37,758 nt of DNA, from the IMG/VR virus record IMGVR_UViG_3300034283_000797, positions 1 to 37,758 of that record; one strand, written 5' to 3'. The DNA comes from a virus. Positions 1-37,758 of this stretch are shown piece by piece (the first letter of the stretch is position 1; every line of letters starts with the position of its first letter). The position numbers and the translations under genes are program-made. The notes beneath the pieces are model-generated. The model saw only the letters and a list, made by a program, of their open reading frames with translations. It was not told the DNA's origin and searched no databases.

Positions 1-75
1 AAGTTGCTGACGTAGGGTATCTCGTAAATTAACTTTTGCTGAAACTTCAGTGTTTTCTACTGCATTATCTTCCAT
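1..75 (-). CDS. Scaffold protein, N-terminal fragment (cassette A copy)
   Basis: The first 25 codons of the scaffold gene read leftward from an ATG at 75 and run off the window edge. The bases are identical to the start of the complete scaffold gene ending its 5' side at 33819, so the rest of this gene is presumably what is seen at 32803-33744. The start overlaps the stop of the upstream 106-aa gene by 11 bases, exactly as in the other copy. This fragment is one of the reasons for reading the contig as wrapping round a circular map. Confidence 0.85.
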   Translation of the reverse strand, partial: MEDNAVENTEVSAKVNLRDTLRQQL

Positions 76-127
76 GGTTTAACCTCTCTCTTACTTGGTT
101 AATAAAAGCGGAAACGGTCTTATCTGC
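1..127. repeat. Exact terminal repeat with 33745-33871
   Basis: By eye these 127 bases match 33745-33871 without a mismatch; the first difference is base 128 (a here, g at 33872). The identity covers the start of the scaffold gene and the end of the 104/106-aa gene. It marks where the two versions of the locus fork and is best explained by circularity of the map plus strain variation. Confidence 0.9.
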
Positions 128-385
128 AGTATTGCGTTCCTTTTCAGGACTGTACCCACGATCATAAGCGTCTCCGACCTCAATAGCTCCAGCAGCTTTA
201 TAAGCCGCCCGTAGCTTTGATTTACTGGTATAGATTTCTTTTGGGTTCAGCGGATTGCGTGTTGGCTCCATCTCGTCCTGTATAAACAGGTCACGAGCAT
301 TGGACTGCACACGGCGCTGAACCTCTGCGATTGGAACAACTTTTTCTGCTACGGGACAGTATTGGAATAGTTGATATTTGCTCAT
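65..385 (-). CDS. Conserved small protein upstream of scaffold (A allele)
   Basis: A 106-aa protein of unknown function, encoded just before the scaffold gene in the late operon. The C-terminal two thirds are identical to the 104-aa protein at 33809-34123, whereas residues 10-30 differ and carry a two-residue length difference. The identical part contains a Lys/Arg/Tyr-rich stretch and ends near NQVRERLNHGR. The stop overlaps the scaffold start by 11 bases, so the two are probably translationally coupled. Its place between the portal-side cassette and the scaffold suggests a capsid-assembly or virion role; that is inference from gene order. The gene straddles the left edge of the swapped cassette. 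Confidence 0.85.
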   Translation of the reverse strand: MSKYQLFQYCPVAEKVVPIAEVQRRVQSNARDLFIQDEMEPTRNPLNPKEIYTSKSKLRAAYKAAGAIEVGDAYDRGYSPEKERNTADKTVSAFINQVRERLNHGR

Positions 386-691
386 TTAATCATCCATTAG
401 CATAAACAACATCAAGAATCTTGTTCGTTTTGCTTTTTCTTCTTTTTCTAAGCTCTGCCTTTCTAATGCTTCTTCTGCTACTCGTTTAGCTTCTAATACC
501 TCTTGCCTACGCCCTGCTAGTATTTGAGCAGCTAAGTATTCCTCTAGTAACTCTTGTTCCGTTTTACGCTTTTTACGGCGTTTTAAACCTCTAGCAAGTA
601 TATCTGATGTATCGGTTACCTTGGCCTGAATAAAGCCGTTAGGTAAGCCGTACATCATGTGTAAATGGTTTTGAAATCCTCCATTAGTCAC
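386..691 (-). CDS. Basic coiled-coil protein (cassette A)
   Basis: A 101-aa highly charged protein whose centre (about residues 38-88) is rich in Lys, Glu, Arg and Leu and is predicted to be a helical coiled coil. The start shown is GTG at 691, overlapping the end of the 331-aa gene; an ATG at 658 is an alternative. It shares a short motif with the 215-aa protein of cassette B: TSDILARGLKRR here and SSDILNKRLKRK there. Both sit immediately before the 104/106-aa gene, so they look like diverged or analogous occupants of one slot. Function is unknown; a structural or assembly role is inferred from position. Confidence 0.7.
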   Translation of the reverse strand: MTNGGFQNHLHMMYGLPNGFIQAKVTDTSDILARGLKRRKKRKTEQELLEEYLAAQILAGRRQEVLEAKRVAEEALERQSLEKEEKAKRTRFLMLFMLMDD

Positions 692-1679
692 TGTTCATAC
701 CGATTATAGGCTCTGCTGTTGGATCAGTTGTTACTGTTCTTGTGCCAAGTACTGTGGTGTCATCTGACTTAGTGACAGATAACGTAGTGCCAGAAACTTG
801 TGTATTGTGTACTCCCTGAGCCACCATTCCGTACAAAGATTTAAGACTAAGTGCATCACCGTCGCTAGATGCTTCTACATTGCTAGTTGCTCGACGTAGA
901 ACTATATCAGCTATGCGAACTAAATCCGCTTCCGTTAAAACTTGACTGCCTAAAATATAACCAGCCTCTCCTGCTGCGTAAGAGCCAGGCAAAGCAGTAG
1001 ACCAAGGATCACCCGCTGACGCAGCCGAGTTAAGTTTGTTACCCATTGTGCCAGTTGCATTGTAATCAGCCGAAAGAGCTTCCCAAACAGCTCCGGCCAA
1101 AGATTGAGGGGATAATGGTGCAAACGGGGTAATATCACCAGCTAAATTACCAATAGCAGTTTGGGTACCAGCCAATATAAATTGAAAGGATGAGTTAGCT
1201 ACAGCGTCAATAATTGCGCCTAGCGTTGCATTATTAACCGTAAATGTGATTGACGAATCACCTGCAAGAGGTACGGCTGCTGCTAAGGTTGCACTTAAAC
1301 TGAATGAAATTGAAATGTTACCATCAGCAGAAACGATTAACTCCAATAGTGCGGCTGGTACATCAAATGTGATTGATGTACTTCCGACAGCAGGTCGTGC
1401 CATCGTACCAGAACCATTTACAGTAAATGTAACTGTTGCATTTCGGGATGATATCCGTCCTGCCTGTAACGCCATTAACCACGAAACAGGATGCGTAGTT
1501 CCATCAGGAATAGCTGCTAATGTACCAAAAGCTGCCGTCTGATTGCGTTTTGCAGACCAGAGCGGCAGCATATCAGTTTGCTGCGCTATTCCACTGACAG
1601 CCCCTATTGTTCTACCAGGGAAGGCCGTATACGGCCCTACAGCAGCTATGGGGCTTTGTCCGTGGAATCTCAGTGCCAT
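684..1679 (-). CDS. Virion appendage or fibre-like protein (cassette A)
   Basis: A 331-aa protein rich in Ala, Thr, Ser and Gly, with beta-strand-like repeats at residues 80-180 such as ATVTFTVNGSG and SSITFTVNNAT. A later segment (about 195-245) contains AVWEALSADYNATGTMGNKL, a type of sequence common in phage tail or appendage proteins. No enzyme motif is seen. It follows the 423-aa gene by six bases and belongs to cassette A, which is absent from the cassette B allele. A role in host-surface binding or capsid decoration is inferred from composition and location only. Confidence 0.75.
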   Translation of the reverse strand: MALRFHGQSPIAAVGPYTAFPGRTIGAVSGIAQQTDMLPLWSAKRNQTAAFGTLAAIPDGTTHPVSWLMALQAGRISSRNATVTFTVNGSGTMARPAVGSTSITFDVPAALLELIVSADGNISISFSLSATLAAAVPLAGDSSITFTVNNATLGAIIDAVANSSFQFILAGTQTAIGNLAGDITPFAPLSPQSLAGAVWEALSADYNATGTMGNKLNSAASAGDPWSTALPGSYAAGEAGYILGSQVLTEADLVRIADIVLRRATSNVEASSDGDALSLKSLYGMVAQGVHNTQVSGTTLSVTKSDDTTVLGTRTVTTDPTAEPIIGMNSD

Positions 1680-1685
1680 CTACTA

Positions 1686-2957
1686 TTAACCTCCCCATGC
1701 GTAGCGTAGTACGCCAAAGAAGTTAGTGCTTGCCGGAGTCGCTGCACCTGCGTATGCAAGCCATGAAAGACAAGCATTTGACGATGCCGCTGCTGCTTGT
1801 ATTTGTGGAAGCGATGGGAACTGGTTTAGAAGATCACGCTCTGACAAAAGGAATTGAGTCGTGAGCGGTATCTCCATAATTGGTCTAGCAAGTACAAGAT
1901 TTGTAAAAGTGCTTGCGGTACCATTAGCTGCACTTTGCTGCCATCTTTGCACACTTCGCACACCAGTATCTCCGCTTTGTAGCGGAAAAAACGGACCAAT
2001 GTTATTTGCTGCAGTTCCTGTGTGATAAACATGCGAGTTTACCGCCGAGGCTGTCGCTGCAACAGTTTGCGGGAGATTGCGCGTTCCTGTACCACTTTGA
2101 TTTGTATATTCGAGCGTTATGTTATGAGCAGTAGCTCCTGTTGTTGCTGGTGCTACTACACTATACGCCATTACACCCGTTCCTGTCGTATTGCGAGGCA
2201 ATGTTAAACTATTACTTAGCGTAAGTTGTGTTGCTGTATTTCCGTCGATTCGCGCATAGCAGCCAAGGAGGTCTACAAGCAGCAAAGTTATTGGCACAGT
2301 CGTAGCACCAGCCGTTTGAGCTGACATCGTAAGTAAATGCTTTGTTGCAGTTCCACCGATTAAATCGCCTGGCCAAATACAACCCTGCATATTTGCATTA
2401 TACGGCATGAAACGAGGGGACTGCCCGTTAGTACCGCCTGCAATAACAATTAAGTTATCAACGGTCATGGTTTGTCCCGATGCCGCTGTAATAGCAATCG
2501 TCTGAGTAGGGCTACCGCCAGTAGTTACAGCAAGGGTTGAGGTTGTAGCAGTAGTGATAGAAGTCGAAGCCGTTCCACCAATATCAATCGTAATTCCACC
2601 AGTACCGCTAGGAGATGATGTTGTTACAATCACTGTGTAAGTAGTGCTTGCCTCAATGGTAGCAAGAGGTGTCTGAGAAAGAGCACCAGCCGTACCCGCA
2701 GTATGCACCATGGTACCGGCTACGTTCCAAGCCCATCCACCAGAACCAACGCCTGTCCAATCAGCAGCAGAATCAAAGCCCCAGTTTTTCACGTAATTAC
2801 CGTGATAACCCTGGCCTCTGTCACCACTGCCAAGAAACAAGTCGAACCATCGACCAGCGGTCATTGCAGTAGGAGAAATTCTATTCCACGGTTGCGTCCA
2901 AATTTTGCCATTTGTTGTGACCTGTGTAATTAGATCGTCGTAACTATTAAAGCCCAT
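1686..2957 (-). CDS. Virion surface protein with inserted carbohydrate-binding-like domain (cassette A)
   Basis: A 423-aa structural protein. Residues 1-50 and about 180-400 resemble the 285-aa protein encoded next to it: both begin with a DL...TN...W...G.W.DL pattern, and both carry a GPF(F/V)PL motif followed by a V.LV.A/KPI.E segment. Residues 55-175 have no counterpart in the smaller paralogue. They start NWGFDSAADWTGVGSGG and end MTVDNLIVI, the typical opening and closing of a jelly-roll carbohydrate-binding module. The gene is in cassette A, nine bases after its paralogue. I infer a duplicated virion surface protein that gained a sugar-binding insertion, probably for adhesion. A fold prediction would test this. 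Confidence 0.75.
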   Translation of the reverse strand: MGFNSYDDLITQVTTNGKIWTQPWNRISPTAMTAGRWFDLFLGSGDRGQGYHGNYVKNWGFDSAADWTGVGSGGWAWNVAGTMVHTAGTAGALSQTPLATIEASTTYTVIVTTSSPSGTGGITIDIGGTASTSITTATTSTLAVTTGGSPTQTIAITAASGQTMTVDNLIVIAGGTNGQSPRFMPYNANMQGCIWPGDLIGGTATKHLLTMSAQTAGATTVPITLLLVDLLGCYARIDGNTATQLTLSNSLTLPRNTTGTGVMAYSVVAPATTGATAHNITLEYTNQSGTGTRNLPQTVAATASAVNSHVYHTGTAANNIGPFFPLQSGDTGVRSVQRWQQSAANGTASTFTNLVLARPIMEIPLTTQFLLSERDLLNQFPSLPQIQAAAASSNACLSWLAYAGAATPASTNFFGVLRYAWGG

Positions 2958-2966
2958 ACAATTCTC

Positions 2967-3824
2967 CTATTCTCTTGCAAAACAAATTACTCCTGTCGTT
3001 GATCCGCTTGCACTCGTAGTTTGTACGGTTCCAACGATGTGATTTAAATAAGCCCCAGAAGGTACAAACGCTGGTACTTTATTTCTTGGAAACTCAAGTT
3101 CAACAGGGGTATTAGCACTGTAAACCGTAGTTTCGTATATTGGTTTTACAAGTACAAATGCACAAAAACCTCCAGCAGGTGAAAGCATTGTAATACTATC
3201 TACTTGTTTTACATCAATAGTGCCTGGGCCAAGAGGAACAAATGGGCCTAATGTACGGTCAAAATATCCGTTGCTGGTAAGACAATTTATGGTTCCAATT
3301 GAACTAATTGCTGTTACCCAAAAACTTACACTTGTTTGAACATTATTACTGTCAGTGTAAGTAACCTTTACTTCTGCCACACCCGAAACGCTTTGAGGGA
3401 TTGTGGTTACAACCATTAAACGTAAACCAGATGTGTATCTGCTGGCATAGTTCGTATTATCAAACACCTGCAAATCGGTGAAATCCATATCAACGAGCGG
3501 ATAAAAACCAACATAATCCATGAGCATGAAGTTGCCTGGCGCAATGTGACTACTGGTATTACTTCCGCTTGCACGATACCGAACAAGATAGCTATCGCCC
3601 CCAAGTCCTGCGTTTATACCGTTATTGCCAGAACCAACAAGCGGGGTAAACTCCAGAGCATTTCCTACGTAAGGATTAAACTTTGGCGTACCGGCGGCCA
3701 TAGACAAATCAAGCCAATGACCGTTGAAATTAGGCGTAGGGTTTGCAGTTTTGAACCAATTAGATTGGAAAACCTTATTGTTAGTCCAAGAGTTTGCTAA
3801 ATCTCCAACGCTAGTTATTGCCAC
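2967..3824 (-). CDS. Virion surface protein, paralogue of the 423-aa protein (cassette A)
   Basis: A 285-aa protein with a GTG start at 3824, overlapping the preceding 60-aa gene by 14 bases. It shares its N-terminal pattern and its C-terminal half with the 423-aa product of the next gene, including LGPFVPLGPG (compare IGPFFPLQSG) and VLVKPIYE (compare VLARPIME). It lacks the 120-residue inserted domain of that paralogue. No catalytic motif is visible. Its position after the portal and within a replaceable cassette suggests a head or tail surface component; the exact place in the virion cannot be told from sequence. Confidence 0.75.
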   Translation of the reverse strand: MAITSVGDLANSWTNNKVFQSNWFKTANPTPNFNGHWLDLSMAAGTPKFNPYVGNALEFTPLVGSGNNGINAGLGGDSYLVRYRASGSNTSSHIAPGNFMLMDYVGFYPLVDMDFTDLQVFDNTNYASRYTSGLRLMVVTTIPQSVSGVAEVKVTYTDSNNVQTSVSFWVTAISSIGTINCLTSNGYFDRTLGPFVPLGPGTIDVKQVDSITMLSPAGGFCAFVLVKPIYETTVYSANTPVELEFPRNKVPAFVPSGAYLNHIVGTVQTTSASGSTTGVICFARE

Positions 3825-3993
3825 TTGTCACCGCCTTTGCTGCTTCAGATGTTGCAATAATTACAGCATTTGTATGTTCACAAGTACGAAAAAAGCGGCC
3901 ATTGAAAACAATGATAATTTCATTGCAATCACCACATTTAAATAGTGGTTGCAATGTTTGCTCATCTATTGCTTGCTGGGCCGCAGTTTTCAT
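3811..3993 (-). CDS. Small zinc-ribbon-like protein (cassette A)
   Basis: A 60-aa protein whose centre reads KCGDCNEIIIVF...RTCEH, giving a CxxC plus C-x-H set that could bind zinc. The ATG at 3993 overlaps the TGA of the preceding gene in an ATGA arrangement, so translation is probably coupled; a TTG one codon upstream is possible. The 3' end overlaps the 285-aa gene. Function is unknown, and such mini-ribbons are common in phage structural operons. Confidence 0.65.
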   Translation of the reverse strand: MKTAAQQAIDEQTLQPLFKCGDCNEIIIVFNGRFFRTCEHTNAVIIATSEAAKAVTSGNN

Positions 3994-4433
3994 CAATCGA
4001 CACTAGCAGTCATAGCACCAGCGGCAAACTGTGGCTGGATTCCGGTGGAAATTGAAAGCGATGATGTAAGAGCACCTTTGAGAAGTAAGTTTCCTGTACC
4101 AGTAGAATCAGTTCCAATACCAAAGTGTGTTACAATCGACGAACCACCAGTACATTGAGCAAACTGAACAAGTGCGGTGTTTGCAACAGTGCTGCTTGTG
4201 CGAGTCCATCCACCAGCAGTACGAGCTACAGCAACGCGAGCATATCCAGTATATGATGCTTCGCTGGTTGATTGATTGCCAGCTTCGCCTGGATCAGCAG
4301 TATGAAGCGAGATGAAGAAACTTCCAGCCGTAGCTGAGTTTTGCAATCCAGCAACATCGCCAATGTTAGCCCAATCTGTGTTTAAAAAAAGCAAATCAAG
4401 AAGTGCTGCTTCAGCAGCGTTAGTCATAGACAT
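3993..4433 (-). CDS. Gp80-type tail/virion protein (cassette A)
   Basis: A 146-aa protein with the pattern FFISLHTADPGEAG...YTGYARVAVAR...FAQCTGG...THFGIGT, which I recognise from a widespread family of small phage structural proteins usually annotated as tail fibre or Gp80-like proteins. It is the first gene after the portal in cassette A, starting three bases after the portal stop. Cassette B has an unrelated 189-aa protein in this slot. A tail-tip or decoration function is likely from the family, but the position in the particle is not known. Confidence 0.75.
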   Translation of the reverse strand: MSMTNAAEAALLDLLFLNTDWANIGDVAGLQNSATAGSFFISLHTADPGEAGNQSTSEASYTGYARVAVARTAGGWTRTSSTVANTALVQFAQCTGGSSIVTHFGIGTDSTGTGNLLLKGALTSSLSISTGIQPQFAAGAMTASVD

Positions 4434-4436
4434 AAT

Positions 4437-6986
4437 CTAATCCTTATTATCATCAATGTTATCAATAGACAAAGTTGTATTTCCCATGTCATCCGTTCCA
4501 ATCGTACCTAACTTCTTACTTGGCTTTGGGATGATATTGTTAATTACTATCGGTTGCTGCTTACCACCTTCGCTAACAGGTTGTGGCCTGTTTTGTATGG
4601 TTTCCATACTCATGCGGATACGTTCTAACTGTTGTTCCGAAGCAAGTCTACGCTCTTCCATAAGCTTTTCAGACTCGGATAAGCGAATGCGCATCTGCTC
4701 AAGTTCTAGCTTTTGAATCTCTAGAATGTGCTGCATTTGAGAAGATTCTTGCTTGATTAAAGCCTTATCGGATTCAGATTGTGCACCAGCCTGAACTTTG
4801 AGCATATCAACCTGAACAGCTGACTGCTTAACTTGCAACTCTTGCTGAGCAAGGGCTAGCTCTTGTTGCTTAAAATATTCATCTGCCTGTTGTTTTTGAA
4901 CAGCTATTTGGGCATCGAGCTGGTCACGTTGAGCTTTGAGCTGTTGGTTTTGCATTTCAATTTGGCTACGAACAGCTCTATCGTTTGCCTCCATTTGCGC
5001 TTGTTGCAGCCTAGCTTGCGACTCTATCTGTGCAATTTGCAACCGCCCTTGTACTTCTTGCATGGTTGGATCTGGCGGCGGTGGCTGTTTCGCAGCCTCT
5101 TCTTTAGCCTTAGCAATTTCCGCAATTTGTTGAAGAGCTTTAGTAAAGATACCATCAATTTCTTTGCCTCCCTTAAAACGCTTAATCATGTTTTGAAAGA
5201 AGCTGATACTAAACTCAGCTAGCGGCGGGTACTGGTCTACGAGACCTCTCATTTGATCGAAGAAACTACCAGCGGTTTGAAGAAGGTTTACGCCCTCTTG
5301 CTGTTGTTGTTGCTGGTCAATAGCAATCATAGAGTCAGAAGCAATTTCAATGCGGTAATTACGCATCTTGTTGTCCCGTAGGATGCTAAGAATCTGCATC
5401 TTAGTAATTTCCACTATTTGCGCCATATCAGGCATGGGAGGTGACTCACCTAGTGGCATACCATCTGGACCCATTGGAGAAGGTGGTGGGGGTGGTAGGT
5501 AGATAGTTGGAACAATAAGCTCATCTGCGTCTGCTATTTCTAAGATGCGCTGATCGTCAAACTGTTCCGCAATAATTGTGCCAAGGTTACTAATGGCATC
5601 GGATACAAACTTGGTAAACATGTTCTGCCGAACAATGAGACCAAGTGACGACCACTGATTCTCTAGTCTATTGGCCGTAGCTGATTTGTACTGCTCTGAA
5701 GTACCACGCAATAAATCAGATACTTTTAAGGTTTCATAAAGCTGTTGAAGGGCTGTCTGTCTAGCGCCTTGAAGCACGTTTAGAGCGTTAATAAATGGTT
5801 CCACTGGATAGAAACTCATAGCAGCGGCAAGACCGCCACGACCTTGATTTGACGTCCAGTTATTAACAGGAACGCCTTTTAGGTCATCTTGAAAGATTTG
5901 CTCAATGGTTTGACCCATAGCTGAGTCATACGCAAAGTTAGTGCGAATGGCCTGGGTGACTGCATGAATACGGGTAGTGAGCCGCTCAACCTCTAAGATT
6001 TGATCTTTAACGTGTGCGTAGTCTGAAACTGGGATTACGCTGTCTGGGTCAAGACTTTGACGGATAGCAGAACAGGGGTAGAACTTTTCAAACTTAATTG
6101 GTGGTTCAGTTTCATCAATTAGGATTTTATCGCCTGACTTTTGAATCCAATAGACTTTGTTTGTAGCTTGGCACCAGATTTCAAACACTTCAGCTTTGCC
6201 GTCATATTTGTCTTGGTTTCTAGCGATTTCCTTTTTAATAACCTCTGGGAAACTATCATAGCTGAGCATTTCGGCTTTTTCTGCACCAAATAGAGCTTCG
6301 GCTTGGTCCCTATCAAGAAACGCTCGTCTTGCTTGCCACTCTATTTCTGACTCGTTTCTAGCATCAGAACAAAAGTAATCATTGTATTGCACTACGTCTA
6401 GAACTGCTCGTTCACTGACTTTTTGTTCTACCTTTACAGACGCCAGTAATAAGCCGCCAGGAGCCTCGGTAATGTCCTCTAACTCATCGGTAAAGGCGTT
6501 ACCATTGCCGTCAGAATAAGAGCCGTCCTCGTTCTGTATGACGGCTATTTGCTGGAATACGGTTTCAAACTTAGGCTCGTACCTAGCCCAGAGTACAGCT
6601 TGCCCAGTAAGCAAAAACTGCAAAGCTGCATTGTATCCAATTTTGTCAAAGTCAAAATGACAATCCATTGAATACTGGGTATTACGCTCAAGGATAATGC
6701 TACCAAGTTCGTATGGTATGCCACCTGTGCGCTTTCTTAGGTTTACTTCGGCTTTAGGGGTAGAGCTGTAATAGGCAGGTAGTAGGGTGTTAATGCAGTA
6801 CCACCATACGTTTAAGCGGCGCTGGGCGTCCTTTAGGCTGTCGATCTGCTTTTGGGCGTTGTATACCCTTATGGACTCTTCAGCATCGCCTATAAAGCGT
6901 TTACGGCGGTCTTCGGAGATAGTGATTTGTTGCTTCCACCAGCGAGGCGAGTATTTCTTTACAAGTGACTTAGCAACTTTCTTCAT
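4437..6986 (-). CDS. Portal protein, complete (A allele)
   Basis: An 849-aa protein following the large terminase with an ATGA overlap, the standard portal position. The portal forms the dodecameric ring through which DNA is packaged and ejected. The N-terminal two thirds is a portal core. A proline-rich loop (YLPPPPPSPMGPDG) follows, and then a long Gln/Glu/Lys-rich region of about 170 residues predicted to form a coiled coil, like the extended helical barrel of P22-type portals. It ends in a low-complexity acidic tail. From about the DMLKVQA motif onward the sequence differs completely from the second portal copy at the window end, while the upstream part is nearly identical. The right edge of the swapped cassette therefore lies inside this gene. 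Confidence 0.92.
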   Translation of the reverse strand: MKKVAKSLVKKYSPRWWKQQITISEDRRKRFIGDAEESIRVYNAQKQIDSLKDAQRRLNVWWYCINTLLPAYYSSTPKAEVNLRKRTGGIPYELGSIILERNTQYSMDCHFDFDKIGYNAALQFLLTGQAVLWARYEPKFETVFQQIAVIQNEDGSYSDGNGNAFTDELEDITEAPGGLLLASVKVEQKVSERAVLDVVQYNDYFCSDARNESEIEWQARRAFLDRDQAEALFGAEKAEMLSYDSFPEVIKKEIARNQDKYDGKAEVFEIWCQATNKVYWIQKSGDKILIDETEPPIKFEKFYPCSAIRQSLDPDSVIPVSDYAHVKDQILEVERLTTRIHAVTQAIRTNFAYDSAMGQTIEQIFQDDLKGVPVNNWTSNQGRGGLAAAMSFYPVEPFINALNVLQGARQTALQQLYETLKVSDLLRGTSEQYKSATANRLENQWSSLGLIVRQNMFTKFVSDAISNLGTIIAEQFDDQRILEIADADELIVPTIYLPPPPPSPMGPDGMPLGESPPMPDMAQIVEITKMQILSILRDNKMRNYRIEIASDSMIAIDQQQQQQEGVNLLQTAGSFFDQMRGLVDQYPPLAEFSISFFQNMIKRFKGGKEIDGIFTKALQQIAEIAKAKEEAAKQPPPPDPTMQEVQGRLQIAQIESQARLQQAQMEANDRAVRSQIEMQNQQLKAQRDQLDAQIAVQKQQADEYFKQQELALAQQELQVKQSAVQVDMLKVQAGAQSESDKALIKQESSQMQHILEIQKLELEQMRIRLSESEKLMEERRLASEQQLERIRMSMETIQNRPQPVSEGGKQQPIVINNIIPKPSKKLGTIGTDDMGNTTLSIDNIDDNKD
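5119..5236. repeat. Exact repeat with 37641-37758 (portal gene)
   Basis: These 118 bases inside the portal gene are identical to the last 118 bases of the window; the flanking base at 5118 (t) differs from 37640 (c). Between about 4800 and 5118 the two copies differ only by scattered, mostly third-position changes. This is the second point where the two alleles of the locus converge. Confidence 0.9.
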
Positions 6987-8407
6987 ATTCTACTTTTTGC
7001 GTTTCTCGCCCTAATCTTTTCGATGTAGCTTTGTAGTTGTATCACACCTTTATTGAAAACCTGTGCTGGTTGTTCCCACTTAGAGTCAATTAACCGTGCT
7101 TTGCAGAGGTAGCGTAAAGCGTCTGCGGCATGGTCATTCCCAGTTGTGTCCAAATCCTCTGGATGCCTTTTGTCTATTGACATGGATGGTAGAGTTTCTA
7201 AGAGGTATGGGCAAGTTGCAAAAATATAGAGTAACGGAGGTTTAGCGACTAAGCGTTGTCGTATCTGAGACCAACCTGAAATACGGTCGTTATCGGCTCT
7301 TCTAAACGGTGGATGTTTGTACTTAGCAAACACGTTTGAGAACTGCTCATTAATACTAGGACCACCATCACACTTAAAAATGCTTGGGTCAGCTACCGCT
7401 ATTGGATTTTCTCCCACGGATGCTGAAGCGATTCTAGTTGCTTGCTCAACGTTATCGACTCCTTTTCCCCACATTTCTCGATAGATAATAAGACTTCCCT
7501 TTGGATACGGAACTTCATTACCTCCATCATCACGTCCAGAGCTAACAGCACCCCAGACAGCAGCAAAAGGGGAACTATAACCCCAATCAAACCCCAAATA
7601 GCGGGGCCAGTGCTTTGGGACGTTGAAAGGAGCAATAATATGTTTAGAGCTAAACTCTGGAAAGTAACTGCCTTCATGAATCTCAAAATCTCCTTCTAAC
7701 CATGCTCGCACTAGCTCTGGACTACCTACCATGTGCAAACGGTTAATGTATTCAGGGTCTCTAGCTAACAGTATTTGATTATCCACCACCCGACTTGGAA
7801 TATAGATGTAATCAAACTTAGCGCCGTTAGGTAATAACTTTTCTAAAACCTTCATGCCTCTGGGTGCTGGCCTAATAAACAACTCTTTTAGCCAGCCATG
7901 CCCTACACCGCCTGGGTTAAAGGTAAGAATAACCTGACCACCACCCTTACCTCGGAGTGCTCCAAATAGCTTCCAGATACAGCTTGGGTCAGAGTAGTTT
8001 CCCGCCTCTTCTATAGCCGCATGAGATAACGACTGACCTTGATATTTTTCAGCATCAGCATCATTTGCTAATGGTCTAAACCGCAAGCGTCCACCACCTA
8101 CAAAAGTGAATTGCTTTTTCTGGTCCTGCCAATGAGCTTTTAGGGGCAAATAAATCTGCTTAGCTCGCTCAATAAGGTCATCTGCCTGGGGTAATTCTTT
8201 ACGGAAGAAGATAGCGTTAAAATCAGCGCCAAGGCGTTCTTGGTCTACTGCCATCTTACCCAATACCCCGTCAGTTTTACCGCCTCCACGGGCACCACCG
8301 AAGCCAATAAGGGTAATAGGGCAGTTTACTAGAGTTTCCTGCGCGCCAGGTTGAGGCGACCATACGATATTCTCATCGGTGCGCTGGTCTGCAAACCAAT
8401 CACTCAC
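6983..8407 (-). CDS. terL: Terminase large subunit
   Basis: The packaging motor ATPase and nuclease that cuts concatemeric DNA and drives it through the portal. I chose the GTG at 8407, which overlaps the methyltransferase stop as GTGA and has AGAGG upstream; a TTG at 8452 would add 15 residues. In the 474-aa product, Walker A is GGARGGGKT at residues 37-45, Walker B is AIEEAG at 131-136 and the coupling motif is LTFNPGG at 161-167. The RNase H-like nuclease begins at LGFDWGY with D274, and a C-terminal HAADALRY motif supplies a later acidic residue. It overlaps the portal start by four bases. Confidence 0.95.
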   Translation of the reverse strand: MSDWFADQRTDENIVWSPQPGAQETLVNCPITLIGFGGARGGGKTDGVLGKMAVDQERLGADFNAIFFRKELPQADDLIERAKQIYLPLKAHWQDQKKQFTFVGGGRLRFRPLANDADAEKYQGQSLSHAAIEEAGNYSDPSCIWKLFGALRGKGGGQVILTFNPGGVGHGWLKELFIRPAPRGMKVLEKLLPNGAKFDYIYIPSRVVDNQILLARDPEYINRLHMVGSPELVRAWLEGDFEIHEGSYFPEFSSKHIIAPFNVPKHWPRYLGFDWGYSSPFAAVWGAVSSGRDDGGNEVPYPKGSLIIYREMWGKGVDNVEQATRIASASVGENPIAVADPSIFKCDGGPSINEQFSNVFAKYKHPPFRRADNDRISGWSQIRQRLVAKPPLLYIFATCPYLLETLPSMSIDKRHPEDLDTTGNDHAADALRYLCKARLIDSKWEQPAQVFNKGVIQLQSYIEKIRARNAKSRI

Positions 8408-9045
8408 AGCGGCAATACCTCTTGCCGTAAACGCTTGGCAGCTAATTCGCAATACTTTTCCTCAATTTCAATGCCAATTGCTTTCCATTGAAGGTCTTTT
8501 GCTGCTCGTAAACTACTTCCACTTCCTGCAAAAGGGTCAAGCATCGTTCCAATTTTATGACATCTTAAAAATGGATACATTACATTCACAGGTTTTTCTG
8601 TTGGATGACGAAGACTAGAACCATTGATTCGTGGAACTCTTATAATGTCTGTGGGTCGATAAACAAAAAAATGATTGATTCCAGGGTAAAAAGCGCACCC
8701 TTCCCACTGTCTACCAAACTCATGTTGTAAATCCCCCATAGAATGGCTGCCTTTGTCCCAAACTATAAAACTTTTTGGTTTTGGAAGTTGATACAGATTA
8801 TCCCATCGACACCATACAAACATGGCAACTTTGTATTTAATTTCTTCAAATATCCAACTAGGAAACTTGTCATCATTTACAATGCCGCCTAATTGCTCAT
8901 GTTTTGCCCGCCAATTGCTGTGATAATCCATTCCATAAGGCGGATCAGTAAGCACCAAATCAACTGGCTCTAAATGAGGTAAAATATCCCTACAATCCCC
9001 GTGATATAAAGTAACGTAATTATCTTGGTAGTAAGGTTTAATCAC
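8404..9045 (-). CDS. Beta-class DNA methyltransferase (N6-adenine or N4-cytosine)
   Basis: A 213-aa S-adenosylmethionine-dependent methyltransferase. The catalytic DPPY motif is at residues 34-37, and the SAM-binding DPFAGSG motif follows near 170-176; this order defines the beta class (N6_N4_Mtase family). There is no partner endonuclease nearby, so it is probably an orphan enzyme that protects phage DNA from host restriction or marks it. The start is a GTG at 9045 overlapping the upstream stop as GTGA. It lies between the zinc-ribbon genes and the large terminase, a frequent location for phage methylases. The recognition sequence cannot be inferred. Confidence 0.9.
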   Translation of the reverse strand: MIKPYYQDNYVTLYHGDCRDILPHLEPVDLVLTDPPYGMDYHSNWRAKHEQLGGIVNDDKFPSWIFEEIKYKVAMFVWCRWDNLYQLPKPKSFIVWDKGSHSMGDLQHEFGRQWEGCAFYPGINHFFVYRPTDIIRVPRINGSSLRHPTEKPVNVMYPFLRCHKIGTMLDPFAGSGSSLRAAKDLQWKAIGIEIEEKYCELAAKRLRQEVLPL

Positions 9046-9251
9046 TTCCCACTCACCATCACCGCATTATCACTATAAATCCGCTCTACATTGCACTTGA
9101 AGTTCTGGCACACAAAGTAAGGTCCAGTCTCTCCAGCCTGTAAACTAACATACGGTTTATCATCGGCTACCTTAACCGTACTAATATACCCACAACCAGG
9201 ACACCTTTTAACCTCAGCATCACTTTCTTTAAGTCTGTGTTCTATCCCCAT
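9042..9251 (-). CDS. Zinc-ribbon protein
   Basis: A 69-aa protein with RCPGCGY near residue 17 and FVCQNFKC near residue 47, two Cys pairs that fit a zinc ribbon. It overlaps both neighbours by a few bases in the packaging part of the late operon. Function unknown; DNA or protein binding is a reasonable guess from the fold. Confidence 0.7.
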   Translation of the reverse strand: MGIEHRLKESDAEVKRCPGCGYISTVKVADDKPYVSLQAGETGPYFVCQNFKCNVERIYSDNAVMVSGK

Positions 9252-9424
9252 ACCCTGTCGTAATCCTCTTTAGTTACCTCGTGCTTACTCACCTCAATTA
9301 CACCCCTACAAAACCTAACCCTGCAATAAATAACCTCACTCATAGGTACTTCCATGCCTACCAACTTACAGTAAGGACACCTAAAGTATCTTAACCTCTC
9401 AACTACAACCTTCTTACGCTTCAC
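9242..9424 (-). CDS. Small zinc-ribbon protein
   Basis: A 60-aa basic protein with RCPYC at residues 15-19 and a second Cys pair (YCRVRFC) at about 33-39, consistent with a zinc ribbon. The start is GTG at 9424, fused to the TGA of the small terminase gene as GTGA, so it is read by translational coupling. It is the first of two successive small ribbon proteins between the terminase subunit genes. Role unknown. Confidence 0.65.
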   Translation of the reverse strand: MKRKKVVVERLRYFRCPYCKLVGMEVPMSEVIYCRVRFCRGVIEVSKHEVTKEDYDRVWG

Positions 9425-9897
9425 TCTTTATCCAAATACCGCTGGATAAACTCTTCCTTGGTTAATGGCTTAGAACTAACAACACTCCTAACCTCTCCAG
9501 AAATCTCAATCTGATGCTGCTCACTCCACCCTAGCTTAGTCTTTAACAAGTGAAGCAATACAGGCGTATTACCATTCATAGCCTCAGACACAGCCACAGA
9601 AGCTAATCCACGCTGCATCTCAGCCTGACCCTCTAGGAACTCCTCTAGGTAATACTTCTCTAGCAAATGCGTCGATAAGCGTGCTGCAAGCGCCGTAGAC
9701 GACTTAGAAAGACCTAGCCTGGCTAAGTCCCGTATCTGTAAACCAAGCTGCTCATTCTTAACGTGGTGCCTTGTATGCGGTATCTCACGCAATACAGGTG
9801 GCAATACCTCTACTTCAGGATTTTTTATAATAGGCTCAAACCCAGCAACTTCATCTCGTTTTAAATCGTCGTCAGTCATAAAAACTCTATTAGGCAA
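9421..9897 (-). CDS. Terminase small subunit-like protein
   Basis: A 158-aa protein. The centre (about 52-85) is a helical, DNA-binding-like region (IRDLARLGLSKSSTALAARL). It is followed by the segment GNTPVLLHLLKTKLGWSE, which matches the GN..ML.WL.K..LGW pattern near the C terminus of many small terminases. Small terminases recognise the packaging site and recruit the large subunit. Four genes and about 1.5 kb separate it from the large terminase start, but the whole run is one overlapping operon. The call rests on pattern and location, so moderate confidence. Confidence 0.7.
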   Translation of the reverse strand: MPNRVFMTDDDLKRDEVAGFEPIIKNPEVEVLPPVLREIPHTRHHVKNEQLGLQIRDLARLGLSKSSTALAARLSTHLLEKYYLEEFLEGQAEMQRGLASVAVSEAMNGNTPVLLHLLKTKLGWSEQHQIEISGEVRSVVSSKPLTKEEFIQRYLDKE

Positions 9898-10147
9898 ATG
9901 CAGAACAATGTTTGAGTAATGTACTGGGATTTTTATATGCGGGATTGGATATATACATAACCGGTACCCTGCTTGTTTTCAAAATCGTTTTGGTTTTGGA
10001 AACTGTAGCTATGGAAAGGGATTCTAAGCCGTTGGAATCATTACCGAAATCAGGATAGGTAACTAGTTTTCTAATACTAGTAAGCAACCTAGCAGTACCT
10101 TGGCTCATGTAACTATGCGATATCATTGAGTAACTGTCCGAACTCAT
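9890..10147 (-). CDS. Hypothetical 85-aa ORF between XRE regulator and small terminase
   Basis: An open frame with an ATG at 10147 that overlaps the XRE gene end by 35 bases and the small terminase start by 8. The product is Ser/Thr/Lys-rich with no motif I recognise. The ribosome site is weak and the amino-acid composition is less gene-like than its neighbours. The interval may instead be an untranslated leader; it contains two ACTAGT hexamers (10062-10084 region) that can pair. It is listed because no better gene covers the interval. Confidence 0.35.
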   Translation of the reverse strand: MSSDSYSMISHSYMSQGTARLLTSIRKLVTYPDFGNDSNGLESLSIATVSKTKTILKTSRVPVMYISNPAYKNPSTLLKHCSAFA

Positions 10148-10412
10148 CCCATGTCATACCGCTAGCGTTGAACAGTACGCCTATCTCGATTGGGTGATAC
10201 AGCTGTTTGGTGCGCTCACGATAGCGTAATGAGCCATAGGATACGCCGATATGCTTAGCGAACTCACTCCTACCCATCTTGAGATGATAGCGTACTGCAC
10301 GGTATAGGTTACCCCTAGAACTACGTAGGGTATGTCTGAACCCTTCTAGTACAGTACACGGCGGGACATAAAACTTATTCTTTCGAGGATGGCTCACTGT
10401 GAACCCTAGCAT
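10113..10412 (-). CDS. XRE/Cro-type transcriptional regulator
   Basis: A 99-aa protein with a helix-turn-helix at about residues 37-70. The segment HLKMGRSEFAKHIGVSYGSL reads like the helix 2-turn-helix 3 of Cro/C1-type repressors and is followed by an RYRERTKQ helix. It is the first gene of the leftward late operon and is divergent from the early operon starting at 10540. The 127-bp gap holds two near-identical 19-bp repeats, one just before this gene and one overlapping the early -10. I infer it controls the early/late decision by binding those repeats. A lysogeny role cannot be claimed because no integrase is present. Confidence 0.75.
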   Translation of the reverse strand: MLGFTVSHPRKNKFYVPPCTVLEGFRHTLRSSRGNLYRAVRYHLKMGRSEFAKHIGVSYGSLRYRERTKQLYHPIEIGVLFNASGMTWDEFGQLLNDIA

Positions 10413-10421
10413 ATCTCACCA

Positions 10422-10440
10422 GTAAACTATTTTTCATTGA
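10422..10440 (+). promoter_or_regulatory. Operator-like repeat 1
   Basis: This 19-bp element lies 10 bases upstream of the XRE start codon. It matches the element at 10490-10508 at 16 of 19 positions, with the core GTAAACTATT and the end ATTGA. Its place suggests autoregulation of the XRE gene. Confidence 0.55.
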
Positions 10441-10467
10441 AGCGCAAAAATAATAATCCGATAATAC

Positions 10468-10496
10468 TTGCATGGTCATCATACTTGCTGTAAACT
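10468..10496 (+). promoter_or_regulatory. Candidate early promoter
   Basis: TTGCAT (10468-10473) and TAAACT (10491-10496) are separated by 17 bases and resemble -35 and -10 boxes (3 of 6 and 4 of 6 to consensus). The -10 lies inside the second operator-like repeat, so a bound repressor would block it. It would drive the genes from 10540. Confidence 0.45.
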
Positions 10497-10508
10497 ATTC
10501 TGTATTGA
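10490..10508 (+). promoter_or_regulatory. Operator-like repeat 2
   Basis: Second copy of the 19-bp element (16 of 19 identical to 10422-10440), overlapping the proposed early -10 box. A GCTGTAAAC motif at 10487-10495 overlaps its left end and recurs before other early genes. Confidence 0.55.
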
Positions 10509-10539
10509 GTAAGTAACTGATAGTAACTAGGGAGAATAT

Positions 10540-10737
10540 ATGAGCACACTATACGTTTACAATATTGAGAGTAACGAACATATAGCGACAATTACAGGTA
10601 GCAGCAACGCTAGTTGCGAGGCTGTAGCCAACGAGCGTTATGGCTCCAACGATTATGCCTGGACCTACTCACCTGCGTTTGGCCTTGCTGACGGGCTTAG
10701 GTATATCGGTGACGCTGTAGAAATTAACGCTAACTAA
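10540..10737 (+). CDS. Hypothetical early protein, 65 aa
   Basis: The first gene of the rightward arm, with a good ribosome site (AGGGAG eight bases before the ATG). The product starts MSTLYVYNIESNEHI and contains ITGSSNASCEAVANERYGSN, a pattern of small phage proteins without known function. It is probably expressed from the promoter at 10468-10496 and followed closely by two more small genes. Confidence 0.75.
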   Translation: MSTLYVYNIESNEHIATITGSSNASCEAVANERYGSNDYAWTYSPAFGLADGLRYIGDAVEINAN

Positions 10738-10751
10738 CCAAAGGAGAATAT

Positions 10752-10835
10752 ATGAGCACATTCGACCGCATCTTGAGCATAGCAGCGCCGTTAGTCAGCG
10801 GCATTGTAGGTATAATCTGTTTAATAACGAGGTAG
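10752..10835 (+). CDS. 27-aa single-span membrane peptide
   Basis: A tiny ORF, MSTFDRIL then a hydrophobic stretch (SIAAPLVSGIVGIICLI) and TR, preceded by AAGGAG at the right distance. The spacing to both neighbours is tight (14 and 4 bases), which supports expression as part of the same operon. One transmembrane helix is predicted from composition. Function unknown. Confidence 0.6.
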   Translation: MSTFDRILSIAAPLVSGIVGIICLITR

Positions 10836-10839
10836 GTAT

Positions 10840-11052
10840 ATGAGCAAGAAACTAAAGAGTTTTCCTGTTGGTGTCGTATCTGCTCCAACGGTAGTTATTG
10901 ATGAAAACGGTCAATATCGAATCGGTAAAGTAGCAGTAAATGAGAATAACGATCTTTGCGTGAGGTACTACTTGCCGATAAACAGAACAGACCGGAAGCA
11001 TATTAAGACCTGCAAAGATAACTCTACGCCTCAAATAGCTGTTTACGAATAA
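10840..11052 (+). CDS. Hypothetical early protein, 70 aa
   Basis: A small soluble protein starting four bases after the 27-aa gene, with GAGGTAG upstream. It contains a strand-rich middle (APTVVIDENGQYRIGKVAV) and no motif I can name. It ends the first early group, before a palindromic segment and the oppositely oriented initiator gene. Confidence 0.65.
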   Translation: MSKKLKSFPVGVVSAPTVVIDENGQYRIGKVAVNENNDLCVRYYLPINRTDRKHIKTCKDNSTPQIAVYE

Positions 11053-11056
11053 CCCC

Positions 11057-11096
11057 CTACAAGCCCCTAGGTTGCATCCACCTTGTAGCCTAGGGG
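11057..11096. terminator. Interlocked inverted repeats between convergent genes
   Basis: Two perfect inverted repeats interleave: CTACAAG (11057-11063) pairs with CTTGTAG (11082-11088), and CCCCTAGG (11064-11071) pairs with CCTAGGGG (11089-11096). Order is a, b, a', b' with no spacer between a and b or a' and b', so the hairpins are mutually exclusive. The element sits between the convergent early genes and the initiator gene, a usual place for a bidirectional terminator. No clear T-run follows on either strand, so the terminator call is tentative. Confidence 0.5.
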
Positions 11097-11152
11097 TATC
11101 CCTACCTCTACCCTTTATAGTTTAACAGCGACCATCCTAGAGGCTTTTAAGC

Positions 11153-11794
11153 CTATTCAGGTAGGTCACTCCAGTCACCTTTACCATTCCAAGTCTTTTC
11201 AGGGTGAACAAGCTTAGCCTTGCGAAGCGTAGTTCTAGTCTCTGGGTCGAACTTAATTAGAAAAGAGCCATGGTCTTCCCAACCTTGAGGATCATTTCTT
11301 AAAGCGTTTAATCGAAGGCGTAGTTCTTTTTCTTTTTCTGATTCTTTAGCCATAGGTTCCTTTTCTGTTTCCTTAAATACTAAATCACTCTTTAGTAATT
11401 TCTTATTAGTAATATCTTTATTAGTAATCTCTTTATTAGTAGTGAGCACGTCGTACCCCCTCATCTGAGTATCTCTTACCCCCTCACTGAGTATCTTATA
11501 CCCCCTCTGGGGGTACGAAATACCCCCTTTGTCGGTCAGTGTTAAGATGCGTTTTCGTTTGTAATGAGAGATTGCAAGGTACCCTTTTCCGACTAAACTT
11601 TTTACCGTGTTTTGTACTGTTTTTTCCGAAAAGCCTGTTTCAGCCGCGATGGTTTTACGAGAAGAAAAACACGGCTTACCTTTCGCTTGCCATTCCGCAA
11701 CATAAGCAAGCACGATAGTTTCGTACGGTCCCAGAATCAAAAGTAACGCTTTGTTTACGTTGAAAAACGCATTGAGAGATGGTATCTTTGGCAT
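11153..11794 (-). CDS. Winged-helix replication initiator-like protein
   Basis: A 213-aa protein. Residues 22-92 form a winged helix-turn-helix of the HTH_36 type, with PYETIVLAYVAEW, SRKTIAAETGFSEKTVQNTV as the recognition region and GYLAISHYKRKRILTLT as the wing. Such domains are found in plasmid and phage initiators, including lambda O-like proteins, and in some regulators. Residues 90-114 are encoded by four iterons and residues 116-139 by an AT-rich repeat. The C-terminal 70 residues are charged and may contact a helicase or loader. It is the only leftward gene inside the early arm. I infer that it binds the iterons in its own gene and opens the origin; no helicase gene is seen, so host proteins would be recruited. 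Confidence 0.75.
   Translation of the reverse strand: MPKIPSLNAFFNVNKALLLILGPYETIVLAYVAEWQAKGKPCFSSRKTIAAETGFSEKTVQNTVKSLVGKGYLAISHYKRKRILTLTDKGGISYPQRGYKILSEGVRDTQMRGYDVLTTNKEITNKDITNKKLLKSDLVFKETEKEPMAKESEKEKELRLRLNALRNDPQGWEDHGSFLIKFDPETRTTLRKAKLVHPEKTWNGKGDWSDLPE
11403..11527. other. Putative replication origin (iterons plus AT-rich repeats)
   Basis: Four copies of TACCCCC(T/C-rich) start at 11454, 11477, 11499 and 11521, spaced 23, 22 and 22 bases. The first two share TACCCCCTCA..CTGAGTATCT; an inverted copy (GGGGGTA, 11509-11515) lies between the third and fourth. Beside them, at 11403-11441, three copies of TTATTAGTA recur every 15 bases in a strongly AT-rich stretch. Iterons followed by an AT-rich element inside an initiator gene is the lambda ori arrangement. 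Confidence 0.65.
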
Positions 11795-11809
11795 ATCAGT
11801 TCCTTTTTA

Positions 11810-11845
11810 AAGAGCGGGTTTTACTTTCGACGGTAGCCCGCTCTT
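11810..11845. terminator. 9-bp hairpin between initiator gene and early operon 2
   Basis: AAGAGCGGG (11810-11818) is perfectly complementary to CCCGCTCTT (11837-11845), with an 18-base loop. On the plus strand it is followed by GTTTTATTT, so it can act as an intrinsic terminator for rightward transcripts. On the minus strand the same hairpin lies just before the AGGA ribosome site of the initiator gene and could also tune its translation. Confidence 0.6.
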
Positions 11846-11918
11846 GTTTTATTTCCCCTACTTATACCCTCTCACGAAATAACCGTAAAGAAATAATAAA
11901 AAATACCGAATCTATTAG

Positions 11919-11972
11919 TTGCTTGCTGTAATCTTTTCTGTCATAGTGATGCTGTAAACAGTAAATTGTTTA
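11919..11972 (+). promoter_or_regulatory. Candidate promoter and operator of early operon 2
   Basis: TTGCTT (11919-11924) and CATAGT (11942-11947) are 17 bases apart and can serve as -35 and -10. GCTGTAAWC occurs twice (11925-11933, 11951-11959). An inverted repeat TAAACA-6 nt-TGTTTA (11955-11972) follows directly after the -10, where a repressor would block transcription. Confidence 0.45.
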
Positions 11973-11991
11973 TGTAACTAAGGAGACAAAT

Positions 11992-12297
11992 ATGAAACAA
12001 GTAATGTTGAAAGTAGGTAAAATGCGGAAAGCTGATGAGTGCGTTGTTTATCCAGTTGATTCAACAAATCCAAACAGACGATTTGTTCAAGGGGACCGCC
12101 TTGTCATGATTGTGGATATAACAACGGGGAAAGCTCGATGTAACTACAAGACCGGATCAACCTATTGCAATAGTTTGCATTTAATTAATCATCCAAACAT
12201 TGAGATTCACCAATTATCACCAGAAGATATACAAGCGATAGTTGATGCTACGCCTAAATCCGGTGATAAAATTGGCGGCAATGTGTTTGTAGCTTAA
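11992..12297 (+). CDS. Hypothetical early protein, 101 aa
   Basis: The first gene of the second early group, with AAGGAG ending eight bases before the ATG. It has no recognised domain; the middle contains a two-Cys segment (RCNYKTGSTYC). The end is followed by the ribosome site of the next gene (AAAGGAG), so the group is one operon. Confidence 0.7.
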   Translation: MKQVMLKVGKMRKADECVVYPVDSTNPNRRFVQGDRLVMIVDITTGKARCNYKTGSTYCNSLHLINHPNIEIHQLSPEDIQAIVDATPKSGDKIGGNVFVA

Positions 12298-12310
12298 AGG
12301 AGAACTAATC

Positions 12311-12628
12311 ATGAAAAGAATAATCACAGCACTAGCATTTTTACCCTGTCTGGCTTCGGCGCAATCCAATGACCCTGTCAGTGACGTATTTAGAGAGGCA
12401 TATGGGCTAAGACAACAGCTAGCCCCCGTGTACGGGCTACCAGTTCAGCCAGTGTTACCAATCCCACAGGATAACGGACCTTGGGGCACTGGGTACAGCA
12501 TCGTGACAACCACCAAGCCCAAGCGGAACATTTTCGACTCTGATTTAACAGGCGAGGAAACAGTTCAGCGGGTAGTGCCTAATGATGCTCTTGGGCAACC
12601 GCTTAAGGGATTCGATTTTGGATATTAA
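12311..12628 (+). CDS. Small secreted proline-rich protein
   Basis: A 105-aa protein with a clear Sec signal peptide: MKR, a hydrophobic core (IITALAFLPCLASA) and a probable cleavage after SAQ or SA. The mature part of about 87 residues is rich in Pro and Gly, with YGLPVQPVLPIPQDNGPWG. A strong AAAGGAG precedes the start. It is followed by a lipoprotein, a small membrane protein and a membrane-anchored transglycosylase, so the group acts in the cell envelope. Superinfection exclusion or lysis are both possible; no homologue is recognised. Confidence 0.75.
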   Translation: MKRIITALAFLPCLASAQSNDPVSDVFREAYGLRQQLAPVYGLPVQPVLPIPQDNGPWGTGYSIVTTTKPKRNIFDSDLTGEETVQRVVPNDALGQPLKGFDFGY

Positions 12629-12655
12629 GCAGTACAACAACTAGGAGAAATGTAT

Positions 12656-12859
12656 ATGCAAACAATAGTACGAGTAGGCTACGCAATAGTCGCAGTGATT
12701 ACCCTTATCGCCCTTCAAGGCTGTACGGGTATTGAGATGGGTGGAAAGCTGTGGATAAGTCGAGTGGACGAACGCCAAGAATCGCAGAAAACCCATAATA
12801 TTCCGCTCAAATGTTACTTGTGGCAGGACTGTTCACAAGCTGTGGAAAACTTAAAGTAA
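12656..12859 (+). CDS. Small lipoprotein
   Basis: A 67-aa protein read from the ATG at 12656, eight bases after AGGAG; an ATG at 12650 is too close to the ribosome site. A hydrophobic signal (VGYAIVAVITLIALQGC) ends in a lipobox-like LQGC with C23 as the lipidated residue. The mature part has two further Cys (KCYLWQDC). Being expressed with early genes, an envelope role such as blocking a second infection is plausible, as with known phage lipoproteins, but this is inference. It is not proline-rich like Rz1. Confidence 0.7.
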   Translation: MQTIVRVGYAIVAVITLIALQGCTGIEMGGKLWISRVDERQESQKTHNIPLKCYLWQDCSQAVENLK

Positions 12860-12869
12860 GGAGGCATAA

Positions 12870-13034
12870 ATGAAAGCTATCAAAGACCTATTGTTCACGC
12901 CTACGGGCATCGCTGTAACTGTTCTACACCTAGCTTTTTTCGTGGGCGTAGTGACCTGCGCCGTTGGGTTTCGTGTCTATGTACTAGGGGATGACCCTGC
13001 GGCTGCCGTTAAAGCCACAGTCACCCGACGATGA
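12870..13034 (+). CDS. 54-aa membrane protein (holin candidate)
   Basis: A short ORF with AAGGAGG seven bases before its ATG. Residues 11-40 are hydrophobic (TGIAVTVLHLAFFVGVVTCA), giving one or two membrane spans, followed by a charged tail ending TVTRR. The stop overlaps the start of the lytic transglycosylase gene as ATGA. This small-membrane-protein plus muralytic-enzyme pair resembles a holin-endolysin couple, although the early location is unusual for lysis genes. Confidence 0.65.
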   Translation: MKAIKDLLFTPTGIAVTVLHLAFFVGVVTCAVGFRVYVLGDDPAAAVKATVTRR

Positions 13035-13519
13035 GCCAAGAAGCAAGTAGCGGCTGGTTATGCGCTGCAATTGTCGTATTGGCTTGCTACACGGCGTTAC
13101 CTGAGACCCTTGTCTACCATCAGACCAGGCTACTTCGTGCTCCTATAGAGCCTTCCAGAGGCTTAATAGAAGCAGAGGTAGACCGAGCGGCTAAGGCGTA
13201 CCAACTCCACCCCAGATTGCTTCATGCGCTGGTAAAAGTGGAGTCTGGGTATCGTCAGCAAGCTGTCTCACCTGTTGGAGCACTTGGTCTAAGCCAGGTC
13301 ATGCCAGCGAATTACCGCCGTTGTGGGCTTAAAGATGCTGGAGAGTTGTTTGACCCAGTTTCAAACCTACGGTGCGGTGCGTTGATACTACGACAAGAGA
13401 TAGACCGACTTGGCAGCCTTAGAGACGCTCTCACAGTCTACAACTGTGGGCGTGTTCAATGCCGAGAAGGTAAACAATATGCGAATAAAGTATTAAACCT
13501 GTTTACAGCGAAAGGATAA
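13031..13519 (+). CDS. Membrane-anchored lytic transglycosylase (SLT family)
   Basis: A 162-aa protein. Residues 9-22 are hydrophobic and uncleaved-looking (WLCAAIVVLACYTA), a membrane anchor or a signal-anchor-release segment. The SLT domain follows, with LLHALVKVESGYRQQA carrying the catalytic Glu at residue 71, then the conserved GALGLSQVMPAN and a late VYNCG. Such enzymes cleave the glycan strands of murein in the periplasm. It starts inside the stop of the 54-aa membrane gene (ATGA). Either it is a signal-anchored endolysin, or it opens murein locally early in infection; the separate transglycosylase domain in the virion protein at 21131-23095 argues for distinct jobs. Confidence 0.88.
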   Translation: MSQEASSGWLCAAIVVLACYTALPETLVYHQTRLLRAPIEPSRGLIEAEVDRAAKAYQLHPRLLHALVKVESGYRQQAVSPVGALGLSQVMPANYRRCGLKDAGELFDPVSNLRCGALILRQEIDRLGSLRDALTVYNCGRVQCREGKQYANKVLNLFTAKG

Positions 13520-13560
13520 TGCTGTAATCAGTAGGAACCTTTTGTAACTAGGAGGAACAA

Positions 13561-13785
13561 ATGATCGTAAAAACAATCAACAGAAAAACAGTGTCACTTG
13601 AACACAACGGCTACGCTTTTGATGTTGAAGTGAGAAGTGAAGACGGGCGCATTCATTTCACACCGTTAAAAGGGTGGGGAAGTTTAGAATTACACACACA
13701 ACAACCGTCGGAAACATTGCTCGAAGCAATAGACGAGGCAGTTTACAACGCTAACCCAGAGTTCTGGATAACTGAGGGTATATGA
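13561..13785 (+). CDS. Hypothetical early protein, 74 aa
   Basis: It begins after an AGGAGG site in a 41-base gap that also carries GCTGTAATC at 13521-13529. The product is a strand-rich small protein (TVSLEHNGYAFDVEVRSEDG) without recognised motifs. The stop overlaps the next gene by four bases (ATGA). Confidence 0.7.
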   Translation: MIVKTINRKTVSLEHNGYAFDVEVRSEDGRIHFTPLKGWGSLELHTQQPSETLLEAIDEAVYNANPEFWITEGI

Positions 13786-13976
13786 CCGAAACAGTTGAGT
13801 GTGTTGAGTGTGGGTATGAACAACCCGCCGATGAATACGATGCTAAGGCACCATGCGCAGGCTGTAGGGCACTAGATGACTATCTGGAGAACTACGGGCA
13901 GCGCAGGGAGCAACAAAACGAACAGAGCTGGTACGAGTTTTGGCAAGAATGTGAACGAATCAAAGGAAAACTATGA
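13782..13976 (+). CDS. Small zinc-finger-like protein
   Basis: A 64-aa acidic protein with CVECGYEQP near residue 7 and a second pair CAGC near residue 26, giving a four-Cys zinc site. The rest is helical and charged. It overlaps both neighbours by four bases (ATGA), placing it in the same translational unit as the annealase that follows. Function unknown; a recombination or regulatory partner is possible from location. Confidence 0.7.
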   Translation: MTETVECVECGYEQPADEYDAKAPCAGCRALDDYLENYGQRREQQNEQSWYEFWQECERIKGKL

Positions 13977-14776
13977 GTAAAGAACTAACAACAACAAACA
14001 ATTCAATCGAGATGCTTCACGCTCTTCGAAACACAGTAGCGCCAGGACTTACCGAACCTGAGTTTATGCTGTTTGCTGAGATGTGCAGGGTTACAGGACT
14101 AAACCCTGCCACCAAAGAAATCTGGGCTATCAAAGCAGGTGGACGCCTACAGCTAATGACGGGGATCAACGGCTTTCTGCGCATAGCTAACTCGCACCCA
14201 CAGTTTGACGGTATGGAAGTGACTTATGAGTGGGACGACAAAACACTTATTAGCAGCACTGTGAAAGTCTATCGCAAAGATAGGCGCTTTCCGTCAGTAG
14301 CGACAGCTTACCTAGCTGAGTACGGCAAGAAGACTCCTATATGGGCTCAAATGCCGACGGTAATGTTAAGTAAGTGTGCAAAGAGTTTAGCTATTCGTGA
14401 AGCGTTCATTCAGGAATTAGGCGGTCTCTACACAGCAGAGGAGATGCCAGCATCATTTGCCGCTCCTACACCTCAACCGATTGAAGGTCATGAGGTAGTA
14501 GTGAGCACCAAAACGGGCGAGGTGCTTGGGTTTAAAAAGGAAGGCGTAGAAGTAGAAGGTTTAAAGCCGATGGATATTGCGGCTGAAATTAAGAAGCGCA
14601 CACAGCCTACCTACTACGATGTGACTAAGTTACCTGAAAAACATCAGGCAGCAGCGGAGCAGTACTTACGGGAATGTGAAGCAAGGGAAGTCAGAGAGCA
14701 CGTCTGGCGAGCACCGATACGCTTAGAACGCATGACACAGTGCATTGTGGAGGCACCAAGTGAAGACGAAGCATAA
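13973..14776 (+). CDS. bet: Bet/RecT-family single-strand annealing protein
   Basis: A 267-aa homologue of lambda Red beta, which anneals complementary single strands during phage recombination and replication. Recognisable segments are LTEPEFMLFAEMCRVTGLNP, KEIWAIKAGGRLQ-LMTGINGFL, the strand-rich YEWDDKTLISSTVKVYRKDR, and MLSKCAKSLAIREAF before GGLYTAEEM at about residue 155. The C-terminal 100 residues are less typical and charged. Start is an ATGA overlap with the zinc-finger gene. Downstream genes supply an SSB-like protein and nucleases, which fits a phage recombination module. A classical lambda Exo is not evident. Confidence 0.92.
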   Translation: MSKELTTTNNSIEMLHALRNTVAPGLTEPEFMLFAEMCRVTGLNPATKEIWAIKAGGRLQLMTGINGFLRIANSHPQFDGMEVTYEWDDKTLISSTVKVYRKDRRFPSVATAYLAEYGKKTPIWAQMPTVMLSKCAKSLAIREAFIQELGGLYTAEEMPASFAAPTPQPIEGHEVVVSTKTGEVLGFKKEGVEVEGLKPMDIAAEIKKRTQPTYYDVTKLPEKHQAAAEQYLRECEAREVREHVWRAPIRLERMTQCIVEAPSEDEA

Positions 14777-14814
14777 GCAAGAGTTGTTAAAAGTAAGAAC
14801 GGAGCAAGTTGTAT

Positions 14815-15030
14815 ATGGTAACAGAGCACTCACTCAAGAGACGAAAGAAGAAGAAGCGGGACTGGAAGCGAGACGATGCCAAGCACGTAAGAGACGGGTG
14901 GAAACGTCACACTACTTACTATCGTGTCGAATCGATCAATTATTTGCAGGAAATATCAACGTCAACAGGTCAGTTTCTTATGGATGTGATTGAAGATGTC
15001 ATCAACTTCTACCGCAAAAAGCATGATTGA
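14815..15030 (+). CDS. Hypothetical basic protein, 71 aa
   Basis: Read from the ATG at 14815, ten bases after GGAG. The N terminus is strongly basic (HSLKRRKKKKRDWKRDDAK), and the C-terminal half is helical (YRVESINYL...FLMDVIEDVINFYRKK). The gene follows bet by 38 bases and overlaps the next one. Nucleic-acid binding is suggested by charge only. A competing ORF in another frame over the same stretch looks less protein-like. Confidence 0.6.
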   Translation: MVTEHSLKRRKKKKRDWKRDDAKHVRDGWKRHTTYYRVESINYLQEISTSTGQFLMDVIEDVINFYRKKHD

Positions 15031-15172
15031 GATTCTAGCGGCACTTGACGCAGTTCTTGCTCAGTTTGATACAGACGAACACTTGTCAGTGTTTGAACTA
15101 GGTCAAGCCGATGGCTTGCGTTGGGCAAAGCAGATAGTTGAGGAAATAAAAAACCCGCCAGACTCCGTTTAA
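14996..15172 (+). CDS. Hypothetical small helical protein, about 58 aa
   Basis: An acidic, helical small protein (MIEILAALDAVLAQFD, then FELGQADGLRWAKQIVEEI). The start is uncertain: ATG at 14996 or at 15023, the latter overlapping the previous stop by eight bases; neither has a strong ribosome site. It ends inside the left arm of the hairpin region before the SSB-like gene. Confidence 0.6.
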   Translation: MSSTSTAKSMIEILAALDAVLAQFDTDEHLSVFELGQADGLRWAKQIVEEIKNPPDSV

Positions 15173-15187
15173 GTGAACTCTGACGGG
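15154..15187 (+). terminator. Intra-operon hairpin before the SSB-like gene
   Basis: CCCGCCAGA (15154-15162) pairs with TCTGACGGG (15179-15187) with one mismatch and a 16-base loop. It begins inside the end of the previous gene and ends seven bases before the AGGAGG of the SSB-like gene. No T-run follows, so it is more likely an attenuator or mRNA-stability element than a full terminator. Confidence 0.45.
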
Positions 15188-15205
15188 CGTAACTAGGAGG
15201 CATAT

Positions 15206-15622
15206 ATGAAATATGCTTATCAGCATAGTACCAGAGGAAATGACCGAGTGTCCAGGGACATGGTGAAACTGGGAACAGTATTGGAAAACGTAACAAACAA
15301 ACTAAGGAAAAGTATGAATAAGCCAGTGAAGGATTTTAAAGAAAAAGGCGTTAGCGTAGCAGTGTGGGAGACCCGTAATGGTGGTTACTCAATCAGCATC
15401 AGCAAGCGTTACAAGGACAAAGTATCAAACGAGTGGAAGGAGTCTAAATACTGGTTTAAAGAGGACCTGGGTAATCTTATTATTATGCTGCAAGGCGCTC
15501 TAGACTTTTGTGGTGGTGCTGAAGTGCATAAGGCTGAAGGTGTAACAAGCGGTCAAGGGCAGGTAGGCAAGCCAGCGACCTACGAACTATCGCAAAATGA
15601 AATAGATGACCTGCCTTTCTAG
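15206..15622 (+). CDS. Single-stranded DNA-binding protein (SSB-like)
   Basis: A 138-aa protein preceded by AGGAGG. The centre (about 48-105) has the strand pattern of phage SSB-like proteins: VSVAVWETRNGGYSISISKRYKD, then KYWFKEDLGNLIIMLQGALDF. The C terminus ends EIDDLPF (132-138), matching the acidic hydrophobic tip that bacterial SSBs use to recruit repair and replication proteins. Together with the Bet-like annealase it would coat single strands during replication and recombination. The assignment rests on the tail and general pattern, not on a search. Confidence 0.75.
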   Translation: MKYAYQHSTRGNDRVSRDMVKLGTVLENVTNKLRKSMNKPVKDFKEKGVSVAVWETRNGGYSISISKRYKDKVSNEWKESKYWFKEDLGNLIIMLQGALDFCGGAEVHKAEGVTSGQGQVGKPATYELSQNEIDDLPF

Positions 15623-15624
15623 TC

Positions 15625-16119
15625 ATGTTCACGCCAATACCCATAACACTATCCAACGTGGAAATGCTTAACGCTGCTACTGTTGGTGTCACTCGTAGGC
15701 TTGCCGCTGTTAAACGACAACGGCAACACACAAATGGCACACCAACAATAGATATGTGGGGCATGGACATTGAAGGCGCTGGTGCTGAACTGGTAGTGGC
15801 AAAGTGGCTAGGAAGATACTGGAACGCACTTGCTAATGATCCAAACACGCTAGAAGGCGATGTGGGACGTTATCAAGTGCGGCATACCAAGCGTTTAGAC
15901 GGCTCGTTAATTTTGCATGACAAGGATAACAGTGAGGCTTTGTTTGTGCTTGTAGTTGGTCAGTATCCTACATACGAGATTAGAGGTTGGATCAGCGGTA
16001 AGGACGGCAAGCAATCGCAGCACTGGCGAACAGGAGAGCGACCAGCTTATTTTGTGCCGCAGTCTGCTTTGCTAGACCCAACAGAACTCGAAATGAGTGT
16101 AAAGTGTAGAGAATTATGA
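15625..16119 (+). CDS. PDDEXK-nuclease-like protein
   Basis: A 164-aa protein beginning two bases after the SSB-like gene. The pattern IEGAGAELVVAKWLGRYW, then EGDVGRYQVRHTKR..GSLILHDKDN and ALFVLVVGQYPTYEIRGWISG, recalls a phage family with a restriction-endonuclease-like fold: helix with Glu, strand with Asp, then a basic strand. A classical E-x-K is replaced by QVRHTKR, so catalysis is uncertain. It may serve as the exonuclease partner of the annealase or as a resolvase. Structure prediction would decide. Confidence 0.55.
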   Translation: MFTPIPITLSNVEMLNAATVGVTRRLAAVKRQRQHTNGTPTIDMWGMDIEGAGAELVVAKWLGRYWNALANDPNTLEGDVGRYQVRHTKRLDGSLILHDKDNSEALFVLVVGQYPTYEIRGWISGKDGKQSQHWRTGERPAYFVPQSALLDPTELEMSVKCREL

Positions 16120-16180
16120 AAACACCTATGGATTCGTTTGAAAGGTAGATATGAGCAAAACACCTGAAGAGATGGCGTAA
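16116..16180 (+). pseudogene. Decayed ORF starts (MKTP and MSKTPEEMA remnants)
   Basis: Two very short frames occur here: an ATG at 16116 overlapping the previous stop, ending after ten codons, and an ATG at 16151 that reads MSKTPEEMA and stops. The second is a near copy of the first nine codons of the gene at 16479, with its upstream bases. It looks like a gene start left behind after duplication or insertion. Confidence 0.6.
16151..16176 (+). repeat. Direct repeat, copy 1 (with 16479-16504)
   Basis: This 26-base element differs from 16479-16504 by a single base. Similarity extends into the upstream GGTAGA. The two copies flank the 92-aa gene at 16217-16495. Confidence 0.75.
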
Positions 16181-16216
16181 AATTGACAGACCTTATACCA
16201 GTAGCAAAGGAACAAG

Positions 16217-16495
16217 ATGAATAAGACACCAGAAGAACAAAAAGAATACAATTTGGGATATAAAGAAGGCGAAATAATAGGGACAAGTTATGTGATGCAA
16301 ATAAGAGCTGCTAACTACACAAACAGTGAAAGTTTAGCTGAAAAAATCGCAGCAAACGTATTTGAGCGGTTAAATAATAAGACTGTTTCGCAAGCATTTG
16401 TGAATGGTTTTCAAGACGCGATGCGAAGCATTGAAAGAATGTTTAAAGACGCTACAAAGGCATTAAAAGAGGTAGAAGATGAGCAAGACACCTGA
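16217..16495 (+). CDS. Hypothetical helical protein, 92 aa
   Basis: A charged helical protein starting MNKTPEEQKEYNLGYKEG, a variant of the MSKTPEE start of the next gene. The middle (SLAEKIAANVFERLNNK) and end are amphipathic helices. It overlaps the next gene by 17 bases and is bracketed by the direct repeat at 16151 and 16479. It was probably inserted or duplicated at this site. Function unknown. Confidence 0.65.
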   Translation: MNKTPEEQKEYNLGYKEGEIIGTSYVMQIRAANYTNSESLAEKIAANVFERLNNKTVSQAFVNGFQDAMRSIERMFKDATKALKEVEDEQDT

Positions 16496-16504
16496 AGAGA
16501 TGGC
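16479..16504 (+). repeat. Direct repeat, copy 2 (with 16151-16176)
   Basis: The intact version of the 26-base element, forming the first nine codons of the 82-aa gene. It differs from copy 1 only at one third-codon position (AAG against AAA). Confidence 0.75.
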
Positions 16505-16727
16505 AGAGGAGGCGCTTATGACTGACGACAAAACTAAGGCAGATATGCGTATGTGTTTAGAACAATTTGAAAAGCAATTAGATGAAGTAGTTCCAGACAT
16601 TATGTTTATGAGTAATGAATACTATCAAAACAATAAAGCTAAGCTAGATAAACTAGGGTTAGTAGCGCAAGTAGTAGTTTGCGATAATAACCAAAACATA
16701 TTTAAGGTAGAAGATGATAAATCATAA
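16479..16727 (+). CDS. Hypothetical acidic helical protein, 82 aa
   Basis: It starts MSKTPEEMAEEALMTDDKTK and continues as an acidic helical protein with FEKQLDEVVPDIMF. It overlaps the preceding gene by 17 bases and the following DUF551 gene by 14. Proteins with this kind of N terminus are frequent in phage accessory regions next to DUF551 proteins. Function is unknown. Confidence 0.65.
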   Translation: MSKTPEEMAEEALMTDDKTKADMRMCLEQFEKQLDEVVPDIMFMSNEYYQNNKAKLDKLGLVAQVVVCDNNQNIFKVEDDKS

Positions 16728-17061
16728 GCAATTAGCAGAGGAGTATGCTTTTAACATTTTTGGAGAATGCTATGAGTCTCTTATAGGAGAAGAACAAGAA
16801 GTATACTCACATGCTAAAGATGCTTTTCTCGCTGGCTACCAAGCAGCAGCGCCGCAATGGATTAGCGTAAAGGATAGGCTGCCGGAATTAAACATTCTAG
16901 TTCTGTGCTGTTCCTTAAAATCGCTTTGTCCAACTTATGGATGGTTTGATGGTAATTTTTGGAGCGTAAACGACGAACCTAATTACTTCAAAGACAAGAT
17001 TGATTGCATTAGTTTTATTACCCACTGGATGCCGCTACCCGAAGCGCCGAAGGAGGAGTAA
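16714..17061 (+). CDS. DUF551-family protein
   Basis: A 115-aa protein whose second half has the DUF551 hallmarks: QWISVKDRLPE near residue 49 and the end FITHWMPLPEAP. The N-terminal half is a helical module (QLAEEYAFNIFGECYESL). DUF551 proteins are common in phage accessory regions but have no established role. It stops immediately before the next start. Confidence 0.8.
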   Translation: MINHKQLAEEYAFNIFGECYESLIGEEQEVYSHAKDAFLAGYQAAAPQWISVKDRLPELNILVLCCSLKSLCPTYGWFDGNFWSVNDEPNYFKDKIDCISFITHWMPLPEAPKEE

Positions 17062-17667
17062 ATGAACGCAGACATACCCCCGCTTAAAGTCTGGATAGAA
17101 GCTAAAAACTTAAACGGTAAAGAAGGTTTCGAACATGGCTACGCATTTGCAATACAATCCTACAAAGCAAGAGCGATCCAGTTTCATGTACTACTTGAGT
17201 CAGGCGCTCACTTTCGCCATATTCCTCTTCATTGGCTTTGGCATGACACTACTAGTGGCGACGGTTCTACATACCCTCTGGACCTTCTTCAACTATGGGA
17301 TTGTTTCAGTTACCGCCCCGTAGTCACCACCTTTGACATCCTAAAAGACTATCAGTGTGACGCCGTTCTTAAAGACAAAACCAAAGTATCGGGCACTTAC
17401 TGGTTTACGATTGACTGGCTACCTGATTCTGAGTCTGAGTCTGCTTTCCTGCTCCAACCCGATCAAAACAAATGTGCCCATGTCGTTTTGCTTGATAACG
17501 GACAAGTCGCAGCTCTGCCTACCAATAGACTCGTCTTCAAGGATGCCTTTTTTATTGGAAACAATCCAACAGCACCAACACGAGATTATGCTACACTCGA
17601 CACAGCTTGGTCAGCAGAGGATTGTAACCGCTGGTCAGTAGCGGAAACTGAGAACACCTATTATTGA
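17062..17667 (+). CDS. Conserved phage protein of unknown function, 201 aa
   Basis: A soluble protein starting directly after the DUF551 stop, with GGAGGAG upstream. Segments GYAFAIQSYKARAIQFHVLL-ESGAHFRHIPLH and a late KCAHVVLLDNGQVAALPTNR are patterns I recall from a family of small phage proteins of unknown role. No catalytic motif is visible. Another frame over the same bases is largely open with hydrophobic stretches but is judged a shadow. Confidence 0.75.
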   Translation: MNADIPPLKVWIEAKNLNGKEGFEHGYAFAIQSYKARAIQFHVLLESGAHFRHIPLHWLWHDTTSGDGSTYPLDLLQLWDCFSYRPVVTTFDILKDYQCDAVLKDKTKVSGTYWFTIDWLPDSESESAFLLQPDQNKCAHVVLLDNGQVAALPTNRLVFKDAFFIGNNPTAPTRDYATLDTAWSAEDCNRWSVAETENTYY

Positions 17668-17724
17668 GTTGTAGCCCTGTTGTACTTGGTCCATAATTGT
17701 CAAGACTAAGTTACAGGAGGCATT

Positions 17725-18069
17725 GTGGTAAACTCACGAGCCAAAGGCGCCAGAGCTGAACGTGAGCTAGCCAATCGCCTAAAAGAGTACGGCTATCAAG
17801 CACACCGCACACAGCAGTTTTGCGGTAAGGCTGGCAACTCAGACGTAGAGTGCCATGAGCTTAGTCAGTTCCATCTTGAGTGTAAGATGGTAGAAGCTCT
17901 AAACATAGACAAAGCCATGGACCAAGCAACTAGAGATTGCGGGGACCGAACACCAGTTGTAGTGCATCGAAAAAAACAGCGCCCCTGGCTAGTCACAATG
18001 TACTTAGAAGATTGGTTGAAACTGCAAGATGCAAGAAAAACAGAAGATAAACGAAACGGAACCGTTTGA
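17725..18069 (+). CDS. Holliday-junction-resolvase-like PDDEXK endonuclease
   Basis: A 114-aa protein with a GTG start behind a strong AGGAGG. It matches a phage nuclease family: SRAKGARAERELANRL (helix with E12), then KAGNSDVECHEL with D40 and FHLECKMVEAL giving E52-x-K54. A helix follows (DKAMDQATRDCGD), then VVVHRKKQRPWLVTM. This D-ExK core is that of Hjc-like resolvases, which cut branched DNA. It would process recombination or replication intermediates before packaging. The next gene overlaps it by 41 bases. Confidence 0.82.
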   Translation: MVNSRAKGARAERELANRLKEYGYQAHRTQQFCGKAGNSDVECHELSQFHLECKMVEALNIDKAMDQATRDCGDRTPVVVHRKKQRPWLVTMYLEDWLKLQDARKTEDKRNGTV

Positions 18070-18355
18070 TCATAAAGCTACGCCAGAACAATTACTCTGG
18101 CTGGCTGTAATAGAGCGAGCTTTACTAGACTACGCTTGCCCTACCTCTGACTCACAGAAGTGCCATAACATCGGGCTAGACTGGTTTTTCTATGAGCTAA
18201 AATCCAAACCTTACAACCTAGAGTATATCTGCGAGAACTTTCTTAACTTTCCGGCAGGCGCAGAGAAAGTAAGGAAGCGACTAGAACGATTGATTAACTC
18301 TGAGTTTCCAGAACAAGCAATCAACCGCTCACGCCGCTACAAAGGTTTCTATTAA
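18029..18355 (+). CDS. Conserved hypothetical protein, 108 aa
   Basis: A helical protein with LLWLAVIERALLDYACP and a basic C terminus (SRRYKGFY). It overlaps the nuclease gene by 41 bases and is the last gene of the rightward arm, overlapping the convergent holin-like gene end by four bases. No recognised function; coupling to the nuclease suggests a linked role. Confidence 0.7.
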   Translation: MQEKQKINETEPFDHKATPEQLLWLAVIERALLDYACPTSDSQKCHNIGLDWFFYELKSKPYNLEYICENFLNFPAGAEKVRKRLERLINSEFPEQAINRSRRYKGFY

Positions 18356-18537
18356 CGCTTCTTTTTCTTGTCAACAATCGACCAAACCTGACTAACGCCG
18401 TAGACAACAGCGCCAGCAACTACAGGCTCAGCAGCTTTAGCTAGACCCTGTGCGGCTTCCTCAGTCACGCCAATGGTAAGCAATCCACCAGCGGCTAAGG
18501 TGAGCAAGTGTCGGACAATGGATAAAAGTATTGGCAT
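18352..18537 (-). CDS. Holin-like small membrane protein
   Basis: A 61-aa protein with two hydrophobic stretches (about residues 3-24 and 36-54) and a basic tail (VDKKKKR). This is the layout of short phage holins: two spans and a charged C terminus; it resembles the Pam3-gp28-type family. A good AGAGGA precedes the ATG. It is the last gene of the late operon, next to envelope-directed genes, so control of lysis timing in the inner membrane is likely. Its 5' end overlaps the 271-aa gene by 43 bases. Confidence 0.7.
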   Translation of the reverse strand: MPILLSIVRHLLTLAAGGLLTIGVTEEAAQGLAKAAEPVVAGAVVYGVSQVWSIVDKKKKR

Positions 18538-19310
18538 ATAATTCCTCTGGTATACTCAAACAAACTACTATCGTACTTACAGTTTCTACTTCTTGGATCT
18601 ATGAACTTACCCCGTATGCAGTTCATCCACGGCTCCCAGTAATAGGTTAGGTCGCAGTGTCTATACTTATCAACCCACTTCTTTACGTTAATTGTAGAGC
18701 CGTCTATGCCGTCTAAATCAACTATACAAGGGGTAGAGAGTCTAGGATTTGTTCCATGCTTCTCACAGGTGGTTCCAGATAAACACGATTGGCGGTAAGG
18801 ATTATCCACAATGTTACACCCAGGCAAAGCACTAGATACAAGAGCACCCATAACTCTTCTTGCTCGTCCATTTAGGTCACACTCCAAACAAGGCGCTACA
18901 TAACACGTCATCGGACCTACAGCCTTACTTAACCTTACCTTTAACCTACCTAGCACCCTTTTAAACCTGGCAACTGACTGCCCTCTACCTCGTATAAACT
19001 CCCTGCTAGCCGATGCCGCTGTTTGCCCGTAGAGAATCTCATACTTCCCGCATCGCTTGTTTCTCATGCAAGGTGAATTGGCTATATGGACCCGTACTAC
19101 CTTTGGTCTAGTGTCCTGTAATAGCCTGTCAGCGCACTTGCAATCGCTACCGAAGGTATTCTCTAACCAACCCGCTACAATCGTTTCCTGGCCATTGTAG
19201 GACTTTATAGCGGCATCACAGCTAAACTTAGGGTGACACAAAGCAAGATAACTAGGTGCCTGAGCCTGAGCACTACCAATAAACGCTAGTAATGCTATCA
19301 GCCACCTCAT
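18495..19310 (-). CDS. Secreted cysteine-rich protein in the lysis region
   Basis: A 271-aa protein with a Sec signal peptide (MRWLIALLAFIGSAQA, cleavage near residue 16). The mature chain holds 18 Cys, an even number compatible with nine disulfides in the periplasm. Clusters include CKCADRL, MTCYVAPCLECD and a C-terminal region with TPCIVDLDGIDGS and YYWEPWMNC. I do not recognise the family and see no standard muramidase or amidase motif. It lies between the holin-like gene and a membrane/coiled-coil gene. A role in lysis or a secreted late function is inferred from location. Confidence 0.75.
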   Translation of the reverse strand: MRWLIALLAFIGSAQAQAPSYLALCHPKFSCDAAIKSYNGQETIVAGWLENTFGSDCKCADRLLQDTRPKVVRVHIANSPCMRNKRCGKYEILYGQTAASASREFIRGRGQSVARFKRVLGRLKVRLSKAVGPMTCYVAPCLECDLNGRARRVMGALVSSALPGCNIVDNPYRQSCLSGTTCEKHGTNPRLSTPCIVDLDGIDGSTINVKKWVDKYRHCDLTYYWEPWMNCIRGKFIDPRSRNCKYDSSLFEYTRGIICQYFYPLSDTCSP

Positions 19311-19549
19311 TTCTCCAATGCTCGATCTAACTTCTTCTCTATTCGATCTAACCTATCCTTAACCGCTACTAACTCAATGTGAGTCACTTCTGCTTGCATA
19401 ACTAACTCATACTTCTTCTGCTCAAGCTCTTTAAGTGAGTTCTTTACACTGCGGTAATCCATGCCGACAATAGACACAACCACACCGATGATGGCTTTCA
19501 CCATGAGGTCAAACCAATACTTTACCTGCAAGAAATCTTCGCTCATCAA
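19307..19549 (-). CDS. Membrane protein with coiled coil (spanin or holin candidate)
   Basis: An 80-aa protein with one hydrophobic segment at about residues 13-30 (FDLMVKAIIGVVVSIVGM) followed by a heptad-like charged helix to the end (KELEQKKYELV, then DRLDRIEKKLDRALEK). A single N-terminal span with a coiled coil recalls inner-membrane spanins and XhlA-like proteins. It overlaps both neighbours by four bases in the late lysis region. No outer-membrane lipoprotein partner is seen next to it, so the spanin reading is uncertain. Confidence 0.65.
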   Translation of the reverse strand: MMSEDFLQVKYWFDLMVKAIIGVVVSIVGMDYRSVKNSLKELEQKKYELVMQAEVTHIELVAVKDRLDRIEKKLDRALEK

Positions 19550-19965
19550 TGCACCCTCCCACCCCCGTAAGCATCAATGACAATTAGTTCAGCTTCTAAA
19601 CAACCTGATAGCTTGCCCATAAACTGCAAGAACGCAGACCGTGATGCCAATATAGCCGGCTCACTGTCTATCTTGCTAAACTGCATACCCAACAAGATAC
19701 AGCCGTTAGTATCCTTATGCGTATTGCCAGCGTGAAACAAAATATGATCACGTTCAGGCACGTCCATCACCTGCCAAGTCTTTCCAAACTTAGGGCTATT
19801 CCTTGGCATAATTTTATACCGCCCCACAGGTATGCAGCTAATCATGCGTTCATTATCTCGCCAGGCATCTTCTAACGTTACAAACTCAGGCGAGTCATCA
19901 ATACACAACACACCAAGTGTTGCGTTGTTGTACTCCGTAACTCGCACTAAGCGTAGCCGCTTCAT
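19546..19965 (-). CDS. DUF5675-family protein (possible murein-acting enzyme)
   Basis: A 139-aa protein read from the ATG at 19965, which overlaps the preceding TAA (TAATG) and has GAGGC upstream. It shows the family pattern: LGVLCIDDSPEFVTLEDAWR, then CIPVGRYKIMPRNSPKFG, VMDVPERDHILFHAGNTHKD and TNGCILLGM. The HAGN...TNGCI arrangement, with a His and a Cys in conserved strands, recalls L,D-transpeptidase-like folds, and DUF5675 genes often sit among phage lysis genes. A peptidoglycan-related function is inference. Confidence 0.8.
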   Translation of the reverse strand: MKRLRLVRVTEYNNATLGVLCIDDSPEFVTLEDAWRDNERMISCIPVGRYKIMPRNSPKFGKTWQVMDVPERDHILFHAGNTHKDTNGCILLGMQFSKIDSEPAILASRSAFLQFMGKLSGCLEAELIVIDAYGGGRVH

Positions 19966-20201
19966 TATGGAGCCTCTGGAAGTACCCAAGTCTTAGGGTC
20001 TGGTCCCTGTTTAGTTAGATCGCGCAACGCTCTGCGGTATGCGATCCAATCAGCCTTGTTAGTTACTGGTGAATCACCGAGCTGCGTCCAGTCCGATGCG
20101 GCTAGTTCGCGGTTCCGCCATGCCTTGCAGTAATCGGCGATAAACTCATCGGTGCAGTCTTCTGGATTAAAGGAGCTTGGGCAGATGTTTATATAATTCA
20201 T
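19965..20201 (-). CDS. Tail fibre assembly chaperone-like protein
   Basis: A 78-aa protein read from an ATG at 20201, one base after the fibre gene stop. Its C-terminal half has ASDWTQLGDSPV..KADWIAYRRALRDLT, the SDW-T-Q-xD-x-P and W-x-YR-x-LRD motif of phage tail fibre assembly/APC proteins. These proteins help fibre folding or attachment and normally follow the fibre gene, as here. Confidence 0.75.
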   Translation of the reverse strand: MNYINICPSSFNPEDCTDEFIADYCKAWRNRELAASDWTQLGDSPVTNKADWIAYRRALRDLTKQGPDPKTWVLPEAP

Positions 20202-20202
20202 A

Positions 20203-21120
20203 TTACACCGCTGCATAGGTTACAGTCGCAGTGATATATTTGCCCGCAGCTAAAGCAAAGTTCCCACTACTTGCCGCATCTTTATAGTGCCGTAGGGTAG
20301 TAGTTGAAATGACCACGACATTTGCGACCTGCCAACTAGAATCAAACGTAAACCCCGCTATTGGAGCCTGACTAGATGCTATGCTGGCATTTACGGGCAG
20401 GTTTAACTCGATGAATGTAGATGCGGTGCCTCCTGTAGTGCCGTCGAGCTGATAGCTCATGTGAACAATCTTTCCAATCTTGCGAAACTTTTTGCGTGAG
20501 TACGTGATAGATGTAAAGGTCATGGTGCCGCCAGGAGTAGCGACCAAGCTCCAATCAATCCACCCCCCAGGGTCATTAGTGATGACAAAATTAGTGCCAT
20601 CGTAAATCAACTCCATTATTGCGCCACCGATCCATGTACCGAGAGTGGGGTTCGATGCGTCCTCATTGTTTACGATGTTTTTAGCGCCGAGACTGTTGAT
20701 GTTGAGCGTATGTGCCGTATTGGTTGCGCCCGTTGAGCCAAGGCTGCTACCGACTTTTAGCCGGAACTTCTGCCCAGCCTTGTATGCTGTAATGGCGGGA
20801 GTTGCGCTTGCCGTCTGCGCCGTAGCAGTACCACCAGTAGTTCCCAACCAAACAAAATCTCCATCTTGTGCCTGACCTACCGCAGCGTAATCAGTTCTTG
20901 CAGAACCGTTAGCGACGCCAGTGTGCTTAAATCCTCCCATAGGAAGGTTCGCATTTGGAGTATTTTGCCCGTCTTTAGTTAGACAATTATTAATACCAGT
21001 AGCTAAATCATTGTCCTGAGTATCGTGACGAGCAGGTTCAATGCCAACGCCATTGTTGAAATCTGTTACCCACTCGTTAGCTCCGTTCGCTCTTGTAAAT
21101 GTTCCACCAGCCCAAGCCAT
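20203..21120 (-). CDS. Tail fibre / receptor-binding protein
   Basis: A 305-aa protein rich in Thr, Gly, Ala and Ser. The N-terminal part (to about residue 80) contains NLPMGGFKHTGVANGSA, a motif typical of tail fibre N-terminal and shaft regions. The middle (about 100-190) is a strand-rich repeat with YKAGQKFRLKV and MELIYDGTNFVIT. The C-terminal third is unrelated and presumably binds the receptor. It is followed by the chaperone gene. It stands last among the virion genes, before lysis, the common fibre location. Confidence 0.82.
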   Translation of the reverse strand: MAWAGGTFTRANGANEWVTDFNNGVGIEPARHDTQDNDLATGINNCLTKDGQNTPNANLPMGGFKHTGVANGSARTDYAAVGQAQDGDFVWLGTTGGTATAQTASATPAITAYKAGQKFRLKVGSSLGSTGATNTAHTLNINSLGAKNIVNNEDASNPTLGTWIGGAIMELIYDGTNFVITNDPGGWIDWSLVATPGGTMTFTSITYSRKKFRKIGKIVHMSYQLDGTTGGTASTFIELNLPVNASIASSQAPIAGFTFDSSWQVANVVVISTTTLRHYKDAASSGNFALAAGKYITATVTYAAV

Positions 21121-21130
21121 GACTCTCTCC

Positions 21131-23095
21131 TTATGCTTCCAACATTCTATATTTCATTAAAACTTTATCTACATATTGCTGCGTTTCGGATGGCGCACTT
21201 CTTCGTATGCTTGCCCACGTTCTTGGCTTACCCTTAGCCTCTGCCTTATCTAAAGCAGTAAGAACGTTTCCAATGCCCCAATTATACGCAGCAATGCTTG
21301 CTTGCAGATCCTCTATTTGATTCATCTGCTGCCTCATGTAACGACTGCCAGCTTCAACATTCTTATTTGGATCAAAGATGTCTTTCTCTGCTAGACCTAA
21401 ATCACTCGCAGTACCAGGCATAAGTTGCAGTAAGCCTTTTGCTTTCTTCGGGCTTACAGCTTTCGGATTAAAACTTGATTCAACATCAATCATTGCCTTT
21501 ACCAAATTAGGTGGAGCGTATTGCTTGCCTACTGGTATGCTTACGTCTTGCTTACCTACTTTGACTGATTCAGGTTGCTCAATGGCTGTTGTTTGCGTTG
21601 GCTGCGTTTGCGCTTCAAGTGCTTGCAATTCAGCTTTCATCGCTTCTAAATCATCTTCACCAGTTCCTGTTGTTATTTGTGGCGCAGTTAAATTGGCTGC
21701 GTTTGTTGTTGGTTCTGTCGTTTGAGACAAGGCAGCACTTGTTAATGGTCTAGTAATACCAGGGGCAAAGTTTCCAATGCTTTCTGCTAGTGATCCTGCC
21801 CCTCGTAAAGTGCCGCCCGTAAGCTTCATTCCTGTAGGGGTGCTTAAAGCACCTAAACCAGCACCCAATAAAACGCCAGCGGGTATTCCACCAGTAGCGC
21901 CAACAAGAGCTGGAATGCCACCACCGCCGCTTGTGTAAAGAAAAAACTTTACAAGGTTTTTAAGTAATCTTCCTTTGTCAGCAGCATCAGCAGCTTGTCT
22001 AGTAGCAACTACTGGTCTTGCCAGGAGCATTCCTTGTAAATCTTTATTTAATGGTTTTACCTCTGGAGCATAACGCTCAATATGCTTCTGCAACTCATGG
22101 TACATAGCTCGATTAAACTTTGCATCTTTAGTGATGCCTTTAGGATCATACTTTGAGCCATAGTATTTTTTTTGCTCTTGAATATATTCAAGTTTTGCTG
22201 CCCCTTTGAAACGATCTATGCGGCTTTTCAAGTCAGCAATAGCGGCAGCTATTGTATTTTCATTCTCACCACCAAACTTACCTTTTTGATTAGCCCCTAC
22301 AACATCAATAAACTGTGGCGTTGTTACAGGTCCAGACACATTCTGAATGAGATTGCTAATTGTCTGATTTGTTTGATCGATATTGGCATCAAGCGTAGTT
22401 AGTTGTTTCCCTGGGTTAGACGACTTACCCAGAAACCCCTTATCAATTACGTTATCAGCTTGAGATTGAGTAAGGCTGATAGTATCACCCGCAGCCGTTT
22501 GTACTGCTTGTCGTTTTCCTGACGTTTTTACATAGTCACCTTTTCCGAAGCCAGCGGCTGCTCGCTGCATAGCTCGACCTTGCTCTGTCAATTTAGGAGC
22601 GGTAGCGCCAACAAGTTTTGTTCCTGTTTTTAATGCGGCAGGAGCAACTAAACTTGCAGCAAGTTGTAATCCAGGAGATTCAGGAGCGTACTCTTCGGCC
22701 GCTTTTACTCCTAAATATGAAGCCAACCCAGATACTGCTTGCGGGATAACTTTACCTGGACCAGTTGGGGTTGCATAAGACAACACTTCTTGCGGAATAG
22801 TTTTTTCTTGGAAGCCGTACCGAGGCGCCAATACAGCTAAATCTTGCTCCAGCGATTTAGAAATTGGGAAATATGGAACATTATATCCGAATTGACGTGT
22901 TGCTGCGATTGCTGGAGTCGTTATTACATCGGCTAGCCCAGCAAAAGCTTTTAGTGGTCCTGTAGTAACATCATAGCCAAGTTGTTTTAATGAATAACCT
23001 TCGCTTAGCGTTGCTGTTGGGAGTTGATTCAATTCTGCATCTAAGCTGGCGTTCTTAGCTTCTAATGCAGCTAATTCTGGATCAATATCTGCCAT
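21131..23095 (-). CDS. Internal virion protein with C-terminal lytic transglycosylase
   Basis: A 654-aa protein combining a predicted ejected virion part with an SLT domain. The C-terminal 120 residues hold KAMIDVESSFNPKAVSP with catalytic Glu about residue 539, GLLQLMPGTA and AAYNWGIGNV, the classic SLT signature. About residues 385-440 form a Gly-rich hydrophobic region (GGIPALVGATGGIPAGVLL) that could insert in membrane. This matches the function of T7 gp16-type core proteins, which degrade murein so DNA can enter. Here the enzyme is at the C terminus rather than the N terminus. Confidence 0.88.
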   Translation of the reverse strand: MADIDPELAALEAKNASLDAELNQLPTATLSEGYSLKQLGYDVTTGPLKAFAGLADVITTPAIAATRQFGYNVPYFPISKSLEQDLAVLAPRYGFQEKTIPQEVLSYATPTGPGKVIPQAVSGLASYLGVKAAEEYAPESPGLQLAASLVAPAALKTGTKLVGATAPKLTEQGRAMQRAAAGFGKGDYVKTSGKRQAVQTAAGDTISLTQSQADNVIDKGFLGKSSNPGKQLTTLDANIDQTNQTISNLIQNVSGPVTTPQFIDVVGANQKGKFGGENENTIAAAIADLKSRIDRFKGAAKLEYIQEQKKYYGSKYDPKGITKDAKFNRAMYHELQKHIERYAPEVKPLNKDLQGMLLARPVVATRQAADAADKGRLLKNLVKFFLYTSGGGGIPALVGATGGIPAGVLLGAGLGALSTPTGMKLTGGTLRGAGSLAESIGNFAPGITRPLTSAALSQTTEPTTNAANLTAPQITTGTGEDDLEAMKAELQALEAQTQPTQTTAIEQPESVKVGKQDVSIPVGKQYAPPNLVKAMIDVESSFNPKAVSPKKAKGLLQLMPGTASDLGLAEKDIFDPNKNVEAGSRYMRQQMNQIEDLQASIAAYNWGIGNVLTALDKAEAKGKPRTWASIRRSAPSETQQYVDKVLMKYRMLEA

Positions 23096-23097
23096 GA

Positions 23098-24390
23098 CTA
23101 TCGCCCTTGCTGTAATCTTGCTTGCTTCTCAGCTTCTTTTTGAGCAATTTGCTGTCTAAGAACTGCCTTGCGTTGTTCTATATCAGTTTTAACTTGCGGC
23201 ATTGGTGATAGCTGTTCCCCCTTTTGTTGAGCAAAATAAGTTTCCCAGGGTAAACGATTAGGATTGATCTGATTGTTTTTTAAAACTTGATCCTTCTTGT
23301 ATTTATTCCATAACAAGTCGGCTCCTGAAGCATCACCTTTGTCTTGAACGTAAGTTTCTACAAAATTAGCATACTCATTGTTGAGCTTGTTTATCTCAAT
23401 CATGTTTTGCAATAAACGAGCATTTTCAGTTGGTGTGTTGGCTGAAGATGGACCAGATCCAATTAACATTTGCGTTTCAAAGTTAGAAACAGCACCTGGA
23501 GACTTTAACTCCTTAACAACCTCTGGGCGTATAGAATCTAATTCTTTTTGAGATGCTCGTTGCTGTTTTTCTTTTAGTCCACCTTCAGTTGGCGCATACT
23601 GATACATACCAGAGGCTAGTTCTCTTACGCTGCTTATCAAAGCAGGTCCACCAGTTTCTCCTGCGCCTGCAATACCTGCTGTTGCCTTGGAAATCATGGC
23701 ATCAGCATTTGCAACAGACTGACGAATCTTATTGATATTTTCTAATGCAGTTTTTGTTTGCGTTTCTTCGGTTTTAAGATTCTTAGTTGCGTAATCCAAC
23801 CGTTCGCTTGGAGGTAGCCCCAAACCTTTCGCTTGTTTGATTAAACGGTCACGTTTTTGCGCCGTAGTTTCATACTCTCCAAAAATGCCTTCTTTTGGTG
23901 GTGGTGCTAATTGCTCCTCTACGCTTTTACCAAACAGATTAGCAAACTCAGGTGGTCTCGCTCCTTGTTTGATTGCTTCTAATGTTACGTCTTGCTTAAA
24001 CTTAGCTTGCTGTTGTGCCGATGCAGCCTTGCTTGCCAACTCCTGCTGAGTCAACGCAGTAGACAGCGTAGACAATCTGCCACCAATGTCAGGGGATGCA
24101 TCAAGCCCACCAATAAAGTCAGTCCTAGCCTGCGGCGTAGTCATGCTCATCATCTGGTTCGCTAGAGTATTGGCTTGCAAAGTATCCTGAGCAGCTTGAG
24201 ACCTAGCCTGGTAGCCCAATAATGACTGAAGCAATACTGACCCAAGGCTGATACCAATAGCCTGTCCTGTTGAGCCGTATGGGTTGATAAGCTGTGGTGT
24301 AGCTTGAGCCAATGCTTGTTGGCCGATACCATAACCAGTTTGTGCTGGTGAAAAGTTAAGGCCGTATAATGCTTCTTCTAATGTCGCCAT
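23098..24390 (-). CDS. Internal virion / ejection protein, 430 aa
   Basis: A Gln/Ala-rich, largely helical protein with coiled-coil segments (QKRDRLIKQAKGLG, then KNLKTEETQTKTALENINKI) and a C-terminal helix (RQQIAQKEAEKQARLQ). The N-terminal part has Gly/Ala residues typical of ejected core proteins. It lies two bases from the transglycosylase gene and one base from the 306-aa gene, a three-gene ejection block. No enzyme motif is visible. Confidence 0.72.
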   Translation of the reverse strand: MATLEEALYGLNFSPAQTGYGIGQQALAQATPQLINPYGSTGQAIGISLGSVLLQSLLGYQARSQAAQDTLQANTLANQMMSMTTPQARTDFIGGLDASPDIGGRLSTLSTALTQQELASKAASAQQQAKFKQDVTLEAIKQGARPPEFANLFGKSVEEQLAPPPKEGIFGEYETTAQKRDRLIKQAKGLGLPPSERLDYATKNLKTEETQTKTALENINKIRQSVANADAMISKATAGIAGAGETGGPALISSVRELASGMYQYAPTEGGLKEKQQRASQKELDSIRPEVVKELKSPGAVSNFETQMLIGSGPSSANTPTENARLLQNMIEINKLNNEYANFVETYVQDKGDASGADLLWNKYKKDQVLKNNQINPNRLPWETYFAQQKGEQLSPMPQVKTDIEQRKAVLRQQIAQKEAEKQARLQQGR

Positions 24391-25311
24391 TTAGCTTCCA
24401 CCTCGCGTAAGACGTTGTGTTATTCCAGCGCCTACACCTTGTGCAAATCCCTGAGCAACATTTGCCCACGGATTAGGTTGCTGCTGTCCGTATCCTTGTC
24501 CTAAAGTTTCTGCTTGCATACGCTCATAAAGAGTAGGTCCAGGCTGTGCACCACCGCCACCGCCACGAGGCATAGCTCTCATCTGCTGTAACTTGTATTT
24601 GTTCTCTAGTGCTGCAAGCTCCTTAGCAAACTGCTGCTGTTGAGTAAGTTGCTCTCCTTGATACTGAGCACCAACGCCAGCAACATACGGAGCCTGAATT
24701 GCTTGGAATTGCTCATAAGGTGCCATAGCAGTTTTATAAGCCTGTCCAAAGCCTTGCTCCTGTATGCCGTATGCAGCAGTCTCAGCGGCACTCATAGCCT
24801 CTTGTCGTGCAAGGTCTTGGCGAACATTGGTTTGTTTGTAAAGTGCCTGTGCTGCTGGGGAAGCTGGATCTAATCCACGCTCTGCAATCTGGCGCTGTAC
24901 GTCCTCTTGTTGACGCTGAAACTCTTCCTGGTTACGTCTTTCAAACGTACCCAATACGTTCTGCCTTGCCTTGTCCATTTCGGTTTGAAATCCAGGCTGA
25001 TACTGAGATTGCATCTGGTAAGGATCAAACCCACGGAAGCGATTAACGATGTCACCATAAGCTTGTCCACCTGCCTCAAAGCCTTGCTCTACCTGCTGCT
25101 CTCTTGTCATGTCAGCAAATGAAGTTGGTCCTGTTGGAGCCGCAGCTGGCGCTTGTACTCCACCAGCTTTCTTAATGCCACCTTGTAGCTTCTTGATTTG
25201 CGGGTCGTTAGGTCTAACACGCTTTAAGTAATCAACACGTCGTTGTGCTCGTGCTACATCAAACGGAGCATTATCTTTCTTTGTTGGGTCTTTTCCTAAT
25301 GCTGATGCCAT
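24391..25311 (-). CDS. Internal virion protein, 306 aa (Gln-rich helical)
   Basis: A Gln/Ala-rich protein with a typical pattern of phage internal proteins: DKARQNVLGTFERRNQEEFQ, QRQIAERGLDPASPAAQAL and a later FAKELAALENKYKLQQMRA. Ends in a Gly-rich tail. It lies between the tail hub and the other ejection proteins. The role in genome delivery is inferred from neighbours and composition. Confidence 0.72.
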   Translation of the reverse strand: MASALGKDPTKKDNAPFDVARAQRRVDYLKRVRPNDPQIKKLQGGIKKAGGVQAPAAAPTGPTSFADMTREQQVEQGFEAGGQAYGDIVNRFRGFDPYQMQSQYQPGFQTEMDKARQNVLGTFERRNQEEFQRQQEDVQRQIAERGLDPASPAAQALYKQTNVRQDLARQEAMSAAETAAYGIQEQGFGQAYKTAMAPYEQFQAIQAPYVAGVGAQYQGEQLTQQQQFAKELAALENKYKLQQMRAMPRGGGGGAQPGPTLYERMQAETLGQGYGQQQPNPWANVAQGFAQGVGAGITQRLTRGGS

Positions 25312-25313
25312 AA

Positions 25314-26846
25314 TTATACCTGTCCGCCTAAATCAAATCTCACCTCAAAACCAAGGATTTGCATAGTTGTATTTTTGACTGAACCACCAAATCTGACAGC
25401 AGCACAATGCCCTTGCCCCTTAACAGCATATCTATCAAAGATGTATTCAATGTCTGCTGACCAAGGACTAAACCAAGGACTGCCCCACGGCGTGAACACT
25501 CCTGACGGTGTAGTAACAGTCGTAACTGTTGGTGCTCTCTTGAAATCAACATCTAAGCCAAGGTTAAGAGTAACGCCACGTTTTGTTTTTAGTATTGGGC
25601 GAATATCCTTAAATGCTTTGTAATTACCTCGTGAGCCATAAAAGCTAAATGCGGTGCGACCACTAAATCTGATTGGCTGACTTGCTGTAGTTGTTACAGC
25701 GTCGGCTTGCCCAGACTCACCCTCCCATACAATGCCAGTGGATGAGCCATAAAATGGACGCTTGTTAAAGACCGTTGCTGCTAGGCAATCCTCATCGCTA
25801 AACATCTCGAAAACAGTCCAACCTTTAGTGTCGATTGAATACACTAAAAACTTACAACCTAAGCCTGACGTTGGAATATTGATATAAACTCTTCTACCTT
25901 GCGGCCAAAAAAAGCCAGACCACTGATGATCAAAAGACGTCGTAACAGCGTACTCAGATATAAATGGATTTACTTTCTGACTGATAGCGTTTAACGCTTG
26001 TTCTGGGTCGCTTGAAAATAAAGCAGAGATTGGAACTATGCCCTGCTCTGTAATAATCCAGACTTCATTATTAACTCGCACATGGGCTCTATAACCTAAC
26101 GGCTTACCAATTATGTACCGCCCAACAAGTCCCCATGTCGTAGGGTCGCCAGCATAAGTACCAGTGTAAAAAACTATTTCGCCTTCTGAACTAAGTGCCC
26201 AGAAGTAATCTTGTGCCGCTACATTGGCACTATTGCTGTAACTACCAATCGCAACAAGAAACCCGCCACGAGTAAAAACGTACTGAAAATCAAAAGCAGT
26301 AAGAGCAGGAGTGCCACCTGTACCAGTAACTTGCAAACCTCCATACCAAACCTTAGCTGTATTAGCCTCAACAAAGTACAAACGCTCTTTATGCGCCGTT
26401 ACGTTAACAAGCAAGTTTTTACTAACACCAGTAAAGGTAATATCAGAGCAAGTACCTGTGCCTGTGTAAACTTGAGCATTGTTAGTACCGTTACAAAGGT
26501 AAAGATTGTTAGCAAATGTTATGTACTGCCAATCACCTGTTGTTGGCGTAGTGCTACCAGTTATATCGCTAGAAACACCAGCAGTAGTAATCTTGTAAAT
26601 CTTGCTATTGCTGCAAGCTATAAGTTGAGTGCTGCCGTCTTTAAGGTTAATTGGCGCTAGTAACTTAATTGGAGTACTAGTACCAATATCAGCAAACTTT
26701 TCATAGCCAAGGCGAACTGTAGGCGCACCAGCTCCAGGGAACACGTTTACAAGTTCCAGCGCAAAGGCTGGATCCATGTTGTCTATCGGACTTACTAAGT
26801 CCAATCCTCCGTATGGAGGTGACATTGTGAATCCCTGAAATGGCAT
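25314..26846 (-). CDS. Tail hub / nozzle protein (beta-propeller, P22 gp10- or T7 gp12-like)
   Basis: A 510-aa strand-rich protein. The start PPYGGLDLVSPIDNMDPAFA and the early VRLGYEKFADIG fit the family of podovirus tail hub, DNA stabilisation or nozzle proteins. Recurrent blade-like segments follow, such as WQYITFANNLYLCNGTNNAQV and ERLYFVEANTAKVWYGG, and IDTKGWTVFEMF near residue 360. It would close the tail tube below the adaptor. The start overlaps the 204-aa gene by one base. Confidence 0.8.
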   Translation of the reverse strand: MPFQGFTMSPPYGGLDLVSPIDNMDPAFALELVNVFPGAGAPTVRLGYEKFADIGTSTPIKLLAPINLKDGSTQLIACSNSKIYKITTAGVSSDITGSTTPTTGDWQYITFANNLYLCNGTNNAQVYTGTGTCSDITFTGVSKNLLVNVTAHKERLYFVEANTAKVWYGGLQVTGTGGTPALTAFDFQYVFTRGGFLVAIGSYSNSANVAAQDYFWALSSEGEIVFYTGTYAGDPTTWGLVGRYIIGKPLGYRAHVRVNNEVWIITEQGIVPISALFSSDPEQALNAISQKVNPFISEYAVTTSFDHQWSGFFWPQGRRVYINIPTSGLGCKFLVYSIDTKGWTVFEMFSDEDCLAATVFNKRPFYGSSTGIVWEGESGQADAVTTTASQPIRFSGRTAFSFYGSRGNYKAFKDIRPILKTKRGVTLNLGLDVDFKRAPTVTTVTTPSGVFTPWGSPWFSPWSADIEYIFDRYAVKGQGHCAAVRFGGSVKNTTMQILGFEVRFDLGGQV

Positions 26847-27460
26847 TAGTATTTCCTAAACATTTGTTGTCTTGTTGGCATCTGCTGCTGTTGCGGCTGT
26901 TGTGGCATACTAGCTGGATAATTAACCATTTGATTCCAATCTATTGGTGGCATATTACCTTGCTGGCCAAGTCCATTTTGTAGTCCTGGAATTGGCTGAT
27001 ATTGCTGCTGCATTTGATTTAGATAGAAGTCACGAGACCCTCCCGCCCAAGACATGGTGTTAGGCTCTTCCCCGTATTTACCAAGTTCGGCTTGGCTCAT
27101 TGAAGATGTTTGCAGCTGTGGCATTTGTGCTCGAATTTGCTGGAAGAAAGGCGATTGCAACACACGTTGTGACTCCTCTGGAGAGTGCCGTTGCATTTGG
27201 TCGTTTAGCGGCTGACCAGCAATCATCTGTCCCACTTGCCCTGGCGATGCTTGGATTGGTAATGGTCTTGGTTGTCTCATCCCACTAGCAGCACCAGCTA
27301 CAGCTTGCGGAGCTTGTGGTTGTGGCTGTCTTTGTATTGCTCGCCCTCTCTGGCTTACAAGACCACCCTTATTGCCACGGTAAACGCCAGGAGAAAGACG
27401 TTCCATAGCTTTCTCTCGTGGTGCTTTTGCTAATGCGCCTTTTAGCTTCTCGCCTTTCAT
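26846..27460 (-). CDS. Gln/Pro-rich virion-associated protein
   Basis: A 204-aa low-complexity protein dominated by Gln, Pro and Met after a basic N terminus (MKGEKLKGALAKAPREK). Residues 22-36 carry LSPGVYRGNKGGLV, closely resembling QSAGLYRNDAGKLV near the C terminus of the preceding ejection protein. It overlaps both neighbours by one to four bases. Probably a virion component; no domain known. Confidence 0.65.
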   Translation of the reverse strand: MKGEKLKGALAKAPREKAMERLSPGVYRGNKGGLVSQRGRAIQRQPQPQAPQAVAGAASGMRQPRPLPIQASPGQVGQMIAGQPLNDQMQRHSPEESQRVLQSPFFQQIRAQMPQLQTSSMSQAELGKYGEEPNTMSWAGGSRDFYLNQMQQQYQPIPGLQNGLGQQGNMPPIDWNQMVNYPASMPQQPQQQQMPTRQQMFRKY

Positions 27461-29013
27461 TTCTTTTCCTCCTTAGATTTACTGTAAGCCTTTTGCAATG
27501 CTCCTCGCATTGTTGGTGCTGCCACTAATTTTCCTGCATCGTTTCTATAAAGTCCTGCGGATTGTCTAGCTACTTCGCCTTTCTTTGGTCTAGGAATAAT
27601 CGCCTCTGGAGCTGGAGCAGCGCCTACTAACTGTTGCGCTCCACTCATGTAGTAGTTGTATTTATTTTGGTCGATACGATTTTCCGATAACGCACTATCT
27701 AATTTGGATTTAATCAAATCCATCGTAATGCCTTGCTGCTTTGCAAAGTGCTGCATATTTGATAACGAAGTATTGGGGTCATCTTTAGCGTTACTTACAG
27801 CAGCTTTAGCGTACATGATTGCCATGTCTGACGCTTTCTGCCCAACGTATCCATATGAACTTGCCAAAGCATCTGCGGCAGGAACAGCAGCATTCCAAGC
27901 GTTTGGATTACCTTCTGCAACTTTATCTACGTTTTTCCATTTAAGATGGCTGCCATCTTGCCCAAAGTTGTATTTGGAGCCATCAGCTAAAGTGCCATAA
28001 TACTTATCATCTAGTATGCCTTGTTCTTTTAGAACACCACGAACAGCATCACGAGCCATCTGAGGTTTCTTTTTAGAACTTCCAGTATAGGCTCCAATTC
28101 CACCTGCTAATGCACCAACACCCGCTCCAATAGCAGCACCAATAGCTGTTCCTGGTCCTGGAACAATGCTGCCAATACCAGCTCCTATTGCTGCTCCTGA
28201 CGCTGCACCTCCAATAATTCCGGTTTGAGTGCGCTGCTGTCCAGCTGCCATATCGCCCATAGCTTCAGCGGTCTTATAGCCAGAGTATCCACCTGCTAGT
28301 ATGTTTAAGCCTGGGATTACATAAGCTCCGGTAGCTCCAGCTCCAGCTCCAGTTGCTACCGCTCCACTTGCAGCTGCAAGATTGCCAGCGGCAGCAGCTC
28401 CACCGATAGCAGCTCCAGCTGTATCACCTGATTTATATGATTTATAAGCACCATACATTTGCGCTAAAGCAAGTCCACCTTGCGCTACTTGGCTCCAATT
28501 AACGTTGGACCAAAATCCAGGATCATTAAGCGATTCAGTTGGAACCTGCTGTGGTCCAGAAGGTGTTTGAACTACAGACGTAGCTCCTTTTGTGCTTACA
28601 ACAGGAGGTGGAGTTGGCGAGCTTGCGCCAATTTCTACTGCTGGACCTGCTCCACTGACTGTTGTTGTGCCTGGTGTTGGCACAGGTCGAGTCATTGTAA
28701 TAGCTCCGCTTTCTGCGTAATTAGGTGTTGCAAAAGCACCTTTTACATTCGGAAATCCACGTAGGGCTTCTTGCGTTAATAATACACCACCAACCATGCC
28801 TCCAGTCTGAGCCAATCCCGATCTTTGAGCTGCTGCTGCTTGCTCTTTTCGTATCTGCTCTGGAGTCTTAGGCGCACCAAATATGGAAGTGGTTTGGTCG
28901 TAAGCTACCTGATGCGGAAAGCCATTACTGGTTAGCCAAGCATAGTAAGCATCTGGTCTGCTCCTAGCAAACTCTGGTGCTTCAGGATGGAATGCTTGTT
29001 GATTCATCGCCAT
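27457..29013 (-). CDS. Ejection/pilot protein with glycine-zipper region
   Basis: A 518-aa protein read from the ATG at 29013, two bases after the adaptor stop. A long Gly/Ala-rich stretch (about residues 200-310) has glycine-zipper repeats such as GAASGAAIGAGIGSIVPGPG and AIGAAIGAGVGALAGGIGAY, able to insert into membranes. A basic SSKKK follows. This composition is typical of podovirus ejection proteins that form a channel through the envelope. The C terminus shares the GLYRNDAGKLV motif with the following gene. Confidence 0.75.
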   Translation of the reverse strand: MAMNQQAFHPEAPEFARSRPDAYYAWLTSNGFPHQVAYDQTTSIFGAPKTPEQIRKEQAAAAQRSGLAQTGGMVGGVLLTQEALRGFPNVKGAFATPNYAESGAITMTRPVPTPGTTTVSGAGPAVEIGASSPTPPPVVSTKGATSVVQTPSGPQQVPTESLNDPGFWSNVNWSQVAQGGLALAQMYGAYKSYKSGDTAGAAIGGAAAAGNLAAASGAVATGAGAGATGAYVIPGLNILAGGYSGYKTAEAMGDMAAGQQRTQTGIIGGAASGAAIGAGIGSIVPGPGTAIGAAIGAGVGALAGGIGAYTGSSKKKPQMARDAVRGVLKEQGILDDKYYGTLADGSKYNFGQDGSHLKWKNVDKVAEGNPNAWNAAVPAADALASSYGYVGQKASDMAIMYAKAAVSNAKDDPNTSLSNMQHFAKQQGITMDLIKSKLDSALSENRIDQNKYNYYMSGAQQLVGAAPAPEAIIPRPKKGEVARQSAGLYRNDAGKLVAAPTMRGALQKAYSKSKEEKK

Positions 29014-29015
29014 AA

Positions 29016-29879
29016 CTATATCCAAGTTCCAAATACTGCCACGCCATTTCTTGCATACTGAAGGGGTCTATTAGCTCCACCAGCCCAAATAATTTTACCT
29101 GCTGCCGATCTACTAAACTCTTCATGCAACTGTTGATCAAACTTAGGTCTAATACTGTCTAGCCCGTGAATCTCAGCAAAGCGTTCTAGTACGCCCTGCT
29201 CAAGCAACTTCTCCTGGAATATGCTCTTGTCTGTGTCAGCTAGAAACTCACTATAAGCACCGTTGTAATACGTCCAGGTGACTCCGCCATCAGATACGCT
29301 TCCGCTAGTATGCGTAGGTGCTGTAGCGCCTGTAGTGCCACCTGCTGTAGTTTGATAGTAGTTGCCGTTATAGAAACAGTAAGCATTAGCAGCAAAGGCA
29401 GTTGATGCTGTCCAAGTCTTAGGAACAACGCTTCTGTCTGCAATGTACTCAAATATAAGGACTTGGCCGTTAGTACCAGCATCAGGCGTTGGACTGATTA
29501 GCAACTCATTGTTGCTCATCCCTCGAATCTGAAAGCGTTGATAAATGGTAGGGTAAAGTCCAAAGCCTTCAATCTCAGCAAACTCTTGCTCGCTCATGGG
29601 ACCCAGAACTCTCCAACGAGTGCTTTGATTCCAAAAGGTTTCGTATTGATAGTGAGAAAAAGCCGCTGGCAGGGCGTACGTGGCTTGCCCAGATACCAGC
29701 GTTATCGAACCAGAAGCATAGCACTTCTGCCACGGATACGCCTCAAATATGTCACGGTTAATACGTTGCGCTATAGCCAGAAGCTGCTTAGTAGTCGTTT
29801 CAGTCGACGAAAATATATTCGACTCAACAGTGTAACCAGCCTCATTTGCAACATTTTGTATAACCGTGGCTATGCTCAT
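29016..29879 (-). CDS. Head-to-tail adaptor with inserted Trp/Gly-rich module
   Basis: A 287-aa protein. The start (MSIATVIQNVANEAGY, then IAQRINRDIFEAYPWQKCY) and the end (LEQGVLERFAEIHGLD, QLHEEFSRSAAGKI) are the helical parts of P22 gp4/T7 gp11-type adaptors that sit under the portal. Residues 155-208 are a compact insertion (TWTASTAFAANAYCFYNGN to DGGVTWTYYNG), a module seen in many phage surface proteins and resembling chitin-binding-type CBM repeats. The overlap with both neighbours is ATGA-like. The insertion would protrude from the neck. Confidence 0.8.
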   Translation of the reverse strand: MSIATVIQNVANEAGYTVESNIFSSTETTTKQLLAIAQRINRDIFEAYPWQKCYASGSITLVSGQATYALPAAFSHYQYETFWNQSTRWRVLGPMSEQEFAEIEGFGLYPTIYQRFQIRGMSNNELLISPTPDAGTNGQVLIFEYIADRSVVPKTWTASTAFAANAYCFYNGNYYQTTAGGTTGATAPTHTSGSVSDGGVTWTYYNGAYSEFLADTDKSIFQEKLLEQGVLERFAEIHGLDSIRPKFDQQLHEEFSRSAAGKIIWAGGANRPLQYARNGVAVFGTWI

Positions 29880-30556
29880 ACTTTTCTCGGTCGACCCCTA
29901 CGCTTCACTGGTTCATCGGTTTCATCAACATCATCGAGTTCGTCCACAACTTCAGTAGATTGGATCACCTCCCTTCGATGTGAGCGTAAGTCTGTACCTT
30001 CATTGGCTTCGATACGCTGCATGAAAAGCTCCAACTTCTCCTCAAGTTTAGCTGTGCGAGCTTGCTCCTTCTCAAGCAACTGCTTGAGCTTAACAACCTC
30101 ATTCTGGTCCGACTTAGCGGCTGCCAGCCAATCTTGAGCTAACTTTGCAAACTTGCCCAAGGTGCCTAGTTTGCGTTTTGCCTCATCTGAAGCATTAGCT
30201 AGTTGCTCTACTGTTTTGAATCCAAGGTACTGAAGCTCTCGCATAGCGGAGCCTGACATCATTGCCCACTCAGATAGTGGCGTGCCTTCTGTTACTGGCT
30301 CTGAACCAGCCTTAAACGCAGCATACTTATCTGGATAATCTCGAATATCCTGCGGCTCAATACGTCTAACCGTTTCATCCATGCCTGGAAATTGAATACT
30401 GATAGATGGAATCTCATCAAATATCGGACGCCCTTCCTTTAGGGTTTTTTCCTCATTCTCGTTGTAGGCATTAAAGAAACGGACATTAGCGCCAGAGTAT
30501 CGCTTCTTGGGCGTTTGCTGCCCATTCATGATGCCCTGCCAGTCTATGTGTGCCAT
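29876..30556 (-). CDS. Conserved phage protein with AT-hook-like tail
   Basis: A 226-aa protein with the conserved pattern GRPIFDEIPSISIQFPGMDE, RDYPDKYAAFKAG and TPLSEWAMMS, then ELQYLGFKTVEQLANASDEA, a helical HhH-like stretch, and a coiled coil (about 150-190). It ends KRRGRPRKV, an AT-hook-type motif. I recall the first half from a family found upstream of adaptors in many podoviruses, function unknown. It overlaps the adaptor by four bases. Confidence 0.72.
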   Translation of the reverse strand: MAHIDWQGIMNGQQTPKKRYSGANVRFFNAYNENEEKTLKEGRPIFDEIPSISIQFPGMDETVRRIEPQDIRDYPDKYAAFKAGSEPVTEGTPLSEWAMMSGSAMRELQYLGFKTVEQLANASDEAKRKLGTLGKFAKLAQDWLAAAKSDQNEVVKLKQLLEKEQARTAKLEEKLELFMQRIEANEGTDLRSHRREVIQSTEVVDELDDVDETDEPVKRRGRPRKV

Positions 30557-30602
30557 ACCGTAATCTCCGTAAATAGGCGTTATTGCCTACCTACTTATAG
30601 CA

Positions 30603-30920
30603 CTAGCCTTCTACAACGACCAAGGTATTGATAGTAGCTCCAGAGGTCTGATACGCCGTTATTGCGCCATTGGGAACAAAGCCATTAGCAAATATCAGTC
30701 TGTTGCCGTTATCGTTGTTTGTTAAGTTTAAGCAGAGGTTACTTGACGTTGGTGCTATGCCCGTAAGGGTTTGCCCGTCTAATCCAATGCCTATATGCGC
30801 TGCCGAAGCGTTCTGAATAATTAAAAACTTTCTAAATGGATTAGCTGCTAGTATTTGTACGCTTGTGGCGGTAGCAATATTTGGAGTAGTTGTAGTAGCT
30901 TTTCCTGCATATGCGGTCAT
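30603..30920 (-). CDS. Small capsid-associated protein, 105 aa
   Basis: A strand-rich protein (KFLIIQNASAAHIGIGLDG, NGNRLIFANGFVPNGAITAY) resembling small jelly-roll decoration or head proteins found next to capsid genes. It follows a hairpin with a six-base GC stem. Family uncertain. Confidence 0.65.
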   Translation of the reverse strand: MTAYAGKATTTTPNIATATSVQILAANPFRKFLIIQNASAAHIGIGLDGQTLTGIAPTSSNLCLNLTNNDNGNRLIFANGFVPNGAITAYQTSGATINTLVVVEG

Positions 30921-30937
30921 AAATCACCTAATAAATT

Positions 30938-30955
30938 GGGGGGATTGCTCCCCCC
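30938..30955 (-). terminator. Intrinsic terminator-like hairpin
   Basis: A GGGGGG/CCCCCC stem (30938-30943 with 30950-30955) with a six-base loop, followed in the leftward direction by AATTTATT. It lies between the 101-aa and 105-aa genes and may reduce read-through. Confidence 0.6.
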
Positions 30956-30961
30956 GTTAAG

Positions 30962-31267
30962 CTATACAGCTTTAGTAAACTTGAGGTAAAAGAACGACGT
31001 TCCGTTACTAACTACAACGAAGCAGTTAGTATCAGTGTCGGCATCCTTAACAACTCCTACAAATCCACTTCCTACTGTAGCTGGCGCACCAAAAGAGGTG
31101 GTCAACTCAGCAGCCGTTGGCGTTGTATCATTTACGTTGTTAATAGCTTGCTTAGTACGAATACCAGCAGCAGTTGCATTTAAGACGGAAGACTCAATTC
31201 CGTCGCAAATCTGAACTGCATGCTCAGGTGGCATCCCAAGACCAATAAGATTGGTTACCGATGGCAT
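30962..31267 (-). CDS. Small capsid-associated protein, 101 aa
   Basis: The N-terminal third is helical (MPSVTNLIGLGMPPEHAVQI). The rest is Thr/Val-rich and strand-like (SGFVGVVKDADTDTNCFVV), ending in FYLKFTKAV. Bounded on both sides by hairpins. Similar small proteins follow the capsid gene in other podoviruses; a role in decoration is likely, not proven. Confidence 0.65.
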   Translation of the reverse strand: MPSVTNLIGLGMPPEHAVQICDGIESSVLNATAAGIRTKQAINNVNDTTPTAAELTTSFGAPATVGSGFVGVVKDADTDTNCFVVVSNGTSFFYLKFTKAV

Positions 31268-31283
31268 AAATCCTCACAAAAAC

Positions 31284-31303
31284 GGGGGATATTGCTATCC
31301 CCC
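31284..31303 (-). terminator. Intrinsic terminator with GNRA loop
   Basis: GGGGGATA and TATCCCCC form a perfect 8-bp stem closing a GCAA loop on the minus strand, followed by GTTTTTG; outer A and T runs extend the stem. This is the best intrinsic terminator in the window. It follows the 159-aa gene. Confidence 0.75.
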
Positions 31304-31310
31304 TTTGTTT

Positions 31311-31790
31311 TTACACTGCTATATGAGTTGTAGATGCAAGCTCTACAGCCGTAGTGCCAGATGTATTTGCAAGACCAACAACGCCGTTTAGCTTGTCAGT
31401 TGCAGTTGCATCATCAGCACAACCAGCAGTTGATGTAGTGTATAAAGCATTACCAGCAACGTATCCTGTAAGGATTTTGCCCTTAATGCCTTTGCCAGTT
31501 CCACCGCCCATAGGTCCACCAATCCAGACCCAAAGGTACTCGTTATCAGCAGCAGCTACTTGAGCTACGCCAACTTGAACTGGTCCAGCGATTGCATCAG
31601 TAGCTTCAGATGCTTGCCCTGCTTCTGTAATTTTTACAAAAGCGTATTGAGCAATAGCTCCATCAGCTTGAACAAATACAAAGTCACCTTCTACCAACGA
31701 ACCAACCGTTCCTACTTTCGCAGGAAGAATCGCCTCAGTAGTAGCGAAAGCCTTCTTATAATTAACTCCGAATGATCCACTCTGTGACAT
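31311..31790 (-). CDS. Capsid decoration-like protein, 159 aa
   Basis: A strand-rich Ala/Gly/Thr protein directly downstream of the major capsid gene, preceded by AGGAGGG. Segments such as GSLVEGDFVFVQADGAIAQY and AIAGPVQVGVAQVAA resemble small head-decoration or DUF2190-type proteins. These bind the outer capsid surface and stabilise it. The strong ribosome site suggests high-level synthesis. Family assignment is moderate. Confidence 0.7.
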   Translation of the reverse strand: MSQSGSFGVNYKKAFATTEAILPAKVGTVGSLVEGDFVFVQADGAIAQYAFVKITEAGQASEATDAIAGPVQVGVAQVAAADNEYLWVWIGGPMGGGTGKGIKGKILTGYVAGNALYTTSTAGCADDATATDKLNGVVGLANTSGTTAVELASTTHIAV

Positions 31791-31806
31791 TTTCTAGCCC
31801 TCCTTA

Positions 31807-32763
31807 TTAAGCGTAAATAACACCCTGGAGCGCAGGAGCTGCACAGCATAGGTTTCCTTCAACGAGAATTACGGTGAAGAAAGCATCCTGGTCAACTGGT
31901 CGATCCATTGTTGGTGCTAGTGGCTTGAAGTCAGCGCCTCGAACCATGTCGAATGTCCAATACTTGGTATTGAGCAATCGGCATGAGTTGGTCTCAAGAA
32001 CTGAGCTTCCAAATCCACCATCGAATACGAAATCGCATCCGTCATAAGCAAGTACACGGAAACCAGCTACAGCCTTCTTTGTAGGAAGCTGAATACGCTG
32101 AATAGCCGTGAGCGAGCTATGAAGATACTTCCAAGCGGTACGATCCATGAGTCCCAAATCTGGAGCCTCATCGCCTCGTGTGAGACGGCTGATAACGTCC
32201 GTAATGGTCTCCTGAACATTTGAAGCGGAAAGCGTTACGTTTGTGGCGTAGTTTCTAGCCCAAGTGTTGGATGTGCGGTCGATTCCTCCGTATGTGCCAG
32301 AAGAAGGCGAAGTCGAAACTGCCTTCTTAACACCGTCGAACTCAAGACCACCGAAAGCCGTTCCATCGCCACGAAGCGAGGTGGATACAGTGTTCTTTAA
32401 TCGAGAAATAGCTGCCTTCATCTTAGCTTCAGCCAAGTCAAGGAGCTGCGCCTCGTCACGGTTAGCACGACGCTCACGTCCGTTCATTGCTACAGGCTCA
32501 TAAACCTGCTTAATAGCAAAACGGAACGCTGTCAGGTCATCAATCGCCGAAAGGTCGAAAGAATCATAACCCTGGTAGAAACCTCCAACAGCCGAATCAT
32601 TATACATGATTGGCTTACGAAGCTCATAACCACCGGAAATCTTACGAATTAGTCCCTGCTCGTCCAGCGTGGAAAGAAGCGGATTATGGTGCAATACCTC
32701 ATCCGCAATAGAATCCGACTGGTCGAAAAGGGTTGCTACTACTGCCTCTTCTAAATTAGCCAT
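31807..32763 (-). CDS. Major capsid protein (HK97-fold type)
   Basis: A 318-aa protein following the scaffold gene. It shows the expected capsid pattern: an early ELRKPIMYND-GFYQGYDSF strand pair, a helix-rich spine with LLDLAEAKMKAAISRLKNTV and GDGTAFGGLEFDGVKKAV, and later strands RVLAYDGCDFVFDGGFGSS and FFTVILVEGNLCC. The size and position between scaffold and decoration genes fit. It lacks an obvious protease partner, so maturation may rely on a scaffold. The ribosome site lies within a hairpin (32769-32793). Confidence 0.88.
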   Translation of the reverse strand: MANLEEAVVATLFDQSDSIADEVLHHNPLLSTLDEQGLIRKISGGYELRKPIMYNDSAVGGFYQGYDSFDLSAIDDLTAFRFAIKQVYEPVAMNGRERRANRDEAQLLDLAEAKMKAAISRLKNTVSTSLRGDGTAFGGLEFDGVKKAVSTSPSSGTYGGIDRTSNTWARNYATNVTLSASNVQETITDVISRLTRGDEAPDLGLMDRTAWKYLHSSLTAIQRIQLPTKKAVAGFRVLAYDGCDFVFDGGFGSSVLETNSCRLLNTKYWTFDMVRGADFKPLAPTMDRPVDQDAFFTVILVEGNLCCAAPALQGVIYA

Positions 32764-32768
32764 TTGAA

Positions 32769-32793
32769 TTATCCCTTATAATTTATGGGATAA
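32769..32793 (-). promoter_or_regulatory. Hairpin covering the capsid ribosome site
   Basis: TTATCCC and GGGATAA (32769-32775 with 32787-32793) form a 7-bp stem with an 11-base AT loop in the gap between scaffold and capsid. The capsid Shine-Dalgarno (AAGGG) falls in the 3' arm on the mRNA, so folding could tune capsid translation or protect the mRNA end. Confidence 0.5.
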
Positions 32794-32802
32794 CCTCAAG
32801 GC

Positions 32803-33819
32803 TCATTCTCCACTGAAGCGCTTGGCAAGGTTATCCCGAATATCTTTTATTTGTACTCTGGGGGTTCCACTGCCAGCGGAGCCAGTAATTGACTTTGCAG
32901 CTTGCTTTGCTTTTTGAGTGGTCGCTTGCTGCTGTTGGACTACCTGACCTGCCGTTATTTTAGACTGCAAACGGGAAAAGGTCGGATTGCCATTAACCAC
33001 ATAATTGTACGCTGTCTCAAGGACCTCCTGTGCGGAGCTATAGCGACCCGTACCGTTGAGTGCTTGCACTACTGGAGCCATTTCAGCTTCTAATTGCGAA
33101 GCTGTTTCTGGGTCTCTAAATAGAGGCTTTGCACTCATAAAGGAGTTTACAATCTGTTGGTTGTAGTATTCAAGCGCCTTTTTCTCTTGCTCGCCCTGTA
33201 AAGCTCTATAACGGTCCTCAGCTAATCTTTCTGCCTCTTCCCTGGTTAGGTAGTTGGCTTGCTGTTGCTGCTGTGGAGCTTGCATTAGCTCATCCATAGT
33301 CAGCCCATAAGACTCAAGCCATTCCCTGGCTGTCTCAACTGGATTGGACTGCATAGCCTTGTCCCAAGCAATAGCTCGTTTAGTTACATCGGTTATGCTG
33401 ATACCTGCCTTAGCGTACTCATCTTCGTACTGCTTAATGGCATCATAGTACCCCTTGGTCTGCTCCCGAAGCTGATTGACCTCCTGCATTCTGCGGTCGT
33501 ATTGTGTTTTAGTCTCGTATGCACGTCTATTAAGGTACTGTTGCAGGATATGAGCATTAGCAGGGGTAGGGGCAAGAAAAGCGTCTTTTTCAACAGCGTT
33601 CATGTCGGCTGGAGCTACGAGCAAAGGTCGCTCAGGTTCAACCGCCGCTACAGGGGTTTCTTCTTGCGCCTCTGTTGGTTCATAGCGCTCACTTTCTGTT
33701 TCTTTAGCTGGTTCGGATTGTATCTCTGTTTCGGACTTGTCTTGAAGTTGCTGACGTAGGGTATCTCGTAAATTAACTTTTGCTGAAACTTCAGTGTTTT
33801 CTACTGCATTATCTTCCAT
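32803..33819 (-). CDS. Scaffolding protein
   Basis: A 338-aa acidic, helical, Gln/Glu/Ala-rich protein directly upstream of the capsid gene. It has no enzyme motif; it begins MEDNAVENTEVSAKVNLRDT and ends with a basic tail (QIKDIRDNLAKRFSGE). Such composition and location are typical of scaffolds, which guide capsid assembly and bind coat through the C-terminal basic helix. The stop is 40 bases before the capsid start. The first 25 codons are repeated at 1-75. Confidence 0.8.
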   Translation of the reverse strand: MEDNAVENTEVSAKVNLRDTLRQQLQDKSETEIQSEPAKETESERYEPTEAQEETPVAAVEPERPLLVAPADMNAVEKDAFLAPTPANAHILQQYLNRRAYETKTQYDRRMQEVNQLREQTKGYYDAIKQYEDEYAKAGISITDVTKRAIAWDKAMQSNPVETAREWLESYGLTMDELMQAPQQQQQANYLTREEAERLAEDRYRALQGEQEKKALEYYNQQIVNSFMSAKPLFRDPETASQLEAEMAPVVQALNGTGRYSSAQEVLETAYNYVVNGNPTFSRLQSKITAGQVVQQQQATTQKAKQAAKSITGSAGSGTPRVQIKDIRDNLAKRFSGE

Positions 33820-33871
33820 GGTTTAACCTCTCTCTTACTTGGTTAATAAAAGCGGAAACGGTCTTATCTGC
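33745..33871. repeat. Exact repeat with 1-127
   Basis: The inner copy of the 127-base identity. It ends one base before the first allele difference (33872). It covers the scaffold N-terminal codons and the C-terminal codons of the 104-aa gene. Confidence 0.9.
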
Positions 33872-34123
33872 GGTATTACGTTCCTTTTCAGGACTGTACC
33901 CACGATCATAAGCGTCTCCGACCTCAATAGCTCCAGCAGCTTTATAAGCCGCCCGTAGCTTTGATTTACTGGTATAGATTTCTTTAGGGTTAAGCGGATT
34001 GCGTACTGGTTCCATTTCATCCTGAATGAATAGGTCTCGAGCTTGCCGCTCTCTATGAACCTCTTCAATTGGAACAACCTTCTTCTGCTTATGACAATAC
34101 TGAAACAGTTTGTATTTGCTCAT
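33809..34123 (-). CDS. Conserved small protein upstream of scaffold (B allele)
   Basis: A 104-aa counterpart of the 106-aa protein at 65-385. After about residue 30 the two are identical except for one residue, but the first 30 residues differ (for example RQARDL here against RVQSNARDL). It overlaps the scaffold gene by 11 bases and the 215-aa gene by four. The graded divergence marks the left edge of the swapped cassette. Confidence 0.85.
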   Translation of the reverse strand: MSKYKLFQYCHKQKKVVPIEEVHRERQARDLFIQDEMEPVRNPLNPKEIYTSKSKLRAAYKAAGAIEVGDAYDRGYSPEKERNTADKTVSAFINQVRERLNHGR

Positions 34124-34767
34124 AAATCCAATTTAGTTAGCCACATAAGTGCTTTTAGACGTTTAATCCTATTATCTCTCTTTCGTTTAAATTCTACGTA
34201 CGCTTTTTCAGCTATAGCAGCTTCATAGGCTGTTCTACGCTCTTCTTCCATAGCGGCTTCTTGAGCTATTTTATGCCGCTCCAATATAATCGCTTGAAGA
34301 TTCTTAATATCTTCTAATTGCCTACGTTGCTCTTCTAGCTTAGCAGATATTGCAGACTCTTGCTGATCTAGTGCTGCCTGAAGCTCAAGAGCTTTAACCG
34401 CTGCCTCTTGCCGCAACGTCTCTAGCTGTGCTTTCTTTAGCTCTTTCTGCTTCTCAATCTCAGCTAGAACAGCAGCCGTAACTTCTACTGATCCCGTTGA
34501 AATCTCTATGGCGTTTAGTTCTTCCTCGGTCGTAACGCCATTGATCTTATCAAGGAATAGCTTTTTCCAATCGACTAGCTTTTTGACTTCTTCTTCACGC
34601 TTTTTGGTCTTTTGCCTAGCCTTTAATAGCTGTGCGGCAATAGCCTCCTCTTCCTGAGAAGTAAGGACGTTTTTGCGCTTAAGTCTTTTATTGAGAATGT
34701 CAGAGGAGTCTACAATCTCAATAGGCGGCGGTGGCCCACCCTGGCTTTGTAGCAGGGTTAAAAACAT
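34120..34767 (-). CDS. Long coiled-coil protein (cassette B)
   Basis: A 215-aa protein that is a near-continuous charged helix (about residues 25-205) rich in Glu, Lys, Ala and Gln, with a PPPP segment near the N terminus. It has SSDILNKRLKRK, matching the slot-mate of cassette A. It sits directly before the 104-aa gene. A structural or assembly role is inferred from position. Confidence 0.75.
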   Translation of the reverse strand: MFLTLLQSQGGPPPPIEIVDSSDILNKRLKRKNVLTSQEEEAIAAQLLKARQKTKKREEEVKKLVDWKKLFLDKINGVTTEEELNAIEISTGSVEVTAAVLAEIEKQKELKKAQLETLRQEAAVKALELQAALDQQESAISAKLEEQRRQLEDIKNLQAIILERHKIAQEAAMEEERRTAYEAAIAEKAYVEFKRKRDNRIKRLKALMWLTKLDL

Positions 34768-34768
34768 A

Positions 34769-34936
34769 TTAAGCTACGCTTTGCAGTTTTGCGATTGTGT
34801 TTACAAGCTCTTCAATTTGAAGGTCTAATTTAGTGACCAATTCTAAATCTCCCTGCTTAAACGCATCGTTTCTGCGTTGTCCAACGCCACTCAATTTATT
34901 ATTAAGGATTTCAATTATTTCTTGTATCGTCATCAT
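34769..34936 (-). CDS. Small coiled-coil protein, 54-55 aa (cassette B)
   Basis: A short helical ORF too small for standard lists: MTIQEIIEILNNKLSG, then DLELVTKLDLQIEELVNTI and LQSVA. Two ATGs (34936, 34933) overlap the stop of the 476-aa gene (ATGATGA), so translation is probably coupled. The stop is one base before the 215-aa start. No counterpart exists in cassette A. Confidence 0.7.
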   Translation of the reverse strand: MMTIQEIIEILNNKLSGVGQRRNDAFKQGDLELVTKLDLQIEELVNTIAKLQSVA

Positions 34937-36363
34937 ATTACCAACTGTCTAAGCACTACGTTTGTTCCGTTTAACCAGAAATACACATACTTAATGGTGG
35001 TCGCACCATCGATGTAATCAATTATCCACGCACGATTTCCTGCTGCCGAAGTGCTTTGTGTATAGGTGGTTCCTCCCCACGGTTCCATAGCACTCAAAAC
35101 CGGATCAAATCGAAACCATCGACCCGTAGATTCTTTTTGCATATAAATGTAGGCATCGTCATAGGCAGAAGAGGTACCTACTGTGAAAGTGTCAACGCCA
35201 GGAGCGTACGACACCTGTACCCAAGTTGAAGACGGTATATCAAAATAATCTAATGCTGATCCGCCAGAACCACGGAAAGAATACAATCGTCTGCCATCAA
35301 TAATTGCGCTCTCATTCGCCCAAACTGAATCTCCAGTCTTAAAAAAGTAGGCTAGTGAACTTCCTGCGCCAGCCGAACCTGCTCTACTAAGACCAAGAGT
35401 TGTCCAGGTATTTGTGGAGATTGTGTATCTGTACATAGTAGCGGTGCCGCTTCCAACGTAATAGATGTGGTCGTCGTTTCCTTCAATCGCATAGGTCGAT
35501 GTAGCGTCAGGCGTGGTCGTCCAGCTAGCAGATACGGTAATTGCTGTAGCTGTATTAGAAGCAATCGTTCTAATTTGACCTGCTCCAACGCCGCCAGTAA
35601 TGCGAATCTGCAAGTTAGTAAACTGATTAGTAGTCCACGCTTTTCCGGTATTGTTTAATGTGGTTACGGTATTAGTGCCAGTAGAGGTTCCGGTTGCTAT
35701 TGGATTAAACGATGAGCCAACGTAACAGCTCGTAGACCTCATCGTAGCCTCAACGGTACCAGCGGGAAGTCCGGTCTGGCTTATGCTTGTATATGTATTG
35801 GTTGCATAGTCGTAGAATTTGGCAATACCAGCCGCAAGAATACCTGCGTTGATAATGAGCCATCGTGGAGTCAGCAACCGATATGTTGTAGATGCTGTAG
35901 GAGAGGCTGAAAATGCGCTCGTCACGGTAACTGTAGCGTTTGCTCCAACCGTATTGCTTGCGATGGTACGAATATCTCCAGCCGCTGGACCTCCAAGAAT
36001 TTGGATTTTATAACCTCGCAAGTCACGAGCGAGAGTTTGGTTTGTAACAAGTGTTGTTGACGTTCCACCTGTTGCCGTTAGTGATGCAGTAGTTATACTT
36101 GCTCCTGTAGACCACGGAACTCCAACTACAGCAGTTCCAGCGCCAAATGTACCTGCAAGTGCTGGGGATGCTAAACTAATGTAAGCGTCCTCCTGAGCAT
36201 TATAGAGAGATGCGCTGGCAGAACCTGTAAGCACAAATGCCTGTTGAATGTTGCAAAACAATGGAGCAACAAACACTCCCGCAACTCCAGTAGTTGGCGC
36301 AGGAGTACAAAAGTCCCATCGCTTTAAATCAAGAATCTTTTTATTTCCGTTGGTTGTTGGCAT
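34933..36363 (-). CDS. Beta-propeller-like surface protein with duplicated module (cassette B)
   Basis: A 476-aa Thr/Ser/Ala-rich protein. A roughly 67-residue module occurs twice, at about 97-163 and 226-293: both contain an LQI/KIQ strand, GG...AG(D/Q)IRTIASNT and a T...STY end. The remainder has kelch- or propeller-like strands (IYYVGSGTATMYRYTISTNT, RRLYSFRGSGGSALDYFDI). This matches families in phage tail or head-fibre proteins. It lies in the slot occupied in cassette A by the paralogous pair. A surface-binding role is inferred. Confidence 0.75.
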   Translation of the reverse strand: MPTTNGNKKILDLKRWDFCTPAPTTGVAGVFVAPLFCNIQQAFVLTGSASASLYNAQEDAYISLASPALAGTFGAGTAVVGVPWSTGASITTASLTATGGTSTTLVTNQTLARDLRGYKIQILGGPAAGDIRTIASNTVGANATVTVTSAFSASPTASTTYRLLTPRWLIINAGILAAGIAKFYDYATNTYTSISQTGLPAGTVEATMRSTSCYVGSSFNPIATGTSTGTNTVTTLNNTGKAWTTNQFTNLQIRITGGVGAGQIRTIASNTATAITVSASWTTTPDATSTYAIEGNDDHIYYVGSGTATMYRYTISTNTWTTLGLSRAGSAGAGSSLAYFFKTGDSVWANESAIIDGRRLYSFRGSGGSALDYFDIPSSTWVQVSYAPGVDTFTVGTSSAYDDAYIYMQKESTGRWFRFDPVLSAMEPWGGTTYTQSTSAAGNRAWIIDYIDGATTIKYVYFWLNGTNVVLRQLVI

Positions 36364-36370
36364 AAATCAC

Positions 36371-36940
36371 CTAGCTTACTGTTATATTCCTTCTAAGATT
36401 ATCTGCTCCAATATGAAGTGCGCTGTAAATAACTTCGTGTGCAGGTTGTGATCCCATCTGCGTTAAGGTGCTAACAGAAGTTACGTTAGTAATAGTGCTC
36501 AAAGTTAGTCCTGTCGTAATAGCGTCAACTAAAACGCGCATACGCCCAGAGGTATCTGGCATAATCATTCCAATAGTTCTGTTAAGAGAAACTTGATACT
36601 GGCGCATTGCCTCAAGACACTCTATCAATTCTCCTACCGCATTTATATCAAAAATAGCTCCAGTAGCAGGAGCAACTGGAACTGAAGTATTTGATACGTT
36701 TACGTTTGGAGTACCTGAAACAGTGACTGATGGAGTATTGGTAACGGCTACATTAGCGGTTCCTGATATTGCTATTCCAGATGGTGCAGTAATTGGAAGT
36801 GGATTAGAAGATGAGATATCTCCATCATTAACGCCATCAGCTCCAAGTGTAACTTTGATTCGTTGATGGAGAACGCCACTAATCTCATCAGCAGCTACTG
36901 TGGCTCCAGTTCCAGGGGTATATCCTACATTATCTGCCAT
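36371..36940 (-). CDS. Virion surface protein, 189 aa (cassette B)
   Basis: A protein with the start VGYTPGTGATVAADEISGVL, HQRIKVTLGADGVNDGDISS and NPLPI, a pattern I recall from phage structural proteins that accompany propeller-type surface proteins. The middle has Val/Thr/Asn repeats (GTANVAVTNTPSVTVSGTP). It is the first gene after the portal in cassette B, three bases from the portal stop. Unrelated to the Gp80-like protein in the same slot of cassette A. Confidence 0.75.
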   Translation of the reverse strand: MADNVGYTPGTGATVAADEISGVLHQRIKVTLGADGVNDGDISSSNPLPITAPSGIAISGTANVAVTNTPSVTVSGTPNVNVSNTSVPVAPATGAIFDINAVGELIECLEAMRQYQVSLNRTIGMIMPDTSGRMRVLVDAITTGLTLSTITNVTSVSTLTQMGSQPAHEVIYSALHIGADNLRRNITVS

Positions 36941-36943
36941 AAA

Positions 36944-37758
36944 CTATCCTATTTCAATTTCTGAAGGGTTTCCGTCTTCATCAAGATAAATCTTATTAAC
37001 TTTTGGTCCAGCTTCATGAGTTACTTCTATTGCAGTTGGATTGCCGTTTTCGTCAGTAATAATCTTACCGCTTTTTCTACCGCTCGATCCACCCATGTTA
37101 ATCATGCCGCTCGGTTTTAACTGATCCATTTGCAGTTGCATTACCTCAAGTTGCTGCTGTTGCTGCAAGCGTCTTTCTTCCATGAGTTTCTCTTGCTGAG
37201 ATAGTCGGAACTCCATTTGTTTAGCTTCTAGCTCTTGAACCTTAAGGATACCCTGGAGACGGTTATTCTCCTGAGTAATCTCATGTTTCATGCTATCGCT
37301 CTGGGTCATTGCTTGAACCTTGAGCATATTAACCTGAACAGCTGACTGCTTAACTTGCAACTCTTGCTGAGCAAGGGCTAGCTCTTGTTGCTTGAAATAT
37401 TCATCTGCCTGTTGTTTTTGAACAGCTATCTGGGCATCGAGCTGGTCACGTTGAGCTTTGAGCTGTTGGTTTTGCATTTCAATTTGGCTACGGACGGCTC
37501 TGTCATTAGCTTCCATTTGCGCCTGTTGCAGCCTAGCTTGCGACTCTATCTGTGCAATTTGCAATCGCCCTTGTACTTCTTGCATGGTTGGATCTGGTGG
37601 CGGTGGCTGTTTTGCAGCCTCTTCTTTAGCCTTAGCAATCTCCGCAATTTGTTGAAGAGCTTTAGTAAAGATACCATCAATTTCTTTGCCTCCCTTAAAA
37701 CGCTTAATCATGTTTTGAAAGAAGCTGATACTAAACTCAGCTAGCGGCGGGTACTGGT
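36944..37758 (-). CDS. Portal protein C-terminal part (B allele, truncated by window end)
   Basis: The last 271 codons or so of a portal gene; the frame stays open to the window end. Its upstream part is nearly identical in protein to the complete portal at 4437-6986, but from about the NMLKVQA motif the sequence changes. The tail ends with two similar acidic repeats, KIITDENGNPTAIEV and KIYLDEDGNPSEIEI. The other allele has no such repeat. The missing N-terminal part presumably equals 5237-6986. Confidence 0.88.
   Translation of the reverse strand, partial: QYPPLAEFSISFFQNMIKRFKGGKEIDGIFTKALQQIAEIAKAKEEAAKQPPPPDPTMQEVQGRLQIAQIESQARLQQAQMEANDRAVRSQIEMQNQQLKAQRDQLDAQIAVQKQQADEYFKQQELALAQQELQVKQSAVQVNMLKVQAMTQSDSMKHEITQENNRLQGILKVQELEAKQMEFRLSQQEKLMEERRLQQQQQLEVMQLQMDQLKPSGMINMGGSSGRKSGKIITDENGNPTAIEVTHEAGPKVNKIYLDEDGNPSEIEIG
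37641..37758. repeat. Exact terminal repeat with 5119-5236
   Basis: The last 118 bases of the window match 5119-5236 exactly. Together with the repeat at the left end this shows that the right end of the contig returns to the portal locus. Confidence 0.9.

Follow-up and report, generated by a model that had tools for sequence, protein, structure and literature searches.

Why should a viral contig begin and end with sequence that it also carries in its interior? The window, by which we mean the whole analysed stretch of 37,758 nucleotides of the IMG/VR record IMGVR_UViG_3300034283_000797, divides into a first part A (1-5236), a core (5237-33744), and a last part B (33745-37758). Its bases 1-127 are identical to 33745-33871, with the first mismatch at 128 (an A in A, a G in B) and the next at 134, and its last 118 bases, 37641-37758, are identical to 5119-5236, the preceding base being T at 5118 and C at 37640. 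Self-comparison of the window therefore confirmed both end repeats reported in a first-pass annotation, a left end that is an exact 127-base repeat stopping at a variant and a right end that is an exact 118-base copy. The exact repeats lie within longer similar flanks: 1-298 and 33745-34042 are 96% identical, as are the 448 bases of 4789-5236 and 37311-37758, and a gapped comparison of 1-385 with 33745-34123 gives 90%. All 353 of the 30-mers repeated in the window link sequence before 5236 to sequence after 33744, which puts the end repeats far beyond chance, and no 30-mer of the window recurs in reverse complement. Genes are cut by both contig ends, 1-75 being the first 25 codons of a 338-amino acid gene and the last bases lying in a portal gene.

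We consider the contig to be an overrun circle (probability roughly 0.93), that is, the circular map, of about 33 to 34 kb, of a tailed phage present as at least two strains carrying either cassette A or cassette B, and assembled at k = 127. The strains would share the core, or nearly so, and would differ in a fibre-like cassette between the portal gene and the gene at the scaffold position. The assembler would have travelled from A through the core into B and halted on re-entering sequence already used, leaving inner stretches repeated at the ends. A and B occupy one slot on the circular map, from the portal gene to the scaffold and capsid genes. The unit sizes proposed in the annotation, 33,744 bp for A and 32,522 bp for B, both follow from the coordinates, the B figure assuming this same core; it stays provisional because the backbone of B may differ by a few percent, as in the relative L091. 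The repeated ends can largely be regarded as an ordinary assembly effect, caused by real strain variation of a known kind.

Other assemblies contain contigs with the joins expected of such a circle. Exact matches to the 127-mer occur in three contigs and exact matches to 91 bases of the other repeat in five, two contigs being common to both sets. The join of 33744 to base 1 is spanned by L004 (3300044612_000362), with 1724 identical bases before it and 1160 after, and by L005 (3300044641_001468), with 167 before and 2012 after; the annotation had counted a lack of this join against its own interpretation. The join of 37758 to 5237 is spanned by L091 (3300043436_003605), in which B, with one mismatch in 3304 bases, is followed by 88 identical core bases. 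The first base of L006, a contig of another assembly, is window base 1, and all 7054 of its bases are identical to the window; 3300042503_000737 (27,146 bp) begins at window position 5119, the first base past the last difference between A and B; in the two stretches compared, its first 13,334 bases are identical to the window and its last 7147 contain one mismatch.

Among 80 terminase relatives, the nine contigs longer than 30 kb (G006-G014) were checked for end repeats. In four of these near-full relatives (G006, G007, G010, and G012), the two ends overlap by exactly 127 bp, closing the contigs into circles of 33.5-35.5 kb, which bears out the circular map that the annotation had proposed; exact closure is absent from the other five. 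In G008, the first 127 bases recur 496 bases before the end and are followed by divergence (71% over the 496 bases, the run included), the same end picture as in the window. The end repeats of G009 and G013 contain two and one mismatches, respectively, with runs of 126 rather than 127 bases, and no end repeat was found in G011 or G014. The window and its near-full relatives are all classed as linear by IMG/VR.

The fork at k = 127 suggested in the annotation agrees with the left end, the start of L006, and the 127-bp overlaps of the relatives, but not with the right end of 118 bases. Other than at the ends, the longest identical run between A and B is 107 bases, shorter than 127, leaving no run of at least k inside the bubble, and the alternative paths are present in other assemblies (L004, L005, and L091). 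The portion available of a data paper citing the JGI workflow gives metaSPAdes with -k 33,55,77,99,127 (PMC11584781). None of the five contigs with the 91-base stretch differs from the core at 5237, where a variant would end the contig, and the 11 same-sample contig pairs had no 127-base overlap, the longest exact run being 109 bases (L015/L063). Taken together, the comparisons support k = 127 as the probable value for this contig, and support the annotation as right in its observation and right, with reservations, in its interpretation.

As a sub-case of the overrun circle, the contig may be a chimera in which strain A and its backbone were wrongly extended, through the shared 127-mer, into the B of a strain about 3% different. 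In L091, the backbone that carries B has 51 mismatches to the window core over 1887 bases (5237-7123), and since the B backbone may thus differ from the core, A plus core and B were perhaps misjoined via the common 127-mer. L091 equals the core for 206 bases from 5119, long enough for the two to share an edge at k = 127. In L005, 14 of 16 diagnostic sites in 4791-5118 have the A allele; past 5118, to 5498, it carries the L091 allele at 14 of 16 variable sites and the window allele at none, and it is evidently a natural recombinant that crossed over within the portal gene. L005 and L091 thus show an L091-like backbone combined with A in one sample and with B in a second. Against the chimera, the passage from B into a backbone across 33745 is read in no other contig examined, which leaves a different core on that side unsupported, and because the group has recombinants, B on this core is also plausible. 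We hold such a misjoin to be possible without favoring it.

The contig as assembled reads as a single real genome, linear and about 37.8 kb long, with a cassette near each end, and the 96% identity of the flanks would agree with imperfect terminal repeats. This is nevertheless very improbable. L004, L005, and L091 join a cassette directly to the core, with no end there, and on these joins one genome with two cassettes was rejected; in addition, genes are cut at both contig ends, four relatives are circles of 33.5-35.5 kb, and the head-gene region is found at a single site in 11 of 12 records (as two neighbouring pieces in two of them), the twelfth, a 7-kb fragment, having no match. Programmed variation within one lineage, through an invertase shufflon or a diversity-generating retroelement rather than mixed strains, could also account for a contig with a putative adhesin module in two versions, but is scarcely credible and was rejected on the block-wise, unrelated content: the window has no inverted pair of at least 40 bases (20-base seed) and no extra cassette copy, the A and B middles have no blastn similarity at E 1e-3 and are not point-mutated forms of each other, no reverse transcriptase is present among 30 window proteins scanned with Pfam, and whole blocks are common to relatives. 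Rfam at the gathering threshold gave no match in the window, L014, L016, or L091.

Table 1. Coordinates of the end repeats, slot versions, and genes discussed, in window positions
Positions	Strand	Feature	Remarks
1..127	.	Left contig end, exact copy of 33745-33871, one k-mer long	L006 of another assembly starts here
1..5236	-	Slot version A, 5236 bp	
65..385	-	A106, small gene at slot border, shared C-terminal part	Homologues in Mwe-JY13 (E 2e-5) and ppBjS10J-1 (E 6e-5)
386..691	-	A101, charged small protein	No family above cut-off
684..1679	-	A331, cassette protein	Contains left edge (~868) of recently shared block
1686..2957	-	A423, putative fibre/adhesin protein	
2967..3824	-	A285, distant paralogue of A423	22% over matched stretch, E 1e-7
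3993..4433	-	A146, PF23140 'Podophage GP4 fiber I protein gp80'	E 9.8e-21
4437..6986	-	Portal protein, 849 aa, C-terminal tail within exchanged part	
5119..5236	.	Inner copy of right end	3300042503_000737 starts at 5119
6983..8452	-	Terminase large subunit	
13973..14776	+	RecT/Bet-like single-strand annealing protein, possible swap driver	
17725..18069	+	RusA-like Holliday junction resolvase	
31807..32763	-	Major head protein	phrog_9953, E 1.2e-68
32803..33819	-	338-aa protein, scaffold position	Weakly like same-position proteins of Mwe-JY13 (E 2.6e-4) and Mx8 (E 0.03)
33745..33871	.	Inner copy of left end	A and B part at next base
33745..37758	-	Slot version B, 4014 bp	
33809..34123	-	B104, B counterpart of A106	
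34120..34767	-	B215, cassette protein	
34933..36363	-	B476, predicted kelch-like beta-propeller with inserted domains, putative adhesin	
36371..36940	-	B189	N-terminal 30-65 residues in other cassettes, Pam2, MinM1, and several Rhizobium phages
36944..37758	-	Portal gene 3' part, B-type (class II) tail	5' part beyond contig end
37641..37758	.	Right contig end, exact copy of 5119-5236	9 bases shorter than 127

The minus-strand order is terminase large subunit, portal, variable block, 106- or 104-aa gene, 338-aa gene, and major head protein. Comparison of the portal protein with PDB sequences gave only matches with E of at least 0.075. The RecT-like gene is present in all 10 records, the window included, and also in five of 14 control genomes, marking it as a common family. 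Among the early genes, 17062-17667 encodes a 201-aa protein of phrog_3704, which is filed as 'ferredoxin' (E 6.8e-38). Two transglycosylase-like genes are found, one at 13031-13519 in the early plus-strand genes and one at 21131-23095 in a large virion protein. At the 80 terminase loci, 26 contig ends lie at 2.5-4.5 kb, the first 2 kb past the portal gene, versus 23 at 0-2.5 kb; per kb at risk, ends in that first 2 kb are about twice as frequent as inside the portal gene. The cassette was rejected as a specific breaker of assemblies, since 42 of the 80 contigs end 0.5-3 kb upstream of the terminase gene (window ~9000-11500), and it is thus not the sole weak spot. The region at ~9000-11500, by a methyltransferase gene, may be a second variable region.

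Each slot version carries a separate portal-gene 3' end, followed by A146, A285, A423, A331, A101, and A106 in A, and by B189, B476, B215, and B104 in B. A146, the sole A gene to match PF23140, scores 74.9 bits against a curated cut-off of 27, and none of the B proteins matched this family. Among PDB sequences, A146 matched chain 8jou_a, 'Virion-associated phage protein' (E 2e-07), of an entry that we take to be that of GP4; its further PDB matches (E of at least 0.025, some to toxin chains) were taken as chance. A423 had no match among PDB sequences, and its predicted structure (pLDDT 39) was too poor for use. The B476 model (pLDDT 79.7, pTM 0.83) aligned in VIA-align to 8ttq_A with Z 23.9 and rmsd 2.7 over 264 aligned residues, and to the Ralstonia lectin 4csd_B with Z 20.9; Foldseek gave a best E of 2e-06, with query TM-scores of at most 0.40 among the matches listed. 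A kelch-like beta-propeller fold is therefore predicted for B476. Given the A146 family and the B476 fold, both slot versions look like adhesin or fibre modules. Pieces of B476 resemble genes of the cyanophages S-CRM01 and Pam2, pieces of B189 resemble genes of the cyanophages MinM1 and Pam2 besides those of Rhizobium phages, and pieces of A423 resemble the cyanophage PA-SR01 besides uncultured records. The likeness of the cassettes to cyanophage genes may be a faint hint at the host or at the source of the genes.

For 35 loci in which both borders are present, a set that includes window A, window B, and near-copies, slot length was taken from the portal stop codon as far as the conserved part of the A106-like gene. 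It is 2577-5429 bases in 33 of them and 215 bases in the cassette-less L083 and L085. In these last two contigs, which come from different assemblies, the portal tail is shortened and the A106-like gene follows about 215 bases on; they may represent a natural fibre-less form, a defective phage, or an assembly collapse. Gene content differs between strains on a common backbone, as in a viral genomic island. Window A and L112 are 98.6% identical over 900-4436 (51 mismatches in 3536 bases), against 63-88% on both sides, and from this comparison they hold what is evidently a recently shared block of about 3.5 kb, with edges at ~868, inside A331, and at ~4447-4478, in the last portal codons. L004 has a 45-base in-frame deletion in A331, opposite 1161-1205, and its A cassette is otherwise without mismatch over 2671 aligned bases. 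The cassette would be swapped by homologous recombination within its conserved flanks in portal and A106, with the RecT-like annealase perhaps aiding swaps between co-infecting phages, and it would build neck or tail fibres that set host contact.

Because the exchanged part includes the end of the portal gene, we sorted the 69 portal genes with a stop codon, near-copies included, by patterns of the C-terminal tail that were written after inspection, and compared them with the next gene, which was callable for 65 of the 69 and not for four. In the first sorting, the tails of L031 and L037 were unclassed. The 35 class I tails precede A146-, MPG-, or MTDNV-types or single other types, and an A106-like gene in the two cassette-less contigs; the 22 class II tails precede MANAIYP- or B189-types; the seven class III tails precede an 82-aa type, as does one more that was put in class III later. 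No next-gene type is common to two tail classes among the 65 portals. By eye, most tails contain a G-x-[IV]-x-x-D-x-x-G-N motif. A quick tree built from the remainder of the portal contained 64 rows, L113 and L114 being dropped for want of the anchor motif and L117, L005, and winB as too short. On this tree, tail class needs 19 changes, where two would be possible and shuffled labels need 26.2, and tail class is thus also partly clustered. The well-supported branches alone force changes (11 for class I, 12 for class II, and 5 for class III), and the tree-independent pairs all agree (10/10, 12/12, and 5/5 for classes I, II, and III), with 57 of 64 rows typed and the sets overlapping. Portals that are 99% identical can have tails of unlike class, L057 versus L045 and L047, and L052 versus L049, L051, L054, and L055.

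Conservation was expressed as the median identity of the portal, of its last 45 residues, and of the first 80 residues of the next gene over pairs whose portals are less than 85% identical. In the MANAIYP group (class II), the portal, tail, and next gene are 71, 93, and 69% identical (136 of 153 pairs). The corresponding values are 72, 56, and 80% in the 82-aa group (25 of 28 pairs), 63, 58, and 82% in the MTDNV group (18 of 36), 71, 50, and 45% in the MPG group (38 of 45), and 76, 84, and 100% in the A146 group (18 of 36). A specially conserved tail would be favoured by the MANAIYP group only; in three of the four other groups conservation is lower in the tail than in the portal. Plain linkage could explain most of the pairing of tail and next gene. 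The unlike tails have no homology, which would place crossovers upstream, in the coiled coil, with the tail carried along. The portal tail might instead be a matched docking or assembly signal for the adjoining fibre module, in which case the two would have to be swapped jointly, and if true, a tail matched to fibre type would be a new rule of virion assembly; we regard this as unlikely, given that the tree-independent sets overlap and that the tail is poorly conserved in most groups. No paper on the matching of portal tails to fibres was found in the portion of the literature covered by our search. Overall, the findings are of known kinds, the pairing of portal tails being the unusual point.

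Several relatives also differ from the window in the terminase gene. An 879-base in-frame insert at L091:911-1789 (+ strand), found also in L014, L015, L016, L088, L115, and L128, is absent from the window, where the site would lie between 7123 and 7127. The insert is open throughout, gives 293 aa in the six copies, of seven, that were translated, starts with C and ends with HNC, and is an intein by Pfam (Intein_splicing, PF14890, E 7e-14). Nested in a different reading frame of the insert is a 182-aa HNH endonuclease ORF (PF13392, E 8.9e-17; L091:1185-1730), and it would be unusual for a homing endonuclease to overlap its intein out of frame. The copies are 76-100% identical, and in L136 the form is 450 bases long and lacks the HNH ORF.

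A virus record that is classed as linear and has repeated ends can thus be an overrun circle of two strains, in which case the length and gene count of the record mislead. In this phage group, fibre-like cassettes move as blocks between backbones, as in the natural recombinant L005, and this movement would make the exchange of host-contact genes in uncultured phages traceable.

The closest parallel to the slot is the viral genomic island. In the portion available of the VirION study, host-recognition and structural genes differ among co-occurring strains of one virus, de Bruijn assemblies fragment in microdiverse genomes, and 25 of 66 islands with assigned functions have alternative gene arrangements (PMC6487183). 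Compared with the islands as described there, the assembler here crossed the core and left the two alternatives in a single contig, and the island of the window reaches into the portal gene, taking in its 3' end. A146 matches the profile of gp80 of podophage GP4 (PF23140), and PDB chain 8jou_a by sequence, whereas the other A genes and all of the B proteins lack a PF23140 match. The bead-chain neck fibre of cyanophage A-1(L), in the part of its description available, is built from several genes, with repeated beads and a larger tip; its genes are far from other structural genes, and the tip module did not bind the host (PMC10966104). A285 and A423, as paralogues of unlike size, would suit a bead and a tip, by analogy only. 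Named isolates are distant, with identities of 20-30% for the portal in 10 records and 25-35% for the major head protein in 13 records. The order of portal, small gene at the A106 position, gene at the scaffold position, and major head protein is nonetheless like that of Mx8, ppBjS10J-1, and Mwe-JY13, and the A106 homologues of the latter two adjoin the scaffold-position gene. The slot is empty in Myxococcus phage Mx8, whose A106-position gene has no blastp match to A106; it contains only a 50-aa ORF, beside a portal annotated in pieces, in Bradyrhizobium phage ppBjS10J-1; and in Microcystis phage Mwe-JY13 it holds a 304-aa gene and others.
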